64,000 nucleotides of DNA from positions 1 to 64,000 of the forward strand of contig JAPLDF010000069.1 of the NCBI GenBank assembly GCA_026391835.1, written 5' to 3'. The DNA comes from Bacteroidota bacterium. Its GTDB lineage: Bacteria; Bacteroidota; Bacteroidia; Bacteroidales; FEN-979. The notes below the pieces were generated by a model. It made no database searches and was not told the origin of the DNA. It saw nothing but the letters and a program-made list of their open reading frames with translations. The position numbers and the translations under genes were made by a program. Positions 1-64,000 of the stretch are shown one piece after another (position 1 is the stretch's first letter; every line of letters begins with the position of its first letter).

Positions 1-2
1 CC

Positions 3-122
3 GGCCAGTTCAAGACTATCTTCGCCGCCGAGAACTTTGCCGTCCTGAGATCCATTATTGAAACAGCCATCAAAAACAAACAAGATGTGCTGAAAGCCCT
101 GAATGTAATCGCGCATTATTAG
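3..122 (+). CDS. C-terminal fragment of a possible transposase (cut by window edge)
   Basis: Only the last 39 codons are in the window, in frame 3, ending with TAG at 120-122. The fragment starts GQFKTIFAAENFAVLRSI and ends NVIAHY. The pattern of a gene-end helix with FAVLRSIIETA followed by a hydrophobic helix resembles the C-terminus of IS66-like transposases, but this is recognition by eye on a very short piece. No terminal inverted repeat can be judged because the element is mostly outside the window. It could equally be the end of another helical protein. Confidence 0.4.
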   Translation, partial: GQFKTIFAAENFAVLRSIIETAIKNKQDVLKALNVIAHY

Positions 123-148
123 TAGGACTGATTAGTTACCAAATTTCA

Positions 149-156
149 TATTTTTG
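149..156 (+). promoter_or_regulatory. Bacteroidota -7 box (TATTTTTG) before the histidine kinase
   Basis: TATTTTTG matches the TAnnTTTG -7 consensus of the Bacteroidota sigma factor. It lies about 70 bp before the kinase start, in the 105-bp gap after the left-edge gene. Confidence 0.45.
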
Positions 157-227
157 TAAGTGAATATTATTCTTCCTCTTTGCCTACGAATACCCTCTAA
201 TTACTACCTGGTGCTAAATATGCTCAT

Positions 228-2711
228 TTGCTGAAAAAAACAGGATCCACCATTTCAGGAACCAAGGCCGGAAACACAGAAATAACAGGACACCAGGGAA
301 CATTGCCTGGTGAGGCGGTGGCATTTAATGCACCGGAAACCGGATCCCGGCTTTCTGCTGCTGCAATGCTGGGTCGAATCCATGAACTGGAATTGCGCCA
401 GGCTGAACTGGAGTTGGAGAATGAAAATCTTAAACAGGCTGAAGACCAGGTTAATTCGTTGCTGCAACGCAGCCAGACACTGATCCACACCGCCAGCGAT
501 GGCATTCATGTCCTTGACGAAAACGGGAATGTCACGGAAGCCAACCTGTCGTTTAGCCGCATGCTGGGCTATACACGCGAAGAATTAATGACGCTCAATG
601 TGGCTGACTGGGATGCGCAGTGGTCGGGCGGTGAGCTTATGGCAGTTATTGAAGATCTGATTGCCTGCCCGCGGCTGTTTGAGACACGGCACAGGCATAA
701 GGACGGCTCTTTGCACGATGTCGAAATCAATGCTGCCGGCATCAGGATGCACGGCCGGAATTTCCTTTACGCGGCAGCCCGTGATGTAAGCGACCGCAAA
801 CGCGCACAGGTTGCCCTGGAAGAGAGTGAACTGAGATACCGCACACTCTTTGAAACCTCGCCTGCCGGCATTATGGTGATCGATGAAAACGGGGTCATCC
901 TTGACGCAAACGCGGCGATTTCACAAACCATGCTTTACACCCATGATGAACTGATAGGGAGCAATATACAGCGGTTCATCCTGCCCGGGATGGTGCAGCA
1001 GGCTAACGAGAACATACACCGGATTTTTGCCGGAGAAACCCTTGAGGATGAAGTCGTAAACCTAAGAAAGGATGGGACCTATTGTACCTTTATTTTGAAG
1101 GAATCCTCTTTTACAATGCCCGACGGGAAAAAGGCCATCCTGGCCATTTCAAATGATATTTCGGAACGCAAAAAAGCCGAAATTGCTTTGCGGAACAGCG
1201 AAGCAAACCTGCTTGCAATGTTCAATGCCACTGATGAATCAATTTTTTTACTTGGCACTGACGAAACCTTGCTGGGTTTGAATGATGTCGCGGCGAAAAG
1301 AATGGGCTACTCACGTCAGGCGATAATAGGTTATAAGATACAAGAACTGCTTCCGCCCGCAGTCATCCTTTCACGTCAACCCTATATTGATCGTGCAATG
1401 TCGACCGGGCGGCATGTAGTCTTTGAAGATGAGCGCAATGGTCGCTGGATGGTGAACCACCTGCACCCCATCCTTGGTACTGGTGGAGCGGTTACCGGGC
1501 TGGCAGTCTACAGCCGTGATATAACATATCGCAAAGATACTGAGAATGCGTTGCGCGAAAGCGAAGAACACTATCGTTTTTTGGCGGACAACGCCACAGA
1601 TGTGATCTGGGTGCAGGATCTTGGCACATGGGCTTTCCGGTACATAAGCCCGTCGGTCGAACAGATGCTGGGCTATCCTGCCGGGGAAGTCATCCTGAAC
1701 GGGTTGGACAAAATCATTACCGCCGGTTCGCTGCAATACCTCAATTCATTAATTCCGGCCCGTATTGAGCGGTTCCATCAGGGGATCAGGGAGGTATATA
1801 CCGACGAGGTTGAGCATTTGCATAAAAACGGCTGCATCGTGTGGGCTGAAGTCATCACGCGCCTGTTTGTAAACGCCATCACAGGCCGTGTTGAGGCTGC
1901 CGGTGTTTCGCGCGATATTACCAGCCGCAGGCAGGCGGAGAATGAAATACGGGACCTGAATTCGAGTCTTGAACAACGTGTTTCCGAGCGTACCAGGGAA
2001 CTCGAAACCATCAACAGGGACCTGGCGTTTCACCTGAAGGAGATAGAACAGTTTACCTTCATTGCCTCCCACGACCTGCAGGAACCGCTCCTGACCCTTA
2101 TAAACTGTGCCAGCCTTATCCAGGAGGAGTATGCCGGGAAACTCGATGAAGACGGGAACATGTCCATTGATTATATTACCAGGGCAGCCACCCGGATGAG
2201 ATCGCTGGTAAAAGGGCTTCTCGACTATGCTTTGCTTGGAAAGGAAGGCGTTATGTCAATGGTTGATTGCAACAAAATTGTGACGGAAGTGCTTCGGGAT
2301 ATGGCATATTTAATAGCGGTGCACCATGCAGTCGTAACCATTCAGGAACTTCCCACTCTATATGGTTTTGCCGCAGAAGTGAGGCTTTTATTCCAGAACC
2401 TGATTGCCAACGCGATCAAATTCCAGCAGAAAGACAGCAAGCCTGAAATTACAATATCAGCCGAAAGCCGGGAGAAAGATTATGTTTTTAAAGTTGCGGA
2501 CAATGGGATAGGCATCCGGGAAAAAGACAGGGAGAATATTTTCATCCTCTTCCGTCGCATGCATAACCGGAATGAATATGGGGGGACCGGGATTGGCCTC
2601 GCACATTGCAAAAAGATCATCGAACTGCACGGCGGCCGGATATGGGTTGAATCGGCACCGGGAACCGGCAGTGTCTTTCTGTTCACGATCCCCAAAGAGA
2701 TGAATGCCTGA
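228..2711 (+). CDS. multi-PAS sensor histidine kinase
   Basis: Probable cytoplasmic two-component sensor: no signal peptide or membrane segment is visible. After a coiled coil (about residues 48-77) come four PAS domains (about 77-195, 200-317, 322-437 and 443-570). A second coiled coil leads into a HisKA domain with H615 in SHDLQEPL, then an HATPase domain with N728 (N box), DNGIGI at 758-763 and GGTGIG at 785-790. No receiver domain is attached and no response regulator is adjacent, so the partner is unknown. The start is TTG at 228, because an in-frame stop at 198-200 excludes anything much further upstream; ATG 366 (residue 47) is an alternative that keeps all domains. The ligand of the PAS domains cannot be read from the sequence. 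Confidence 0.85.
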   Translation: MLKKTGSTISGTKAGNTEITGHQGTLPGEAVAFNAPETGSRLSAAAMLGRIHELELRQAELELENENLKQAEDQVNSLLQRSQTLIHTASDGIHVLDENGNVTEANLSFSRMLGYTREELMTLNVADWDAQWSGGELMAVIEDLIACPRLFETRHRHKDGSLHDVEINAAGIRMHGRNFLYAAARDVSDRKRAQVALEESELRYRTLFETSPAGIMVIDENGVILDANAAISQTMLYTHDELIGSNIQRFILPGMVQQANENIHRIFAGETLEDEVVNLRKDGTYCTFILKESSFTMPDGKKAILAISNDISERKKAEIALRNSEANLLAMFNATDESIFLLGTDETLLGLNDVAAKRMGYSRQAIIGYKIQELLPPAVILSRQPYIDRAMSTGRHVVFEDERNGRWMVNHLHPILGTGGAVTGLAVYSRDITYRKDTENALRESEEHYRFLADNATDVIWVQDLGTWAFRYISPSVEQMLGYPAGEVILNGLDKIITAGSLQYLNSLIPARIERFHQGIREVYTDEVEHLHKNGCIVWAEVITRLFVNAITGRVEAAGVSRDITSRRQAENEIRDLNSSLEQRVSERTRELETINRDLAFHLKEIEQFTFIASHDLQEPLLTLINCASLIQEEYAGKLDEDGNMSIDYITRAATRMRSLVKGLLDYALLGKEGVMSMVDCNKIVTEVLRDMAYLIAVHHAVVTIQELPTLYGFAAEVRLLFQNLIANAIKFQQKDSKPEITISAESREKDYVFKVADNGIGIREKDRENIFILFRRMHNRNEYGGTGIGLAHCKKIIELHGGRIWVESAPGTGSVFLFTIPKEMNA

Positions 2712-2738
2712 AGGCAGTTTGTAAAACCTCCTGGATTA

Positions 2739-3671
2739 TCAATGGCTGTCAAGCCCGTGGAGCATATAGATCATGTGCACCAATGACCTGGTGATCTCTG
2801 CCATATACTCGTTCACGGCTTTTACACTCCCGGGAAGTGTGAACAGAAGTGACTTTCCCATCACCCCGGCAATGGACCGGCTCAGCAATGCGGCGGGCTT
2901 GTCGGCACCGTATTTCATGCGGATTGACTCCATGATGCCGGGGATCTCCTTATCCAGCAGTGCCCTGACGACATCGGTGGTGAAATCACGCGGCCCGATC
3001 CCGGTACCACCTGTGGTGATCACCAGGTCAACAAGTTCTTCCTTAGCTTGCAGAAGCAATGCTTCTAGTTTCTGCGGATCATCGGGGAGCAGGGCAGAGT
3101 GGATAAAATGGTTGAGGTTTTGCGATCCGAAAAAATCTTTCAGCAATTCCCGGATTCTGGGGCCGGAACGGTCTTCATACTCTCCGGCCGAAGCGCGGTC
3201 GCTGAGCGTGATCACCAGAATGCGGTACATTTTCGGATGATATTCCAGTTCCATGGCTGCTTTCAGGATTCCCGGGCTAAGCACCCTGCAAAAGATGCCC
3301 TCTTTGGGCATCACGCAGTTGCCAACCTCTTTAAAGATGGCACAACTGGTACCATGGCACTCCTTCCCGATTTGTGTCACTTCCAGTTCGATATCTCCCG
3401 AAGTAAACCGGTCGAGCGGATGTGCGGTCCACAGATCCATGCCCGTGGTGGTGAGATTTTCGGCAAACTCCCCGGGCATCACCTGCCGGTTTGCCTCCGC
3501 TTCGAATTTTGCAATGCTTTCGGTCCCGAGAAGGCTTACCTGCCGGTTCCAGTGGCCGGCATGGGCATCATCCCTCACACCGTTGTGCGTCAGTTCGATC
3601 TGGTCAACCGGCTTTTTGATGGTTCCTTTTTGTTCGGAAATATTTACGGAGGTTATTTTGATTTGCAGCAT
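2739..3671 (-). CDS. MOSC domain - MogA/MoaB fusion (molybdopterin adenylyltransferase)
   Basis: A fusion of two molybdenum-cofactor domains. Residues about 1-145 form a MOSC domain, a sulfur-carrier fold found in Moco sulfurases, including GEFAENLTT and the Cys-containing GKECHGTSCAIF. Residues about 150-308 are a MogA/MoaB domain that adenylylates molybdopterin before metal insertion, with VITLSDRASAGEY, TTGGTGIGPRDFT and LPGSVKAV. It is the last gene of the minus-strand Mo/W block, downstream of moaC, across a 357-bp gap filled with hairpin repeats, so it may not share the operon transcript. The adenylyltransferase assignment is firm; the target of the MOSC half (cofactor sulfuration or other sulfur transfer) is not known. 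Confidence 0.9.
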   Translation of the reverse strand: MLQIKITSVNISEQKGTIKKPVDQIELTHNGVRDDAHAGHWNRQVSLLGTESIAKFEAEANRQVMPGEFAENLTTTGMDLWTAHPLDRFTSGDIELEVTQIGKECHGTSCAIFKEVGNCVMPKEGIFCRVLSPGILKAAMELEYHPKMYRILVITLSDRASAGEYEDRSGPRIRELLKDFFGSQNLNHFIHSALLPDDPQKLEALLLQAKEELVDLVITTGGTGIGPRDFTTDVVRALLDKEIPGIMESIRMKYGADKPAALLSRSIAGVMGKSLLFTLPGSVKAVNEYMAEITRSLVHMIYMLHGLDSH

Positions 3672-3722
3672 GTCCTGTAGAATTTACGTTACACCTTGAT
3701 TATAATTTTACTGATTGATAAC

Positions 3723-3933
3723 ACCTGTGGGACAGGTAAAACCTGTTAGCCGCGAAGCGGCTTAATCTCAATAACCACGGGTGAAACCCGTGGAATGACC
3801 ACAACATCTGCCTGCAGCCCTGAAAGGGCTGAATTCCTGTCTGGTTCAACCCCTTACGGGGCTGATGACCTTCGGATGTTCCTTAACCGTGGGTGGAACC
3901 CACGGTTATTTAAATCGGGCCCCTTCAGGGCCC
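3723..3933. repeat. cluster of REP-like GC-rich hairpins
   Basis: The 357-bp gap between moaC and the MOSC-MogA gene holds successive short perfect or near-perfect palindromes: ACCTGT/ACAGGT (3723-3737), AGCCGC-gaa-GCGGCT (3748-3762), CCACGGG/CCCGTGG (3775-3793), CAGCCCT/AGGGCTG (3815-3831), CCGTGGGT/ACCCACGG (3887-3905) and GGGCCC-type arms (3917-3933). Such clusters recur between genes in many Bacteroidota genomes. A 71-codon reading frame crosses it but has no protein-like features, so I treat the stretch as noncoding. The remainder to 4028 is AT-rich with no gene. Confidence 0.75.
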
Positions 3934-4028
3934 TGCAACTGGGGCTGACGATAATGCCACATCAGTACAATTGGAAACCATTGCGATTAATCACTTTTTG
4001 TAATTTTTAATTAGTAATTTTTAATTTT

Positions 4029-4496
4029 CTATTTATCAGCTTTCGTCTTTTCAATCAGCCTGATCTCCCCGATGACCATGGTTTTATCAACGGCTTTGCA
4101 CATATCGTAAATGGTGAGCAGGGCGACGGAAACAGCCGTGAGCGCCTCCATTTCGATGCCGGTCGGGCCGGTGCACCGGGCAAGGCTTTCAACAGTCACA
4201 CCGGTTTGATCTGTCATTGCTTTCACGTCAAGTTTCGTGATCTGGAGCGGATGGCACAGCGGGATCAGTTCGCTTGTACGTTTTCCGCCCTGGATTCCTG
4301 CAATTTCGGCAATGGTCAGCACATCACCCTTCTTCATTTTATTCTCCCTGATCAGCGACAGGGTATTTTCGCTGAGGAGGATGTGCCCCTGTGCCCTGGC
4401 GGTGCGCAGCTGTGAAGGCTTGGCACTGACGTCGACCATGTTTGCTTTGCCTAGGTCGTCCACGTGGGACAGGGATGGTTTTTTTATTTCCGACAT
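4029..4496 (-). CDS. moaC: cyclic pyranopterin monophosphate synthase MoaC
   Basis: MoaC converts the radical-SAM product of MoaA (3',8-cyclo-dihydro-GTP) into cyclic pyranopterin monophosphate, the first committed intermediate of molybdopterin. The 155-residue length is normal for the family. Family motifs are [13 protein letters not shown] around residues 71-83 and [18 protein letters not shown] followed by YDMCKAVD, which carry the catalytic Lys and Asp region. It lies downstream of moaA on the same strand, but the 254-bp gap contains hairpins and an octamer array. Confidence 0.95.
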
Positions 4497-4529
4497 ATTA
4501 TTTCTGATTTATATCACCATTTTATAATT

Positions 4530-4599
4530 CCGCACCTACGGCGCGGATATTCAACCTGGTAATCCATGTTGCTACCAGAATGCGGCTCCTACGGAGCCG
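4530..4599. repeat. two REP-like hairpins between moaC and moaA
   Basis: CGGCTCC-TAC-GGAGCCG at 4583-4599 is a perfect 7-bp palindrome with a 3-nt loop. CCGCACC-TAC-GGCGCGG at 4530-4546 is a near-perfect relative with the same CTACGG loop. They resemble intergenic hairpins common in Bacteroidota. Confidence 0.65.
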
Positions 4600-4626
4600 G
4601 AAATTCCCCATCCAAATTGCCCACCT

Positions 4627-4746
4627 GTCCGCCCGTCCGCCCGTCCGCTTGTCCGCCAGTCCGCTTGTCCGCCCGTCCGCTTGTCCGCTTGTCCGCCAGT
4701 CCGCCTGTCCGCCCGTCCGCCCGTCCGCCCGTCCGCCCGTCCGCCA
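4627..4746 (+). repeat. octamer tandem array GTCCGCNN x15
   Basis: Fifteen uninterrupted 8-bp units, GTCCGC plus a variable dinucleotide (CC, TT, CA or CT). The array ends 4 bp before the moaA stop codon. No unit contains a stop codon, so long false reading frames run through it on both strands. Confidence 0.95.
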
Positions 4747-4750
4747 GTCC

Positions 4751-5551
4751 TTACCCCCCAATATTATGAAACCCGCCGGTAACATTCACACTCCCTTTCT
4801 CCGGTTTTTTGCCGACGGCCTGTTCAAGTGCTTCACGGATACCCAGTTCGCGGGTGCTGAACTGGATGTCGTTAAACAGGCAGGGACGGATCATGCCGCT
4901 CGCGGTGAGCCTGAGCCTGTTGCAGTTCACACAGTCGCCGCCATGGCCATTCTCAACGATGGTAAAACATCCGTCGGCCAGGCTCATTTCATGGATGAAC
5001 CGCGCTTCGAGACCGTTCAGCCGGCAATACTCTTTTACGGCCTGCGCATCAGGTTCGTCAGATGAATGACGTACCACGCAGTTTATCTTCACCGGTGTCA
5101 AACCGGCTTTTTGGGCTGCATCAATGCCTTCAAAAACCTTCTGAATATCGCCGCCGCGGGTGATGGCCCTGTATTTTTCAGCATCAACGGTATCGAGGCT
5201 GACATTGATCCGGTGCAGCCCGGCCTTTGCCAGATCTGCTGCAAAAGTGGAAAGAAAAATGCCATTGGTTGTAAGTCCAAAATCCGTGATCTCTTTGATT
5301 GCAGCAATTTTTTCAACCAGCGAAACAACGCCTTTGCGCACCAGGGGCTCGCCGCCGGTAATCCTGACCTTGGTGACACCCAGGGTGACTGCCTCCCGGA
5401 TGACCTCCACGATCTCTTCAAAACTCAGAATATCTTTATGGTCCAGCAACTTCACCCCTTCGGCCGGCATGCAATAGGTGCAGCGGAGGTTGCAGCGGTC
5501 GGTGATGGAGACGCGCAGGTAGTTTATTTTTCGGTTATAACGGTCGTACAT
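4751..5551 (-). CDS. moaA: GTP 3',8-cyclase MoaA (short form)
   Basis: Radical-SAM enzyme that starts Moco biosynthesis from GTP. The N-terminal cluster site is C20, C24 and C27 in CNLRCTYC. The SAM-binding TGGEPLV motif and a second 4Fe-4S site at C207, C210 and C224 (CX2CX13C) follow, and the protein ends in the Gly-Gly typical of MoaA (HNIGG). At 266 residues it is about 55-65 shorter than usual MoaA. The missing part lies between FIHEMSL and GGDCVNC, where most MoaA proteins carry an extra segment before the second cluster. Both clusters are intact, so this looks like a natural compact variant, not a broken gene. It overlaps the end of moeA by 17 bp, so the two are probably cotranscribed. 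Confidence 0.92.
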   Translation of the reverse strand: MYDRYNRKINYLRVSITDRCNLRCTYCMPAEGVKLLDHKDILSFEEIVEVIREAVTLGVTKVRITGGEPLVRKGVVSLVEKIAAIKEITDFGLTTNGIFLSTFAADLAKAGLHRINVSLDTVDAEKYRAITRGGDIQKVFEGIDAAQKAGLTPVKINCVVRHSSDEPDAQAVKEYCRLNGLEARFIHEMSLADGCFTIVENGHGGDCVNCNRLRLTASGMIRPCLFNDIQFSTRELGIREALEQAVGKKPEKGSVNVTGGFHNIGG

Positions 5552-6734
5552 GTACCTGCTCTCCTTTGGCTATGCGAAGGGTTCCGATCTCCATCTCCAT
5601 GATCCCGTTGGCAATGGTGTAGGCATTGATGTGTGCCGATCCATGGTATTCGACCGGGAAAACGGCGCCGTCTTTTATGACGACAGGGATCATCGATTTT
5701 CGTGTTGACTTCCGACGTGAAAAATCAGCACCCATGGGCAGCGTGAATACCCGTGGCTTCGTGGTGTTCCCCATCATGCTGCGCAGGAAAGGTTTTACCA
5801 TGATCTCAAATAGCACAAATGACGAGACCGGGTTCCCGGGCAATCCAAAAATGAATTTGTTGTCCCGCCGGCCGAAAACCGTCGGTTTGCCCGGTTGGAT
5901 GGCAATACTTTCAAACAGTATCTCAATGCCTGCCTCCAGCATGACTGCCGGGACAAAATCGAAATCACCCATGGATACCCCGCCGGTAAGCAGCACCACA
6001 TCGCTCTCTGCAAGGGCAAGGTCGATGATCTTGCGCAGCGCGGCACCTTCATCGGACACAATGCCATAACAGGTGGGTTGTGCCGGCACGGTCTTAACCT
6101 GGGCCTCCAGCTGCGATGCATTTGAATTCCGGATCTGTGCCGGTCCGGGCGTTACGGAGGGTTCAACAAGTTCATCCCCGGTGGAGATGATGCCGACCCG
6201 GGGAAGCTTTGCCACCAAAGGGTTTATAGCCCCGACTCCTGCCAGGACGGCCACATGCGCCGGGGTAATCTGCAGGCCTTTCTGCAAGACGAGGTCACCC
6301 GACCTGATATCTTCTCCCTTGTAGCAGATGTTGTTTCCCATATTCACATGGGTTATCCTCACTGTGTTTTCGCCGGTCATCTCCGTGTCCTCGACCATGG
6401 CCACGCAATCGGCTCCCGGGGGAACCATTGCCCCGGTCATTATTTTGGAACACTGGCCCTGCTGAATGGTGATCTGCGGCATGGTTCCGGCCGGGATGAT
6501 TTCAGCAATATGGAGTGTCACTGCCCTGTCCGGCTCCTGCATGGCGGCGTTCAGATCAGCCAGCCTTGCAGCATAACCGTCAACTGCCGATTTATCGAAC
6601 GGCGGCATGTCCATGTCAGAAAATATATCTTCGGCCAGTATCCTTCCCAAACAACCGGGCAAATCAACGCGCTCAACTTCAGTCGTATATGTTTGGGAGA
6701 GAACTGTGGTTACGGCATCTTCGAATAAAACCAT
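5535..6734 (-). CDS. moeA: molybdopterin molybdotransferase MoeA
   Basis: MoeA inserts molybdate (or tungstate) into adenylylated molybdopterin. Recognisable are PPFDKSAVDGYA (about residues 42-53), the GTGDE-like ISTGDELVEPS, TGGVSMGDFDFV and FGLPGNPVSSFVLFE, plus a C-terminal beta-barrel domain. Length (399) is normal. It lies 47 bp downstream of wtpC across four GATTTAC repeat units and overlaps moaA at its end, linking metal transport to cofactor assembly in one transcription direction. Confidence 0.93.
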   Translation of the reverse strand: MVLFEDAVTTVLSQTYTTEVERVDLPGCLGRILAEDIFSDMDMPPFDKSAVDGYAARLADLNAAMQEPDRAVTLHIAEIIPAGTMPQITIQQGQCSKIMTGAMVPPGADCVAMVEDTEMTGENTVRITHVNMGNNICYKGEDIRSGDLVLQKGLQITPAHVAVLAGVGAINPLVAKLPRVGIISTGDELVEPSVTPGPAQIRNSNASQLEAQVKTVPAQPTCYGIVSDEGAALRKIIDLALAESDVVLLTGGVSMGDFDFVPAVMLEAGIEILFESIAIQPGKPTVFGRRDNKFIFGLPGNPVSSFVLFEIMVKPFLRSMMGNTTKPRVFTLPMGADFSRRKSTRKSMIPVVIKDGAVFPVEYHGSAHINAYTIANGIMEMEIGTLRIAKGEQVHVRPL

Positions 6735-6737
6735 GTT

Positions 6738-6765
6738 GATTTACGATTGACGATTTACGATTTAC
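6738..6765 (+). repeat. heptamer array GATTTAC x4
   Basis: Four 7-bp units, GATTTAC with one GATTGAC variant, fill the gap between wtpC and moeA. Confidence 0.85.
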
Positions 6766-6781
6766 GCAGCAGGCATGTGTG

Positions 6782-7834
6782 TTATTTATTGATAAACTTC
6801 ACGGCGGTTGCCTTAAAATGGACCCAGCAGGTTTTTCCTGTCTGCAGGGCCAGTTTTTCAAGCGATTCGCGGGTGATGGTCGCGTGCAACTCGATCCCCA
6901 GGTCGATGGTCACCTCGACTCCTCCTGCATTGGGCACGATTTCCAGGATTGTACCCGGGAAATTATTTGTAGCGCTGGATTCAACCGGCATGGCCGACAA
7001 CAGGATATCCTCGCCGCGGATGAGGATAAAACCCTCCTCGCCGGTTACATCCGTAACGATACGGACAGGGACATTGTTGTTGGTATATGCAAAGGTAACC
7101 TGATTTTCGGATACAAGGCTTACCGCGAAAAAGTTCTTAACACCGATGAAATGGGCGACGAATTCTGATGTCGGATGATGGAACACTTCGGCAGGGGTGC
7201 CCGACTGAATGATCGTTCCCTTGTGAATAACGGCAATCCTGTTGCCCAGCGAAAGGGCCTCTTCATAATCGTGTGTGACATGCAGGATCGTTTGCCCCTT
7301 ACGGTGAATAGCCCTGAGCAGCCGGCGGAGTTCGCCTTTCAGCCTCGGATCGAGCGACGACAGCGGCTCATCGAGCAACAACACTTCCGGCTGCTGGATG
7401 AGGGTGCGCCCGAGGGCCACGCGCTGAAGTTCACCGCCCGACAAGGTCGACGGCCTGCGCGCCAGCAAATCCCCGATGCCGAGTTCCGATGCAATTGCCT
7501 TCACCCTGTTGTGCTTTTCCTCCCTGCTCATTGCCGCACCGTGAAGGGAATAGGCGATGTTTTCTCCAACGGTGAGATGGGGAAATACGGCGTGATCCTG
7601 GAAAACCAGGCCGATCCTGCGGTGCTGAATTTTTTCGGTTGTGATGTCCCGGCCATTGATTAAAACAGTCCCGGAATCAGGCGCAACCAGCCCGGCGATC
7701 GTTTCCAGCACCATGGATTTACCTGCGCCCGATTCGCCCAGCAGGATGAAATAATCTCCCCGCTCCACTGAAAAGGAGACATCCGCCAGGCAGAAATCAG
7801 CAAATTGCTTTGAAATATTCCTTAATTCCAGCAT
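6782..7834 (-). CDS. wtpC: tungstate/molybdate ABC transporter ATP-binding protein
   Basis: Energises tungstate or molybdate import through the WtpB permease. The ATPase domain has Walker A GESGAGKS (about residues 33-40), signature LSGGELQRVALGR, Walker B VLLLDEPLSSLD and the switch His in HVTHD. About 120 C-terminal residues form a Mop/TOBE-like oxyanion-sensing domain, typical of ModC/WtpC, that can inhibit transport when metal is plentiful. It follows wtpB by 27 bp. The choice of W over Mo rests on the neighbouring WtpA and cannot be made from this protein. Confidence 0.88.
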   Translation of the reverse strand: MLELRNISKQFADFCLADVSFSVERGDYFILLGESGAGKSMVLETIAGLVAPDSGTVLINGRDITTEKIQHRRIGLVFQDHAVFPHLTVGENIAYSLHGAAMSREEKHNRVKAIASELGIGDLLARRPSTLSGGELQRVALGRTLIQQPEVLLLDEPLSSLDPRLKGELRRLLRAIHRKGQTILHVTHDYEEALSLGNRIAVIHKGTIIQSGTPAEVFHHPTSEFVAHFIGVKNFFAVSLVSENQVTFAYTNNNVPVRIVTDVTGEEGFILIRGEDILLSAMPVESSATNNFPGTILEIVPNAGGVEVTIDLGIELHATITRESLEKLALQTGKTCWVHFKATAVKFINK

Positions 7835-7861
7835 CGTTCATTCATTATCCGGTCAACCATT

Positions 7862-8659
7862 TCATTGTTTCACTTCTTCGCCATTTCTTTCCTTTGCCAT
7901 CCACCTCAACACGATAAACAGTGCCAGCGATATCAGGATGAACAGTACCGACACCGGTCGCGCATATTTAAGCCCGAATGATCCGAACCTTTCATAGATC
8001 AGTACCGGGGTGATCATCGGGTGGTAGGCCACAACGATCACGGCGCCGAATTCACTCATCCCCCGGGCAAACATCAGGATCAGCCCCGACAGGATGTTGC
8101 GCCAGGCCAGGGGCAGCGAGATGGTGAAAAATACCCTGAACGGGGAGGCTCCCAGGGTAAGTGCAGCTTTTTCAAGACGCAAAGGAACCCCCGAAAACCC
8201 ATCCCTGGCTGCATTGATGAGGTAAGGGATGCTCACAAAGGCCATGGCAATGGCGATCCCGGCGGGATGGCCGACGAAATCGAGGCCGACAGCCGAGCCC
8301 ATCTTTCCAAGGGCTGATTCACGCGAAACAAATCCTAGCAGGGCGATGCCGGCTGCCGAATGGGGGATCACCACGGGCAGGTCAATGATGCCGGTTACCA
8401 GCTTTTTCATGGGGAAATGCTTTCTCGCAAGCAGGTAGGCCAGCGGGATGGCCGCAACCGAAAAAACCAGGGTTCCGGCCAGCGAAGTATAGATGGTAAG
8501 CCAGATGCTGTTTCGCACCTCTGCCTCACGCGCCGTTTCAAATACCTGTGAAGGGGTCGTGCTCAGGAACATCCCGGCAAGCGGCGCAACAATGAACAGC
8601 AGCACCAGGGAACCCAGGAGGAGAAATGCTAATTGTATGGCAGAAAAACGACTTGTCAA
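7862..8659 (-). CDS. wtpB: tungstate/molybdate ABC transporter permease
   Basis: Inner-membrane channel protein of about six helices, 265 residues, the usual length for ModB/WtpB. The EAA loop that contacts the ATPase is visible as KAALTLGASPFRVFFTISLP. Upstream signatures include DLPVVIPHSAAGIALLG, typical of oxyanion permeases. It lies between the secreted SUOX-like gene and wtpC on the same strand. Confidence 0.9.
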   Translation of the reverse strand: MTSRFSAIQLAFLLLGSLVLLFIVAPLAGMFLSTTPSQVFETAREAEVRNSIWLTIYTSLAGTLVFSVAAIPLAYLLARKHFPMKKLVTGIIDLPVVIPHSAAGIALLGFVSRESALGKMGSAVGLDFVGHPAGIAIAMAFVSIPYLINAARDGFSGVPLRLEKAALTLGASPFRVFFTISLPLAWRNILSGLILMFARGMSEFGAVIVVAYHPMITPVLIYERFGSFGLKYARPVSVLFILISLALFIVLRWMAKERNGEEVKQ

Positions 8660-8707
8660 ACTGAAAATTAAAAATTAAAAATTACGACCTGGTTTCACCC
8701 CTCATTC

Positions 8708-8775
8708 GTCACTTGTCACTTGTCACTTGTTACTTGTCACTTTGTCCGCCTGTCCGCTTGTCCGCTTGTCCGCCT
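8708..8775 (+). repeat. composite array: GTCACTT x5 joined to GTCCGCYT x4
   Basis: Five 7-bp units (8708-8742; the fourth is GTTACTT) are followed one base later by four 8-bp units (8744-8775). The right half lies inside the 3' end of the minus-strand gene 8730-9851, whose stop codon is the TAA supplied by the GTTACTT variant. Confidence 0.9.
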
Positions 8776-9851
8776 GTTTCAAACCTGATCTCCGAAAGCG
8801 CCTTAACCGCCCTGTCGGAGAAGAAATCGCACGACGGGAAGATGCGGAATTTGCCACCGTCTTTTTCATCGGCACACGGAACGATGAGCACTTCGGCCTG
8901 GTCGCTGCGGTTCATGATTTCACTGAAGGAAAACACCGACCTGTATCCGTCGATGCCGGCAAGCACCACCAGGCCTCCCCGAAGGTTTTTCCGGTTAAAT
9001 TTGATCTTACCTGCAAGGTATTCCTTCAGGTACACCCCCGAAAACGGTTGTGTACTGTGAATACCCCGGCCTTTTCCATAAAAAATGGTGTGAAGTGTCT
9101 CTGTTTGCAGGGATGCCGGGAGAGTCTTCATCTCTTCAACCTGGTCTTCATTCATAAATACCCTGACTGTTTCGGCGTACAACGGACTAATATCCCGGTT
9201 GACCGTATATTTGCGGGGATAACTCATCACAGTGATCCTGACAGGGTTCCTGATGTTCCTTTCAGCGATAAGATCGCTGGCTACAACCAGTTTACTTGTT
9301 GTGGGCAAAGGCCATAGATCCTTTGTTTTGCTGGGAACGATGCGCATCACCTCCGTGGCAATGATAGAATTATGCAGGAGGTTGGGGTAATAGATCTCGC
9401 CCCAGGTCATCACCACCTTTTCTCCAAGGTCGTTTTCAATTTCCACGTAAACATCAATGATGGGGTTAAATTCGGCCTTGTTCTTCTTTTTCAGGATCCG
9501 GTCCCTGAGAATGTCAAACAACGAATATCCGTCGTACCGGTAAGCACCGACAAACTGGTTGCCGGTATCCTTGTTGAGCAAGGCCTCCTTTACGATGACC
9601 GAATGTTTGGTGAGTTTGGAAAAGTCGACTTTCCCGGGGTTTTCAACCTCGCCGTCAACAACAAGGTCTTTGAGCGGAAGGGTGAACGTTTCTTCATTGT
9701 CGTAAAAGTTGTTGTTGCGGTCGGCAGCATCGCGGAATGCTTTAGTATCTGCTGCAGGAACTGTTGATTTTTTCATGGCAGTTGTTGGTTCCTGGGTATA
9801 TGCTGCCTGTAAAGTTAGTGTGAAAATAATAAGCCAGATGAGTTTTTTCAT
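8730..9851 (-). CDS. secreted protein with two molybdopterin-oxidoreductase (SUOX)-fold-like domains
   Basis: The 373-residue product has a signal peptide (MKKLIWLIIFTLTLQAAYTQ). Two stretches resemble the sulfite-oxidase-like molybdopterin-binding fold: about residues 60-215 (VDGEVENPGKV, RYDGYSLFDIL) and about 240-355 (FSGVYLKEYLAG, AGIDGYRSVFSFSEI). Neither shows the canonical Mo-ligating Cys in its usual setting, so a catalytic role is doubtful; a structural or oxyanion/cofactor-binding role is an inference. It sits between the TonB receptor (18 bp) and wtpB in the Mo/W block. The last residues, GGQADKRTGGQSDK, are encoded by the intergenic repeat array, suggesting that repeat growth replaced the original C-terminus. 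Confidence 0.65.
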   Translation of the reverse strand: MKKLIWLIIFTLTLQAAYTQEPTTAMKKSTVPAADTKAFRDAADRNNNFYDNEETFTLPLKDLVVDGEVENPGKVDFSKLTKHSVIVKEALLNKDTGNQFVGAYRYDGYSLFDILRDRILKKKNKAEFNPIIDVYVEIENDLGEKVVMTWGEIYYPNLLHNSIIATEVMRIVPSKTKDLWPLPTTSKLVVASDLIAERNIRNPVRITVMSYPRKYTVNRDISPLYAETVRVFMNEDQVEEMKTLPASLQTETLHTIFYGKGRGIHSTQPFSGVYLKEYLAGKIKFNRKNLRGGLVVLAGIDGYRSVFSFSEIMNRSDQAEVLIVPCADEKDGGKFRIFPSCDFFSDRAVKALSEIRFETGGQADKRTGGQSDK

Positions 9852-9869
9852 GGATAGAGTTGTTATGGA

Positions 9870-12260
9870 TTACAAAGTTACTGATATTTCTCCTGTGATC
9901 ATTCTGCCGGGGCTTTGCTGGAGGCGGTCGTCCACAAACCTGGCGTCAAAAATATTGTCGATGTTGATGGCTGCCGTGAGATGTTTGAAAAATGTGTGCC
10001 AGAGTCTTGCGCCGATTGTCTGGAAAGCAGGGTATTTTGTGGTAAGCAGGTAGGGGTCGGTTTCATTCACATCTTTGATATACCTCGTTCCCGTATATTT
10101 CCAGAGTAAGTTGATGCTGACGATCTTGTTTTTTACAGTAATACCGGCGGAGGCCTTGTTCATGGGGACATCCGTGAGGAACTTTCCGTTCAGGTCGCGG
10201 TCGACTGTCGTATCTTTCGAATGAAAACTGCTGATCACCGAATGGTTAAAGGTATAATTGGCGAATATCGTCAGCCATTTGAACGGATCAATGTCCAGGT
10301 CAAGTTCAAAACCCGTGATATCGACCCGGCTGATGTTTTGTTTCATAAATACCGGTGTTCGTTTGTAGCCCATGTTCACCGAGTCGCCTGTGCTCACGTA
10401 GTACATGAAATTCCTGCCGATGGAGTGGTAAAGGGAGGCAGCCACATGAAGTTTCTTCAGCAGGAGCAGGTCGGTTCCCACTTCAAAATTGTCGAGCACT
10501 TCAGGTTTAAGTGCGGGGTTCGCCACTTTAAACCCGTTGGAGATTTTCCCCGACCTGCACAGGTCGTCGAGGTTCGGTGCACGGAAACCCTGGGCAGCCG
10601 AAAGGTAGATACGCGACTGCGTGGTGAAACGATACTGGACCGACATTTTGGGATCCGCCTGGAACCACTGGTTCCCCGGGAACAGACTATCCTGGTAATT
10701 CACCAGGTACTGGATGGAGTAGGAGGGGTCGTCAATCCTGAAACTTCCGTCATGGAAAATGGCGGTATTGAGGCGGATGCCCAGGTTGAACTGTAGCTTT
10801 TTATCGAGCAGCCCGATCTCATCCTGGACAAACAAAGCCCAGGTATCCATCTTGCCGGCATTGGTAATCAAATCGGTGGAGGTGTAATAAATATCCTCGC
10901 CATGCACACTGCCAAACTGGTAATCAATTCCAGCTGTGAACATGTGGGATTTTCCTGCCGGAATTTCTGCATTCAGGCTTATACCCCGGTCGATCCTGTT
11001 CGATTCAACAAGGTAGAGGCTGTATTCTCCCTCCTTCATGTATTCGTTGAGACGCTCAAAGTGCTCATCCTGGCTATATGCCAGGAAGTTCCACCGCAGG
11101 GTGCCTGTTCCGCCGCGGTATCTTGCATTTGCCTGCCAGGTTTTGTGCCGTTCGTAAGCCCCGTCCACTTCGTAGATCTCGACACCCCTGCCCCGTTTGT
11201 CGTTGAAGTAGTTGGCGCTTATTTCTACGATGTTCAGCGGATTAAACCGGTACCCTGCCTTGGCACCGAAGGATACTTCGCGTACAAAGTTGTTTACATA
11301 AAACGTATCGCTTTTTTCAAGGTATTGGGGGATCTCAGGATTATATCCGTCGCTTCTCCTGTAAAAACCGTTCAACCCGTAGGAAAAACCCTTTCCTGTA
11401 ATGGAAGGTTTGAGTTTGCCGGCCAGTTGGTAACGGAACCCGGCTGTGTTGAAGGTGCCGTAATCAAGGGTGGCCACGCCTGAAACCAGGTTGACAGGCC
11501 TCTTTGTCTGAATATTGATCACCCCGCCCATGGCGCTGCTCCCGTATTTTGCGGAGCCGGGCCCCTTGGTGACTTCAATGCGTTCCACGTTGTCGCGGTT
11601 GATCAGGTTCCAGTTCACACTGCCGGCATCCGCCTTGTTCATAGGGACATCATCGAGCAGTACCAGGGTTCGCGCCTGGTCATTTCCGCTGAGCCCCCGC
11701 AGTGTCACCACCGTGTTGTTGGCAAAAATGCCCATGGTCGAAGAGAGGTTCACCCCCGATATGAAATCAAGTACCGACACAACGCTCTGGCCGGGATTGT
11801 TTGAGATGGTCTGCGAGGTGATGATTTCCATACGCACCGGCTCATCCTGGGCCACCCGTTCGGGTTTCGCCTCGATGATTTCGACCTCCGGGGTGCTGAT
11901 GGCGTTGACTTCAAGGTTGAAGTCAGCCCTGGCATTCTCACTATCCTTAAGGGTGATGGTTTTTGTCCCGGACTTGTAGCCCATGAATGAAACCCTGATG
12001 CTGACTTTCCCGGGTGCGACGCCGGTGATCATATAGGTCCCTTCTTTATCCGTATAAGCGACCTTTGACTGAGACCCGAGAATAACATGCGCCCCTGCAA
12101 GCGGGGTATTGCCGGGCATCCCGGTCACCCTGCCGTGGATGGTCCCGCCGGCAGCAGCCATGGAAAATGGAAAGAGGGCAAGTACGCAGGTAGCCCACAT
12201 CAGGAAACTGCCTGGAATCCCTGCCCTCATGACACGTGAAAAATATTTATTCAACAACAA
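9870..12260 (-). CDS. TonB-dependent outer-membrane receptor of the Mo/W block
   Basis: The 796-residue protein has a signal sequence, a carboxypeptidase-regulatory-like beta-sandwich (about residues 40-120, GRVTGMPGNTPLAGA), a plug domain (about 140-265, with TLRGLSGNDQARTLVLLDDVP and GGVINIQT) and a C-terminal beta barrel. It should move a scarce solute across the outer membrane using TonB energy. No SusD-like partner is present, which argues against a glycan system. Its position between WtpA and WtpBC, with tight spacing to its neighbours, suggests a molybdate or tungstate species (perhaps chelated) as substrate; this is inference. The start overlaps the preceding T9SS gene by 14 bp; Met11 would also leave a good signal peptide. 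Confidence 0.9.
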   Translation of the reverse strand: MLLNKYFSRVMRAGIPGSFLMWATCVLALFPFSMAAAGGTIHGRVTGMPGNTPLAGAHVILGSQSKVAYTDKEGTYMITGVAPGKVSIRVSFMGYKSGTKTITLKDSENARADFNLEVNAISTPEVEIIEAKPERVAQDEPVRMEIITSQTISNNPGQSVVSVLDFISGVNLSSTMGIFANNTVVTLRGLSGNDQARTLVLLDDVPMNKADAGSVNWNLINRDNVERIEVTKGPGSAKYGSSAMGGVINIQTKRPVNLVSGVATLDYGTFNTAGFRYQLAGKLKPSITGKGFSYGLNGFYRRSDGYNPEIPQYLEKSDTFYVNNFVREVSFGAKAGYRFNPLNIVEISANYFNDKRGRGVEIYEVDGAYERHKTWQANARYRGGTGTLRWNFLAYSQDEHFERLNEYMKEGEYSLYLVESNRIDRGISLNAEIPAGKSHMFTAGIDYQFGSVHGEDIYYTSTDLITNAGKMDTWALFVQDEIGLLDKKLQFNLGIRLNTAIFHDGSFRIDDPSYSIQYLVNYQDSLFPGNQWFQADPKMSVQYRFTTQSRIYLSAAQGFRAPNLDDLCRSGKISNGFKVANPALKPEVLDNFEVGTDLLLLKKLHVAASLYHSIGRNFMYYVSTGDSVNMGYKRTPVFMKQNISRVDITGFELDLDIDPFKWLTIFANYTFNHSVISSFHSKDTTVDRDLNGKFLTDVPMNKASAGITVKNKIVSINLLWKYTGTRYIKDVNETDPYLLTTKYPAFQTIGARLWHTFFKHLTAAINIDNIFDARFVDDRLQQSPGRMITGEISVTL

Positions 12261-13134
12261 AACAGGTTGAATATTCGCGGTCAGATCCGCTGAACTTAAC
12301 CTTTAGCAGGTAGAGCCCTGGTTTTGCATACGGCATTGAAACGGCCTGGTTCTGCGAAGGCGCGGCCATGGTAACGATGGCTTTTCCATGGATGTCGGTT
12401 ACCGACATGAAATCCAAAGGCTCTGTGGAGGAGATGTTGAATGTTCCGTTGTTCGGGGATGGAAAAACCTTCAGCCTGTTCGTGAAGAGGATTTCATTTT
12501 GCCCGGTTGAACTGACAGCCGTGACGAGAATGTCATCGATCATTGACTGGCCTGCAGGTGCAACAGTACCTCCTGTGATGTCGTTATTGGATGTCATGAT
12601 CCAGCGGATGTAGATGGAACCGGTGCCCTGGCCGGTAATTGGGACCGGAAGGTCAGCAACCACGCCGGTCGTCCAGTCTGAACCAAGTGTGATTGTTCCG
12701 CCGGTGACATCCGCATAGGTGCCGCTGCTTAAACGCCACTGGAGCTTGAAATCGCGGGGCCCGGTGGCATCGCTCTTCTGTTTGGAGGAGACCTTGAAAT
12801 TTGTATAGTTGCTGGCTTTGAATTTGACAGACCAGAACTTGACGTCGGCGCCACCGGCCCAGCCGGTTGTGGCAGCTGCATAGGTTGTGGCCCCGTTGAC
12901 AAACGTGATGGTGTTGAGTGTTGAATCGGTCGTTGGCGTCAGCACCCATTGAAAGCGGAGATCATAAGATTTATTCGTGGTGCTGCCCATATTGGCATTC
13001 AGGCTGTCGGTACCGGTATTTACCGGGAAGTTCCAGCCTGTGATTGTTTCCTGGGCCGAAAGCGCCCCTGAAATGATGACCATCATTGCAAAAAGTAATC
13101 CTCTTTTCATAAAATGTTGTTTTAAGTTTGACAT
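12247..13134 (-). CDS. T9SS-sorted surface protein, function unknown
   Basis: The product has a signal peptide (best start may be Met9, giving MKRGLLFAMMVIISGALSAQ), then a beta-rich, Thr/Gly-rich region of about 190 residues. A type IX secretion C-terminal domain follows, with VFPSPNNGTFNIS near residue 225 and the closing strand GLYLLKVKFSG. It should therefore be exported through the outer membrane and displayed or released. It precedes the TonB receptor gene and overlaps it by 14 bp, so the two are translationally coupled and probably functional partners. I do not recognise the central domain; a role in capturing the receptor's substrate is speculation. Confidence 0.8.
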   Translation of the reverse strand: MSNLKQHFMKRGLLFAMMVIISGALSAQETITGWNFPVNTGTDSLNANMGSTTNKSYDLRFQWVLTPTTDSTLNTITFVNGATTYAAATTGWAGGADVKFWSVKFKASNYTNFKVSSKQKSDATGPRDFKLQWRLSSGTYADVTGGTITLGSDWTTGVVADLPVPITGQGTGSIYIRWIMTSNNDITGGTVAPAGQSMIDDILVTAVSSTGQNEILFTNRLKVFPSPNNGTFNISSTEPLDFMSVTDIHGKAIVTMAAPSQNQAVSMPYAKPGLYLLKVKFSGSDREYSTCFVVE

Positions 13135-13158
13135 TAGGGTTAAATATTAGAATTTGGT

Positions 13159-14064
13159 TTATTGTTGAATTTTCATGGCGAAGGTGGTGGTGCCTGCAGG
13201 ATCATTTTCCACGGAAAGCACCCTGATCAGTCCTTTTTTTCCGGAGGAGGTCAGAAATGGGATCACTACACCGGGTTCGGCCCATTTGAATTTACGTTTG
13301 CCCCACACATCGTCGTAGGAAACAATCAGCAGGCTGTCGTTGTGGCAGGCATCGAACGCAGCAACCGGCACGGGGTCGGTATCGACGCTGATGTCGTACT
13401 TGGTGTAGTTTTTTACCGTCCACTGCCCGACTGCAGGGTAATACTCGGTGATGCCGCCACCGGTTTCGCCCGGCGATGAAAAGGTGGGGGACGGGGTGCC
13501 ATCGACATAATAATAGGTGATGATGTCAACCAGGTTTTGGTTCATCGCGGCTGAATCGGCAAAAAAAACCTTCCCTGTTGAAGGGACCAGGAACTGGCCA
13601 TGGGTCGTGCTGTTCTGGAAACCCATCACAATAAACGGATAATCGAGGATTCCTCCCCATGTCGAAGCAGGATCCTTGTAAAGCGTGATCGCTGTGGTGG
13701 CGAACTGCCTGTTTTTGTCCATCACCTGGAAGGTCCAGCGGGCTTCATCCTCAATACCCTGGTAAAAGGTTTCGTTGACATTAAAACCGGTGGAGTTCAG
13801 CCCCGAATCAAGCACCACTTTGACGGTGCCGTCGGGCATGATCTTCTTCACCACCAGGTTTGTAATATTGGCATCTTTCGCCGAAGCGGAAATGCCAAAC
13901 CGGAGTTTTCCTCCCACCGCAACAATTGCGCCATCTGAGGTGTATTCAGCACCGCTCATCAGGGTGATGACAGGCGGCACCGGGTTTTCATCTTTTTTAC
14001 AGGAGGCAATTGCCACGACCAGCAGCAGGATGCCAAGGACAAGGTGAATGGGTGATTTTTTCAT
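13159..14064 (-). CDS. lipoprotein of the Mo/W block, function unknown
   Basis: The start is ATG at 14062-14064, giving MKKSPIHLVLGILLLVVA and a lipobox ending IASC; a longer frame to 14145 only adds an unlikely hydrophilic leader before the signal peptide. The mature protein (about 280 residues) begins CKKDENPVPP and is beta-rich with no motif I recognise. Asn/Asp-rich loops and a KDPASTWGG segment are visible. It lies between wtpA (85 bp upstream) and the T9SS gene (24 bp downstream). A surface or periplasmic lipoprotein next to a TonB receptor often helps deliver its substrate, which is the best guess here. Confidence 0.75.
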   Translation of the reverse strand: MKKSPIHLVLGILLLVVAIASCKKDENPVPPVITLMSGAEYTSDGAIVAVGGKLRFGISASAKDANITNLVVKKIMPDGTVKVVLDSGLNSTGFNVNETFYQGIEDEARWTFQVMDKNRQFATTAITLYKDPASTWGGILDYPFIVMGFQNSTTHGQFLVPSTGKVFFADSAAMNQNLVDIITYYYVDGTPSPTFSSPGETGGGITEYYPAVGQWTVKNYTKYDISVDTDPVPVAAFDACHNDSLLIVSYDDVWGKRKFKWAEPGVVIPFLTSSGKKGLIRVLSVENDPAGTTTFAMKIQQ

Positions 14065-14149
14065 AGATGTGAGGTTGTCGATATGTCTGGTACTGCATAT
14101 CGGGCACGTTTTTTTATTTCCTGGGTAGATGATCATATTTTGCAATGTG

Positions 14150-15100
14150 CTATTTTGTCGCGAAGGGCTTCAGTGATACCGGCAGTTTGTCGAAATTCGG
14201 ATTCGGCTGGGGGATCACCGATGGCTGCCCGTTATTTTCAAGGATCTTAATACCCTGTTCTTTGCTGAGCAGGAATTGCATGAAGGCAAGTGCTGCCGGT
14301 TTGTTTTGTGCGGCAGAAATCATGGTAACCCCGTAGATCATGGGTTCGCCCTTCATCGTAACCTTTTGCCCCGGCTCCTTGCCATTGATGGAGACCATGG
14401 CCGAGTTGTAGAGATCTGTGAATTTGGGATCTTTCAGGTTCACCTCGGATGGCAGTACCAGGTATTTCAGGTTGTGCTGGATCGCAACCGATTTGTACAG
14501 GAAGATATAATCAACCGACTGTGATTCAAGGACTGCCAGCAGGTCGACCTCTTTCGGGCGCATGTAATTCTGATCCTTTGCTGTGAGCAGGCCGGCAAGG
14601 CCGGGTTTCCTGTAATGTTTTTCAGCAAGCTGAATGGTCATGAGCGAACGGTAGCCGCAGGGGTCGGCGTTGGGATCGGCCCGGCCGTAGGCAACATCTT
14701 TTTTCAGCAGGATCTCATACCAGTTTTTGGCATTGATCTGGCTGGCATATCTCGACTTTTCGGTGTAAACGATGCACATCTCATTTGATACGAACTTGAT
14801 GTTCCAGCCGGCAAACTTCGGGATCAGGATGTTGTCGATCACTTTGTAGTCCGATGATGCCATGATATCACACGGCTTGTTCAGGTCCGTGATTTTGCGG
14901 GCGCATTCAACGCTGCCGGCCGACTCCATGAGGATGTTCACCTCAGGGTTGATCTTTTTAAACGCTGCGGCGATCTCCTTCATCGGGACCGAAAGGCTTC
15001 CCGCATGAAAGATCACCAGGTCGCCCGAAACCGGCTGTTGTCCAAAACCTGAACAAAGGGCAATTACCCCAAGGATCAGCGTGAAAATTACTTTTTTCAT
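14150..15100 (-). CDS. wtpA: tungstate/molybdate-binding protein WtpA
   Basis: Periplasmic solute-binding protein with signal peptide MKKVIFTLILGVIALCSGFG. Family signatures are VIFHAGSLSVPMKEI near the start of the mature protein, ESAGSVECARKITDL, DIMASSDYKVID and GRADPNADPCGYRSLM. These resemble the WtpA/ModA group first known from archaea, which binds tungstate and molybdate in octahedral geometry, more than enterobacterial ModA. Its permease and ATPase genes are 5.5 kb downstream, separated by four extracytoplasmic genes on the same strand. It begins 20 bp after the ModE-like regulator. Confidence 0.93.
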   Translation of the reverse strand: MKKVIFTLILGVIALCSGFGQQPVSGDLVIFHAGSLSVPMKEIAAAFKKINPEVNILMESAGSVECARKITDLNKPCDIMASSDYKVIDNILIPKFAGWNIKFVSNEMCIVYTEKSRYASQINAKNWYEILLKKDVAYGRADPNADPCGYRSLMTIQLAEKHYRKPGLAGLLTAKDQNYMRPKEVDLLAVLESQSVDYIFLYKSVAIQHNLKYLVLPSEVNLKDPKFTDLYNSAMVSINGKEPGQKVTMKGEPMIYGVTMISAAQNKPAALAFMQFLLSKEQGIKILENNGQPSVIPQPNPNFDKLPVSLKPFATK

Positions 15101-15120
15101 AATGTTAGGAAATCAGGTGG

Positions 15121-15498
15121 TTATTTTTTTAATTCCTGGATAAACTTTTCAAATCCCTGCTGGATATGGGTGTCAACGGTGTTGTGGAATGCATCAAATG
15201 CCCTCACCAGGCGTTTGCCCTCCTCGGTGAGCGCGGTATGGCCGCCATCACTTCCGCCGCGCTGTTTTTCGAGCAGCGGAAATCCGAAAAACTTCTCAAT
15301 TTTCTTCAGGTTTCCCCAGGTCCGCCGGTAGGTGTAACCCAGTTCATCACAGGCGGCTTTCATGGAACCTTTCTCTTCGATCAGTTTGAGCATTTTCCAT
15401 TTTCCGTCCCCCAGGATCCCGGTCTCCCGCTCATCCGACATCCAGACTTTATAATGAAGGTGTATGTCCGCCAGCTTGCTGCTGAATTTTGTCTCCAT
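15121..15498 (-). CDS. ModE-like winged-helix regulator without metal-binding domains
   Basis: A 125-residue ModE-type DNA-binding domain: GILGDGKWKMLKLIEEKGS, then AACDELGYTYRRTWGNLKKIEKF and LLEKQRGGSDGGHTALTEEG, the hallmark wing sequence. The C-terminal Mop/TOBE repeats that let classical ModE sense molybdate are absent, so it may respond through another protein or not sense metal at all. It is the first gene of the minus-strand Mo/W block, directly behind a -7 box, and so probably autoregulates the block. Confidence 0.9.
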   Translation of the reverse strand: METKFSSKLADIHLHYKVWMSDERETGILGDGKWKMLKLIEEKGSMKAACDELGYTYRRTWGNLKKIEKFFGFPLLEKQRGGSDGGHTALTEEGKRLVRAFDAFHNTVDTHIQQGFEKFIQELKK

Positions 15499-15514
15499 GG
15501 TAAACAGATTTGTA

Positions 15515-15522
15515 CAAAAATA
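15515..15522 (-). promoter_or_regulatory. -7 box (TATTTTTG) of the Mo/W block
   Basis: On the minus strand TATTTTTG lies 17-24 bp before the ModE-like ATG. It is the only clear -7 box found upstream of the block and is therefore its likely main promoter. Confidence 0.6.
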
Positions 15523-15585
15523 GAAATTTTGCGTTATGCACAGTACGACCTATCCGGAAATATTTTCTAAACCGGCCAATATGAT

Positions 15586-15593
15586 TACTTTTG
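15586..15593 (+). promoter_or_regulatory. -7 box (TACTTTTG) of the MFS gene
   Basis: TACTTTTG matches TAnnTTTG on the plus strand in the divergent gap. The GTCCGCCT array lies between it and the MFS start, so it would be in the 5' leader. Confidence 0.5.
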
Positions 15594-15653
15594 CAACCCA
15601 ATTTAGAATCACTTAAAATAAATTTAACGTCAACACCCAAAACCCAAACCCCT

Positions 15654-15685
15654 GTCCGCCCGTCCGCCTGTCCGCCTGTCCGCCT
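15654..15685 (+). repeat. octamer array GTCCGCCY x4
   Basis: Four 8-bp units followed by GTTCACCC, a unit type that forms its own array at 45043-45074. The array lies 24 bp before the MFS start codon. Confidence 0.85.
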
Positions 15686-15709
15686 GTTCACCCATTTAAC
15701 CCAATAACC

Positions 15710-17083
15710 ATGTTCCCCCCCGCCAAACACACCAACATCCTCATTTTACTCTTTATCGGCGTGCTCATGGGCGCCCTCGATATTTCCATTGTGGGGCCTG
15801 CCATTCCATCCATCGAAAAAACCATGCATGTTGGCGGCCGTGATCTGAGCTGGATTTATTCCATCTATATCCTGTTCAACCTGGTAGGGATTTCGCTGAT
15901 GGCGAAGATGTCGGATACCTTTGGGCGCCGCTGGATCTATGTTGCAGCCGTGGCCATCTTCGGACTGGGATCGCTGGTGGTTTCCGTGTCGCACGACATT
16001 ACGCTGCTGTTGATTGGCAGGGCCATCCAGGGGTTTGGATCGAGCGGGATCTTCCCGGTGGCCATTGCCGTGGTGGGCGACATATACCCCGTTGAAAAGC
16101 GGGGCAGGGCACTCGGCCTGATAGGTGCGGTATTTGGCATCGCTTTTATCCTGGGCCCGTTCATCGCCGGGTTCATGCTGCTCTACTTTGACTGGAATGC
16201 ACTGTTCCTGATTAATATTCCAATCGCGATCCTGCTGATTGTATTCGCCGTCAGGATGCTTCCCTCCGTGCGGCTTGAAAAAAAACCGGCCATCGACTGG
16301 ACCGGGATTGTGCTGATGGCGGTGATCCTGACAAGTTTTACGCTGGCAATGAACAACATCGATACGAAAAACCTTGTTGAAAGTTTTGGTTCCTGGACGG
16401 TTTTGCCGTTTGTAATGCTCACCGTTCTTCTTACACCGGTGCTGCTGATGCTTGAAAAGCACCAGCAGGAGCCCGTGTTGAATGTAAAATTATTCAATTC
16501 CAGGCAGGTACGCATCGTCGGATTTATCGCTTTTGGGCTCGGCCTGTTCCAGTCAACCATCGTTTTCCTGCCGAAACTTGCAGTTGACCTGTTCGGGGTC
16601 GGACCTTCGAAAGCCAGTTTCATGCTTTTACCAGTGGTGATGGCAACCGCACTTGGCTCGCCGCTGGGCGGACGGCTGGTTGACAAACTGGGTTCGAGGA
16701 TCATCATCATCTCCGGGCTGGTCATCGCCTCAATCGCGTTGTTTATTTTCAGCATGCTTACCCAAAACCTCGCAATTTACTATACTGCCGAAGCCTGTCT
16801 CGGCTTTGGACTTGCGATGCGTTCTTCGCTCAGTTATATCATGCTCAACGAGGTTCCGGTGCTGGAAAGGGCTTCGACACAGGGCATCCTGCTGATCTTC
16901 ATCTCGATCGGCCAGCTCACCGGCGCAGCACTCATCGGTGCCATTGCAGCAACGACGCCCGGGAAAACCACCGGGTATGGCATCGCATTTCTTGTGATGA
17001 CACTCCTCTCGGTTTTCCTTATATTCCTGGCATTCTTCCTGAAAAACAGGAAACAGGAGTTCGCGGTGCAGGAAGTAATTTAG
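15710..17083 (+). CDS. MFS drug/solute exporter, DHA2 (EmrB) type
   Basis: The 457-residue polytopic membrane protein has about 14 predicted helices. The N-terminal signature LMGALDISIVGPAIPSI is typical of DHA2 exporters. The loop motif MAKMSDTFGRRWIY is motif A, and GRAIQGFGSSGIFPVAIAVV with GRALGLIGAVFGIAFILGP is the motif B/C region. It would expel a toxic or small organic compound by proton antiport; the substrate cannot be predicted. It is divergent from the Mo/W block and followed by pruA after 107 bp with its own promoter. Confidence 0.88.
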   Translation: MFPPAKHTNILILLFIGVLMGALDISIVGPAIPSIEKTMHVGGRDLSWIYSIYILFNLVGISLMAKMSDTFGRRWIYVAAVAIFGLGSLVVSVSHDITLLLIGRAIQGFGSSGIFPVAIAVVGDIYPVEKRGRALGLIGAVFGIAFILGPFIAGFMLLYFDWNALFLINIPIAILLIVFAVRMLPSVRLEKKPAIDWTGIVLMAVILTSFTLAMNNIDTKNLVESFGSWTVLPFVMLTVLLTPVLLMLEKHQQEPVLNVKLFNSRQVRIVGFIAFGLGLFQSTIVFLPKLAVDLFGVGPSKASFMLLPVVMATALGSPLGGRLVDKLGSRIIIISGLVIASIALFIFSMLTQNLAIYYTAEACLGFGLAMRSSLSYIMLNEVPVLERASTQGILLIFISIGQLTGAALIGAIAATTPGKTTGYGIAFLVMTLLSVFLIFLAFFLKNRKQEFAVQEVI

Positions 17084-17103
17084 AATAATTCCAAATAAAT
17101 CAC

Positions 17104-17111
17104 TATCTTTG
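17104..17111 (+). promoter_or_regulatory. -7 box (TATCTTTG) of pruA
   Basis: TATCTTTGC, the canonical Bacteroidota -7 element, about 80 bp before the pruA ATG. Confidence 0.65.
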
Positions 17112-17190
17112 CAGCTGATAATTTTATACCGATATGCATCACGTTACATATCGATAAAACCGATAATTTTGCCACAAAATATTTTCAGAT

Positions 17191-18831
17191 ATGAACAACG
17201 CACTTTTTAACATTGAGCGCCCGGAAAATGAACATACCCTCAGTTATGCTCCCGGCTGCAAGGAACGCAAGGCATTGAACGGCGAACTCGACCGGTTGAG
17301 CTCGGAAGTACAGGATATTCCGCTGATCATCGGCGGTAAGGAAGTCCGCACCGGGAAGATCGGGAAGGTGGTCATGCCGCACGACCACCAGCATGTGCTT
17401 GCAACCTATCACATGGCGGGTGAAAAGGAGGTGAAAATGGCCATTGACGCAGCCCTTAAGGCACACCTGGAGTGGGAATCGTTTCCATGGGTCGACCGTG
17501 TATCGATCACCCTGAAGGCAGCGGAACTGATCTCAAAAAAATACCGTTCGCTGGTAAATGCATCCACCATGCTCGGCCAGGGAAAAAGCGCCTACCAGGC
17601 CGAGATCGATGCCGCCTGTGAAACCATCGACTTCCTGAATTTCAATGCCTATTTCATCACCGAAATCTATAAGGAACAGCCTCATTCACAGCCGGGCATC
17701 ATCAACCGCATCGAATACCGCCCGCTCGAAGGGTTTGTGTTCACGGTGACGCCGTTCAATTTCACAGCCATTGCTTCGAACCTGAACATGGCACCGGCCC
17801 TGATGGGGAATACCTCTGTCTGGAAACCGGCCACCACCTCGCTGCTTTCCAATTATTTCCTGATGAAGATCTTCCAGGAGGCGGGTCTCCCCGACGGCGT
17901 GATCAACTTTATCCCCGGGCCGGGCAGCCTGATCGGCAAAACGGCACTCGCGCACCGTGACCTTACGGGAATACACTTCACCGGCTCCAACAATACCTTT
18001 AACAGCCTGTGGCAGATGGCTGCCCAGAATATGGCCAGCTACCGTTCCTATCCGCGGATCGTAGGGGAAACCGGTGGCAAGGATTTCATCTTTGTCCATC
18101 CTTCTTCCGATCCCCAGGAAGTTTCCGTTGCCATCGTCCGCGGCGCTTTTGAGTACCAGGGACAGAAATGTTCTGCTGCTTCCCGTGCCTATGTGCCGGA
18201 ATCGATGTGGCCTGAAGTCAAATCCCGCATCGGCGAAATGATCGGCAAGATTACAGTAGGCGATGTCCGGGAATTCAGCCACTTCATGAATGCCGTGATT
18301 GACGAGGCCTCATTCGACAACATCATGGGGTATATCGATTATGCAAAAAAATCGACAGACGCCGAGGTGATTTTCGGCGGAACCGGTGATAAGTCAGTCG
18401 GGTATTTTGTACAGCCGACGGTGATCAAAACAACCAATCCCCATTTCAAAACCATGGAGGAGGAGATCTTTGGCCCGGTGATGACCATTTACGTATACAA
18501 GGACAAGGAATTCGAGGAGACGCTGCACATTTGCGACCAGACATCCCCATACGGGCTTACGGGTTCGGTGTTTTCGAAGGATCGTGAAGCCATCAACAAG
18601 GCCTGCCGCATTTTACGCTATGCTGCCGGGAACTTCTATTTCAACGACAAACCCTCGGGTGCTGTGGTCGGACAACAGCCATTTGGCGGCGCCCGCGGTT
18701 CAGGAACCAACGACAAGTCGGGAAGCCATCTGAACCTGCTCCGCTGGACCAACCCTCGAACTATCAAGGAAACATTAATACCTTCGACGGAATTTACATA
18801 CCCGTATATGAAGGTCGATAAATGCCACTAA
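17191..18831 (+). CDS. pruA: L-glutamate gamma-semialdehyde dehydrogenase (P5C dehydrogenase)
   Basis: Second step of proline catabolism: oxidises glutamate semialdehyde to glutamate with NAD. The aldehyde dehydrogenase fold shows VTPFNFTAIASNLNMAPALMG, the glycine loop HFTGSNNTF, VGETGGKDFIF with the catalytic-site Glu, and catalytic Cys at residue 327 in GQKCSAASRAYVP. Length (546) fits the stand-alone group-2 enzyme. No proline dehydrogenase gene is adjacent. Its own promoter indicates a single-gene transcript. Confidence 0.95.
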   Translation: MNNALFNIERPENEHTLSYAPGCKERKALNGELDRLSSEVQDIPLIIGGKEVRTGKIGKVVMPHDHQHVLATYHMAGEKEVKMAIDAALKAHLEWESFPWVDRVSITLKAAELISKKYRSLVNASTMLGQGKSAYQAEIDAACETIDFLNFNAYFITEIYKEQPHSQPGIINRIEYRPLEGFVFTVTPFNFTAIASNLNMAPALMGNTSVWKPATTSLLSNYFLMKIFQEAGLPDGVINFIPGPGSLIGKTALAHRDLTGIHFTGSNNTFNSLWQMAAQNMASYRSYPRIVGETGGKDFIFVHPSSDPQEVSVAIVRGAFEYQGQKCSAASRAYVPESMWPEVKSRIGEMIGKITVGDVREFSHFMNAVIDEASFDNIMGYIDYAKKSTDAEVIFGGTGDKSVGYFVQPTVIKTTNPHFKTMEEEIFGPVMTIYVYKDKEFEETLHICDQTSPYGLTGSVFSKDREAINKACRILRYAAGNFYFNDKPSGAVVGQQPFGGARGSGTNDKSGSHLNLLRWTNPRTIKETLIPSTEFTYPYMKVDKCH

Positions 18832-18834
18832 AAA

Positions 18835-18965
18835 ATTACGATTTACGATTTTAGATTTACGATTTAAAAAGAAATTGTGGTTCACCTTTCCATCTTTCAT
18901 TCGTAAATCGTAATTCGTAAATCGTAAATTGTCACTTGTCACTTGTCACTTGTCATTTGTCACTT
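18835..18965. repeat. composite heptamer arrays (GATTTAC both ways, then GTCACTT)
   Basis: After the pruA stop come degenerate GATTTAC units (18835-18866), then the inverse orientation GTAAATC (about 18899-18930), then GTCACTT x5 with one GTCATTT (18931-18965). The two facing GATTTAC blocks could form a long hairpin that ends pruA transcription. The rest of the 196-bp gap holds no gene. Confidence 0.8.
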
Positions 18966-19027
18966 TCCCCCAACTCTTCCCGTTTCTTCCTGTAAAGGTT
19001 GACTTGGTTTTTCTTAACTTCTTTCGA

Positions 19028-19378
19028 TCAGGTTCTTTTGACCGACTGAAGGTTGTTGGCTGCCATGAATTGTGCAAACTCTTCATAGCCCGATGCCCTG
19101 ATTTTGGCGATGCAAGCTGCACGGTCCGATTTAAAGAGGATGGCAAAAACCTTTGAAAAGAAGTTGTTGAACTTTTTGCATGACATGGGATCTGTGAAAT
19201 CCTTGCAATCGGCACAACTGGCGTAGCCGTGTTCAAGGTTGCACGACCGGATCTTACACCAGGAGGCTTTCTGGTTTTCATGACATCCCGGGCAGGAGCC
19301 GGATAAATATTTTTTGCAGGCACCGCAATAAAGGCCGCAGAATGCAACCAGGGATTTGTCGGCAGTTACAGGTTTCAT
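19028..19378 (-). CDS. DUF3795 family Cys-rich protein
   Basis: Small 116-residue protein with the DUF3795 pattern: FCGLYCGACKKY near the start, then CPGC, WCKIRSC, CADC and CKKF, ten or more Cys in all, suggesting a zinc or Fe-S site. The C-terminal helix is basic. It is common in anaerobes, with no known function. It stands alone, with repeat arrays on one side and a long inverted repeat on the other. Confidence 0.85.
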   Translation of the reverse strand: MKPVTADKSLVAFCGLYCGACKKYLSGSCPGCHENQKASWCKIRSCNLEHGYASCADCKDFTDPMSCKKFNNFFSKVFAILFKSDRAACIAKIRASGYEEFAQFMAANNLQSVKRT

Positions 19379-19462
19379 ATGAAAATGATTTGGAAAAGCT
19401 AAATTAATAAAACTGGTTCAACCTGCAATGGCAAACATTGGTTTTTTCAAAAGGCTGCTTTC

Positions 19463-19534
19463 ACCGCAAAGACGCTAAGACGCGAAAAAAATATCCTTGA
19501 ATTTTAATTTTTTGCGTCTTAGCGTCTTCGCGGT
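19463..19534. repeat. 27-28 bp inverted repeat (GACGCTAAGACGC type)
   Basis: Left arm 19463-19490 (ACCGCAAAGACGCTAAGACG...) is nearly the exact reverse complement of right arm 19508-19534, separated by an AT-rich 17-nt loop and differing only at the A/G before AGACGC, the G/A of CGCG and arm length. The arms are flanked by A and T tracts, so it can act as a bidirectional terminator between trpB2 and the DUF3795 gene. The arm sequence resembles a dispersed repeat seen in many unrelated bacterial genomes. Confidence 0.85.
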
Positions 19535-19579
19535 AAGCAAGAGATTCAACCTTTCACCACAGTCTGTATGGTAATTTCC

Positions 19580-20878
19580 TTACATGGTTTTTGAAAAGTA
19601 TGCGTCGTATGCACCCATATCCAGCAGCCCATGCCCCGAAAAATTGAACAGGATTGTCTTCGCAACGCCTTCCTGTTTCGCAATATTCGCTTCTTTGATC
19701 ACCTGGGCAATGGCATGTGACGTTTCGGGCGCGGGAATCATCCCTTCGGCGCGTGCAAAGGTCACTGCTGCTTCAAAACTTTCGATTTGCTCCACGGAAC
19801 GGGCTTCGATCAGGTTGTCTTTCAGCAGCTGGCTTACGATTGCCCCGGCTCCGTGGTACCTCAGACCGCCGGCATGGATGGCCGGGGGGATGAACTTATG
19901 CCCCAGTGTATACATCGGGATCAGGGGGGTCATGCCGGCTGTATCCCCGAAATCATACTCAAATTTACCTTTTGTTAGTTTCGGGCACGTAGCTGATTCA
20001 ACGGCAATGCACCGTGTCTTTTTTCCTTCGGTAAAATTATATCGCAGGAACGGGAAGGATATTCCGCCAAAGTTCGATCCACCCCCAAATGGCCCGATGA
20101 CAAGATCAGGAAAGTCGCCGGCCATTTCAAGCTGTTTGACGGCTTCAAGCCCGATGATGGTTTGATGCAGCAGGACATGGTTGAGTACGCTTCCAAGGGA
20201 ATATTTGGTGTCTTCGTTCATGGCGGCAACCTCAATTGCCTCTGAAATGGCAACGCCAAGGCTCCCGGGGCAATCGGGGTCTTCGGCAAGGAATGCACGC
20301 CCGGCATTGGTCTCCATGCTCGGGGAGGGGATCACGGAGCCATTCCAGAGGTTCATCATCGATTTCCGGTAGGGTTTCTGCCCGTAGCTCACCTTTACCA
20401 TAAATACCTTACACTCAATTCCAAAGAAATTCGTTGCAAAACTCAGGGCACTTCCCCACTGGCCTGCACCGGTTTCGGTCGTCATCTTTTTCACACCCTC
20501 CTTGTGGTTGTAGTAGGCCTGTGGTATAGCGGTGTTTGGTTTATGCGAGCCGGGAGGGCTTACACTTTCATTCTTGTAGTATATCTTCGCAGGCGTGTCG
20601 AGCACTTTCTCAAGGTTATATGCCCGGTGCATCGGCGTTGGGCGATAAAGCCTGTAGAGGTCAAGCACCTCGTCGGGAATATCGATGTACCGCTCGGTCG
20701 AAACTTCCTGTGCGATCAGGGCCATCGGGAATAGTGGTTCAAGGTCGGAAGCCTGGATCGGTTGTTTGGTTCCGGGATGCAGGAGCGGGAGAAGCGGGTT
20801 CGGCATATCTGCCTGGATGTTGTACCATTGTGCCGGCATATCGCGTTCGTTCAATTGGATTCTTCTGTTTTTTGTCAT
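19580..20878 (-). CDS. trpB: tryptophan synthase beta chain, TrpB2 type
   Basis: PLP enzyme joining indole and serine to make tryptophan. The 432-residue length and long N-terminal extension are typical of TrpB2, not the TrpA-partnered TrpB1. The PLP lysine is K113 in [10 protein letters not shown], and the phosphate-binding loop is FGGGSNFGG near residue 255. No trpA or other trp gene is adjacent, as is usual for TrpB2. A Trp-codon leader peptide and two terminators lie just upstream, so expression appears to respond to tryptophan supply, supporting a true tryptophan-making role. The adjacent AOR gene is upstream on the same strand but separately promoted. Confidence 0.93.
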
Positions 20879-20904
20879 TGTGGTGGATTTTTAGGATTAA
20901 TAAA

Positions 20905-20936
20905 AACGGCTTACCTGTTTAACCTGGCAAGCCGTT
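20905..20936 (-). terminator. intrinsic terminator B before trpB
   Basis: An 11-bp stem (AACGGCTTACC paired with GGCAAGCCGTT, one G-U) followed on the minus strand by TTTTTA. It ends about 25 bp before the trpB start, so it can only be an attenuator, not an end-of-gene signal. Its arms share GGCTTGC/GTAAGCC with terminator A, allowing cross-pairing. Confidence 0.75.
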
Positions 20937-20947
20937 GATCCACAATG

Positions 20948-20982
20948 AAAAAAGGCCTGCCGTTTGTAAACAGCAAGCCTTT
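20948..20982 (-). terminator. intrinsic terminator A in the trpB leader
   Basis: Stem AAAGGCTTGC/GCAGGCCTTT with one mismatch and a 12-nt loop, followed by six T on the minus strand. It starts about 35 nt after the leader-peptide stop codon. The loop TGTTTAC can pair with GTAAACA at the leader stop codon, a candidate antiterminator contact. Confidence 0.75.
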
Positions 20983-21016
20983 CAGTTGATTGGTCAGATA
21001 AGGAAAACTTTGATGT

Positions 21017-21082
21017 TTACGTTCTTTTTATAAAAGAGCGCCACCAGCAAAAGTTAAAATTCGTATTTAAACAGCTATTCAT
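21017..21082 (-). CDS. trpL: trp leader peptide with tandem Trp codons
   Basis: A 21-codon frame, MNSCLNTNFNFC-WW-RSFIKRT, on the minus strand between a -7 box and two terminators. Codons 13 and 14 (21046-21041) are TGG TGG. The WWRS ending closely parallels the E. coli TrpL pattern WWRTS. When charged tRNA-Trp is scarce, ribosomes would stall at these codons and favour a non-terminator fold. Seen directly: reading frame, Trp codons, hairpins and promoter. Inferred: the attenuation mechanism. Confidence 0.8.
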   Translation of the reverse strand: MNSCLNTNFNFCWWRSFIKRT

Positions 21083-21118
21083 TCAGTAATCTTATTTATA
21101 TCTTTTCTAAACAGGCTG

Positions 21119-21126
21119 CAAACATA
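21119..21126 (-). promoter_or_regulatory. -7 box (TATGTTTG) of trpL-trpB
   Basis: TATGTTTGC on the minus strand, 37 bp before the leader ATG and just after the AOR stop. It makes the leader-trpB transcript independent of AOR. Confidence 0.65.
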
Positions 21127-21164
21127 AACAAATTTTCCAATAAAAAAATAAAAAAAAGTTTTCG

Positions 21165-23324
21165 CTACTGCATTGGGGAAACCACTGCAAGAAGTTCCGG
21201 CAAATCCATTCCAAGTTTTTTAAGGTGCTCGATTTTGGGTACCCCGTTTTTGGTCCAGCCCCGGCGTTCGTAAACGGCATCTAGCAGCTGTTCATATCGG
21301 CTTTCGCGGTATGCCCGCAACACTTTCATCTTCTCTTCGGTGGATTTGCCCGCAGGGTCGAAATTTACCTGCTCAAGCAGTTGTTTGTCGTACCGTTCGG
21401 CGCGCGATTCGTACTCCTCTTTTGTGACAGGACCACAGGCGCGGTATGGCTGGGCATCGTGAACACGCAACCCTTTTCCCTGGCGGATATTGAAGATGCG
21501 CTGGAAGTTGTATACCCGTTCCGACATGCGGATGATCTCATGCTTGTCGATGTTCGAACCGGTCACTGCATTGAAAATGGTCACATAGTTGTCGACATGC
21601 TGGGGAACCTTTGCAGGCTCGGCTGATTGGGCATTGTCTTCTGGTTCCACGTCATTCCACGGAAGTTTGCAGAACCCTGCCAGGCCGAACCAGGTGCGGA
21701 ACATCGGGAAATAATGCAATGCTTCTGCTTTCTTTTCGAAGGTGGGTATCTGGTTGTTCACCATATCCATAAAGATCAGCCATGCTTCATCGTGCTGGGG
21801 GCCTTTGTTGGTCATGGCATACCCGCCCTGCTGGGCGAGCGATTCCTTTGAAACATACTGTGAATATTCGAGGCCTTTGTTCTCCATGCCGATATCCTGC
21901 ATGAAACCGGCATCTCCCCAGCCGTTTTTGGCAAACAAGGCTTTCATTTTCCGTACACCCTGCCCGGCAACAGGGCCAAATCCTTCACCTTTTGAAACCA
22001 TGTGAAGCAATTCCATGGCAGCATCGGCATTGCCAAAGTTCAGTTTCAGACCGCCTGTGCGCTCTTCGTTCAGGATGCCGTTTTCGTAACACTCCATCAC
22101 AAAGCCGAGGATGCTGCCCCAGCTGATGGTACAGATGCCGTAGGTGTCGCAATAGAAGTTGGCTTCGATGGTGAAGTCGGGGTTGAAGATGCCTGCGATC
22201 GAACCAAGTGATGAAGTTGTTTCATATTCAGGTCCGTCAACAATTACCTTATCTCCCTTGTAAGGTCCTGTGCGCAGTTCATAATTGTCGACGCCCTTTG
22301 CGCAGGCCATGTTGCAGCCTACCCAGCAGCCGTCGGGGACATTCTGGGTGAAAAAGGATTTCCACACATCGCCGCTGATTTTCACGGCATCCGGGTGGCT
22401 TCCGAATTTGAAATTGTTGACAGGAAGAAGGTCATAGTCGTTCATCACGAGGGTGAGGTGGGCGGTTCCCTTCGAGCGCATTTCACACTGTTTGTCGTCA
22501 AGATCGCGCATCTCCTTGTTGAAGGTGCGGCCGCGCTCTTGGATGGCCTCCATGTTCACCACGTTGTTGCGGTTTCCGCCAATGGTCTTTACATGTGCCA
22601 CAATCGCCTTGATCTTCTTATCGCGCAGCACGGTCCCGATCCCGCCGCGGCCGGCTTGCTTGAGGCGGACCTTTTTGCGTTTGATGTCGTAGAAGCTGAA
22701 GTTCAGCATCCCGATCAGGGAGTGCTCGGCGGCAGTGCCGGCCGAAACCACCGATACATTGTATTTATCCTTTTCAATCCCGGGAACAGCCATCATGTCG
22801 TGCAGCTCCTCGGCAAGCACATGGCTGTCGGAAGGCAGGTCGCCGGCTTCGTAGATCTCGATCACTTCGCGTTCCTCTTCAAAAACAACCATGATTTCCT
22901 GGTCCGATTTTCCCTGGATCTCCAGGGCGTCAAACCCGCAAAATTTCAGGAACGGGCCAAAAAAGCCACCCACATTCGAGTCGACAACAATGTCGGTTTG
23001 CGGGCTGATGGTACAGCAAATGGCTTTTCCGCTTCCCGAATACTGTGTGATTCCGCAACAGGGACCGCCGGAGATGACGATCTCGTTTTCCGGGTCACTC
23101 CATCTTGTTTCAGGTTTGGTGGCATCCCACAGGAGGCGCAAATCGAACCCCTTGCCCCCGATGAATTTTTCTTTCATCTGCGGGGTGACAGGTTTTTCCG
23201 TGATCTTCCGGTCTCCCACATTGATATGGACCGTGCGGTTGTTATAGCCTTTGTCTATCGGGGCCCAGGTGTACTTGTACTGTGCCAGCAATTTATGTGT
23301 TTGCCTGAATTCTTCGAATGTCAT
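21165..23324 (-). CDS. aor: aldehyde:ferredoxin oxidoreductase (tungsten-pterin enzyme)
   Basis: Large AOR-family enzyme using a bis-pterin tungsten (occasionally molybdenum) cofactor and one 4Fe-4S cluster to interconvert aldehydes and acids with ferredoxin. N-terminal signatures are IGGKGFDLRLLWD and ISGGPCCGITQYSGSGK. Cluster ligands are probably C333, C337 and C341 in DGCWVGCNMACAKG plus C552 in AGFCKLPW. The spacing CX3CX3C differs from the CX2CX3C I recall for Pyrococcus AOR. At 719 residues it is about 100 longer than archaeal AOR, with an N-terminal extension of about 50 residues. No ferredoxin or FAD-subunit gene is adjacent. It is the likely consumer of metal from the Mo/W block. 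The substrate is unknown. Confidence 0.92.
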   Translation of the reverse strand: MTFEEFRQTHKLLAQYKYTWAPIDKGYNNRTVHINVGDRKITEKPVTPQMKEKFIGGKGFDLRLLWDATKPETRWSDPENEIVISGGPCCGITQYSGSGKAICCTISPQTDIVVDSNVGGFFGPFLKFCGFDALEIQGKSDQEIMVVFEEEREVIEIYEAGDLPSDSHVLAEELHDMMAVPGIEKDKYNVSVVSAGTAAEHSLIGMLNFSFYDIKRKKVRLKQAGRGGIGTVLRDKKIKAIVAHVKTIGGNRNNVVNMEAIQERGRTFNKEMRDLDDKQCEMRSKGTAHLTLVMNDYDLLPVNNFKFGSHPDAVKISGDVWKSFFTQNVPDGCWVGCNMACAKGVDNYELRTGPYKGDKVIVDGPEYETTSSLGSIAGIFNPDFTIEANFYCDTYGICTISWGSILGFVMECYENGILNEERTGGLKLNFGNADAAMELLHMVSKGEGFGPVAGQGVRKMKALFAKNGWGDAGFMQDIGMENKGLEYSQYVSKESLAQQGGYAMTNKGPQHDEAWLIFMDMVNNQIPTFEKKAEALHYFPMFRTWFGLAGFCKLPWNDVEPEDNAQSAEPAKVPQHVDNYVTIFNAVTGSNIDKHEIIRMSERVYNFQRIFNIRQGKGLRVHDAQPYRACGPVTKEEYESRAERYDKQLLEQVNFDPAGKSTEEKMKVLRAYRESRYEQLLDAVYERRGWTKNGVPKIEHLKKLGMDLPELLAVVSPMQ

Positions 23325-23356
23325 ACAGTTACAGTTTTGTGAATTTTATAACGAGA

Positions 23357-23364
23357 CAAAAATA
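23357..23364 (-). promoter_or_regulatory. -7 box (TATTTTTG) of the AOR gene
   Basis: TATTTTTG on the minus strand, 33-40 bp before the AOR ATG. It lies between the gene and the large octamer array. Confidence 0.6.
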
Positions 23365-23435
23365 GTAAAAAAAATGACGCTAAATACCCGTATATCAAAA
23401 AGTTCGATAGGTTTTGTGGTGCATATCGGATGAAC

Positions 23436-23595
23436 AGGCGGACGGGCGGACAAGCGGACAGGCGGACAGGCGGACAGGCGGACGGGCGGACGGGCGGACG
23501 GGCGGACGGGCGGACGGGCGGACGGGCGGACGGGCGGACAAGCGGACGGGCGGACGGGCGGACGGGCGGACAAGCGGACGGGCGGACGGGCGGAC
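23436..23595 (-). repeat. octamer tandem array GTCCGCNN x20
   Basis: Twenty uninterrupted 8-bp units, NNGCGGAC on the plus strand (GTCCGCNN on the minus), between the AOR promoter and the end of the carboxyltransferase gene. It is the longest array in the window. The dinucleotide is mostly CC, with TT and CT units scattered. No stop codon occurs in any frame, so overlapping frames here are artefacts. Confidence 0.95.
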
Positions 23596-23614
23596 ATGGT
23601 ACCAGCATATTGGC

Positions 23615-25351
23615 TTATGATCTGCCGAGATCTTCTTCTTCGGGGAAGGAGATTTCGTGCCATGAATAGAGCCCCTGCATGAGGCGGTCGCGCTTTTCCT
23701 GGGGGCTTAAACGGTCGTATGCCTCGCGGGCTTCCCTTGATTTGCGCCTTTTCTCCTCCTCGATGTGATGGATGTTCTCTGTATACTTCTCTTCCACGCA
23801 CCGCTGCAGGAAATCACGTGCCACGGTGGGAAACAGCTCGAGCAGCAGTTCATCCTTTTCGTTGTCGGCAAGTTTCATGTCGCCATATTCCTCAAAGATG
23901 GTGTTTTCCTGCTTCTTATAGTTTTTGGTATCATAGGGGGTCTCTTCCCGCACGCCGGTAAGCTGTTCCCTGAAATCGGGATCTACCGGGATGGGAGTCC
24001 TTCCGTAAACACCCTTCACCAGGTTGACAAATTGAATTGATTTGGTGGTGAAGTAGGGCAGGTCTTTGTTCTCGTCGATCACACAATTGACAGCCTGCAC
24101 CCCGACGATCTGGCTGGTGGGGGTTACCAGCGGGGGGCAGCCCGATTTTATCCTTACCAGCGGAACGAGTTCAAGCACCCGCGGAAGCAGGTGGTCGAGC
24201 TTAAGCTGCTTGAGCTGGGCGTGCATGTTGGTATACATCCCGCCCGGGATCTCGGCATTTTTCACGGCTTCATCCGGTTCCGGGAAGTTGAAATAAGCTT
24301 CAATTTCAAGACAGGTACAGAGGAGGTCTTCCTCCCGGTCGTGTTTTGCCTGGTAGATGGCTTTCACAAACAACTTGTTGATCTCCTTCGGAAGTTTGTC
24401 TTTGGTGAAGTCAAATTCAATCGGAAAGGATTTGCATGTGTCAAATTCCCCAAGTTCCTGCCTGATTGTTTTCAACTCCCTGTTGATGGCCGAAACCGCC
24501 TCGGGATTCACCCCGGTGTCGATTCCCATTTTTTCACAGAAAATATGAATCAGCTCGTAGGCAGGAGCAGCAGGCCCCCCGGCAAAATTCCAGATATTGG
24601 TGTCAACAATGTCAACCCCGTTCACTATGGCCGAAAGCACAGAGGCAAGTCCGTACCCGGGGGTGCAATGGGTGTGGAAATCGATCGGAACGCGAACTTC
24701 AGACTTCAGCCTGCGGATAAGTTTCCCGGTTTGTGACGGCGTGATGAGACCCGCCATATCCTTGATGGAGATCATGTCGGCTCCAAGCGCTTCGAGTTGC
24801 CTGGCCTTCTCCACGAAATAATCGATGGTGAAAATATCATGCGGCAACGCCTTAAAATGGATCCAGGAACGAAATTTCTGGCGTGTCGAAAATTTGGGGT
24901 CAACGGTGAAACTGATGGCGCAATCGGCAATTCCACCATTCTGTTTCACATATTTGATGGTGGATTTCATATTCTCCACATCGTTGAGTGCATCAAAAAT
25001 GCGCATGATGCCAATGCCCGACTTCACAGCCAGCCGGTTGAATCCTTCGATGACCTCTTCAGGGTAGGGGTTGTAACCGAACAGGTTACGGCCCCTCGAC
25101 AGTGCCGTCAACAGCGAAACATCGCCCACCGATTCTTTTATCTTTTCGAGGCGCTCCCACGGATTTTCCGACAAATAGCGCATGATCGAATCGGGAACCG
25201 CGCCACCCCATACTTCCATGGCATAAAAACGGGCATCCTTAAAAAAGGGGAGTACACGGTCGACCTGGTCCTGGGTCATCCTTGTGGCAAATAGGGATTG
25301 CTGGCCATCGCGCAGGGTAAGGTCCCTGATTTTCAACGAACTTTTCGACAT
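23615..25351 (-). CDS. oadA: carboxyltransferase subunit of pyruvate carboxylase / oxaloacetate decarboxylase, no biotin domain
   Basis: The HMGL-like TIM barrel with LRDGQQSLFATRM, EVWGGAVPDS, DMAGLITP and DFHTHCTPGYG (metal-binding His pair) fits the carboxyltransferase that exchanges CO2 between biotin and pyruvate/oxaloacetate. A PYC_OADA-type helical domain follows. The C-terminus is a charged, Lys/Glu-rich helix (about residues 500-578) and there is no AMKM biotin-attachment domain. It therefore needs a separate carrier, possibly the one at 42935-43252. Whether it makes or breaks oxaloacetate cannot be told. Confidence 0.85.
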   Translation of the reverse strand: MSKSSLKIRDLTLRDGQQSLFATRMTQDQVDRVLPFFKDARFYAMEVWGGAVPDSIMRYLSENPWERLEKIKESVGDVSLLTALSRGRNLFGYNPYPEEVIEGFNRLAVKSGIGIMRIFDALNDVENMKSTIKYVKQNGGIADCAISFTVDPKFSTRQKFRSWIHFKALPHDIFTIDYFVEKARQLEALGADMISIKDMAGLITPSQTGKLIRRLKSEVRVPIDFHTHCTPGYGLASVLSAIVNGVDIVDTNIWNFAGGPAAPAYELIHIFCEKMGIDTGVNPEAVSAINRELKTIRQELGEFDTCKSFPIEFDFTKDKLPKEINKLFVKAIYQAKHDREEDLLCTCLEIEAYFNFPEPDEAVKNAEIPGGMYTNMHAQLKQLKLDHLLPRVLELVPLVRIKSGCPPLVTPTSQIVGVQAVNCVIDENKDLPYFTTKSIQFVNLVKGVYGRTPIPVDPDFREQLTGVREETPYDTKNYKKQENTIFEEYGDMKLADNEKDELLLELFPTVARDFLQRCVEEKYTENIHHIEEEKRRKSREAREAYDRLSPQEKRDRLMQGLYSWHEISFPEEEDLGRS

Positions 25352-25352
25352 G

Positions 25353-25390
25353 TTGCGTTAAGATTTGTTAATTATTTAACAGTAACGCAA
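25353..25390. promoter_or_regulatory. nested inverted repeat overlapping the promoter (possible operator)
   Basis: Outer arms TTGCGTTA (25353-25360) and TAACGCAA (25383-25390) enclose inner arms TGTTAA (25366-25371) and TTAACA (25376-25381). The outer right arm overlaps the -7 box at 25388-25395, as an operator would. Confidence 0.5.
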
Positions 25391-25395
25391 AAATA
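25388..25395 (-). promoter_or_regulatory. -7 box (TATTTTTG) of the carboxyltransferase gene
   Basis: TATTTTTGC on the minus strand, 37-44 bp before the ATG at 25351. Confidence 0.6.
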
Positions 25396-25425
25396 GTAAA
25401 TTCAGTGATTCAATGGATGCTCTTT

Positions 25426-26154
25426 TTAATCAACTTCAGAGTTTTTTACCTGCCCGCTTCTACCATGCCGGTGATGATGGCGGTGCCGGTGCCGGTTAGT
25501 GCCGTCATGGCTGCTCCTTGTGAGGTATATGATTGCCGGAATACCTGAGGCCAGCAGGGCAAAAGCACCGGCAATCATGGCTGCGTCCTGCGCGCCCAGC
25601 CTGGTTAACTGTGCTGTTTTTTGCATGACAAAGGCAAACATCCAGAAAAAGAGACAGAACAACAGGAAATAGAAAAGCATCTTGAATATGATCACATAGG
25701 ATCTTTTAACAAACCATTTCTGGCTCATGCGGATGTGAATGGCATTGAGCAGCCTGTGATAAAGCCAGACCATGGTTATGAGGATCAGGGCTTCATATAC
25801 GGCGCTCATAAATATCGCGTTACTTGTATCGGCGGTAAGGATGGCGATAAAATAGCGGTCCACCCATTGCCACACATAGATCATGGTCATGAGGAACATG
25901 AAAATGATAGAAAGGAGTATACCCCCTTTGAATTTCCAGATTTTTGAAATTGTCAGCGTGATGATTCCCAGCGCCCCGAATATTGGCGATAACACACCAA
26001 TATGCAGAAGCCTGGTGGTAACCAGTAAAAGGATGGCACCCGAAAAATAATAAACCGGTTCCAGGTATCCGGTTCGGGTGCGGTGGCCGGTATAAGGTTT
26101 TTGGGAGCGGTGGCGCGAGCGGTGAAGATGCGTCGTTGGGGTAGTTTCGGGCAT
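25426..26154 (-). CDS. multispanning membrane protein with His/Arg-rich ends
   Basis: The 242-residue protein has about five or six hydrophobic helices (roughly residues 33-50, 54-72, 77-97, 113-133, 153-176 and 188-210). The N-terminal 30 residues are rich in His, Arg and Thr, and the C-terminal 30 are extremely His/Arg-rich (DGTNRHRHRHHHRHGRSG). I do not recognise the family. The His clusters could bind metal or nucleic acid or be low-complexity drift. It follows the coiled-coil gene by 26 bp and is probably cotranscribed with it. Confidence 0.65.
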   Translation of the reverse strand: MPETTPTTHLHRSRHRSQKPYTGHRTRTGYLEPVYYFSGAILLLVTTRLLHIGVLSPIFGALGIITLTISKIWKFKGGILLSIIFMFLMTMIYVWQWVDRYFIAILTADTSNAIFMSAVYEALILITMVWLYHRLLNAIHIRMSQKWFVKRSYVIIFKMLFYFLLFCLFFWMFAFVMQKTAQLTRLGAQDAAMIAGAFALLASGIPAIIYLTRSSHDGTNRHRHRHHHRHGRSGQVKNSEVD

Positions 26155-26180
26155 AAATGGGGTAGTTTTTAGTAAAGTAG

Positions 26181-27176
26181 TTATAAATCAGGATCTTCCA
26201 ACCTGTTTTGCAATTCGTTTTTGCCAACTTCAAGGGTGTCGATCTGCCGGCGTTTTTGTTCAATGCCTCGGCGGGTTGAATTGATCCTTGCCTGCAGGCC
26301 GGTGATGACTTCCCTTTCCTTGCCTGCAGAAGCGGTAATTTCGAGCTGATCTTCCAGTTCTTTCAGGTATGACTCTTCTTTTTCCAGTGCCGTTTGAAGC
26401 TCGAATATGTCGACAGAAATCCGCGAAAGTGTGAATTGCATTTTTACTTCCCAGTTCTTTTTCTTGTGCCTGAAAAAATCATCCAGCCGTTTTCCCAGGA
26501 TGTCAAATGCAGTTTGCAGGCGGGAATAGAGCTCCTCGCGCTGGTCATGCACCATTTTGATCCCCCGGAACTCGGATTGTATTTTTTTCAGAAATTCCCT
26601 GGTTTCCTTATATTCATGTGTCTCTTCGGCTTGTTTGAGCCCTTTTTCAACGAGCGATTTCAACCGGGTGTAATTGTGCTGCGCCTCCTGGTCGAAGACC
26701 TTTCGTTCTTCATCCCTCCGGAGTTTGATCATACCAAAAGCATCCTGGAGACTGGCATAGAGTTCATCGCGGTGCTCACGGAGCAGCTTCGAACTTCTTA
26801 TGCGCCCCTGCAGGTCGAGCAATAAATCCCAGGTAGCCTTCATATCCTCCGAATCAACCGCCCTGCCTGCCGCATCGGCAACAACTGGTTTTAAATCGGC
26901 GTAGTTGGCAAATGCCTCATTTTCGAAATTAAGACGGTCTTCTTCAATTTTCCGGTTGATATTGGCAAAGGCCTCCTGCAGCCTGCCATAAAGTTCCTCA
27001 CGGTCTTCACGGCGAAGCCTCAACCCTTTGAAATGGTTTTGAACATCAATCAGGTGTCCTTTTGCGTCATGCAGGCTTTCGGCCTGGCTGGCATTTGCCA
27101 GGCCGGTTTCAAGGATTGACTTCAGGTTTTCATAGTTGAGCCGGGCTTCATCATCCGACCATTTTTCCGGTTCCAT
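26181..27176 (-). CDS. coiled-coil protein with three internal repeats
   Basis: The 331-residue protein has no signal peptide and is almost wholly helical and charged. About residues 10-80, 85-158 and 163-240 are three copies of a module of the form NY-x-LK...GL..A followed by REELY-x-RLQ-AF, spaced about 75 residues apart. This is reminiscent of DUF349-type repeats, though I am not certain. Residues 250-325 form a leucine-zipper-like coiled coil. It starts 11 bp after mrp. Function unknown; a scaffold or cytoskeletal role is possible. Confidence 0.7.
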   Translation of the reverse strand: MEPEKWSDDEARLNYENLKSILETGLANASQAESLHDAKGHLIDVQNHFKGLRLRREDREELYGRLQEAFANINRKIEEDRLNFENEAFANYADLKPVVADAAGRAVDSEDMKATWDLLLDLQGRIRSSKLLREHRDELYASLQDAFGMIKLRRDEERKVFDQEAQHNYTRLKSLVEKGLKQAEETHEYKETREFLKKIQSEFRGIKMVHDQREELYSRLQTAFDILGKRLDDFFRHKKKNWEVKMQFTLSRISVDIFELQTALEKEESYLKELEDQLEITASAGKEREVITGLQARINSTRRGIEQKRRQIDTLEVGKNELQNRLEDPDL

Positions 27177-27187
27177 AGAGGCAGGTT

Positions 27188-28279
27188 TTAAACAGACGCA
27201 CCAAAGATCTCCCTGATCGAATTGCTGATGGCAATCTGTTGCGCCACATTCTCCGACATTTTCAGGAAGGCAGCGGTTACAGGCGATTCATCATCCATTG
27301 AAACAGGAATCCCCGCATCACCCGAGTCGGCAATGGCAGAAACAATCGGGATCTGGCCGAGCAGCGGGATATTCAGTTCTTCAGCAAACTTTTTGCATCC
27401 TCCTTCGCCAAATATATGGTATTTTTTTTCGGGTGAATCAGGAGGGGAGAAATATGACATATTTTCAACCAGGCCAAGGATTGGGATGTTGATCTTGTCG
27501 TTGCGGAACATATCGGCCGCCTTGCGCACATCGGCAATGGCGACCTGTTGCGGCGTGCTGACGATGATGGCCCCGGTGAGCGGGAAATCCTGGATCAGCG
27601 TGAGGGGAATGTCGCCTGTGCCGGGAGGAAGGTCGATCACCATGTAGTCGAGGGCACCCCATTCGGCATCGGTAAAGAGCTGGCGCAGGGCCATGGACGC
27701 CATCGGACCACGCCAGATAAGCGCTTTGGATTGGTCGACAAAAAATCCGATCGACAATACCTTGATGCCGAATTTTTCGAAAGGATAAACGTAGGTTTTT
27801 CCATCTTTGTCGAACCCTTTCGGGCGCTCGCTGAGCATCCCGAACATCATCGGAATCGAAGGTCCGTAGATGTCGGCATCGATCAGTCCCACCTTCGCAC
27901 CGGTTTTGGCCAGCGTAATGGCGAGGTTTACTGCTACGGTGGATTTGCCAACGCCACCCTTGCCTGAACCTACCGCAATGATGTTCTTCACATCTTTGAG
28001 CATGGCATCGGCCTCCTTGCGGCGGGAGGTAACCCGGGATGTCATGTTGATCACGACTTCAACCGCCGGATCAACATACTGGTGGATCGCATCCACACAT
28101 GCCTGCCTGATCTGGTTTTTCAACGGACAGGCCGGTGTGGTCAATACAACATCGAAGGTTACTTTGTTGCCGCTGATGGCAATATTTTCAATCATATTCA
28201 GCGTGACCAGGTCCTTTTTCAGGTCCGGGTCATCTACATGCCTGAGGGCATCTGTTATCTGGGAATTATCTGGAGACAT
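27188..28279 (-). CDS. mrp: Mrp/NBP35 family iron-sulfur carrier ATPase
   Basis: P-loop ATPase thought to bind and deliver Fe-S clusters. An N-terminal DUF59/MIP18-like domain (about 1-85, VDDPDLKKDLVTLNMIE) precedes the ATPase with deviant Walker A GSGKGGVGKST, DADIYGPSIPMMFG and DLPPGTGDIPLTL. The paired CXXC of many homologues is not evident; only GEGGCKKFAEE carries a Cys in that region. Length 363 is normal. An array of GATTTAC repeats lies directly upstream. Confidence 0.93.
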   Translation of the reverse strand: MSPDNSQITDALRHVDDPDLKKDLVTLNMIENIAISGNKVTFDVVLTTPACPLKNQIRQACVDAIHQYVDPAVEVVINMTSRVTSRRKEADAMLKDVKNIIAVGSGKGGVGKSTVAVNLAITLAKTGAKVGLIDADIYGPSIPMMFGMLSERPKGFDKDGKTYVYPFEKFGIKVLSIGFFVDQSKALIWRGPMASMALRQLFTDAEWGALDYMVIDLPPGTGDIPLTLIQDFPLTGAIIVSTPQQVAIADVRKAADMFRNDKINIPILGLVENMSYFSPPDSPEKKYHIFGEGGCKKFAEELNIPLLGQIPIVSAIADSGDAGIPVSMDDESPVTAAFLKMSENVAQQIAISNSIREIFGASV

Positions 28280-28288
28280 TTTATTTTA

Positions 28289-28330
28289 GATTTACGATTT
28301 ACGATTTACGATTTACGATTTGCGATTTAC
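28289..28330 (+). repeat. heptamer array GATTTAC x6
   Basis: Six 7-bp units (fifth is GATTTGC) plus a partial seventh, followed by TTTTGAT/CATTTT-type units to about 28372. It fills the gap between the ATL gene and mrp. The reverse complement equals the ATCGTAA family found inside alaS and fcl. Confidence 0.9.
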
Positions 28331-28372
28331 GATTTTTGCACTTTGATTTTTCATTTTACATTTTGATTTTTT

Positions 28373-28720
28373 TTACAACTCTTTTCCCGGGTCCCAGAAA
28401 ACTTCGTCAAACCCGGTTACCTGGTCATTCATAACAGTGATGCCTTCGTTTTCGAGCAGTTGTTGCATGATTGCCGGACTGCCGAAATGGTACTTGCCTG
28501 TGAGGAGGCCGTTTCGGTTGACGACCCTGTGGGCAGGGATGTCGGTTACCCCGGTGTGGGAGGCGTTCATTGCCCAGCCCACCATCCTGGCCGAACCACG
28601 TGAGCCGAGGTATGCGGCGATTGCCCCGTAGGAGGTCACCCGGCCGAAAGGGATCAGCCGGACAACGGCAAAAACATTTTCGAAAAATGAACCGGAATCC
28701 TCTCTTTCTCCCCCTGCCAT
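28373..28720 (-). CDS. atl: alkyltransferase-like protein (ATL), catalytic Cys replaced
   Basis: This 115-residue product matches the C-terminal DNA-binding half of O6-methylguanine methyltransferase: FAVVRLIPFGRVTSYGAIAAYLG, ARMVGWAMNA. The active-site motif PCHR is PAHR here (IPAHRVVNRNG), so alkyl transfer is impossible. Such ATL proteins recognise alkylated guanine and pass it to nucleotide-excision repair. It shares one base with the end of the MerR gene, so they are an operon. Confidence 0.93.
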   Translation of the reverse strand: MAGGEREDSGSFFENVFAVVRLIPFGRVTSYGAIAAYLGSRGSARMVGWAMNASHTGVTDIPAHRVVNRNGLLTGKYHFGSPAIMQQLLENEGITVMNDQVTGFDEVFWDPGKEL

Positions 28721-29055
28721 TACATCTGCTCCTTGATTTCGAGCAGAAATCCCCTGATCCTGTTAAGCGAATCGATGGCCTCCACTTTGTTCACCACATC
28801 TTCCTTGTTGTCCTTAAGCTTGTCTTTGGCACCCTGGAGGGTGAACCCCCGCTCTTTTACCAGGTGGTATATGATGCGGAGATTATCGAGATCCGCCTGT
28901 GTGAACAAACGGTTCCCTTTTTTATTCTTCATCGGTTTCAGGACGTCAAATTCCTTTTCCCAAAACCGTATCAGTGAAGTGTTTACATCAAACAATTCGG
29001 CAACCTCGCCGATTGAATAATAAACCTTTTCAATTTTTTTAATTTTTCTCAGCAT
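28720..29055 (-). CDS. MerR family transcriptional regulator
   Basis: A 111-residue MerR-type winged helix: YYSIGEVAELFDVNTSLIRFWEKEF, then NRLFTQADLDNLRIIYHLVKE, then a short dimerisation helix. There is no effector domain and no metal-binding Cys pattern, as in the small MerR proteins common in Bacteroidota next to M23 peptidase genes. The effector is unknown. It follows the M23 gene by 10 bp and overlaps the ATL gene by 1 bp. Confidence 0.92.
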   Translation of the reverse strand: MLRKIKKIEKVYYSIGEVAELFDVNTSLIRFWEKEFDVLKPMKNKKGNRLFTQADLDNLRIIYHLVKERGFTLQGAKDKLKDNKEDVVNKVEAIDSLNRIRGFLLEIKEQM

Positions 29056-29065
29056 CTGAAAAATA

Positions 29066-30043
29066 CTAATCCATGGTTTGTGAAGGACGGGCGGAAAGTT
29101 CCAGCATCATCTGGAACTCTTCGGGCGTAAGATCGTTGAAAAAGAAATAGATCGGGTTCACCGGCACGCCGTTTTTCCTCACTTCATAATGCAGGTGAGG
29201 CGAGGTTGATTTTCCTGTATTTCCAACATAACCAATGATCTGTCCACGTAAAATTTTCTGCCCGGGTTTGACGAATATTCTTGAAAGATGGGCATAAACG
29301 GTACGGTAATTATACCCGTGATCGATCCTGATCTCATTTCCGTAGCCACCCTCCACATCTCGTCCTGCATCGGTGACAGTTCCATTCCCGGTAGCATACA
29401 CCTCGGTGCCGATCGTGGCCGAAAAATCCATCCCTTCATGAAACTTCCTGACTTTGTAGAACGGGTCCATCCTGGCACCGAAGTAGGAACCAACCCGCTT
29501 AAGGTCCTTATTATTTACCGGCTGGATCGCCGGGATGGATACCAGCATCTTCTCCTTGTTCTTTGCAAGGTTGAACACATCATCAAACGATTTTGACTGG
29601 ACATACAGTTTCCCCAGGATGCGGTCCATGTTTTTTTCAGTCTCGATGATCAGGTCCGAATTGGAATATCCTTTCATGGCCTCATACCGGTCGATGCCGC
29701 CAATGCCCGCAGAACGGATGGCGTTTGGGATTGGTTCCGCCTCAAAAATCACCCGGTAGATATTGTCGTCCCTGTCCTGGAGATCGGCCAGGATCGTGGT
29801 TACTTTGTCAAGCTGGTCATTCAGTATCTGGTACTGCAGCTTCATCTGGTCGATTTCGCGCTTTTGCGCTTTCTCCTTGGGCGAATCCAGGAAATTGTAG
29901 GCAATTACCAGCACCACGGCGGCAAATACAACCCCGGTCGACAGGTGGGAGAAAAAATACAGCAATCGCTTTCGCATTGTTGTATGCACCCGGTCGAAGG
30001 TTAAAGACTTTTTATTGAATTTGTACTTTACCTTGCTCATCAA
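29066..30043 (-). CDS. M23 family cell-wall metallopeptidase, membrane-anchored
   Basis: A single N-terminal membrane helix (about residues 33-50), a coiled coil (about 55-90), then a linker and a LytM domain (about 185-300). The zinc site is shown by HEGMDFSA (His and Asp) and HLHYEVRKNG, with NEIRIDHGYNYRTVYAHL between. It would cut peptidoglycan cross-links or activate an amidase in the periplasm. The Bacteroidota -7 box at 30087-30094 drives it, back-to-back with alaS. Confidence 0.92.
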   Translation of the reverse strand: MMSKVKYKFNKKSLTFDRVHTTMRKRLLYFFSHLSTGVVFAAVVLVIAYNFLDSPKEKAQKREIDQMKLQYQILNDQLDKVTTILADLQDRDDNIYRVIFEAEPIPNAIRSAGIGGIDRYEAMKGYSNSDLIIETEKNMDRILGKLYVQSKSFDDVFNLAKNKEKMLVSIPAIQPVNNKDLKRVGSYFGARMDPFYKVRKFHEGMDFSATIGTEVYATGNGTVTDAGRDVEGGYGNEIRIDHGYNYRTVYAHLSRIFVKPGQKILRGQIIGYVGNTGKSTSPHLHYEVRKNGVPVNPIYFFFNDLTPEEFQMMLELSARPSQTMD

Positions 30044-30086
30044 CAGGTAAATAAGGAATTATTCAAAACAGGTAAGCTAACAGCTA

Positions 30087-30094
30087 CAAAATTA
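30087..30094 (-). promoter_or_regulatory. -7 box (TAATTTTG) of the M23 operon
   Basis: TAATTTTG on the minus strand, 44-51 bp before the M23 start, in the divergent gap with alaS. Confidence 0.6.
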
Positions 30095-30104
30095 AGTAAA
30101 TAAT

Positions 30105-30112
30105 TAACTTTG
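30105..30112 (+). promoter_or_regulatory. -7 box (TAACTTTG) of alaS
   Basis: TAACTTTGC on the plus strand, 64 bp before the alaS ATG. Confidence 0.6.
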
Positions 30113-30175
30113 CAGCCGTTTTCGCTTTTTAAAAATTGTTAAAGATTGTTAATGAGTTGTTAATATTATAATTAG

Positions 30176-32845
30176 ATGAACAGTACAGATATAAGGCAGG
30201 CCTTCCTCGATTTCTTTGAATCGAAACAACATGCAATTGTTCCCTCCGCGCCCATGGTGGTCAAGAATGACCCGACGCTGATGTTTACCAATGCAGGCAT
30301 GAACCAGTTTAAAGATATCTTCCTTGGCAACCAGGAAGGGAAATTCAAACGCGTGGCAGATACGCAGAAATGCCTGCGTGTTTCGGGCAAACACAACGAT
30401 CTTGAAGAAGTTGGCCACGACACCTACCACCATACCATGTTTGAAATGCTTGGAAACTGGTCGTTCGGCGATTACTTCAAAAAAGAGGCGATTGCCTGGG
30501 GCTGGGAACTGCTCACCGGGGTGTTGAAAATAGACAGGGAGTGCCTGTATGTAACAATATTTGAAGGGGACGACAAGGAAGGGCTTGCCAGGGACCATGA
30601 AGCTTTTGAATTCTGGAAGCAGCACCTTCCCGAAGAGCGGATCCTGCTGGGATCAAAAAAGGATAACTTCTGGGAGATGGGTGATACCGGGCCATGCGGA
30701 CCATGCTCGGAGATACATGCCGACATACGCTCCGATGCTGAAAAGTCAAGGGTTCCAGGGAAAGACCTGGTGAATAAGGGAGATCCCCATGTAATTGAAA
30801 TCTGGAACCTCGTGTTCATCCAGTTCAACCGTTTGTCGGGCGGGCAGCTCGTGGAACTTCCGGCGAAACATGTTGATACGGGTATGGGTTTTGAACGGCT
30901 CTGCATGGTGTTGCAGGGAACAAAGTCAAATTACGACACCGATATTTTCCAGCCCATCATCCAGGTACTGGCAATGAAAGCCGGCGTCCTTTACGGGAAA
31001 GAGGTAAAAGCCGACATCGCCATGCGTGTGATTGCCGACCACCTCAGGGCCATTGCCTTCGCGATTGCCGACGGGCAGCTTCCTTCGAATGTCAAAGCCG
31101 GGTATGTCATCCGGCGCATTTTACGCCGTGCTGTCCGGTACGGATATGCCTTCCTCGGGTTCAGGGAACCCTTTATCCATGAATTGATCCCGGTGCTGAT
31201 TTCACAGATGGGACAGGTTTTTCCTGAACTTGTAGCACAAAAAGATCTGATCACCAATGTGATCCGTGAAGAGGAGGCCGCCTTCCTCCGCACCCTTGCA
31301 ACCGGGATCCAGCGCTTTAACGCTTATATTGAATCTCATGCATCTGAAACGGGAAACGATGTGGATGACAATCGTAAATCGTCAATCGTAAATCGTACAT
31401 CAATCGGCGGTACTTTTGCCTTTGAGCTCTTCGACACCTTTGGCTTTCCCATCGACCTGACGGAACTCATGGCTAGGGAGATCGGCTGGACGGTCGATAT
31501 GGAAGGATTTTCCAAAGGCCTTGAGGCGCAGAAAGCCCGTTCGCGCCAGGATGCCGTTGTTGACACCTCCGACTGGGTAACCCTGGTCGGCGATGCGGGA
31601 ATGCCTGAATTCCTGGGCTATGATCAGCTTGAGGCCGGCACATTGATTACCAGGTACCGGAAGGTGGTAAGCAAGGGAGATGAACTTTTCCACATCATCC
31701 TGGCCAGGACACCGTTTTATGCCGAATCGGGCGGACAGGTTGGTGATTCGGGCTGGCTGATCTCAGGAGACGAAAACATTGAGATCATCGACACGGTAAA
31801 AGAAAACGAACTCATCATCCACCTGGCAAAAGCACTGCCACGGGATCCCGGGAAGCCTGTTGTTGCCCGCGTTGATGCAGGAAAACGCAAAAACACCGAA
31901 AACAACCACTCTGCAACGCACCTCATGCACGCGGCACTGCGCACTGTGCTCGGGAAACATGTTGAACAAAAAGGTTCGCTGGTTGATGAAAACCGGCTCC
32001 GGTTCGATTTTACCCACTTTGCCAAACTCACCAGGGAGGAAATCTCAAAGGTTGAAGCGCTTGTAAATGCAAAAATCCGCGAAAACATCCTGCTGAAGGA
32101 AGAGCGCTCCATCCCGGTTGCCGAGGCCAGGGCAATGGGGGCGATGGCCCTGTTCGGCGAGAAATACGGCGATCATGTGCGTGTCATCACATTTGATCCG
32201 GGCTATTCAATTGAATTGTGCGGCGGGACCCATGTTCCGGCCACCGGGCAGATCGGCCAGTTTAAAATCATTTCAGAAGGGGCCATTGCCGCCGGTATCA
32301 GGCGTATCGAGGCCATTACAGCAGGAAAAGCTGAAGAATACTGGAATTCACGGGAGCTTCTCATTGACGAGATCAGTGAAATGCTGAAGAACCCGAAAGA
32401 ACTGCTGAAAGGGGTTTCGAACCTGCTCAACGAGAACCTTGAACTGAAGAAACAGGTCGCTGAACTTGGCAAGTTGAAAGTACAGCAGCTCAAGGAAGAA
32501 CTTACCGCCAGGGTGCAACATTACAACGGGATCAACTTCCTGACGACCATGGTCGACCTGGATGCCGAAACGGTGAAAAATCTCGCTTACGAACTGAATG
32601 CATCCATTCCTGACCTTTTTCAGGTACTGGCTACCGAATCGGAAGGAAAGGCAACATTGCTGGTGATGCTCGCCGACAACCTGGTAAAGGAACGCAAACT
32701 CAATGCAGGCAATATCATCCGCGAACTTGCCAAAGAGATCCAGGGAGGTGGCGGCGGGCAGCCGCATATTGCAACTGCGGGAGGGAAAAATCTGGCAGGG
32801 ATACCTGCTGCTCTCGAGAGGGCAAAGGGTTTTGTGACGGCTTAA
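30176..32845 (+). CDS. alaS: alanine--tRNA ligase
   Basis: Charges tRNA-Ala. The class II catalytic core begins at residue 1 (RQAFLDFFESKQH, NDPTLMFTNAGMNQFKD), followed by the editing domain with HSATHLMHAALR, then CGGTHVPATGQIG, and a C-terminal coiled coil and GGGGG-type tail (GGGGGQPHIATAGGK). Total 889 residues, about 10-20 longer than usual. The extra length includes a heptamer-repeat insertion at 31371-31398 that encodes NRKSSIVNRTS in the variable loop before GGTFAFELFDTFGFPIDLTE. A weak terminator-like hairpin (TCGGG/CCCGA) follows the gene. Confidence 0.97.
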   Translation: MNSTDIRQAFLDFFESKQHAIVPSAPMVVKNDPTLMFTNAGMNQFKDIFLGNQEGKFKRVADTQKCLRVSGKHNDLEEVGHDTYHHTMFEMLGNWSFGDYFKKEAIAWGWELLTGVLKIDRECLYVTIFEGDDKEGLARDHEAFEFWKQHLPEERILLGSKKDNFWEMGDTGPCGPCSEIHADIRSDAEKSRVPGKDLVNKGDPHVIEIWNLVFIQFNRLSGGQLVELPAKHVDTGMGFERLCMVLQGTKSNYDTDIFQPIIQVLAMKAGVLYGKEVKADIAMRVIADHLRAIAFAIADGQLPSNVKAGYVIRRILRRAVRYGYAFLGFREPFIHELIPVLISQMGQVFPELVAQKDLITNVIREEEAAFLRTLATGIQRFNAYIESHASETGNDVDDNRKSSIVNRTSIGGTFAFELFDTFGFPIDLTELMAREIGWTVDMEGFSKGLEAQKARSRQDAVVDTSDWVTLVGDAGMPEFLGYDQLEAGTLITRYRKVVSKGDELFHIILARTPFYAESGGQVGDSGWLISGDENIEIIDTVKENELIIHLAKALPRDPGKPVVARVDAGKRKNTENNHSATHLMHAALRTVLGKHVEQKGSLVDENRLRFDFTHFAKLTREEISKVEALVNAKIRENILLKEERSIPVAEARAMGAMALFGEKYGDHVRVITFDPGYSIELCGGTHVPATGQIGQFKIISEGAIAAGIRRIEAITAGKAEEYWNSRELLIDEISEMLKNPKELLKGVSNLLNENLELKKQVAELGKLKVQQLKEELTARVQHYNGINFLTTMVDLDAETVKNLAYELNASIPDLFQVLATESEGKATLLVMLADNLVKERKLNAGNIIRELAKEIQGGGGGQPHIATAGGKNLAGIPAALERAKGFVTA
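31371..31398 (+). repeat. in-frame heptamer repeat ATCGTNN x4 inside alaS
   Basis: Units ATCGTAA, ATCGTCA, ATCGTAA and ATCGTAC, then ATCAATCGG. They are in frame with AlaS and encode SSIVNR. The same family fills intergenic gaps at 6738, 18835 and 28289 and sits inside fcl at 50027. Confidence 0.9.
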
Positions 32846-32873
32846 AAAAGTCGGGCTGCTAACCCGAATTTTG

Positions 32874-32881
32874 TATCTTTG
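32874..32881 (+). promoter_or_regulatory. -7 box (TATCTTTG) of the ricT-gldH-PBP1A-mutS2 run
   Basis: TATCTTTGTAAGG directly after the alaS terminator-like hairpin and 12 bp before the ricT ATG. Confidence 0.7.
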
Positions 32882-32893
32882 TAAGGTTTTTTA

Positions 32894-34090
32894 ATGGATA
32901 TGGAGCACAACGAGAGCATACCGGTCGAGCCCGGGGAAACACAACCACCGGAAGTAACGTTCGAGGAGACTGATATTTTTGAGTTCAGGCAGGAGAAGTT
33001 GCCTGATAACCCGTTTTTAAGCCGTGGTTGCTGCCAGTCCCCAAAACTCTATCATAAAAACGAAACGGTTTTCCAGCATCGTTGCAGTAAATTTGACTCC
33101 CACGACTGGTTGAAAGACATTCCCGTTGCCCCGGACATGGCTGCCACCGATGTGATTGAAGTGAGGTTTAAAAACAGCCGTAAAGACTACTTCCGCACCC
33201 CGCCTGATCTTGAGTTGCTGATAGGAGACATTGTTGCCGTGGAAGCCTCCCCCGGTCACGATATCGGCATTGTGAGCATGGTAGGAGAGATGGTACGGTT
33301 CCAGCTGCACAGGAAACATTTGCAGGCATCCTCCGACGATATTAAAAAAGTATACAGGAAAGCCCGCCTGACCGACATTGAAAAATGGATCACCTCGGTG
33401 GAAATGGAAATATCAACCATGTTCCGTGCACGCGGCATCGCCGACAATCTTGGCCTGATGATGAAGATCAACGATGTTGAGATCCAGGGGGATAATACAA
33501 AGGCGATCTTTTATTATACCGCCGAAGACCGTGTTGATTTCAGGGAGCTGATCAAACTTCTTGCCGAGGAGTTCAAAGTCCGCATCGAAATGCGGCAGAT
33601 CGGGGCAAGACAGGAAGCCAGCCGCCTCGGCGGGATCGGATCCTGCGGCAGGGAACTCTGCTGCGCAACCTGGATGAGCGATTTCAAATCGGTGACCACA
33701 AATGCGGCAAGGGTCCAGCAACTTTCATTGAACCCGCAGAAACTGGCAGGCCAGTGCGGAAAACTCAAATGTTGTCTGAATTATGAATACGACACCTATG
33801 TGGACGCCTTAAAAGGGATGCCGAACACCGAGTTGCGTTTAAAAACCAAGCGTGGCGAAGCCGTTCATCAAAAAACCGACATATTCCAGAAGATGCTCTG
33901 GTATTCCTACATCAATGATCTTGGAAACCTGATCCCGATCCCGGTCGACCAGGTCCATCTCATCATCGAAGAAAATAAAAAGGGGAATAGTCCTGAAAAG
34001 CTCGAAGATTTTTCAAAACCTATTGAGAAAAAAACAGCATTCGAAAGTGGTGCCGTTCAGGATGATCTCACCCGCTTTGACCATTTATAA
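32894..34090 (+). CDS. ricT: PSP1-domain protein RicT
   Basis: Homologue of the RicT/YaaT subunit of the Ric complex, which carries Fe-S clusters in firmicutes. The central PSP1 domain (about residues 90-300) has the Cys-rich signature GIGSCGRELCCATWMSDF and GQCGKLKCCLNYEYDTY. Extra N-terminal Cys occur in SRGCCQSPKLYHK. The 398-residue length, with N- and C-terminal extensions, is typical of Bacteroidota. It heads a run with gldH and the PBP1A gene, a conserved order in this phylum. Confidence 0.92.
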   Translation: MDMEHNESIPVEPGETQPPEVTFEETDIFEFRQEKLPDNPFLSRGCCQSPKLYHKNETVFQHRCSKFDSHDWLKDIPVAPDMAATDVIEVRFKNSRKDYFRTPPDLELLIGDIVAVEASPGHDIGIVSMVGEMVRFQLHRKHLQASSDDIKKVYRKARLTDIEKWITSVEMEISTMFRARGIADNLGLMMKINDVEIQGDNTKAIFYYTAEDRVDFRELIKLLAEEFKVRIEMRQIGARQEASRLGGIGSCGRELCCATWMSDFKSVTTNAARVQQLSLNPQKLAGQCGKLKCCLNYEYDTYVDALKGMPNTELRLKTKRGEAVHQKTDIFQKMLWYSYINDLGNLIPIPVDQVHLIIEENKKGNSPEKLEDFSKPIEKKTAFESGAVQDDLTRFDHL

Positions 34091-34115
34091 ACTTTTCATT
34101 GCAACCTGTTGAGTT

Positions 34116-34592
34116 ATGACCCGGAGCCCGGCAAAAATAACATCAATGCTGCTTGTCCTGCTTATGGCGGTGCTGGTCTCCTGCGATTCAAACCGCGTGT
34201 TTGAAGAGCATGTTGCCTTGAAAAAGGGGACCTGGAACGTTAAAAATGAGTTGCAGTTCAGGGTCGCAATTTCCGACCTGCTGTCGCGTTATAATGTCTA
34301 CCTCAATGTTCGCAATGGACCGGAATACCCCAATAGCAACCTTTTTCTGTTTATGAATACGGTGTTTCCCGACGGACATATTGCGCGCGACACCATCGAG
34401 CTTACCCTGGCCGATTATGACGGACGCTGGCTGGGATCTGGGATGGGAAGTGTGAAATTCAGCAGGTTCCTGTTCCAGAAAAATGTCAGGTTCCTGCAAA
34501 AAGGCGACTACCGGTTTGTCATGGAGCAGGCCATGCGCGTGCCTGAACTGAACGGAATCCATGATATCGGTTTGAGGATCGAAAAACAATAA
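34116..34592 (+). CDS. gldH: gliding motility lipoprotein GldH
   Basis: Lipoprotein with signal helix and lipobox VLVSC (Cys about residue 24), 158 residues. The mature part has the GldH pattern: VFEEHVALKKGTWN, NVYLNVRNGPEYPNSNLFLF, DTIELTLADYDGRWLGSG and RFVMEQAMRVPELNGI. GldH is needed for gliding in flavobacteria, but it also occurs in nongliding Bacteroidota with T9SS. The ricT-gldH-PBP1A order supports the call. Confidence 0.9.
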   Translation: MTRSPAKITSMLLVLLMAVLVSCDSNRVFEEHVALKKGTWNVKNELQFRVAISDLLSRYNVYLNVRNGPEYPNSNLFLFMNTVFPDGHIARDTIELTLADYDGRWLGSGMGSVKFSRFLFQKNVRFLQKGDYRFVMEQAMRVPELNGIHDIGLRIEKQ

Positions 34593-34627
34593 CAAACAAG
34601 ACATTACAATTTCTGACTCTTAGCGAA

Positions 34628-36904
34628 ATGCCTGTTCCTTCTGCCAACAATGCACAAGTAAAAAAATACCTGAAAGGATTCTGGGTTACATATCTCATCC
34701 TGGTTGGCCTGACCTTGCTGTTTTTCATATGTGTTGCCTTCGGACTGTTCGGGAAAATGCCGTCATTTGAAGAACTTGAAAATCCGAAAAGCAACCTGGC
34801 CACCGAAGTGATCTCTTCAGATGGCAAACTCCTGGGAAAATACTACATCGAAAACCGTTCCAACACCCATTACCAGGAATTGTCGCCAAATGTGATCAAC
34901 GCGCTCATCGCAACCGAAGATGCCCGTTTTGAGGATCATTCGGGGATTGACGCCATTGCAATTTTCCGTGTTTTCTGGGGAGTGGCGTCAGGTTCATCCA
35001 AAGGGGGCGGTTCGACCATCACCCAGCAGCTGGCGAAGAACCTCTTTCCCCGCAAGCAGGACCGGTCGTTTATACAGACCGTGCTGATCAAATTCAAGGA
35101 GTGGATCACGGCGGTAAAACTTGAGCGAAACTACTCCAAGGATGAAATCCTTGCCATGTACCTCAACACCGTTGACTTCGGAAGCCAGTCGTACGGGATT
35201 AAATCGGCTGCAAAAACCTATTTCAACAAGGAACCTGCCCAGGTCAGTGTGGAGGAGGCCGCCATGCTAATCGGCATACTCAAGGCCCCTACCTGGTTCA
35301 GCCCGGTACGAAACCCGGCACGCGCGTTTGAGCGCCGCAACACGGTGATGCACCAGATGTTGAAATATGACTATATCACCGCAGCGGAGTTTGATTCACT
35401 GAAACTGCTGCCCGTTGATATGACCAACTACCGTCTTCAGGACCATACCACCGGCATTGCCACCTATTTCCGCGAATACCTCAGGATGGTGCTCGCCGAA
35501 TGGTGCACCCAGAACCCCAAGGAAGACGGCACCCCATACAATCTCTATCGTGACGGGCTGAAGGTATATACGACAATAAACTATAAAATGCAGGAGTATG
35601 CCGAAGCAGCGATGCTGGAGTATCTTGGCAGGGAGTTGCAACCCGCATTTTTCAAGCATTGGAAGGGGATTCCGAATGCTCCTTTTGCCTTTGAAGGGGA
35701 CATGGCCAAAAAGGAGACCGACAACCTCATGATGTCGGCCATGCGACGGACCGACCGCTACTTACATTATAAAACCAGGGGTATCTCCGACGCCCAGATC
35801 CTCCAGGAGTTCAAGGTTCCGACCAAAATGAAGGTGTTTTCTTACCGTGGAGAGATCGACACGGTGATGACGCCGCTCGATTCGATCCGTTATTACAAGT
35901 TTTACCTGCAATCGGGGATCATGTCGATGGATCCGCTCACCGGTTACGTAAAGGCTTATGTGGGAGGCATCAACTACAGGTTCTTCCAGTACGATCACGT
36001 GAAACTCAGCAAACGGCAGGTTGGATCGACCTTCAAACCATTCCTGTATACCCTGGCCATGCAGGAAGGGGAGTCGCCCTGTTCGCGTTACCCCAATGTA
36101 CAACCGGTGATCGACCTCGGTAACGGGGAAGTGTGGGCACCCGAAAATGCCAGCGATGAACGACTTGGCCAGCAGGTCACCCTCAAATGGGCCCTTGCAA
36201 ATTCAAACAACTGGATATCCGGCCAGCTTATCCGGAAATATTCACCAAAGGCTGTTGTGGCAATGGCACATAAAATGGGCGTAACCAGCGATATCCCGGT
36301 GGTTTACTCCATTGCCCTCGGCTCCTGCGATATCAGTTTGTACGAAATGGTTGGCGCGATGAGTGTGTTTGCCAACAAAGGTGTGTACATCGAGCCCAGC
36401 TTCATCACCCGCATCGAGGATAAGAACGGCAATGTGCTTCAAACCTTCAATGCCAAGTCGCAGGAGGTTATCAGCGAAGAAACTGCCTACCTGATGATAC
36501 AGCTGATGAAAGGCGTCGTGGAGATCGGAACAGGCGTGCGGCTCCGGTATAAATATGGATTTGACAACCCGATTGCCGGGAAAACCGGTACAACACAGAA
36601 CCAGAGCGACGGATGGTTTATGGGGATCACCCCCGACCTGGTAACAGGCGTGTGGGTGGGCTGCGAAGACCGTGCCGCCCACTTCAGGAGCATCACCCTG
36701 GGACAGGGCGCCAACATGGCCCTGCCCATCTGGGGGCTTTATATGCAGCGTGTATATGGCGATCCCGGGCTGCATTACAGCAAGAGGGACTTCGACAGTC
36801 CTAAAAAGCCACTCAGTGTTGACCTGGACTGCGGGGATGAAAATGCACCGGGCCCGGTCAAAGGAACGAAGAAAAAGCAGGTAATCGACACGGATGAGTT
36901 CTAA
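34628..36904 (+). CDS. mrcA: class A penicillin-binding protein (PBP1A)
   Basis: Bifunctional peptidoglycan synthase: one N-terminal membrane helix (about 20-42), a GT51 glycosyltransferase domain with ATEDARFEDHSGID and GGSTITQQLAKNLFPRK, and a transpeptidase domain with the active-site Ser in QVGSTFKPF, SNNWISGQ (SxN) and KTGTTQNQSDG. Length 758 is typical. Its last 11 bp overlap the start of mutS2. Confidence 0.95.
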   Translation: MPVPSANNAQVKKYLKGFWVTYLILVGLTLLFFICVAFGLFGKMPSFEELENPKSNLATEVISSDGKLLGKYYIENRSNTHYQELSPNVINALIATEDARFEDHSGIDAIAIFRVFWGVASGSSKGGGSTITQQLAKNLFPRKQDRSFIQTVLIKFKEWITAVKLERNYSKDEILAMYLNTVDFGSQSYGIKSAAKTYFNKEPAQVSVEEAAMLIGILKAPTWFSPVRNPARAFERRNTVMHQMLKYDYITAAEFDSLKLLPVDMTNYRLQDHTTGIATYFREYLRMVLAEWCTQNPKEDGTPYNLYRDGLKVYTTINYKMQEYAEAAMLEYLGRELQPAFFKHWKGIPNAPFAFEGDMAKKETDNLMMSAMRRTDRYLHYKTRGISDAQILQEFKVPTKMKVFSYRGEIDTVMTPLDSIRYYKFYLQSGIMSMDPLTGYVKAYVGGINYRFFQYDHVKLSKRQVGSTFKPFLYTLAMQEGESPCSRYPNVQPVIDLGNGEVWAPENASDERLGQQVTLKWALANSNNWISGQLIRKYSPKAVVAMAHKMGVTSDIPVVYSIALGSCDISLYEMVGAMSVFANKGVYIEPSFITRIEDKNGNVLQTFNAKSQEVISEETAYLMIQLMKGVVEIGTGVRLRYKYGFDNPIAGKTGTTQNQSDGWFMGITPDLVTGVWVGCEDRAAHFRSITLGQGANMALPIWGLYMQRVYGDPGLHYSKRDFDSPKKPLSVDLDCGDENAPGPVKGTKKKQVIDTDEF

Positions 36905-39245
36905 CTTCCCACCTAATTTTGAGCAAAAACTGGGATTTGACGTGATCCGTCAGATTCTCAACGATTATTGCCTCTCCACGCTCGGACGGATCTGGGTGAT
37001 GAAGATGGCCTTTTCGGCCGATGCAGCCGAAATTCATACCGCCCTGCTGCAGACGTCGGAAATGAAGGCGATTTTGCAGTTTGAGGAGAAATTCCCGTCG
37101 CAGGATTATTATGACATGATTCCCGAACTGTTGCGGATCCGCATCCCTGGCACCTATATGGAGGCTGAACAACTCTCGGAACTCAAATTGTCTGTCTCCA
37201 CGATTTCCGAACTGCTTTCCTTTATCGCCGACCGGAGCGAGAAGTTCCCGGCCTTGTATGCCCTTGCCTGCGATTCGGGGGAACACGCAACCGGTTATTC
37301 ACCGCTGGCAACATCTTCCATGCTGCGGTCGATCGTCGCGCAGGTTGACCGGATCCTCGACGACAAGTCGGAAGTACGGGATTCGGCTTCACAGGAACTG
37401 AACCGGATCCGTAAAGATAAGGCCAGTCTCCAGTCATCCGTCGAACATAAAATCATTCAGAGTTTTAAAGTTGCACGGCAGAATGGCTGGATCCCCGAGG
37501 ATGCCGAGGTGACCATCCGGAACGGGCGCCTGGTCATACCGATGATCAGCACCCATAAACGCAAGATCCAGGGTTTCGTTCATGATGAATCTGCCACAGG
37601 ACACACTGTTTACATCGAGCCTGCTGAAATATTCGAAACCAACAACGAAATCCGTGAACTCGACTATGCCGAGCGGCGTGAAATCGTGCGCATTCTCATC
37701 GAATTTGCCAAAACCGTCAGGCCGGAAATAGATATGCTTATCCACGCCTATCATTTCCTCGGGAAAATTGACTTTGTGCGTGCCAAAGCCCGGTTTGCCA
37801 TCTCGGTCAATGCCACAAACCCGATCCACCATCCCCGTTCACCGCATGACCCGGAACAGCACTCCTTTTTCTGGCATAAGGCAATTCACCCCCTGCTCTT
37901 CCTGTCGCATCAGAAACAAAAAAAAGAGATAATGCCTCTTGACATCGCGCTCAATCCCGGGCAACGGATCCTGATCATTTCGGGACCGAATGCAGGCGGG
38001 AAATCGGTTTGCCTGAAAACGGTCGGCCTGGTGCAGTATATGTTTCAGTGCGGGCTGTTGCCGCCTGTAAAGGAGGATTCGGAGTTCTGCATCTTCCATA
38101 AAATATTCATCGATATCGGCGATGAGCAGTCCATCGACAACGACCTGAGCACCTATTCCTCCAAACTCATCAACCTGAAGTACTTTATCGAAAATATCGA
38201 TGCATACTCCCTGTTCCTGATCGATGAAATGGGCACCGGCACAGATCCCTCGCTGGGAGGTGCCATTGCAGAAGCCACGCTCGAAGCGCTCAACGACAAA
38301 CGGGCAATGGGTGTTGTCACAACACACTATTCCAACCTTAAACTGCTTGCCGCCAGCGAACAGGGCATCGTAAACGGGGCGATGCTCTATGACCTGAAAA
38401 AACTAAAGCCGTTATTTCAGCTGAAAATCGGGAAACCAGGCAGCTCGTTTGCGCTCGAAATCGCCCACGAAATCGGCTTCCCCGGTGATGTCCTGGCAAA
38501 AGCCAAGTTGAAAACAGGGAAAAGCCAGCTTGATTTTGACCGTGAATTGCAGAACCTGGAAGTCGAAAAACAGGAAATAACCCAGAAAAACACCGAATTA
38601 CAGGTAGCCGATGATTTTTTAGCCGAATTAATTCACAAATACGAAAAGCTGAATGCCGATTTAGAATCAAAGAAGAAGGAGATCATTGAAAAGGCCCGGC
38701 ATGAGGCCCGGCAGCTGCTGGATAATTCGAATAAGATCATTGAAAAAACCATTAAGGATATCCGCGAATCGCAGGCCGAAAAAGCACGGACCAAGGAAAT
38801 CCGGGTGGAACTTTCAGAGATAAAGGAAAAATTGTTGCAGGAACCGAAGAGCGAAATTCAACATGCAACGGGCAACGTACAAAGTGTAAAACCCGGGAAT
38901 CCTCCCCCGGCAGTCATAAAACCCGGATTGGTAGGAAGTGAAGCAAAACCCCACCGTTTTCAATCATACTTCGATGATCTGCATACCAAACTCACCAACT
39001 TCTCATTAACGCTCGATCTGCGGGGAAACAGGGTGGATGAGGCATTGTCAATACTGCAGCGATATATTGATGACGCCATATTGTGCTCTGTTTCCGAGGT
39101 ACAGATCCTCCACGGCAAGGGAAATGGCGTATTACGGCAGGTTACCCGCGATTACCTTCGTTCACAGAAAGAGGTGAAGTCTGTGCGTGATGCACCCCTT
39201 GAGGGAGGGGGTGCCGGCATCACGGTGGTGAGTTTCAGGATGTGA
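36894..39245 (+). CDS. mutS2: MutS2-type ATPase/endonuclease
   Basis: MutS core and ATPase without the mismatch-recognition domain: Walker A GPNAGGKSVCLKTVGL (about 366-381), Walker B LFLIDEMGTGTDPSLGGAIAE and TTHYSNLK. A long coiled coil (about 530-660) leads to a C-terminal Smr domain with LDLRGNRVDEAL and LHGKGNGVLRQ. MutS2 suppresses recombination or rescues collided ribosomes, depending on species. The start overlaps the PBP1A gene by 11 bp, implying coupling. Confidence 0.94.
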   Translation: MSSNFPPNFEQKLGFDVIRQILNDYCLSTLGRIWVMKMAFSADAAEIHTALLQTSEMKAILQFEEKFPSQDYYDMIPELLRIRIPGTYMEAEQLSELKLSVSTISELLSFIADRSEKFPALYALACDSGEHATGYSPLATSSMLRSIVAQVDRILDDKSEVRDSASQELNRIRKDKASLQSSVEHKIIQSFKVARQNGWIPEDAEVTIRNGRLVIPMISTHKRKIQGFVHDESATGHTVYIEPAEIFETNNEIRELDYAERREIVRILIEFAKTVRPEIDMLIHAYHFLGKIDFVRAKARFAISVNATNPIHHPRSPHDPEQHSFFWHKAIHPLLFLSHQKQKKEIMPLDIALNPGQRILIISGPNAGGKSVCLKTVGLVQYMFQCGLLPPVKEDSEFCIFHKIFIDIGDEQSIDNDLSTYSSKLINLKYFIENIDAYSLFLIDEMGTGTDPSLGGAIAEATLEALNDKRAMGVVTTHYSNLKLLAASEQGIVNGAMLYDLKKLKPLFQLKIGKPGSSFALEIAHEIGFPGDVLAKAKLKTGKSQLDFDRELQNLEVEKQEITQKNTELQVADDFLAELIHKYEKLNADLESKKKEIIEKARHEARQLLDNSNKIIEKTIKDIRESQAEKARTKEIRVELSEIKEKLLQEPKSEIQHATGNVQSVKPGNPPPAVIKPGLVGSEAKPHRFQSYFDDLHTKLTNFSLTLDLRGNRVDEALSILQRYIDDAILCSVSEVQILHGKGNGVLRQVTRDYLRSQKEVKSVRDAPLEGGGAGITVVSFRM

Positions 39246-39333
39246 AAAACCTGTTCGGGATGAAATCTCCAGAAGCCGGGAAATATATCGTCTTGTTTTT
39301 TTTCCAACACTTTGGGATTTTGCCAAAAAATTG

Positions 39334-39341
39334 TATCTTTG
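39334..39341 (+). promoter_or_regulatory. -33/-7 promoter of rpsT
   Basis: TATCTTTGC at 39334 with TTTG at 39311-39314, spacing 19 bp, an excellent match to the Bacteroidota consensus. It lies 29 bp before rpsT. Confidence 0.8.
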
Positions 39342-39369
39342 CACCCCAATTTGAAAACAAATAATAATC

Positions 39370-39639
39370 ATGGCTAATCACAAAAGCGCAGAAAAACGCA
39401 TCCGCAGCACAAGAACCAAACGTACTCAAAACCGTTACCAGGGCCGTACCGTGCGTAATGCAGTTAAGAAATTACGTGAAACTGACGAACAGGAAACGAT
39501 TGTAAAGGATCTTTCAAAGGTTGTTTCACAGATAGACAAACTGGCCAAGAAAAATGTGATTCACAAAAATAAGGCTGCCAACCTGAAAAGCAAACTGATG
39601 CGCAAGGCAAATGCTTTAGCCGCACCTGTAGCAAAGTAA
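39370..39639 (+). CDS. rpsT: 30S ribosomal protein S20
   Basis: An 89-residue, strongly basic protein: MANHKSAEKRIRSTRTKR at the start, then VRNAVKKLRE and KAANLKSKLMRKAN, characteristic of S20, which binds 16S rRNA. It converges with the glsB gene only 5 bp away. Confidence 0.96.
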   Translation: MANHKSAEKRIRSTRTKRTQNRYQGRTVRNAVKKLRETDEQETIVKDLSKVVSQIDKLAKKNVIHKNKAANLKSKLMRKANALAAPVAK

Positions 39640-39644
39640 TTCCA

Positions 39645-40613
39645 CTACCGCTTTCTTCTCCATCGCAATCCTTTCAGCGATGAAAGTCTCTGGATGTATG
39701 TTTTCAGATGACGTTCCTTTTTCCGTGGATAGATGTCTTCTATATGTATCAGGATCCCCGTCTCTTCCACGTTCCCGAAATCATGGTTTATTGCAGTTCC
39801 AAAGGTTCTCATGGTAGGGGACAGGTTCATGTATGCATTGACCAGCGGGGGGACATGCTCGCCGTTCCTGCGTACAGCCTGTACCAGGATCTTGTAATTT
39901 TCCTCGAAAGTCCTGGCAGAAAACAATTCAGCAAGCACCGGATCAGGTGTGTCGCAGATCACCGGTTCCCGGGGCAGCATCAACGTTTCGGTGTCGGGGA
40001 AATATTTGCGCAGGAAGTATAGGACCATGTCACGGGCAACCCGGTTATACTCGGGGTACATGGTCATCTTGCCAAAGAAATATTTGACATCCGGGTTTTC
40101 GATAATCATCGCACCCAGTCCATCCCATAGGTTGTCCAGCGCGTACATTCCCTTCCTGAAGTTTACCAGCGGCTGGTAGTTTGGCTGGACGAACGACCGC
40201 CCCAGTTCTATGCTTAAAGGAAGGTAATCGCGGATGAACTTGTTGGAAAAATCAAACAGTTCGGCTGTTGCGCTGTGGATGCACTCTTTTTGATCACACT
40301 GAATATCGCGGCCGTGGATAAACCGGTAGCCTCCGGTGATCTCACTCTCTATCGGATCCCACACGATGAGCTGGTGAAAGGGAACCTCCATGGTGTCGAA
40401 CTCGTCAATGTCAAGGGTTTTCCCGGTTCCTCCACCTGCGTCCCTGAAGGTGATTTCGCGCAACCGTCCCAGTTCACGCATCAGGTATGGCGAATCGTGC
40501 GCGGTGAACACATAGATCTTGTTGTGTCCATTGTTGGTGTTCCGCAAAAAAGTACTGTCGAGCAGTTCCGATTCAAGCAGCTTTTTGTCAACTGGAGCAA
40601 TGATGGGTTCCAT
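39645..40613 (-). CDS. glsB: GNAT N-acyltransferase, glycine-lipid type (GlsB-like)
   Basis: The 322-residue protein has a GNAT/OlsB-like acyltransferase domain: YLMRELGRLREITFRDAGG, GYRFIHGRDI, ELGRSFVQPNYQ and LWDGLGAMI. In Bacteroides, GlsB N-acylates glycine with a 3-hydroxy fatty acid and GlsA then O-acylates it to form glycine lipid. The divergent neighbour is a GlsA-like protein, which supports the assignment. An ornithine-lipid role is the alternative. A canonical -7 box lies at 40641-40648. Confidence 0.8.
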   Translation of the reverse strand: MEPIIAPVDKKLLESELLDSTFLRNTNNGHNKIYVFTAHDSPYLMRELGRLREITFRDAGGGTGKTLDIDEFDTMEVPFHQLIVWDPIESEITGGYRFIHGRDIQCDQKECIHSATAELFDFSNKFIRDYLPLSIELGRSFVQPNYQPLVNFRKGMYALDNLWDGLGAMIIENPDVKYFFGKMTMYPEYNRVARDMVLYFLRKYFPDTETLMLPREPVICDTPDPVLAELFSARTFEENYKILVQAVRRNGEHVPPLVNAYMNLSPTMRTFGTAINHDFGNVEETGILIHIEDIYPRKKERHLKTYIQRLSSLKGLRWRRKR

Positions 40614-40640
40614 AGGATGGTATTATGGATAATTGTTTTG

Positions 40641-40648
40641 CAAAGATA
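40641..40648 (-). promoter_or_regulatory. -7 box (TATCTTTG) of glsB
   Basis: TATCTTTGC on the minus strand, 28 bp before the glsB start. Confidence 0.7.
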
Positions 40649-40762
40649 TGGTAAGAAAGTTTGCAGAGTACCGATTATGTAGCGATAAAATATCTGAAAG
40701 GGTCTCCGTGCGTTTGCAACCTGTGTTTTGCGGGTAAAGTTATTTGCTGGCAGCATTTTTTG

Positions 40763-40770
40763 TAATTTTG
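40763..40770 (+). promoter_or_regulatory. -7 box (TAATTTTG) abutting the glsA start codon
   Basis: TAATTTTGC ends 4 bp before the ATG at 40775, so transcription would begin at or near the start codon, giving a leaderless mRNA. Confidence 0.6.
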
Positions 40771-40774
40771 CACC

Positions 40775-41647
40775 ATGTCACAAAACGAAATAACAGAAAC
40801 CCCCGAACGACTGATCGACATAGAGGCACTTTTTGCTTCGAAAAATCCGAAATTGTTAAAGTTTATACCGGGTTTTGTATTGTCATACCTGAAAAGGATC
40901 ACCCACCAGGACGATGTGAACGGTTATATATGGCGGAACCGCGATAAATCGGGGATTCCCTTTGTAGAGGCCATCCTCCGGGAATTCGGCGTAAATGTTA
41001 CGCTTGTCGACAAACGCACGCTCCCGGTAACCTCCTCTGCCCTGGTTCCTGCCGACGGGCGGTTTATCATCGCAGCCAACCATCCGCTCGGTGGCCTCGA
41101 TGGCATGGCGCTGATGCAGGAACTCGGAAAGATCAGGCAGGATATTGTTTTTCCCGTGAATGACCTGCTGATGAACGTGCCGGGATTAAAGCCGCTGTTC
41201 ATTCCCATCAACAAACATGGACGGAACACTGAAAATGCCCGCCTGATCGATGACACATTCGCCTCAGGAAAGACGATCCTCTATTTCCCGGCAGGGCTTG
41301 TCTCGCGCAAACAGCGCATCAATGGTGAAACGGTAATCAGGGACCTGGAGTGGAAGAAGACATTCATCAAGAAGGCGAAAAAATACCAGCGCGACATCAT
41401 TCCCGTGTTTATTGAGGGACGAAATTCGGACTGGTTCTACAACCTGGCAAGGTGGCGCAAGCGACTGGGGATCAGTGCAAACATTGAGATGCTTTACCTG
41501 GTCGATGAAATGGTCAAACAATTCAACAAGACCATCACCATTGAAGTGGGCGATCCGATTCCGTATACAACCTTCGACAAATCAAAGACCGATTCCCAGT
41601 GGGCCGCATGGGTTCAGGATAAGGTATATGATCTTGGGAGAAAATAA
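40775..41647 (+). CDS. glsA: 1-acyl-glycerol-phosphate-type O-acyltransferase (GlsA-like)
   Basis: The 290-residue PlsC-family acyltransferase has the HX4D catalytic motif AANHPLGGLDGMAL (about residue 107) and VPGLKPLFIPINKHGR, then YFPAGLVSRKQ as the third motif. It pairs with the divergent GNAT gene as the O-acyltransferase that completes glycine lipids in Bacteroides. No alternative downstream Met exists before the conserved region, so ATG 40775 is the start despite its closeness to the promoter. Confidence 0.82.
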   Translation: MSQNEITETPERLIDIEALFASKNPKLLKFIPGFVLSYLKRITHQDDVNGYIWRNRDKSGIPFVEAILREFGVNVTLVDKRTLPVTSSALVPADGRFIIAANHPLGGLDGMALMQELGKIRQDIVFPVNDLLMNVPGLKPLFIPINKHGRNTENARLIDDTFASGKTILYFPAGLVSRKQRINGETVIRDLEWKKTFIKKAKKYQRDIIPVFIEGRNSDWFYNLARWRKRLGISANIEMLYLVDEMVKQFNKTITIEVGDPIPYTTFDKSKTDSQWAAWVQDKVYDLGRK

Positions 41648-41685
41648 TAATGCTGCCTGGCAGAGTCTGGATCAAAAGGAATTTC

Positions 41686-41706
41686 GGATTTCGGATTTCG
41701 GATTTC
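41686..41706 (+). repeat. heptamer array GGATTTC x3
   Basis: Three perfect 7-bp units in the 134-bp gap between glsA and engB, another member of the period-7 repeat class. Confidence 0.7.
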
Positions 41707-41755
41707 AGATTGCACATTCAAACAACCCGCGTGCGGTGGTTTGCAATAATTTGCC

Positions 41756-41763
41756 TATATTTG
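41756..41763 (+). promoter_or_regulatory. -7 box (TATATTTG) of engB
   Basis: TATATTTG 19 bp before the GTG start. Confidence 0.6.
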
Positions 41764-41781
41764 GAATAAATAACAACGATA

Positions 41782-42402
41782 GTGAAAATAGACAAGATCG
41801 ATTTTATCTGCAGCAGCCCCTCTCTTAAATTCTGTCCAAAGGAGGACATCCCCGAATTTGCCTTCATCGGAAGGTCAAACGTGGGAAAATCATCCCTCAT
41901 CAACATGCTTGCCGGCCAGAAGGGGCTTGCAAAAGTTTCGGGAACACCGGGTAAAACCCGTTTGCTGAACCATTTTAAAGTCACGGCAGCCGGTTCAGCC
42001 AGTTGGTTCCTGGTTGACCTGCCGGGGTACGGTTTTGCAAAATTATCCAAAACCCAGCGCGAAAAGTTTGAAGGACTGATACAGTTGTATCTGCAAAACA
42101 GGGAAAACCTGGCACTCACTTTTTTACTCATCGATTCCCGCCTGGAACCGCAGAAAATAGATCTTGATTTTATGAACTGGCTGGGCGACAACGAGGTTGG
42201 CTTTGTAATCCTGTTTACAAAGACCGACAAACTGTCAAAAACTCAGCTCAGCAACAACCTGGCAGCCTACCAGAAAGCACTTTCCTCCCATTGGGACGAA
42301 CTCCCTGCCATCCTGCTCACTTCCGCCGAAACGAAATATGGGCGTGAGGAGGTACTGGGTACAATTGAAGAAGCACTCAGGCAGATTGAAACAGGCGGAT
42401 AG
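41782..42402 (+). CDS. engB: ribosome biogenesis GTPase YihA/EngB
   Basis: Small GTPase for large-subunit assembly. G1 is GRSNVGKSSLIN (about residues 29-40), G3 is DLPGYGFAKLS, G4 is FTKTDKLS and G5 is LTSAETKYG. The 206-residue length is normal. The start is GTG at 41782, the only start codon that precedes the conserved N-terminal strand (KIDKIDFICSSP). Confidence 0.95.
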   Translation: MKIDKIDFICSSPSLKFCPKEDIPEFAFIGRSNVGKSSLINMLAGQKGLAKVSGTPGKTRLLNHFKVTAAGSASWFLVDLPGYGFAKLSKTQREKFEGLIQLYLQNRENLALTFLLIDSRLEPQKIDLDFMNWLGDNEVGFVILFTKTDKLSKTQLSNNLAAYQKALSSHWDELPAILLTSAETKYGREEVLGTIEEALRQIETGG

Positions 42403-42407
42403 GGCCC

Positions 42408-42863
42408 TCAATCATTGTCAATGATCCCTGTCTTCCTTTGATGTGCCCGTAAAATCCGGTAATCAAGATGTGTGTGATGCACAAATTGCTGGTAATGCTG
42501 CTCATTTCCTTCCCGGATAAACAGCGGTAACCCCTGGAGAGCCCTGAGCCGGGTTAACGGATCCACCCGGTTGAGCAGGATCACCTGCCAAAAGGCTTCG
42601 GGAGCCACTGCTGTAATAACCGGGAGGACCTGTTCCAGTGCATGCCAGGTTCCGGTATCGGAACAGATAAAGACTGACAGTTCCAGGTTTCCCAGCCATT
42701 TCACGCGACCTTCTTTTTCAAGGCCTGAGATCATGGCAAACATGATAAAGGGACACTGCTCCGTGAGGGCGTCCGCAACTTTCCTTAAATCGATCTTTTT
42801 TGATTTCATTTTCGGTAAATTTCCCCCATTGACAAGAGAAGTGACCGAAAGGTTGTAATGCAT
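42408..42863 (-). CDS. degenerate nucleotidyltransferase-like protein (MntA-like)
   Basis: The 151-residue protein matches the outline of small MntA-type nucleotidyltransferase proteins: a strand-helix segment, then WQVILLNRVDPLTRLRALQGLPLFIREG, which mirrors the NxxxP..R..L..G.LLY region of that family, and a closing helix with YRILRAHQRK. The catalytic GSxxxG...SDxD is not present; the equivalent stretch reads MISGLEKEGRVKWLGNLELSV. It is therefore probably inactive, or the match is superficial. No toxin partner (HEPN) is adjacent. Met19 (start 42809) is an alternative start. Confidence 0.5.
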   Translation of the reverse strand: MHYNLSVTSLVNGGNLPKMKSKKIDLRKVADALTEQCPFIMFAMISGLEKEGRVKWLGNLELSVFICSDTGTWHALEQVLPVITAVAPEAFWQVILLNRVDPLTRLRALQGLPLFIREGNEQHYQQFVHHTHLDYRILRAHQRKTGIIDND

Positions 42864-42934
42864 TTAAAAAAAAATTGCAGAATTTTCGCAACTGTGCGAA
42901 AATCATGCAATTAAATTTGAAATAAAAATAGGTT

Positions 42935-43252
42935 TTATTTTAATTCGACGAGCAGGTGGCGCTTGGGGACAGTTTCGCCCTGTTTGACATAGACTTTTTT
43001 AACGGTGCCATTCATGGATGCAAGCAGGTGGTTATCCATTTTCATCGCCTGGAGTACAAGAAGTGTATCCCCCTTTTTTACCTTATGGCCTTCTTTCACA
43101 AGAACCTTGAGGATGGTTCCCGGGATGAAAGCCACCACTTTACGCGGATCCGGCGGCGTATAGGGTGTTCTGTTTGCAAATTTCTTTGTCAGCGTTGTTT
43201 TGTATGATATTTCCTCGTACTTGAAATCTACGAATTCAATGTTTTCGTCCAT
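42935..43252 (-). CDS. biotin carboxyl carrier protein
   Basis: The C-terminal biotinyl domain carries LQAMKMDNHLLAS with the biotinylated Lys, preceded by PGTILKVLVKEGHKVKKGDT. The start is ATG at 43252 (MDENIEFVDFKYEE); the longer frame to 43270 would begin with TTG. It is the mobile carrier for the carboxyltransferase 43356-44903, 103 bp upstream on the same strand, and might also serve the biotin-less carboxyltransferase at 23615-25351. No biotin carboxylase gene is in the window. Confidence 0.9.
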   Translation of the reverse strand: MDENIEFVDFKYEEISYKTTLTKKFANRTPYTPPDPRKVVAFIPGTILKVLVKEGHKVKKGDTLLVLQAMKMDNHLLASMNGTVKKVYVKQGETVPKRHLLVELK

Positions 43253-43279
43253 AAACAGGGTATAATACAAAAATTAAAA

Positions 43280-43316
43280 AATCAAAATGCAAAATCAAAA
43301 TGCAAAATCAAAACCT
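43280..43316. repeat. short AT-rich tandem repeat (AAAATCAAAATGC)
   Basis: Three near-identical 13-bp units of the form AAAATCAAAATGC occupy the gap between the carrier and carboxyltransferase genes. The reverse complement of the same motif forms the array at 45785-45849. Confidence 0.75.
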
Positions 43317-43355
43317 GTTTACCTGCATGGCAGGAACATTTTGACAATTGGTTAT

Positions 43356-44903
43356 TTAGAAAGGAGGTACCCCATGCTTTTTCTTGGGAGTAATCTCCAT
43401 TTTCCCCTGTGCCAGTGTGAGTGAATGGGTCAGGTAATTGCGGGTTTCATTGGGTTCGATAACGGCATCCACATATCCGTATGCAGCGGCTACATATGGA
43501 TTGGCGAATTTCTGACGATATTCCTCAATCAGGCGTTTGCGTGTTTCCTCCGGATTGTCACTTGCCTTGATTTCGCTGCGGAAGATAATGTTGGCAGCAC
43601 CTTCGGGGCCCATGACCGCAATTTCTGCGGTTGGCCAGGCGAATACAAAGTCGGCGCGGAGGTGATTTGAACACATGGCAATGTATCCTCCTCCGTAAGC
43701 TTTACGCAGGATGACGGTTATTTTGGGAACACTTGCTTCGCTGTAGGCATATAAAACCTTGGCCCCGTGCCGGATAACACCGGCATGTTCCTGGTCGACA
43801 CCCGGAAGGTAGCCAGGCAAATCGACCAGCGTAACCAGCGGCACATTGAATGCATCGCAATAGCGGATAAACCGTGCGGCCTTGTCGCTTGAGTCGCAGT
43901 CGAGAACCCCGGCCAGTACCATCGGCTGGTTGGCGACGAATCCGACAGTTTGTCCGTCGAGACGGCCAAAGCCGATAACAATGTTGGCTGCCCACATTTC
44001 ATGTACTTCAAAAAAGTCGCTGTCGTCTGCAATGGCACGGATAACATCGCGCACATCGTATGGCTGCATCGGGTTTGTCGGAAAGATGCTGTCAAGTTTG
44101 TACTGCCTCGATTTGGGAGCTTTTTTAGGGAAAACTTCCGCTTTTTTCTCGTTGTTCCAGGGGATGTAACTCACCAGCCGCTTGATCTGGTCAAAACAAT
44201 CAGCCTCGCTTTCAGCAAAAAAATGGGCATTCCCAGTTATCTCTGCGTGAACGCGCGCCCCGCCCAAATCCTCCATCGATATTTCCTCTCCCAGCACCGT
44301 CTTGATGACTTCAGGGCCGGTGATGAACATCTTTGAGATTTTATCGACCACAAATACAAAGTCTGTCAGTGCCGGACTGTAAACAGCGCCACCGGCACAG
44401 GGCCCGAGGATGACCGAGATCTGGGGAATAACACCGGATGCCTGGGTATTCCTGTAAAAGATCTCACCGTATCCTGCCAGGGAATTAACCCCTTCCTGGA
44501 TACGGGCCCCGCCGCTGTCGTTGATTCCGATTAAAGGAACCTTCATCTTCATGGCGTGGTCCATGATTTTTGTAATCTTTTTTGCATGCATCAAACCCAG
44601 GGAACCACCTGCTACGGTAAAATCCTGTGCGAAAATACATACCGGCCAGGCGTTGATGGAACCTGTTCCGGTGATGACACCATCGCCGGGTAAATATTTT
44701 TTATCCATGTCGAAATCCTGTCCGGCATGTTTTACAAAAAGATCATATTCATGGAAGGAATTGGGATCAAGCAGTGCAAGAATACGTTCCCGGGCGGTCA
44801 TTTTGCCGGATGCTTTCTGCTTTTCAAGGGCCTGTTCGCCGCCCCCTTTAAAGGCTTCCTGCATTCGCCTCTTTAATTCCGTGGTTTTTGCTCTTAAACT
44901 CAT
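43356..44903 (-). CDS. pccB: acyl-CoA carboxylase/decarboxylase carboxyltransferase (PccB/MmdA type)
   Basis: The 515-residue crotonase-fold carboxyltransferase shows LLDPNSFHEYD, DSGGARIQEGVNSLAGYGEIF, LGPCAGGAVYSPALTDFV and VTLVDLPGYLPGVDQEHAGVIRHGAK (split here only for length), with the closing GPEGAANIIF. It transfers CO2 between biotin and propionyl-CoA/methylmalonyl-CoA, the succinate-propionate route in many Bacteroidota. The start is ATG at 44901-44903, since the -7 box at 44930-44937 lies inside the longer frame to 44972. No sodium-pump subunits are adjacent, so carboxylase versus decarboxylase is undecided. Confidence 0.9.
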   Translation of the reverse strand: MSLRAKTTELKRRMQEAFKGGGEQALEKQKASGKMTARERILALLDPNSFHEYDLFVKHAGQDFDMDKKYLPGDGVITGTGSINAWPVCIFAQDFTVAGGSLGLMHAKKITKIMDHAMKMKVPLIGINDSGGARIQEGVNSLAGYGEIFYRNTQASGVIPQISVILGPCAGGAVYSPALTDFVFVVDKISKMFITGPEVIKTVLGEEISMEDLGGARVHAEITGNAHFFAESEADCFDQIKRLVSYIPWNNEKKAEVFPKKAPKSRQYKLDSIFPTNPMQPYDVRDVIRAIADDSDFFEVHEMWAANIVIGFGRLDGQTVGFVANQPMVLAGVLDCDSSDKAARFIRYCDAFNVPLVTLVDLPGYLPGVDQEHAGVIRHGAKVLYAYSEASVPKITVILRKAYGGGYIAMCSNHLRADFVFAWPTAEIAVMGPEGAANIIFRSEIKASDNPEETRKRLIEEYRQKFANPYVAAAYGYVDAVIEPNETRNYLTHSLTLAQGKMEITPKKKHGVPPF

Positions 44904-44929
44904 TTTCAGAATATTTTTTACAAGGGGTG

Positions 44930-44937
44930 CAAAGATA
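44930..44937 (-). promoter_or_regulatory. -7 box (TATCTTTG) fixing the pccB start
   Basis: TATCTTTGC on the minus strand, with TTTG about 20 bp upstream. Transcripts from here cannot contain the longer reading frame, so ATG 44903 is the start. Confidence 0.75.
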
Positions 44938-45042
44938 AGGCTAAACAAGTTAAATAACAAAAATGCAGTCAAGGATTAATGAGCGGAAGTGCTAACGGGC
45001 TGATATGATGCTCTTCGTGATGTCCAGTTCCCTCTCTCTCAT

Positions 45043-45074
45043 GTTCACCTGTTTACCCGTTCACCTGTTCACCC
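45043..45074 (+). repeat. octamer array GTTYACCY x4
   Basis: GTTCACCT, GTTTACCC, GTTCACCT and GTTCACCC in the 304-bp gap between pccB and upxY. The rest of this gap has no gene apart from the upxY promoter. Confidence 0.8.
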
Positions 45075-45183
45075 TTTTGACCTCTTTGCTTTGGCTCATT
45101 ACCAGTGTGTTATGTTTTTTCCATAACATGTTTTTTATGCATTTTTTGATTGTACGGCATGGCGGTTTAAATAATAATATGAG

Positions 45184-45191
45184 TATCTTTG
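45184..45191 (+). promoter_or_regulatory. -7 box (TATCTTTG) of upxY / polysaccharide locus
   Basis: TATCTTTGC 16 bp before the upxY ATG, the likely start of the polysaccharide-locus transcript. Confidence 0.7.
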
Positions 45192-45207
45192 CTACTCAAA
45201 GTTTTTC

Positions 45208-45744
45208 ATGCCAATGCTGAATTCCGAGTCACCAGTACAGTTACAAACACCGCTTTGGTATGCTGTTTATACGCGTTCGCGTACCGAAAAAAAGTTGATG
45301 GACCTGTTGGCTGCAAAAGGAATTGAAGCCTATGTGCCGCTCCGGAAAGTGATGCATCAGTGGAGTGACAGGAAAAAACTTGTTGAAGAGCCCGTCATCC
45401 GTTCTTATTGCTTTGTAAGGGTAACAAATAATGATTATTTCGAAGTACTGAACACCCCCGGGGCTGTGCGTTATGTTTGGTTTTCGGGTAAACCTGCCGT
45501 CATTCCCGATCGCCAGATCGATGTGCTGAAAGTTATTACCGGCTCAGACCTGGAGATGGAATGCCTGCCCGATACATTTAAACCCGGAATTAAAGTCAGG
45601 GTGAATGCCGGACCGCTGCAAGGTCTCTCCGGCGAATTGGTGCATATTTCAAATAAAAAAAAGGTCATTGTCCGCATCGATCACCTCAACCAGGTGATCA
45701 CACTCACTATTTCACCAATCCTGATTGACATGGTGAAACAGTAA
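45208..45744 (+). CDS. upxY: UpxY-family transcription antiterminator (NusG paralogue)
   Basis: The 178-residue NusG-like protein has an N-terminal NGN domain (WYAVYTRSRTEKKLMDLL, YVPLRKVMHQWSDRKK) and a C-terminal KOW domain (GIKVRVNAGPLQGLSGEL). UpxY proteins load on RNA polymerase near the start of their own capsule operon and prevent early termination. Its place as the first gene of an 18-kb polysaccharide locus is exactly as expected. Confidence 0.93.
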   Translation: MPMLNSESPVQLQTPLWYAVYTRSRTEKKLMDLLAAKGIEAYVPLRKVMHQWSDRKKLVEEPVIRSYCFVRVTNNDYFEVLNTPGAVRYVWFSGKPAVIPDRQIDVLKVITGSDLEMECLPDTFKPGIKVRVNAGPLQGLSGELVHISNKKKVIVRIDHLNQVITLTISPILIDMVKQ

Positions 45745-45784
45745 CATGGCGAAAAACATCATTTGAATTCGCCCCGGATTTTCC

Positions 45785-45849
45785 TTTTTGCATTTTGATT
45801 TTGCATTTTGATATTACATTTTGATTTTGCATTTTGATTTTTGATTTTT
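45785..45849. repeat. ATTTTGA/ATTTTGC low-complexity array
   Basis: About nine copies of ATTTTG followed by A, C or AT variants. It is the complement of the array at 43280-43316. The 197-bp gap between upxY and the wHTH gene also holds the AATTCGT heptamers. Confidence 0.75.
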
Positions 45850-45900
45850 GCCTATGGTTCCTGTGACCGAAAGGGCGAAGCTGTATCCTGTCCCCGGTCA

Positions 45901-45935
45901 AATTCGTAATTCATAATTTTTAATTCGTAATTAAA
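45901..45935 (+). repeat. heptamer array AATTCGT x5
   Basis: AATTCGT, AATTCAT, AATTTTT, AATTCGT and AATTAAA, all 7 bp. The last unit forms part of a TAAATTTG -7 box. Confidence 0.75.
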
Positions 45936-45939
45936 TTTG
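45932..45939 (+). promoter_or_regulatory. -7 box (TAAATTTG) overlapping a heptamer array
   Basis: TAAATTTGC ends 2 bp before the TTG start of the next gene. If used, the transcript would be leaderless. Confidence 0.4.
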
Positions 45940-45941
45940 CT

Positions 45942-46469
45942 TTGCTCGATACGCTGATAACAAACAAAACCCGTCTCAAACTGCTGATCCGGTTCTTCCT
46001 GAATCCGGAGGCCACCGCATATCTGCGTGGACTCGAAGAAGAATTCGGGGAGTCGACCAACGCAATCAGGATCGAGTTAAACCGGTTCGAAGCAGCCGGG
46101 TTACTTTTAAGCTGGGAGGATAAAAATAAGAAAATGTTCTCTGCAAACAAGGAACATCCGCTGTTTGCCGATATCAGGAGCATCCTCATAAAACATACGG
46201 GAATTGATACAATCGTAAGCAAGGTCATCAACAATCTTGGCAATGTTGAATCGGCATACCTCCGCGACATGACGGCAAAAAATATGGATCACGCTTCGCT
46301 GGAACTGTATATATTCGGTGAGCCGATCGACCGGGAATACCTGTTGACCCTGACAAATAAGGCAACAACCCTTATCAAACGTGACATTAATTGCATCACC
46401 CTCTCCGGCAGGGAAGAACACGCTTTTTTAAAAAACAACCGGAACGCACTGCTCGTGTGGAAAAAATAG
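45942..46469 (+). CDS. winged-helix regulator of a polysaccharide locus
   Basis: The 175-residue protein has an N-terminal winged helix (LITNKTRLKLLIRFFLNPE, LRGLEEEFGESTNAIRIELNRFEAAGLL). A C-terminal nucleotidyltransferase-like half follows (ELYIFGEPIDREYLLTLTNKA). Such genes often sit next to UpxY at capsule loci of Bacteroidota. The start must be TTG 45942: an in-frame stop at 45921 blocks upstream starts and the next ATG is beyond the helix-turn-helix. The regulatory target is unknown. Confidence 0.8.
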   Translation: MLDTLITNKTRLKLLIRFFLNPEATAYLRGLEEEFGESTNAIRIELNRFEAAGLLLSWEDKNKKMFSANKEHPLFADIRSILIKHTGIDTIVSKVINNLGNVESAYLRDMTAKNMDHASLELYIFGEPIDREYLLTLTNKATTLIKRDINCITLSGREEHAFLKNNRNALLVWKK

Positions 46470-46517
46470 AATGTAAAACTGAATTTATATTGGATATCAA
46501 CCTTCAACATTGTTATT

Positions 46518-47813
46518 ATGGCTATTTATGAAAACCTGCTGAAAAAAGAAATGTCACTTTCCGTCATTGGTCTGGGATATGTTGGATTGCCCATCGCGCT
46601 TGAATTTGCAAAGAAGGTAAAAGTGGTTGGCTTTGACATCAAGCCCGACCGCGTTGAGTTAATGAAAAACCATATTGATCCAAGCGGCGAGTTGCCGACG
46701 GAAGCCTTTCTTGACACCGATATCCTGATCTCAGCCAACCCTGAAGATCTGAAATCGTGTGCATTTCATATCGTGGCCGTACCCACACCGGTTGACAAGC
46801 ACAACCTCCCTGACCTCAATCCCCTGCTCTCCGCAACCCGAACAGTGGCCAAAGTTTTGAAAAAAGGGGATTACGTTGTGTATGAATCCACCGTTTATCC
46901 CGGGGCCACCGAAGAAGACTGTATCCCGATCCTGGAAAAATTGTCAGGATTGAAGTTTATTGAAGATTTTAAAGTCGGTTTCTCCCCCGAACGAATAAAT
47001 CCGGGTGACCAGGAACATTCTCTTACGTCGGTGGTAAAAATTGTTTCGGGTTGCGACGGGGAATCCCTCGAAGAGATCGCCAAAGTATACGAACTCATCA
47101 TAAAGCCGGGCGTGCACCGTGCTCCAACCATCAAGGTGGCGGAAGCTGCCAAGATCATTGAAAATGCCCAGCGCGACATCAATATCGCGTTTATGAATGA
47201 ACTTTCGATCATTTTTGGCCGGATGGACATCAACATTTACGACGTGCTTGAGGCAGCCGGCACAAAATGGAACTTCCTGAAATTTTACCCCGGGCTGGTC
47301 GGCGGCCATTGCATCGGCGTCGATCCCTATTACCTTACCTACAAAGCTGCCGAATACCGTTACCATGCGCAGGTCATCAATGCCGGAAGGTATGTGAACG
47401 ACAGCATGGGATTCTATGTAGCCAAACAATGTGTCAAACAACTGATCAGGGCCGGCAAAAATGTCCTTCGCGCCCACGTCCTTGTAATGGGCGTAACGTT
47501 CAAGGAGAATGTAAGCGACATCAGGAACTCGCGCGTTGCGGATGTGGTAACCGAACTCAAACAGTATGGCATCAGGGTTGATGTTACCGATCCCTATGCC
47601 AGCCACGATGAACTGGTTCACGAATACGGCTTCGGACTGACAGCGGAAGTTCAGGGTGATTACGATGCCATCATCGTTGCCGTTAACCATAAGCCATACC
47701 TGGAATGCACCGAAGAATATTTTAAATCCTTATCCACGGCCGACGGAATTTTGATAGATGTTAAAGGGATTTTCAGAAATAAAATCAATGACCTCACCTA
47801 TTGGAGCCTGTAA
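46518..47813 (+). CDS. UDP-N-acetylhexosamine 6-dehydrogenase (TviB/WbpA type)
   Basis: NAD-dependent enzyme of the UDP-Glc dehydrogenase superfamily: the Rossmann motif GLGYVGLPIALEFAKK, GFSPERINPGDQEHSL, catalytic Cys in GGHCIGVDPYYLTYKA and GVTFKENVSDIRNSR. The sequence is closer to the TviB/WbpA group (UDP-GlcNAc or UDP-GalNAc to the uronic acid) than to UDP-glucose dehydrogenase. It would supply an acidic amino sugar to the polysaccharide made by this locus. Confidence 0.88.
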   Translation: MAIYENLLKKEMSLSVIGLGYVGLPIALEFAKKVKVVGFDIKPDRVELMKNHIDPSGELPTEAFLDTDILISANPEDLKSCAFHIVAVPTPVDKHNLPDLNPLLSATRTVAKVLKKGDYVVYESTVYPGATEEDCIPILEKLSGLKFIEDFKVGFSPERINPGDQEHSLTSVVKIVSGCDGESLEEIAKVYELIIKPGVHRAPTIKVAEAAKIIENAQRDINIAFMNELSIIFGRMDINIYDVLEAAGTKWNFLKFYPGLVGGHCIGVDPYYLTYKAAEYRYHAQVINAGRYVNDSMGFYVAKQCVKQLIRAGKNVLRAHVLVMGVTFKENVSDIRNSRVADVVTELKQYGIRVDVTDPYASHDELVHEYGFGLTAEVQGDYDAIIVAVNHKPYLECTEEYFKSLSTADGILIDVKGIFRNKINDLTYWSL

Positions 47814-47816
47814 GTT

Positions 47817-48005
47817 AATTACGAATTACAAATTACAAATTACAAATGACAGGTAATACCCTATAAATCGGATCTAACTTCCCTCGTCCCCTCGTCCCCT
47901 CGTCCCCTCGTCCCCTTGTCACCTTGTCACCTTGTTACTTTGTCACCTTGTTACTTTGTCACCTTGTCACCTTGTCACCTTGTCACCTTGTCACCTTGTC
48001 ACTTG
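47817..48005 (+). repeat. heptamer AATTACA x5 and octamer GTCNCCTN x15 arrays
   Basis: Between the dehydrogenase and gmd, 7-bp AATTACG/AATTACA/AATGACA units (47817-47851) are followed by 15 octamers at 47886-48005. The octamers shift from GTCCCCTC to GTCACCTT with two GTTACTTT units and a final GTCACTTG. All units keep the 8-bp phase exactly. No gene or other signal is visible in this 224-bp gap. Confidence 0.92.
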
Positions 48006-48037
48006 CCTCAATATAATTTAACCCATTTGTTATCCCC

Positions 48038-49159
48038 ATGACTGCACAAAAAACAGCCCTCATCACCGGCATCACCGGCCAGGATGGCGCATACTTAGCC
48101 GAATTCCTTCTTAAAAAGGGATACATTGTTCATGGTTTGAAGAGAAGGTCCTCACTTTTCAATACCGACCGGATCGACCATTTATACCAGGATCCCCACA
48201 CCCGGAACCAGCAACTTTTTTTACACTATGGCGATCTTACCGATTCGTTGAACGTCACAAGGATCATCCAGGAAACACAGCCGGATGAGATTTACAACCT
48301 TGCCGCCATGAGCCATGTCATGGTAAGCTTCGACACACCCGAGTACACGGCAAATGCAGATGGTACCGGCACACTGAGGATCCTTGAAGCGATCAGGCTG
48401 CTTAAGCTGACTGAAAAGACCAGGATCTACCAGGCCTCTACGTCGGAATTGTATGGCAAGGTGCAGGAGATTCCGCAAACTGAAAAAACGCCGTTCTATC
48501 CGAGAAGTCCGTATGGCGTGGCAAAACTTTATGCTTACTGGATCACAGTAAACTACCGTGAGGCTTACAATTTGTTTGCCTGCAACGGAATCCTTTTCAA
48601 CCACGAATCGCCCATCCGCGGCGAGACCTTCGTAACCAGGAAGATTACCAGGGCCGTGGCCCGGATCGCCCTGGGGCTGCAGGACAAGCTCTTCATGGGC
48701 AACCTCTCCTCACAACGCGACTGGGGACATGCAAAGGATTATATCAAGGCCATGTGGCTGATTTTGCAGCATGACACCCCCGACGATTATGTAATTGCCA
48801 CCGGGATCACAACACCGGTAAGGGAATTCATCCGCAAGGCATTCAGGGAACTTGGACTTGTTGTCGAATTTTCCGGCACCGGCGCCGATGAAAAAGGAAT
48901 CGTAACGGGCAGTGAACGGGATGAATTTAAAAACCTGGTTGACAGGGAAGTTGTCACCATTGATCCCAGGTATTTCAGGCCGACCGAGGTCGAACTGCTC
49001 ATCGGCGATGCATCAAAAGCAAGATCAGTACTGAACTGGGTCCCCGAATATGACCTGGATGCGTTGATCAGGGAGATGGTCGCTTCTGATTTCAGGCTGA
49101 TGCAAAAAGAGCGGTTCCTGAAAGAAAACGGGTTCAATACATTAAACTATTTCGAATAA
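48038..49159 (+). CDS. gmd: GDP-mannose 4,6-dehydratase
   Basis: First step of GDP-L-fucose synthesis. SDR fold with [17 protein letters not shown] at residue 9, [15 protein letters not shown], the catalytic [12 protein letters not shown] (YxxxK) and [16 protein letters not shown]. Length 373 is typical. Its TAA stop and the fcl ATG share one base (TAATG), so translation is coupled. Confidence 0.96.
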
Positions 49160-50304
49160 TGGACAGCAAATCGAAAATATACATCGCGGGGCATACCGGG
49201 ATGGTTGGATCTGCCATCACCCGCAGGTTGCGGGAGAATGGCTTTACCAACATCATCGGCCGCACGATGGAGGAACTCGACCTTACGAGCCAGCATGCCG
49301 TTGCTGATTTCTTTCAAACGGAGAAGCCAGAATATGTCGTGCTTGCCGCGGCAAAAGTCGGGGGCATCATGGCCAACGACACATACCGGGCCCAGTTTAT
49401 TTACGAAAACCTCATGATCGAGGCCAACATCATCCACCAGGCATATCTTCATGGCGTAAAAAAGTTGCTTTTCCTCGGAAGTTCATGCATTTACCCCAAG
49501 AATGCCCCGCAGCCCATGAAGGAGGAGTACCTGCTTACCGGCGAGCTGGAGCAGACCAATGAGCCGTACGCCATTGCAAAGATTGCCGGTATCAAGTTGT
49601 GCGAAAGTTACTTCCGTCAATATGGCTGTAACTTTATCTCGGTGATGCCGACGAACCTGTTTGGCCCCAACGACAATTACAACCTCGAAACGTCGCATGT
49701 TCTGCCCGCCATCATCCGGAAGATGCACCTGGCGCACTGCCTCGAAACATCCGACTGGGATGCGATCCGCGACGACCTTGGCAAACGCCCCATTGAAGGA
49801 ATTAACAAACTTTCGCCGGAAGAGCATATCCTACTTGCCCTGAAAAAATACGGTATCGGGATTGAACCAGGTAATTCTTCTGGAAATGCAGGCACTTCCG
49901 GCATTCCGCACGTTCAACTGTCCCTGTGGGGCAGCGGCCGGGTCTTCCGCGAATTCCTTCACGTCGACGACATGGCCGCCGCCTGCGTCACTGTTCTGGA
50001 AACACTCGAAGTAGCTGATCTTGTAAATCGTCAATCGTCAATCGTCAATCGTAAATCCTCTATCGTCACCGCCTTCCTCAACATCGGCACCGGCGAAGAC
50101 CAGACCATTGCAGAGATAGCAACCCTGGTGAAGGAAGTTGTGGGCTTCTCAGGCGAAATCCTCTGGGATAAAACCCGGCCTGACGGCACCCTTAAAAAAC
50201 TGCTCGATGTCTCGCTCATCAGGAGCCTGGGCTGGAGCCCTTCATACTCCCTGAAGGAAGGAATTTCGAAGGTATACCATCAATACGTCAAAAACCAAAA
50301 ATAA
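49159..50304 (+). CDS. fcl: GDP-L-fucose synthase
   Basis: Epimerase-reductase that finishes GDP-L-fucose. AGHTGMVGSAITRRL at residue 11, SSCIYPK, YAIAKIAGIKLCESY (YxxxK) and TNLFGPNDNYN are characteristic. At 381 residues it exceeds the usual Bacteroidota length of about 355-360. Part of the excess is a 42-bp heptamer-repeat insertion at 50027-50068, encoding NRQSSIVNRKSSIV in the loop before FLNIGTGED. The active site is unaffected. Confidence 0.95.
   Translation: MDSKSKIYIAGHTGMVGSAITRRLRENGFTNIIGRTMEELDLTSQHAVADFFQTEKPEYVVLAAAKVGGIMANDTYRAQFIYENLMIEANIIHQAYLHGVKKLLFLGSSCIYPKNAPQPMKEEYLLTGELEQTNEPYAIAKIAGIKLCESYFRQYGCNFISVMPTNLFGPNDNYNLETSHVLPAIIRKMHLAHCLETSDWDAIRDDLGKRPIEGINKLSPEEHILLALKKYGIGIEPGNSSGNAGTSGIPHVQLSLWGSGRVFREFLHVDDMAAACVTVLETLEVADLVNRQSSIVNRKSSIVTAFLNIGTGEDQTIAEIATLVKEVVGFSGEILWDKTRPDGTLKKLLDVSLIRSLGWSPSYSLKEGISKVYHQYVKNQK
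50027..50068 (+). repeat. in-frame heptamer repeat ATCGTCA x6 inside fcl
   Basis: Six 7-bp units: ATCGTCA x3, ATCGTAA, ATCCTCT and ATCGTCA. They are in frame with fcl and encode a peptide nearly identical to that in AlaS (SSIVNR). Units in the phase that would read TAA carry TCA or TCT instead. Confidence 0.92.
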
Positions 50305-50322
50305 ACATCAACACCTCAGCAA

Positions 50323-51333
50323 ATGTTCACTGAAAAAACATTACTGATAACCGGGGGGACTGGTTCTTTCGGCAACGCAGTGCTCGACCGGTTTTTAGAT
50401 ACCGGCATCCGGGAAATCAGGATTTTTTCGCGCGACGAAAAAAAGCAGGATGACATGCGGCAATTGTACCGCAACGACAAGATCAAGTACTATATCGGCG
50501 ATACCCGCGACAAGCGAAGCCTTGACAACGCGATGCGCAATGTGGATTATGTGTTTCAGGCCGCAGCGCTCAAACAGGTTCCTTCCTGCGAATTTTTCCC
50601 AATGGAAGCCGTTCGTACCAACGTGATGGGATGCGAGAATGTGCTTGACAGCGCCCTTGAAAACGGGGTGAAAAATGTCATCGTATTGAGTACCGATAAA
50701 GCCGTGTACCCGATCAATGCAATGGGCATGTCGAAAGCCCTGAGCGAAAAGGTGATGGTTGCGAAAAGCCGCAACCTGAACGGCAGTGGCACCACTTTCT
50801 GCGGCACACGCTACGGGAATGTGATGGCATCGAGAGGCTCCGTGATCCCGCTGTTTATCGACCAGATCCGGAAAGGAGAACCGATTACCATCACTGATCC
50901 GAACATGACCCGCTTCATGATGACGCTCCAGGATGCTGTTACCCTGGTGCTGTATGCGTTTGAACATGGTGAAAACGGCGATATCTTTGTTCAGAAAGCG
51001 CCTGCAGCCACCATCGAAGTGCTGGCCAGGGCCCTGGTTGAACTGTATGACGCAAAAAGTGAGATCAAGGTGATCGGTACCCGGCATGGGGAAAAATTGT
51101 ATGAAACGCTCGTGAACCGTGAAGAGATGGCCAAGGCAACCGACACCGGCGAATATTACCGGATCCCGGCCGACAACCGCGACCTCAACTATGGTAAATT
51201 TTTCACCGAAGGAGAATCCAGGGTGTCGGAAGTGGATGATTATACCTCGCACAACACTGAGCGGCTTGATGTGGAGGGGACGAAGAAGCTGCTGCTCAAG
51301 CTGGAGTTGATACGGACTGACCTGGGTATTTAA
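50323..51333 (+). CDS. capE: UDP-GlcNAc inverting 4,6-dehydratase/5-epimerase CapE
   Basis: SDR enzyme starting UDP-L-FucNAc synthesis. ITGGTGSFGNAVLDRFL lies at residue 8. The catalytic motif is PINAMGMSKAL, with Met replacing the usual Tyr of YxxxK, as in CapE/FlaA1 enzymes, and GTRYGNVMASRGSVIPLF follows. The three genes capE, capF and capG are in pathway order with gaps of 10 bp or small overlaps. Confidence 0.93.
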   Translation: MFTEKTLLITGGTGSFGNAVLDRFLDTGIREIRIFSRDEKKQDDMRQLYRNDKIKYYIGDTRDKRSLDNAMRNVDYVFQAAALKQVPSCEFFPMEAVRTNVMGCENVLDSALENGVKNVIVLSTDKAVYPINAMGMSKALSEKVMVAKSRNLNGSGTTFCGTRYGNVMASRGSVIPLFIDQIRKGEPITITDPNMTRFMMTLQDAVTLVLYAFEHGENGDIFVQKAPAATIEVLARALVELYDAKSEIKVIGTRHGEKLYETLVNREEMAKATDTGEYYRIPADNRDLNYGKFFTEGESRVSEVDDYTSHNTERLDVEGTKKLLLKLELIRTDLGI

Positions 51334-51343
51334 CAGAACGAAC

Positions 51344-52489
51344 ATGCTGAAAGTTGGAATTACCGGTCAGGCAGGTTTTGTAGGAACCCACATGTTCAAT
51401 AACCTTGGCCTGTGCCCTGAAAAATACACCCGCATCCCGTTTGAAGATGCATTTTTCAGCGATAGCCCCAAACTTGAGGATTGGGTTTCAGGGTGCGACG
51501 TGATCGTTCACCTGGCAGCCATGAACCGCCACAACGATCCTGAGGTGATCTACCAGACGAACATCCGCCTGGTAAAGCAGCTGATCGATGCCATGGAAAA
51601 GACGAATTCCACCCCGCATGTGCTGTTTGCCTCCTCCACCCAGGAAGAACGGGATAATCCTTACGGAAAATCCAAGAAAGAGGGGCGGGAACTGTTGGAA
51701 ACCTGGGCAGATAAAAACTCAGCGCAGGTCACCGGTTTTATCATTCCAAATGTATTTGGCCCCTTCGGCCATCCGTATTACAATTCGGTGGTGGCAACTT
51801 TTTGCCACCAGCTTACCCACAACGAACAACCGCACATTGATGTTGACGGCGATCTTAAGCTGATCTATGTCGGCGAGGTGGTCAGGCATTTTATAGAGCG
51901 GATAGATGAGGTATGCAGGACTCATAAAGATGATGTTATCATTGAAACGATACAGCTGGGACACACTTCACAGGCAAAAGTCAGCACCATTCTCAGTGTC
52001 CTTGAATCATACAAGGCGAATTACTTTGAAAAAGGTGAAATTCCCGCCCTGGATACCCCTTTTAGACGGAATTTGTTCAATACGTTCCTTTGTTTCATCG
52101 ACCATGAAAGTTTTTTCCCCTTCCGGCTGAAATTAAATACCGACAGCCGGGGAAGTTTTGTGGAGACTGTCAGGCTCGGCAGCGGCGGCCAGATATCGTT
52201 TTCAACCACCATGCCCGGGATAACCCGCGGCAACCATTTTCATACCAGGAAGGCCGAGCGTTTTGCGGTCATCAAGGGCAAGGCACTGATTGAACTGAGA
52301 AGAACCGGCACCACTGAAGTGTTATCGTTCGAACTGGACGGGAGCCAGACTTCATTTGTGGATATGCCAGTATGGTATACCCACAGCATCAAAAATACCG
52401 GCAACGAAGAACTTTATACCATTTTCTGGATCAGTGAACATTTCGATGCCACCGATCCCGATACCTATTTCGAAAACGTGCGATCATGA
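51344..52489 (+). CDS. capF: CapF: UDP-sugar reductase/epimerase with cupin domain
   Basis: Two domains: an N-terminal SDR (GQAGFVGTHM, NPYGKSKKEGREL) and a C-terminal cupin (about 250-380) with DSRGSFVETV, GNHFHTRKAERFAVIKG and VWYTHSIKN. The cupin epimerises C3 and the SDR reduces C4 of the CapE product to the 6-deoxy-talose derivative. The stop overlaps the capG ATG by 4 bp. Confidence 0.94.
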   Translation: MLKVGITGQAGFVGTHMFNNLGLCPEKYTRIPFEDAFFSDSPKLEDWVSGCDVIVHLAAMNRHNDPEVIYQTNIRLVKQLIDAMEKTNSTPHVLFASSTQEERDNPYGKSKKEGRELLETWADKNSAQVTGFIIPNVFGPFGHPYYNSVVATFCHQLTHNEQPHIDVDGDLKLIYVGEVVRHFIERIDEVCRTHKDDVIIETIQLGHTSQAKVSTILSVLESYKANYFEKGEIPALDTPFRRNLFNTFLCFIDHESFFPFRLKLNTDSRGSFVETVRLGSGGQISFSTTMPGITRGNHFHTRKAERFAVIKGKALIELRRTGTTEVLSFELDGSQTSFVDMPVWYTHSIKNTGNEELYTIFWISEHFDATDPDTYFENVRS

Positions 52490-53628
52490 AGAAATCCAGC
52501 TTAAAAGTTTTAACAGTCGTTGGCACCCGCCCTGAGATCATCCGGCTGTCGCGCACCATGTCACTGCTTGATGAATACCTGGACCAGGTCATCGTCCATA
52601 CGGGACAGAATTATGATTATGAGCTCAATGAAGTTTTTTTTAAAGACCTGGAGCTGAGGAAACCCGACCATTTCCTGAACATCGATACCAGCTCGCTGGG
52701 CAGTGCGGTAGGGGATATCATCCGGAAGTCGGAAGAGGTGTTGAAACAGGAAAGACCCGATGCGCTGCTCGTGCTGGGCGATACCAATTCCTGTCTTTCC
52801 GCCTACATGGCCAAACGGTTGCACATTCCCATTTTCCACATGGAGGCGGGGAACCGCAGTTTTGACTTCAACGTTCCCGAAGAGATCAACCGGCGGGTGA
52901 TTGACCACATTTCCGATTTCAACCTGGTATATACCGAACATGCCCGTCGCCACCTGCTTTCGGAAGGGTTGCCGCACCGGCGTATCTACCTTACCGGCTC
53001 GCCGATGAAAGAGGTGCTGGATTATTACCTTCCAAAAATCTCCGGGTCGGATATTTTGCAACAGCTGGCAGTTTCAAAAGGAGGGTATTTCCTGGTCAGC
53101 GCCCACCGCGAAGAGAATGTTGACAATCCCGGGAACCTGGCGAAAATCCTCCATGTTTTGAACAACCTTGCCGTTGATTACGACCTGCCGGTCATCGTTT
53201 CAACGCACCCCCGCACCCGGAAAAAACTGGAATGTCTGCCTGATTTTCATCCCGATCCGAGGATTCAGTTTCTGAAACCTTTTGGATTCCTCGATTATGT
53301 GTTTCTGCAGCAACATGCCCTGTGCACACTTTCCGACAGCGGGACCATCTCCGAAGAGTCCTCCATCCTTTCGTTCCCCGCCATTTCGCTGCGCCAGTCA
53401 ATGGAACGCCCCGAAGCGCAGGATGCCGGCACCATCATCCTCACCGGCTTTGAGCCGCAGCGGGTGCTCGATGCCGTAGCCCTGACCATCCGGGAGCACC
53501 AGGTGAGGAAATACCAGCAGATCGCCGACGGGTATATGATCACAGACACCTCCTGGCGCGTGCTTAAGCTGATCATGGGAAATGCGGGGTTGAGCAATAT
53601 GTGGCACGGGGTAGTGCAGGAAAAATGA
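52486..53628 (+). CDS. capG: CapG: UDP-N-acetyl-6-deoxytalosamine 2-epimerase
   Basis: Non-hydrolysing UDP-GlcNAc 2-epimerase family: VVGTRPEIIRLSR at residue 11, HTGQNYDYELNEVFF, SAHREENVDNPGNL and TLSDSGTISEESS. Placed after CapE and CapF it makes UDP-N-acetyl-L-fucosamine. Length 380 is normal. Confidence 0.93.
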   Translation: MKKSSLKVLTVVGTRPEIIRLSRTMSLLDEYLDQVIVHTGQNYDYELNEVFFKDLELRKPDHFLNIDTSSLGSAVGDIIRKSEEVLKQERPDALLVLGDTNSCLSAYMAKRLHIPIFHMEAGNRSFDFNVPEEINRRVIDHISDFNLVYTEHARRHLLSEGLPHRRIYLTGSPMKEVLDYYLPKISGSDILQQLAVSKGGYFLVSAHREENVDNPGNLAKILHVLNNLAVDYDLPVIVSTHPRTRKKLECLPDFHPDPRIQFLKPFGFLDYVFLQQHALCTLSDSGTISEESSILSFPAISLRQSMERPEAQDAGTIILTGFEPQRVLDAVALTIREHQVRKYQQIADGYMITDTSWRVLKLIMGNAGLSNMWHGVVQEK

Positions 53629-53673
53629 AAATATCTGTTTTCATTTCGTAATCTGATTATCTGATACTGAAGA

Positions 53674-55065
53674 ATGTCTATAAAATCATCCTTGTATTCT
53701 GACCTGCGCGCATTAAAACAATTACTTACCAAGCACTCCTCAGATGATAACCGAAGTTCGATTGTTGCCAAAAATATCACTTTTTCCCTGGTAATCAAAG
53801 GGGGCAGCATCTTATCCAATTTTCTCCTGGTACCCCTGACTCTGGGAATTCTTGATCCTACGAAGTACGGAATATGGATTACATTAAGTTCAATTATCGG
53901 ATGGTTTTCCTTTTTTGACATTGGATTAAGCAATGGTCTCAGGAAATTTTACACCGAGGCCAAAGTCGGCGGAAATATAAAGCTGGCCAGGGAATACGTG
54001 AGTACCACCTTCACGCTGCTGCTGATAATTCTATTGATAATTGACATTTTGTTCTTCATTTTCAGCCGTTTCATTGACTGGACAATGATCCTGAATTGTG
54101 ACAAGAATATGCGGGGCGAATTGTCAATTCTTGCCTCAGTCGTTTTTTATGCTTTTTCCTTTAAATTCATTGCCAATATAATCTCGCAGTTGCTCATAGC
54201 AGATTTAAAAACTGCCCTGAACGACTTTCTTAATTTTCTTGGTAATTTTCTGACACTTGGGTTCATCCTGTTTTTAAAATTCACACACAAAGGGGATCTC
54301 CTTTCAATGGGACTTACTTATTCCATCATCCCTGTGATTGTTTTCCTGGTTGCCACGATCTACTTGTTTCAGACGAGATATAAAGATGTCAGGCCTGCTT
54401 TTTCCCATATCGATACGGCGCATATTCAGAAACTGTTCAACCTTGGGTTTAAATATTTTTTTTTACAGATTACTGCAATCATCCTGCTTACCTCCCAGAA
54501 CCTTATCATTGCACAGCTATTCGGCCCGGCAGAGGTAACCCCTTATAATATTGCTTACAAGTATTTCAGCTTGATTTTTGTCGTTTACTCGATCATTATC
54601 AGCCCGCTTCTTCCGGCATATACCCAGGCCTATTTTTCCAAAGACCTCGACTGGATCAAAAGAATTACCGGCAAATTCCTTCAAATTTGTTATCTCTTTT
54701 TCTTCCTGATCGTGATCATGATTGTGTTTTCCAACACATTCTTTGTTTTATGGGTTGGAAAGACCGTTTCAATCCCGTTTATATTAACCCTTTTTATCGG
54801 GTTACTGAATATGATGCATATCTGGAACAGCCTGTACCTTCCATTGATCAACGGCATCGGGAAAATTCAAATTCAGCTCATTGGTTCTGTCTTCACCGTT
54901 ATCCTGCTCATCCCTTTATCCATCGTATTGTGTAAATATACCCCCCTGGGAATCAGTGGGGTAGTCCTAGCCCAATTCTTGCTCCTGATCCCCGGCTTAT
55001 GGCTCAATAAAGTTCAGTTTAATCATCTTGCCAACAACACTGCCCGTGGGATCTGGAATCGCTAA
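53674..55065 (+). CDS. wzx: Wzx-type polysaccharide flippase
   Basis: The 463-residue membrane protein has about 12-14 helices and the MATE/MVF-type pattern of O-antigen flippases (KGGSILSNFLLVPLTLGIL, KYGIWITLSSIIGWFSFFD near the N-terminus). It moves lipid-linked repeat units to the periplasm. Base composition from here to the right edge is more AT-rich than the upstream sugar genes, typical of variable parts of such loci. Confidence 0.88.
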   Translation: MSIKSSLYSDLRALKQLLTKHSSDDNRSSIVAKNITFSLVIKGGSILSNFLLVPLTLGILDPTKYGIWITLSSIIGWFSFFDIGLSNGLRKFYTEAKVGGNIKLAREYVSTTFTLLLIILLIIDILFFIFSRFIDWTMILNCDKNMRGELSILASVVFYAFSFKFIANIISQLLIADLKTALNDFLNFLGNFLTLGFILFLKFTHKGDLLSMGLTYSIIPVIVFLVATIYLFQTRYKDVRPAFSHIDTAHIQKLFNLGFKYFFLQITAIILLTSQNLIIAQLFGPAEVTPYNIAYKYFSLIFVVYSIIISPLLPAYTQAYFSKDLDWIKRITGKFLQICYLFFFLIVIMIVFSNTFFVLWVGKTVSIPFILTLFIGLLNMMHIWNSLYLPLINGIGKIQIQLIGSVFTVILLIPLSIVLCKYTPLGISGVVLAQFLLLIPGLWLNKVQFNHLANNTARGIWNR

Positions 55066-55072
55066 TTCAACT

Positions 55073-56242
55073 ATGTTTCTCCGCGCCGGAAACTTGTTCC
55101 ATAAAATTTACAACAGGCTTGTGCTCCCATTGTGCCAGACAAGATTTTTATTCATTAAAAATGCATACGGAACATCGTTCGAGCGCCATGCATTGTTGTC
55201 ATATCTGCCTGACCCTTTCATCAACCCGGGGTTTTCGGGGCATTCAAACTACCAGGAAATTTTGGCGATTTGTGCGGCTTTAAAGGAGCATGAATTCAAT
55301 GTGGATGTGATCCACTTTTTAGATACCAGGAACCTGGACTACAACAAGTACAGCTACATCCTGGGATTCGGAACTCCCTTTAACAAAAGTCATTTGGTCC
55401 CTTGTAACGCAATAAGAATCGTTATTGCCACCGGTGCTCATTATTGTTTCCAGACGCATGCCGAGTTACAGAGAATCAGGGGATTTTCCGCCAGGACCCG
55501 TTTCAAAGCAAGGCCAAGGCGGATTAATCCAAACCACTGGGGCGAAAGTTTATTGTCGGAATATATGATCCTGACCGGGAACTCCTGGACAATGTCAACC
55601 TATGAACCCTATTTTGGAGGAAAAATTTTCACTATTCCGGTAACTGCGGTTGATTATTATTCAGGAAAGACTTTCCGGCGAAACTGGGATTCAGCAAAAA
55701 AACAGTTTCTCTGGTTTGGCAGCAGCGGACTGATCCACAAAGGGCTCGATCTGTGCATAGAGGCATTTTCAAAAACCCAGGGTATGGTACTTCATATCTG
55801 TGGTCCGAGGGAGGACGATTGTTTTGAAGCGTATGAGCAGGTTTTCAGGGAAAATACCAATATCAGGTATCATGGCTTTCTCGATGTCCGGGGCGACCAA
55901 TTCAGGGAACTTCTTCAACAAAGCGGTTTTGTCATTTTGCCATCCTGTTCTGAAGGACAGGCAGGTTCGGTAATTACCGCCATGTTTTCCGGGCTCATAC
56001 CGGTTGTTACCAGGGAGTGTGGGGTTGATCTGCTTGATTTTGTTTATCAAATCAGGGAAATTCAAATTGACCGGCTTAAGAATCTGATCCAGTCACTTTC
56101 CGAAAAGGACTCCGATGAACTTGCTGATCAATCAAACCAATGTATGGAATATGTACTTCAAAACCATACGTTAAATAACTATTCGGAAGTTTTTACGTCC
56201 ATTTTTGAACAAATTCTTTATGACAAACACGACCCCAATTAA
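55073..56242 (+). CDS. glycosyltransferase, GT-B fold
   Basis: About 390 residues. Start ATG 55073, 8 bp after the wzx stop; the longer frame from TTG 55028 would overlap wzx. The C-terminal half has WFGSSGLIHKGLDLCIEAF and LPSCSEGQAGSVITAMFSG, the acceptor/donor-binding part of family-4-like transferases. Substrates are unknown. The last 23 bp overlap the aminotransferase. Confidence 0.8.
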   Translation: MFLRAGNLFHKIYNRLVLPLCQTRFLFIKNAYGTSFERHALLSYLPDPFINPGFSGHSNYQEILAICAALKEHEFNVDVIHFLDTRNLDYNKYSYILGFGTPFNKSHLVPCNAIRIVIATGAHYCFQTHAELQRIRGFSARTRFKARPRRINPNHWGESLLSEYMILTGNSWTMSTYEPYFGGKIFTIPVTAVDYYSGKTFRRNWDSAKKQFLWFGSSGLIHKGLDLCIEAFSKTQGMVLHICGPREDDCFEAYEQVFRENTNIRYHGFLDVRGDQFRELLQQSGFVILPSCSEGQAGSVITAMFSGLIPVVTRECGVDLLDFVYQIREIQIDRLKNLIQSLSEKDSDELADQSNQCMEYVLQNHTLNNYSEVFTSIFEQILYDKHDPN

Positions 56243-57329
56243 TTACCCGGTTTACCGGCCTACCCTGAACGGGAATGAAATGAAATATGTTCAGGATTGT
56301 ATTCAGTCGTCCTGGATTTCGTCAAAGGGAAAATATATTCAATCTTTTGAAGAAAAATTTGCCGAATATATCGGGATCACACATGCCGCAAGCGTCTCCA
56401 ATGGGACGGTTGCCCTCCATGCAGCGCTTCTGGCTTTGAACGTTGAGCCGGGAGACGAAGTGATCGTGCCCACCTTCACCTACATTGCCTCGGTAAATGC
56501 CATCAAATATTGCAATGCTACACCGGTTTTCGTTGATTCTTTGGAATCCACCTGGCAGATGGACCCGGACAAGGTAAGAAAGAGCATCACTTCCAGGACC
56601 AAAGTAATCCTGGTAGTGCACCTGTACGGGCATCCATGCAACATGGAGGAGATCATGAAGATTGCCGGCGAGTTCAACCTCCTTGTGCTGGAGGATTGCG
56701 CTGAGGCGCTTGGGGCAAAATTCAAAGGTAAAAGCATCGGAACCTTTGGCAACATTGCAACTTTCAGTTTTTTCGGAAATAAAACGATCACCACGGGTGA
56801 AGGCGGGATGGTCATCTCTGATGACCCTGGTATCATCGACCGAGTCAGGCACATCAAAGGCCAGGGCCTGGCGAAGGACCGTGAATACTGGCACGACATC
56901 ATCGGGTATAATTACCGGATGACCAATATCTGCGCTGCCATCGGACTGGCCCAACTTGAAAACGTGCATGCGATCCTGGCCAGGAAAAAGCAGATTGCCT
57001 CATGGTACCATGAAAAACTAAAGAATTCCGGATTTTTGACAAATTACACGGAGGATCCGGATATTGATCATGCCTATTGGATGTTTTCCATCCTTTCGGC
57101 AAATTATGTACAAAGAGATGCGCTCAGGGTTCATTTAAGCAACCATGGAATTGAAACCAGGCCACTTTTCCCGCCCATCCACCTGATGCCAATGTACTAC
57201 AATGATGCTTACACATTCCCGGTTGCAGAAGAATTGGGCAACAGGGGAATTAATTTGCCCAGTTATCCTGATCTTACCCTGGAGGATGTCACTTTTATCA
57301 CAGATAAAATCCTTACCTACAGATCATGA
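56220..57329 (+). CDS. DegT/DnrJ/EryC1 sugar aminotransferase
   Basis: PLP enzyme that aminates a keto-sugar nucleotide. SNGTVALHAALLAL, EDCAEALGAKFKG and the PLP-lysine motif SFFGNKTITTGEGGM (Lys about residue 185) are diagnostic. Start ATG 56220 (MTNTTPINYPVYRP); TTG 56205 is less likely. With the following NeuD-like acetyltransferase it could convert a 4-keto-6-deoxy sugar, perhaps the CapE product, into an N-acylated 4-amino sugar. Confidence 0.9.
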   Translation: MTNTTPINYPVYRPTLNGNEMKYVQDCIQSSWISSKGKYIQSFEEKFAEYIGITHAASVSNGTVALHAALLALNVEPGDEVIVPTFTYIASVNAIKYCNATPVFVDSLESTWQMDPDKVRKSITSRTKVILVVHLYGHPCNMEEIMKIAGEFNLLVLEDCAEALGAKFKGKSIGTFGNIATFSFFGNKTITTGEGGMVISDDPGIIDRVRHIKGQGLAKDREYWHDIIGYNYRMTNICAAIGLAQLENVHAILARKKQIASWYHEKLKNSGFLTNYTEDPDIDHAYWMFSILSANYVQRDALRVHLSNHGIETRPLFPPIHLMPMYYNDAYTFPVAEELGNRGINLPSYPDLTLEDVTFITDKILTYRS

Positions 57330-57378
57330 TCTTCCTTGTTGAAAGATTTTCTCAATCTATAATAACCTGTTTAATTCA

Positions 57379-58011
57379 ATGAATATGAAAGATGTTTATA
57401 TCCTGGGATCAGGAGGCTTTGCCAAAGAAGTTCATTTTCTTCTCCGGCAAATTGGCGGCTACCAAATAAAGGCGTTTGTAGAAAAGGATGCTTCCTCCCC
57501 AATCCAAATTGGGGATTTTTTAACACCGGTAATATCGGAAGATGAACTTGCCAGCTTTAAAAATACAAATCTTGTCATTGGCATCGGGGACCCCGGTATT
57601 GTGACCATGCTTTCGGAAAAATTTAAAGATAATTTTCGTTTCCCCAACATAATTCACCCAAATGTTGTTGCAGACTGGCCGGCAATAAAGATCGGCGAAG
57701 GAAATGTAATTTGTGCGGGGGTAAGTATAACGACGCATATTGAACTTGGTTCCTATAATATCATAAATTTAAATTGTACCATCGGCCATGATACGGTCAT
57801 TGGGTCGGGAAATGTGATCAGCCCGGGATGCAACATTTCAGGTCGTGTAATTATTGAAGACGGGGTTTATATTGGCACCAATGCAACCATTCTTCCGCAT
57901 TCGAAAATTGGGTCACGCGCCACAATCGGGGCTGTAAGTTTGGTTAATAAGAGTGTTGAGGGCAATACGACTGTTGTAGGCGTTCCTGCCAAAGTGCTGT
58001 ATAAAAGTTAA
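57379..58011 (+). CDS. NeuD/PglD-type sugar acetyltransferase
   Basis: The 210-residue protein has an N-terminal Rossmann-like nucleotide-sugar domain (ILGSGGFAKEVHFLL) and a C-terminal left-handed beta-helix of hexapeptide repeats (VISPGCNISGRVIIEDGVYI). It ends in NTTVVGVPAKVLYKS. It likely acetylates the amine made by the aminotransferase 49 bp upstream. NeuD O-acetylation is the alternative, but no sialic-acid genes are present. Confidence 0.85.
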   Translation: MNMKDVYILGSGGFAKEVHFLLRQIGGYQIKAFVEKDASSPIQIGDFLTPVISEDELASFKNTNLVIGIGDPGIVTMLSEKFKDNFRFPNIIHPNVVADWPAIKIGEGNVICAGVSITTHIELGSYNIINLNCTIGHDTVIGSGNVISPGCNISGRVIIEDGVYIGTNATILPHSKIGSRATIGAVSLVNKSVEGNTTVVGVPAKVLYKS

Positions 58012-58018
58012 AGCAGCC

Positions 58019-59308
58019 GTGCTCCTGAAGGCGTCAGGGCCTGATAAACAAGTATTAAGTAATAAGAAGAACCGAAAAATTTTGAGACTAGCAATATTTA
58101 CCGGTGAAATATCCGCTGCAAACGGGGGTGTTTATACCTATATCCTCACCCTGCTGAAAACGGCCTCTCAGATTGATGAGATCAGCCGGATCTATATTGT
58201 ACATGGTAAAAATAACCATGTGAATTATAGTCATATCTCAGGCTATTCCGATAAATTCAAGCTGGTAGAGGATGGCGTAAGCAGGTCTGTCTTTAAAAAA
58301 CTGTTGTTTAAAGTCTGCCTGGCAATGACAATTTCAGATGAAATGCCAAATGCCAATCCTTTCAGGAACATTACAAAATTGTTCAATAAAATTAATCCTT
58401 ACAGGAGATTTTTCGAAAGACTTCCTGTTGATGTCGTGCACATTCCATTCGGGTACATTCCCATGAAAGGCTGCAGCAAACCGCTTCTTATAACAATGCA
58501 TGACATGCAGGAACTCAAGTTCCCGGTGTTTTTCACCCCGGCTGAAAGGTTGTACCGTGCTTTTATACATAAAATCGCGGTTGAAAAAAGCAAACACATA
58601 ATGGTAAGTTTCAGCCATATACAAAAGGATATTGTTGATTTCTTCGGAATTTCCGCAAACAATATCAGTGTATGCATGCTGCCCTTTACAACCTCGGGTT
58701 CAGAGAGCGAAGTGACAGGAAATCAGGTTGCCGGAACCCTTGAAAAATATGGCATTGAGAAGGATTTCATCCTTTATCCTGCCAGTACCTGGCCGCATAA
58801 AAACCATAAAATTCTTATTGAGGCCATCCAGATCCTGCAAGACAGGGGCTTCAGGATACCGCTTGTTTGTACTGGAAAAAAAACAAAGGATTTTGTGCAT
58901 TTGGAATTTTTGCTGAACTGTTCCGGGTTGAATGGTCAGATCATATTCACCGATCTGATTCCCGAAAATGATCTGATGAACCTGTACCAATTGGCCAGGC
59001 TGGTTGTCATCCCGTCGCTTTATGAAGCCGGCAGCGCACCATTGTTCGAGGCAATGGGATTCCTGACCCCGGTGATCTGTTCCAACACGACATCACTTCC
59101 TGAAACCATCAATGACAGTGAGTTTGTATTTGACCCATATGATCCTGTAGAATTATCCGGCAAGATACTGCTTGGATTCAGTGATGAGTCATTCAGAAAC
59201 CGCAACATCAATAATCTCCGGCAACGGTTGAACTTCTACAAATCCATCGATTACGCTGCCAACCTGTATCAGGTTTATAAACAAACTCAAACAGACTGCC
59301 GGGCCTGA
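58019..59308 (+). CDS. glycosyltransferase family 1/4
   Basis: GT-B transferase of about 429 residues with LRLAIFTGEISAANGGVYTYI at the start, PASTWPHKNHKILIEA and PSLYEAGSAPLFEAMGF (EX7E motif). The start is GTG 58019 or TTG 58082; both keep the conserved domain. Sugar specificity unknown. Confidence 0.83.
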   Translation: MLLKASGPDKQVLSNKKNRKILRLAIFTGEISAANGGVYTYILTLLKTASQIDEISRIYIVHGKNNHVNYSHISGYSDKFKLVEDGVSRSVFKKLLFKVCLAMTISDEMPNANPFRNITKLFNKINPYRRFFERLPVDVVHIPFGYIPMKGCSKPLLITMHDMQELKFPVFFTPAERLYRAFIHKIAVEKSKHIMVSFSHIQKDIVDFFGISANNISVCMLPFTTSGSESEVTGNQVAGTLEKYGIEKDFILYPASTWPHKNHKILIEAIQILQDRGFRIPLVCTGKKTKDFVHLEFLLNCSGLNGQIIFTDLIPENDLMNLYQLARLVVIPSLYEAGSAPLFEAMGFLTPVICSNTTSLPETINDSEFVFDPYDPVELSGKILLGFSDESFRNRNINNLRQRLNFYKSIDYAANLYQVYKQTQTDCRA

Positions 59309-59340
59309 TGCCCTGGTTTTTCTAAGATAATTAGTATCCT

Positions 59341-60690
59341 ATGGAGTTATTACTGTATATAATTGCCTTTCTTATTTTACTCTTTCCCTATTTCTATTTA
59401 AAAAAGAATCTGAGATCAGAGAATTCTTTAAATATCTTAAAGCCGATCCATTACTTCCTGTTAACAATGTCATTGTTTTTTCCTATAAAGGCGATGATCC
59501 TCTTCTCCGGTGTTAAACAGTCAAATTTTCTTTTCTATAACAACTATCTCAATATTGATATAGTTGTTCAGACGATGCTCTTCGTTTTTATGCATATCTG
59601 TTTTGTCACCATTGCATACCAGTTTTATATCACCCGTATTGGAAAAAAGACAGCAATAAAGTCTTTCGTGCTGCCCAATGAAGGAAGAATAGATTTCATT
59701 ATTTTTCTATATATTGTCCTTGGCATCCTCTCCATTATTGACAGAGTTCATACAGGCACATTTTTCTTTATCAAAGATTATGATGAATCAAAGCTGCATC
59801 ATTATTTCTGGTGGTATTTCCCGGTACTCTTTGGTTTTGTGGGAAGTTCATTTCACCTTTATGGTGTTACCCCCTTTCTTGCATTCGCTGCCGGGTATTA
59901 TAAAAAGAGAAAATATGTTGTCCTGTATTATGTTTTTTCAGCAATTTACATATTCATCGGGCTTTATTCAGGCCAGAAAGAGGTGATCTATTCGATTATA
60001 ATTATCTATTTGTTTTATTCATTCTATTTTAGAAAGCACCCCGGATCTCCATTGAAATCGGAACTAACGAGGCTGGTTCCTGTACTCTTATTTGTTTTAT
60101 TACTGCCAAATCTGAATTATTACCGGTTGTTGCTTGTTGAAAGTACGACTCGTGTGGGTACACAAAACCTGATCCTTGCAATGAAAACCAAGCAGGAAAG
60201 TGATTATATCTTTAAAAGAGTTGACCATCTTGATGCATCGTATACCGTTATAAAAAAGACACCTGATGTTGTTCCGTATAAGCTTGGAGCAACCTATTTG
60301 AATTCGGTTGATGCAATCACAATCTATTTGCCATTTCTGAGAGCCTATTACCCCTACAAGGAAAGTATCAATAATTCGTTTGCCAACGAATATGGCCTGA
60401 TCAATGAAACTGTTTCGGGAATTACCCTCCCGATCTTTGTCGAAGCCTATATGAATTTTGGCATTCCGGGTATCATCCTGATTTCAATTCTTTACGGGCT
60501 GTTATTGGGCAAGATAACTTTTCTGGTTGAGTCTCCCCTTTTTAACATTAAACTTATCGGGTTCATCCTTTTCTATGTTTTCCTGGTGCAATTCAATGCA
60601 TTGTCATTTCAAGCCACCAGCATTACCATTTCGCGGGTATTGGTCACAATATTGATAATTTACTATTATTTAGGCAGTAAAACAACTTAG
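59341..60690 (+). CDS. O-antigen/capsule polymerase (Wzy-like)
   Basis: The 449-residue protein has about 11-12 hydrophobic helices and a large loop (about residues 250-360). Like most Wzy proteins it is AT-rich, with few sequence motifs; the call rests on topology, length and being the only second polytopic protein in a locus that has Wzx. It would join flipped repeat units. Confidence 0.75.
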   Translation: MELLLYIIAFLILLFPYFYLKKNLRSENSLNILKPIHYFLLTMSLFFPIKAMILFSGVKQSNFLFYNNYLNIDIVVQTMLFVFMHICFVTIAYQFYITRIGKKTAIKSFVLPNEGRIDFIIFLYIVLGILSIIDRVHTGTFFFIKDYDESKLHHYFWWYFPVLFGFVGSSFHLYGVTPFLAFAAGYYKKRKYVVLYYVFSAIYIFIGLYSGQKEVIYSIIIIYLFYSFYFRKHPGSPLKSELTRLVPVLLFVLLLPNLNYYRLLLVESTTRVGTQNLILAMKTKQESDYIFKRVDHLDASYTVIKKTPDVVPYKLGATYLNSVDAITIYLPFLRAYYPYKESINNSFANEYGLINETVSGITLPIFVEAYMNFGIPGIILISILYGLLLGKITFLVESPLFNIKLIGFILFYVFLVQFNALSFQATSITISRVLVTILIIYYYLGSKTT

Positions 60691-60722
60691 ATGGACAGAT
60701 TATTCCCAAACCCACAAGCATT

Positions 60723-61505
60723 ATGCTGAGCATCATCACACCTGTTCTGAATGGCGCCAGATTCATTGAACTAAATATTTTAAGTATTTTATCCCTTGAC
60801 ATCCCATTCGAACATATTATTGTCGATGGCGGATCAACGGATGGTACCCTTGAAATTGCCGGACGCTATCCTCATGTCAAAATACTGCACCAAAAGGAGG
60901 ATACCGGTATGTATGGCGCCGTTCACCAGGGAATTATTGAATCTTCCGGAGATTATATCTGCTATGTCAACTCGGACGACCAGGTGATGAAATTCGGGTT
61001 TGAAAAGATGTATGCGCTGATCTCCGGAACTGAAAATATTGACCTTGTATATTCAAATGGGTATTTTTACTTCATCGATAAAAGCCGGTTTGTGCCTGTC
61101 TTTGGGAAAGCATTTTTCAGGTTTTTCATGAAACATAATATACTTCCTTTTCTTCAGCCCAGCACCGTGTATACCAGGGCACGATACGTGCAGGTCGGCG
61201 GGTTCAGGTACGATAAATTCAGACTCATTGCCGATTTCGATTTTTTTCAGCGCCTGGCCTTGCTGAAGGATCTCAGGGTAAAATATCTGCCGGTTTATTC
61301 AACTGTTTTTATCCGGCGTGATGATTCATTGTTTTATCAGAACCTGGATAAACTGGACAACGAACAGAAGCAACTTACCCTGAAACACAGGATAACCATT
61401 ACCACGAGGATTTTTTTCCAGGTCAACAAGCTATTGTCTTTTTTTAGAACACAGATATACTATTGGAGGCTGAAACGAGCAAAGTCAGCACGGTTGGCCG
61501 AATGA
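60723..61505 (+). CDS. glycosyltransferase family 2
   Basis: The 260-residue GT-A transferase has SIITPVLNGARFIELNILSI, the nucleotide-binding DGGSTDGTLEIA and the metal-binding NSDDQVMKFG. QPSTVYTRARYVQVGGF is the acceptor region. No membrane helix. Its TGA overlaps the next ATG (ATGA). Confidence 0.9.
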   Translation: MLSIITPVLNGARFIELNILSILSLDIPFEHIIVDGGSTDGTLEIAGRYPHVKILHQKEDTGMYGAVHQGIIESSGDYICYVNSDDQVMKFGFEKMYALISGTENIDLVYSNGYFYFIDKSRFVPVFGKAFFRFFMKHNILPFLQPSTVYTRARYVQVGGFRYDKFRLIADFDFFQRLALLKDLRVKYLPVYSTVFIRRDDSLFYQNLDKLDNEQKQLTLKHRITITTRIFFQVNKLLSFFRTQIYYWRLKRAKSARLAE

Positions 61506-62740
61506 GCACCCTACTTCAGATAAACACTGTTTGCAACTCCGGCTCCACCGGCCGTATTGCAGAAGAAATCGGGCTGCTTGCCATCCGGAATGGCTGGCAA
61601 AGTTATATTGCTTTCGGGCGCGGCAATCCTGTGAGCAAGTCGCAAACATACCGTATTGGCACTGATATAAATCTTTATACAAATGCATTCATTGCTCGGT
61701 TGTTCGATAACGATGGTTTTGCAGTAAAACAGGCGACGGTACAACTCATTCAATTTATTTATTCAATATGTCCTGATGTGATCCACCTGCATAACCTGCA
61801 TGGGTATTATCTGAACACGGAAGTGCTGTTTGATTTTTTAGCCAAAAAGGATATCCCGGTCTTATGGACATTGCATGATTGCTGGCCAATGACAGGCCAT
61901 TGTACCTATTTTGATCATGTTCAGTGCGACCGGTGGAAAACGGGTTGTTTCGCGTGTCCGCAAAAAAAAGAGTATCCCGCAAGCCTGGTTTTTGACAACT
62001 CCCAAAAAAATTACCTGAGGAAAAAGCGGCTGTTTACCAGTATTAAGAACATGCGGTTAATAACGCCTTCAACATGGCTGTCAGAACTTGTAAAGGAATC
62101 TTTTTTACAAAAATACCCCGTACAGGTAATCAACAATGGCGTGGATCTGAACAAATTCCACCCCCGTGCAGAAACATCCGTGCGCAGGAAATATGGGGCA
62201 GAAGCAAAAAAAATCATCCTTGGCGTGGCAAATATCTGGGATGAACGCAAGGGATTAACGTATTTCATTGACCTTGAGAAGTTGCTTTCTGACAATGAAA
62301 AAATCATATTGGTTGGATTAACACCTCGGCAGATCAGGCAACTTCCTGCCGGAATATTGGGATTGGAACGCACTGAAAGTATTGAAGAACTGGCAGCATT
62401 GTATTCGGCAGCCGACGTGTTTGTAAATCCTTCTTCAGAGGAAACTTTTGGATTGACAACCGTTGAAGCCATGGCTTGCGGGACGCCTGTTGTAGTTCTG
62501 GATGCCACCGCTTCCCCGGAATTGGTATCGCCCGGCACGGGGTTGGTCGTTTCAAAGGGAGATGTACAAGGCCTGTACGAGGCTGTAGTCACAATATTGA
62601 GAAAAGGCCGGGGCTCTTATACAACCGCCTGCATTGAACGCGCCCGGCAGTTGTATGACAGTGCTGGCCGGTACCAGGACTATTTTTCAGTATACCAGCG
62701 TATGGAGAAATCACAGCAAACCCCACAAGTATTTGATTAA
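61502..62740 (+). CDS. glycosyltransferase family 4
   Basis: About 412 residues from ATG 61502, which overlaps the preceding stop. Motifs: NTVCNSGSTGRIAEEIG, TLHDCWPMTGHCTYFDHVQC, GVANIWDERKGL and PSSEETFGLTTVEAMACG (EX7E). The HDCWPMTGHC region is typical of WcaC/WcaL-like transferases that act on GDP- or UDP-sugars. Exact donor unknown. Confidence 0.9.
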   Translation: MSTLLQINTVCNSGSTGRIAEEIGLLAIRNGWQSYIAFGRGNPVSKSQTYRIGTDINLYTNAFIARLFDNDGFAVKQATVQLIQFIYSICPDVIHLHNLHGYYLNTEVLFDFLAKKDIPVLWTLHDCWPMTGHCTYFDHVQCDRWKTGCFACPQKKEYPASLVFDNSQKNYLRKKRLFTSIKNMRLITPSTWLSELVKESFLQKYPVQVINNGVDLNKFHPRAETSVRRKYGAEAKKIILGVANIWDERKGLTYFIDLEKLLSDNEKIILVGLTPRQIRQLPAGILGLERTESIEELAALYSAADVFVNPSSEETFGLTTVEAMACGTPVVVLDATASPELVSPGTGLVVSKGDVQGLYEAVVTILRKGRGSYTTACIERARQLYDSAGRYQDYFSVYQRMEKSQQTPQVFD

Positions 62741-63956
62741 TCCGAAAGAAAAAAATGTCCTTGTCATTTCGGAGGTCTTTTCTCCGGAGGAATTTATCAT
62801 CAATGACCTTGTTTTTTCATGGAAAAACCAGGGTTTTTTAATTTCAGTACTCACCAGGAACCCTAGCTATCCGCTCGGCAAGGTTTTCGCGGGTTATCGC
62901 AACCGGTTGTTTCAGAAAGAGGTCATCCGCGGGGTGCCCGTTTCACGTGTGCAGATTATTCCGGGATATAAGACAAATAAATTCATTAAAATATTGAATT
63001 ACCTGTGGAACATGATCCTGGGTTTGCTCTGGGCCATCAAAAACGGCAGGAAATTCGACTCTGTTTTCATCTACCAGACAGGACCTCTGACGTTTTCGGC
63101 AATCGGAATCCTGATTAAACTGTTTTACAAAAAGAGGACCACCATCTGGACACAGGATGTCTGGCCCGAAACCGTCTTTGCCTATGGCCTGGCAACAAAG
63201 GGGATTTCAAGGTTGATCCTGGAAAAATTTGTCGGGTGGGTCTATTCCCACTGCGACAACATCACCGTTTCCTGCCCGGGCTATATTGCCATTATTAACA
63301 AATACTGCCCTTCCAAAACCATACACTATGTTCCGCAATGGTCTTTGACCCCGAAAGTTTCAGATCTTACCGAAAATCCGCAAAAAATCCGGTTTCCGGG
63401 GAAATTCAATTTTGTATTTGCCGGTAACATCGGGACTGTGCAGAATCTTGAAAACGTAATCTCCGGATTTGAGCTGTTTTTCAGAAACAACGGGGATAGC
63501 GAAGCCTGGATCAACCTGATAGGTGACGGTTCACTACTGAAGCATCTTCAGGAAATGGTCATGTCAAATAAAATTAAAAACGTAAAATTCTGGGGACGAA
63601 TGAAATCATCCGAGATCCCCGGGTTATATGACCAGGCTGATGTTTTGCTTATCTCCCTGGAAAACAGGCCGATTTACAATTTAACCATACCGGCTAAATT
63701 TCAATCCTACCTGAATGCGGAAAAGCCTATCTTCGGGGTGATCGGGGGGGAAGTGGCCAGTTTGATCACAAATTATGATCTGGGTTGGGTTTCATCCCCG
63801 GATAATATCCGGGAAATTGCCAATTCATTCCAGGAAATTACCTCCTGCAGCCAAGAAATTCTTGTTGAGAAAACAAGAAATGCAAACACACTGTTGGTTA
63901 CACAATTTAATAAAGAGGAAATAATACAGAAACTTACGGCCCTGGTTTTCAATTAA
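62733..63956 (+). CDS. glycosyltransferase family 4 (WbuB/WcaI-like)
   Basis: GT-B transferase with NVLVISEVFSPEEFIINDL at the start, TIWTQDVWPETVFAYGL and VFAGNIGTVQNLENVI, close to WbuB, an L-FucNAc transferase, which would fit the CapEFG pathway upstream. The start is uncertain: TTG 62733 gives MINPKEKNVLVISEVF with an 8-bp overlap to the previous gene, while the longest frame (from 62634) would overlap it by 107 bp. The 44 bp after the stop show nothing assignable. Confidence 0.85.
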   Translation: MINPKEKNVLVISEVFSPEEFIINDLVFSWKNQGFLISVLTRNPSYPLGKVFAGYRNRLFQKEVIRGVPVSRVQIIPGYKTNKFIKILNYLWNMILGLLWAIKNGRKFDSVFIYQTGPLTFSAIGILIKLFYKKRTTIWTQDVWPETVFAYGLATKGISRLILEKFVGWVYSHCDNITVSCPGYIAIINKYCPSKTIHYVPQWSLTPKVSDLTENPQKIRFPGKFNFVFAGNIGTVQNLENVISGFELFFRNNGDSEAWINLIGDGSLLKHLQEMVMSNKIKNVKFWGRMKSSEIPGLYDQADVLLISLENRPIYNLTIPAKFQSYLNAEKPIFGVIGGEVASLITNYDLGWVSSPDNIREIANSFQEITSCSQEILVEKTRNANTLLVTQFNKEEIIQKLTALVFN

Positions 63957-64000
63957 TACCAGGCGTCTTCATCATATTCCATTGCTCACGGGAAAAATCG

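Follow-up and report, generated by a model that had tools for sequence, protein, structure and literature searches.

A candidate TonB-dependent outer-membrane step for tungsten and molybdenum in a proposed ModE-type regulon of Bacteroidota

The oxyanions of molybdenum and tungsten are generally assumed to pass the outer membrane via porins. A search of open-access PMC full text brought up no paper describing a Bacteroidota TonB receptor with tungstate or molybdate as its ligand, which is not proof of absence. At the inner membrane, tungstate and molybdate are imported by the ABC transporter WtpABC (PMC6147048). A protein-assisted outer-membrane step for molybdate has been described for the H2-T6SS ModA-IcmP route of P. 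aeruginosa (PMC8602904), and siderophores of Azotobacter vinelandii act in the handling of Mo, V and W (review PMC13036778). In Bacteroides, vitamin B12 uptake by BtuB-BtuG(-BtuH) likewise combines a TonB receptor with surface lipoproteins (PMC10404256, PMC8941943, PMC6143338). The ModE regulon has been described in E. coli and Geobacter, the E. coli ModE box being CGNTATATA-N6-TATATANCG, and a single-domain ModE is known from Desulfovibrio (PMC545781). PruR is a periplasmic pterin-binding protein without a molybdenum-ligating Cys (PMC13259868; structure 7kou), and the export of lipoproteins to the surface follows the rule C-X-K-(D/E)2 (PMC5080379).

In this study, we describe a locus from a Bacteroidota bacterium, located in a stretch of DNA of 64,000 nucleotides (the window), in which wtpABC is accompanied by a putative outer-membrane cassette. 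The gene order is modE-wtpA-lipoprotein-T9SS protein-TonB receptor-SUOX-like protein-wtpB-wtpC-moeA-moaA-moaC, all on the minus strand:

15121..15498, minus strand, ModE-type regulator of 125 aa, DNA-binding domain only (PF00126 above cut-off)
14150..15100, minus strand, WtpA, tungstate/molybdate-binding protein (NF003196, 370.2 bits, cut-off 355; TIGR03730, 319.6 bits, cut-off 242.75)
13159..14064, minus strand, lipoprotein with an Ig-like model (best start ATG 14064; alignment with an invariant Cys22; model pLDDT 87.7)
12247..13134, minus strand, T9SS-sorted surface or secreted protein (C-terminal sorting domain: TIGR04183, 26.4, cut-off 23; PF18962, 28.3, cut-off 27)
9870..12260, minus strand, TonB-dependent receptor with a carboxypeptidase-like N-terminal domain (PF13715, PF07715 and PF00593 above cut-off, the last two for plug and barrel)
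8730..9851, minus strand, secreted SUOX-like protein, no invariant Cys (AlphaFold2 pLDDT 80.7, pTM 0.79; Foldseek SorA, YedY, SorT, PruR)
7862..8659, minus strand, WtpB permease (best NCBIfam match NF040839, 283 bits, under the cut-off of 340)
6782..7834, minus strand, WtpC ATPase with a TOBE domain (best NCBIfam match NF040840, 366 bits, under the cut-off of 440; PF03459 above cut-off)
5535..6734, minus strand, MoeA (PF03453, PF00994, PF03454)
4751..5551, minus strand, MoaA, short form of 266 aa (PF04055; PF06463 at 34.5 bits, just under the cut-off of 37.4)
4029..4496, minus strand, MoaC (TIGR00581 above cut-off)

A preliminary description had claimed a tightly spaced, same-strand run of the eight genes modE to wtpC, followed by Moco synthesis genes. 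All eight were present in that order, and moeA, moaA and moaC were found after wtpC; the range 7862-15498 given for the run contains modE through wtpB, with WtpC (7834-6782) just outside. The gaps measure 20 nt between modE and wtpA, 85 nt from wtpA to the lipoprotein ATG, 24 nt between the lipoprotein and T9SS genes, 18 nt between receptor and SUOX, 70 nt between SUOX and wtpB and 27 nt between wtpB and wtpC, while the T9SS and receptor genes overlap by 14 nt. The identities of WtpB and WtpC are supported by their gene order with WtpA, and import of tungstate/molybdate by WtpABC is predicted here. The transporter resembles the described WtpABC in that WtpA exceeds the curated cut-offs and WtpB and WtpC have it as best match, and differs from the system as presented in the sections cited in having an outer-membrane cassette and a SUOX-like protein alongside it (PMC6147048).

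At its lipobox Cys the lipoprotein carries C-K-K-D-E, which fits the export rule and predicts surface exposure; the rule was fitted by 9 of 25 lipoproteins including this one, in a crude count taking the first Cys of each protein, several of them misplaced. Its sequence had no match up to E = 1 among sequences of solved structures, and its best Foldseek matches were mostly generic Ig-like domains. A SusC/SusD glycan system is not indicated: the lipoprotein beside the receptor had no SusD Pfam match, and no SusD was present among the 50 structural matches listed for it.

Comparison with relatives indicated that the run is not a chance arrangement: its order is kept there, and even where order and strand differ, the partners remain together until receptor identity has fallen to about 40%. 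The trio was present, or a receptor fragment was cut by the contig end, in 10 of 14 relatives' loci. In the 25 named loci with a receptor of at least 39% identity, the lipoprotein, SUOX or a wtp gene was always found, with order and strand changed, and a wtp gene in 20. Of the 72 receptors of the clade, only 19 lie near wtpA itself; conversely, a receptor was located within 10 kb in only 15 of 66 fetched wtpA loci, many on short contigs. Receptor orthologues standing mostly beside unrelated transporters would have spoken against the proposal; this was not the picture in the close clade, where 60 of 72 places have the lipoprotein, SUOX or wtpA no more than 10 kb away. Lipoprotein clusters from other genomes of the order numbered 53, of which 19 adjoin wtp or SUOX, 12 adjoin modE, moe/moa or AOR, and 22 none of these; the T9SS protein was encoded within 10 kb in 26. 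The lipoprotein, the receptor and, in some cases, the T9SS protein can be regarded as a separable cassette.

Co-occurrence with aldehyde:ferredoxin oxidoreductase (AOR) was determined in 218 genomes of the order, 89 with and 129 without AOR, a sample that replaced an initial phylum-wide lipoprotein search (5 of 316 genomes). Lipoprotein counts use the best 63 matches (E <= 3.9e-19; 48 of 56 genomes), with 22 weaker listed matches left out. The lipoprotein was present in 46/89 AOR genomes and 2/129 others; when weak matches (E 1e-10) were counted, it was found in 56 genomes, 48 with AOR and 8 without. As to co-occurrence with AOR, which the preliminary description had proposed as a check, AOR was carried by 46/48 genomes with the lipoprotein, 43/45 with SUOX and 50/57 with the receptor, besides 66/68 with wtpA. 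Lipoprotein genomes lacking WtpA had AOR in 13 of 14 cases and ModA in only one of the 14. Among 48 AOR-negative genomes with molybdopterin enzymes (PF00384), the lipoprotein was found in one (six at E 1e-10), SUOX in two, wtpA in two and the receptor in four. Since the correlation is with AOR and not with molybdopterin oxidoreductases in general, tungsten is the likelier metal. The genomes are related to one another and many are incomplete MAGs, so that Fisher values overstate significance.

The regulator matched TIGR00637 at 75 bits (E 3.9e-21), under the cut-off of 98.5, which was exceeded in none of the 218 genomes. Its matches were all of HTH type, with no C-terminal molybdate-binding (MOP/TOBE) domain among them. 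The palindrome CGATATG-N10-CATATCG was learned from modE promoters (8 training sites), and located the following boxes; the downstream enzymes are included:

15532..15555, no strand, ModE-type box upstream of modE (a training site, scoring 18.4; fourth best position in the window)
14079..14102, no strand, ModE-type box without mismatch, 14 nt upstream of the lipoprotein ATG (score 22.6, joint best in the window)
17130..17153, no strand, ModE-type box without mismatch, 37 nt upstream of the aldehyde dehydrogenase gene (score 22.6)
23405..23428, no strand, ModE-type box with 1 mismatch, 80 nt upstream of the AOR ATG (score 22.0)
17191..18831, plus strand, L-glutamate gamma-semialdehyde dehydrogenase (TIGR01236, 774 bits, above cut-off; PF00171)
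21165..23324, minus strand, AOR family enzyme of 719 aa (PF01314; nearest solved chain 1aor, E 1.8e-49)

The three best boxes of the window all lie outside the training set, and a genome search found boxes with at most one mismatch only before the lipoprotein, AOR and aldehyde dehydrogenase genes. The AOR-family enzyme near the cassette is probably a tungsten enzyme, and the dehydrogenase is a predicted member of the same ModE-type regulon. Elsewhere, 35 of 56 cassettes have the box upstream, compared with 2.1% of 1120 random regions, and the other 21 promoters score under 15; it was also found before 14 of the 22 cassettes without nearby Mo/W genes. In 1.86 Mb there were 95 box sites and 3 for the reversed half-site. 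Within 600 nt upstream, the box was present for only 27/66 wtpA, 4/12 AOR, 7/27 modE and 2/42 SUOX genes. The HTH protein would bind this box, presumably as a repressor. Compared with the E. coli box CGNTATATA-N6-TATATANCG, it has the same 24-bp span and CG-N-TAT edges but different inner bases; in contrast to the E. coli and Geobacter regulons as set out in the parts of the source used, the regulator is without a molybdate-binding domain, and the predicted targets include the receptor cassette, AOR and aldehyde dehydrogenase (PMC545781).

Gene neighbourhood, AOR co-occurrence and the shared ModE-type promoter box lend strong support to the predicted outer-membrane step for Mo/W, as first proposed; what did not stand is the SUOX-like protein as chiefly a partner of the receptor. 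We consider it likely that the locus belongs to a ModE-type regulon serving tungsten, and possibly molybdenum as well, with TonB-dependent uptake leading from the lipoprotein through the receptor and periplasm to WtpABC. When metal is scarce, the ModE-type repressor would come off the box that precedes the lipoprotein gene. At the cell surface the lipoprotein, in many cases together with the T9SS-exported protein, would bind tungstate/molybdate, free or on an organic chelator, and pass the metal to the receptor and so into the periplasm. WtpA, aided by a non-catalytic SUOX-like protein, would then deliver it to WtpBC, and MoeA, MoaA and MoaC would build the pterin cofactor for AOR. In this scheme we infer the surface location, which way and by what chemistry the metal is moved, and what the SUOX-like protein does. 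If true, tungsten would cross the outer membrane of anaerobic Bacteroidota by an energised step of its own, filling a gap in knowledge of how such metals enter these cells; the lipoprotein and SUOX-like families, which have no Pfam or NCBIfam model, would gain a specific functional setting, and the cassette offers experimenters named genes to work on, together with a defined DNA box and a clear phenotype.

BtuB-BtuG(-BtuH) uptake is under riboswitch control, where the cassette has a ModE-type box. That system would differ also in ligand class (PMC10404256, PMC8941943, PMC6143338). The ModA-IcmP route, as described in the sections cited, employs a ModA secreted through the T6SS together with an outer-membrane protein that is a metalloproteinase, with no TonB receptor cassette or WtpABC (PMC8602904). 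Chelator-mediated Mo/W handling outside the cell in Azotobacter vinelandii is akin to the present proposal, with no receptor named in the part of the review used (PMC13036778). A more elaborate version of the proposal, which we offer as tentative and rather doubtful, is a tungsten-scavenging protein relay: the T9SS protein and lipoprotein would trap tungstate (a "tungstophore" of protein), the receptor would import the oxyanion, the SUOX-like protein, a carrier minus its own metal site, would move tungstate or a pterin complex from receptor to WtpA, and the ModE-type switch would trade AOR against NAD-linked aldehyde dehydrogenase. To our knowledge, no other system has a protein-based relay of this kind.

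The SUOX-like protein had no Pfam or NCBIfam match up to E 0.1 and no match among solved-structure sequences up to E = 1; its likeness to SUOX is seen in the predicted structure only. Foldseek ranks 1-5 were SUOX-type (2blf, E 1.1e-5; 1xdy, 4.5e-4; 4pw3, 4.8e-4; 7kou, 1.2e-3), with low TM-scores of 0.23-0.36 (7kou 0.54 by target length) and large rmsd. A role as molybdoenzyme was rejected, since the alignment of 21 family members has no invariant Cys that could ligate Mo; internal duplication was also rejected, the profiles of the two halves showing no significant similarity (hhalign probability 0.4%). Like PruR, it is secreted with a SUOX-type fold, its family having no invariant Cys, but it is about twice as long and is partnered with wtpABC rather than DcpA (PMC13259868). 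Of 45 genomes with the SUOX-like protein, 43 hold wtpA, and in relatives without the receptor trio its gene stands between wtpA and wtpB. It is the usual companion of wtpABC rather than of the receptor.

These features bear on an alternative in which the imported substrate is an organic compound from the cofactor pathway, for instance a pterin, molybdopterin or Mo/W cofactor that has been released, bound in the periplasm by the SUOX-like protein; ModE control would be expected, as the cassette would serve the same enzymes. The model's matches to Moco enzymes and pterin-binding PruR agree with this, as does the absence of an invariant Cys in the family and of metal-ligating Cys in PruR, and TonB receptors usually carry bulky or chelated ligands. 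WtpABC, however, is an oxyanion importer, the SUOX-like protein accompanies wtpABC also where the receptor is absent and is thus not tied to an outer-membrane step, and MoaA, MoaC and MoeA are also encoded in the window. We regard this alternative as unlikely.

Still less probable is an unrelated receptor ligand (iron-siderophore, haem or cobamide), with the position due to chance or to a general anaerobic regulon. None of the 25 NCBIfam models listed for the receptor was above its cut-off, the best sub-threshold matches being haem, siderophore and B12 receptors, and the nearest solved chains were the colicin I receptor and PhuR. Some more distant sister receptors adjoin FecCD-type transporters (Odoribacter, 33-35% identity; 3 of 5 AOR-negative genomes read), with no lipoprotein and no box before the receptor; the wider receptor family is thus not tungsten-specific, and Mo/W specificity of the whole family was rejected. 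Against an unrelated ligand stand the clustering with wtp/modE/moa/AOR across many families in shuffled orders, the strong AOR association and the box before cassettes without a nearby Mo/W gene. That the cassette senses the metal at the surface, or signals its presence, instead of transporting it is suggested by the lipoprotein and T9SS surface protein accompanying the receptor and by a regulator without a recognised metal-binding domain. This reading is hardly credible, as the Pfam matches of the receptor include no STN-type signalling domain and those genes of the run that were scanned gave no sigma/anti-sigma match.

The 20 proteins scanned from the neighbourhood of the orphan cassettes, LpxC, LpxD and a tRNA synthetase included, suggested no alternative substrate. 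An ABC ATPase with a wtpC-profile score of 149-156 was observed near the cassette in loci L175, L269 and L279.

The window corresponds to contig C58 in a 5.35 Mb genome (86 contigs, 96.7% complete); the named records in which close relatives occur are for the most part uncultured Bacteroidales/Bacteroidetes metagenome bins. Minus-strand genes run in the order modE, wtpA, lipoprotein, T9SS-sorted protein, TonB-dependent receptor, SUOX-like, wtpB, wtpC, moeA, moaA and moaC; gene order and family matches thus confirmed the same-strand run, from modE through wtpC into Moco synthesis genes, reported in the preliminary description. WtpA passed two curated models, WtpB and WtpC gave best matches to their families with scores below cut-off, and the regulator, a ModE-type DNA-binding domain of 125 residues, likewise scored below cut-off. 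The lipoprotein had nothing above cut-off in Pfam and no NCBIfam match, and the SUOX-like protein matched neither. The features considered were:

14064-13159, minus strand, lipoprotein
13134-12247, minus strand, T9SS-sorted protein
12260-9870, minus strand, TonB-dependent receptor
9851-8730, minus strand, SUOX-like protein
23324-21165, AOR-family gene (aldehyde:ferredoxin oxidoreductase), nearest solved relative the P. furiosus-type AOR 1aor

ATG 14064 is the probable start of the lipoprotein: K-K-D-E stands behind the lipobox cysteine and conforms to the surface-export rule C-X-K-(D/E)2 (PMC5080379). MoaA (4751-5551) is short at 266 aa, and its Mob_synth_C domain is partial and scores slightly below cut-off; as several relatives align across all 266 residues, the short form appears to be natural. 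Short GGCGGACA-type tandem repeats occupy intergenic gaps (4580-4785, 8713-8760, ~15640-15690 and from ~23430), and one run seems to lengthen the C-terminal end of the SUOX-like reading frame. The genome's second ModE-type gene, on contig C47 (68917-70918), directly adjoins a molybdopterin oxidoreductase (PF00384).

A SUOX-like search of 41 genomes gave 15 positives including the genome itself, so that 14 other loci were compared. All 11 genes occurred in the same order in five and the trio of lipoprotein, T9SS-sorted protein and receptor on cut contigs in three more; the contig ended within the receptor in two, wtpA-SUOX-wtpB-wtpC stood without the trio in three, and one had the SUOX gene without the remaining operon genes. 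Judged by gene content, the trio is thus a cassette that can come apart from the operon, and SUOX is part of the wtp core. The preliminary description had proposed that the receptor and three partners form an outer-membrane Mo/W step; for the trio, the genomic evidence supports this candidate step well, and the SUOX-like protein is reassigned to the wtp core.

A receptor-alignment scan returned 31 loci. Two pairs of loci each came from one genome and several contigs recur among the loci of the other samples, so the sets overlap and are not independent. Among the 25 with receptors of at least 39% identity, a wtp gene was present in 20, and a lipoprotein, SUOX gene or wtp in all; in L059, L060 and L064 wtp lay on the opposite strand. 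The remaining six, five Odoribacter-type receptors at 33-35% identity and one spurious 25% match, had no lipoprotein, SUOX or wtp partner apart from a distant ABC ATPase.

In the 218-genome order sample, kept lipoprotein matches (E <= 3.9e-19) outside the own genome formed 53 clusters: 19 near wtp/SUOX, 12 near modE, moe/moa or AOR, and 22 near no such gene, a group that includes several on short contigs. Clade receptors (E <= 1e-100) occupied 72 places in 57 genomes. Within 10 kb lay a kept lipoprotein in 54, SUOX in 27, wtpA in 19 and any of the three in 60 of 72; the refuting pattern named in the preliminary description, receptors mostly beside unrelated transporters, was thus not seen for this clade, although only 19 were near wtpA itself. 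Conversely, 66 of 67 wtpA loci outside the own genome were covered (8 kb on both sides in only 17), and within 10 kb they had a receptor in only 15, a lipoprotein in 12, SUOX in 24 and AOR in 12; with so few receptors and lipoproteins, the cassette is an optional partner of wtpABC.

In relatives, the region upstream of modE contains a palindrome, CGATATG-N10-CATATCG. Eight modE sites, the one in the window among them, supplied a weight matrix for the two 7-base halves; scanned across 63,977 positions of the window, it gave its three top scores to sites outside the training set:

17130, score 22.6, before a semialdehyde dehydrogenase
14079, score 22.6, before the lipoprotein
23405, score 22.0, before AOR

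The modE training site ranked fourth (18.4), followed by 12.6; the maxima of 60 dinucleotide shuffles had a median of 14.2 and a top of 19.7, and one reached 18. At up to one mismatch the palindrome occurred genome-wide only at those three sites, and at up to two mismatches at 17, versus 5 for the reversed control. Of the 56 upstream regions of cassettes in order-sample loci outside training, 35 scored at least 15, versus 2.1% of 1120 random regions of the same loci: 12/22 in wtp/SUOX settings, 9/12 in modE/moe/AOR settings and 14/22 without such a gene. A box lay within 600 nt upstream of wtpA in 27/66, AOR in 4/12, modE in 7/27 and SUOX in 2/42, and 1,855,912 bases held 95 box sites versus 3 for the reversed half-site. 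The box equals in span (24 bases) the E. coli ModE box, ATCGNTATATA-N6-TATATANCGAT (PMC545781), and the ModE-type HTH protein presumably binds the CGATATG-N10-CATATCG box.

WtpA was found in 68 of the 218 genomes, the SUOX-like protein in 45 (43 with WtpA), the lipoprotein in 48 (56 at E 1e-10), AOR in 89 and PF00384 (molybdopterin enzymes) in 130. The co-occurrence with AOR that was proposed as a check was borne out: 66/68 WtpA, 43/45 SUOX-like, 46/48 lipoprotein and 50/57 clade-receptor genomes had AOR, as did 48/56 lipoprotein genomes once weak matches are included (Fisher 1.2e-15); Fisher values, down to 3e-33, ignore relatedness. WtpA was absent from 14 lipoprotein genomes; 13 of these had AOR, and ModA was present in one of the 14. 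Joint changes occurred in some pairs within a family: in f11, f70, f166 and f169 one genome had none of the genes (G034, G357, G550 and G552, respectively), and the other had AOR, WtpA and lipoprotein (G465), all four (G469) or all (G453 and G456). Misfits included G385 of f98, which lacked AOR and WtpA and carried SUOX and a weak lipoprotein match, and the AOR-negative genomes G359 and G370, each with a weak lipoprotein match. The 48 AOR-negative genomes with PF00384 included one with the lipoprotein (6 when weak matches count), two each with SUOX and WtpA, and four with the receptor. The system thus tracks AOR and not Mo enzymes generally, which points to tungsten as the likelier metal for the cassette, though AOR-family enzymes with Mo exist. 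Solved-structure matches of the window's AOR-family gene include several tungsten enzymes.

Seven AOR-negative genomes had a clade receptor; the five that were read, in stretches of 5-7 kb, showed neither a lipoprotein nor any box scoring above 10.2, and a FecCD gene was nearby in three of the five. Neighbour results for the five Odoribacter-type loci, L065 to L069, cover three of them: L067:9899-15756, L065:5906-6832 and L069:14854-15747. The L067 receptor adjoins Peripla_BP_2 and FecCD genes, and a TrmO-FmdE fusion lies near all three; since the FmdE family name is linked to molybdenum, a second Mo/W route there is possible. Only lipoprotein-linked receptors should therefore count as Mo/W candidates.

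For the predicted SUOX-like model (pLDDT 80.7, pTM 0.79) the first five Foldseek chains were SorA, YedY, SorT and PruR proteins, with low TM-scores. No invariant Cys occurred among 21 SUOX-like sequences. PruR is described as a pterin-binding periplasmic protein of the SUOX fold that lacks the ligand Cys (PMC13259868). The SUOX-like protein may have a role in binding or as a carrier.

At 17130-18831 a perfect box precedes an L-glutamate gamma-semialdehyde dehydrogenase. Relatives carried no box of at least 15 in L180, L215, L232, L247, L255, L257 and L260, one of 15.3 in L020, and boxes of at least 19.7 in L022, L046, L240, L256, L271 and L277; a metal-sparing exchange with AOR is possible. 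In four loci (L170:4459-5223, L174:10551-11285, L180:8766-9500, L196:6806-7606) the neighbours of modE and the lipoprotein/receptor pair include an 'IDDTDN' protein of 245-267 aa, with a weak TIGR03280 (methanogenesis marker 11) match in L174 and weak TiaS-TCKD matches in L170 and L180; similar proteins carry the box in L061, L064 and L266.
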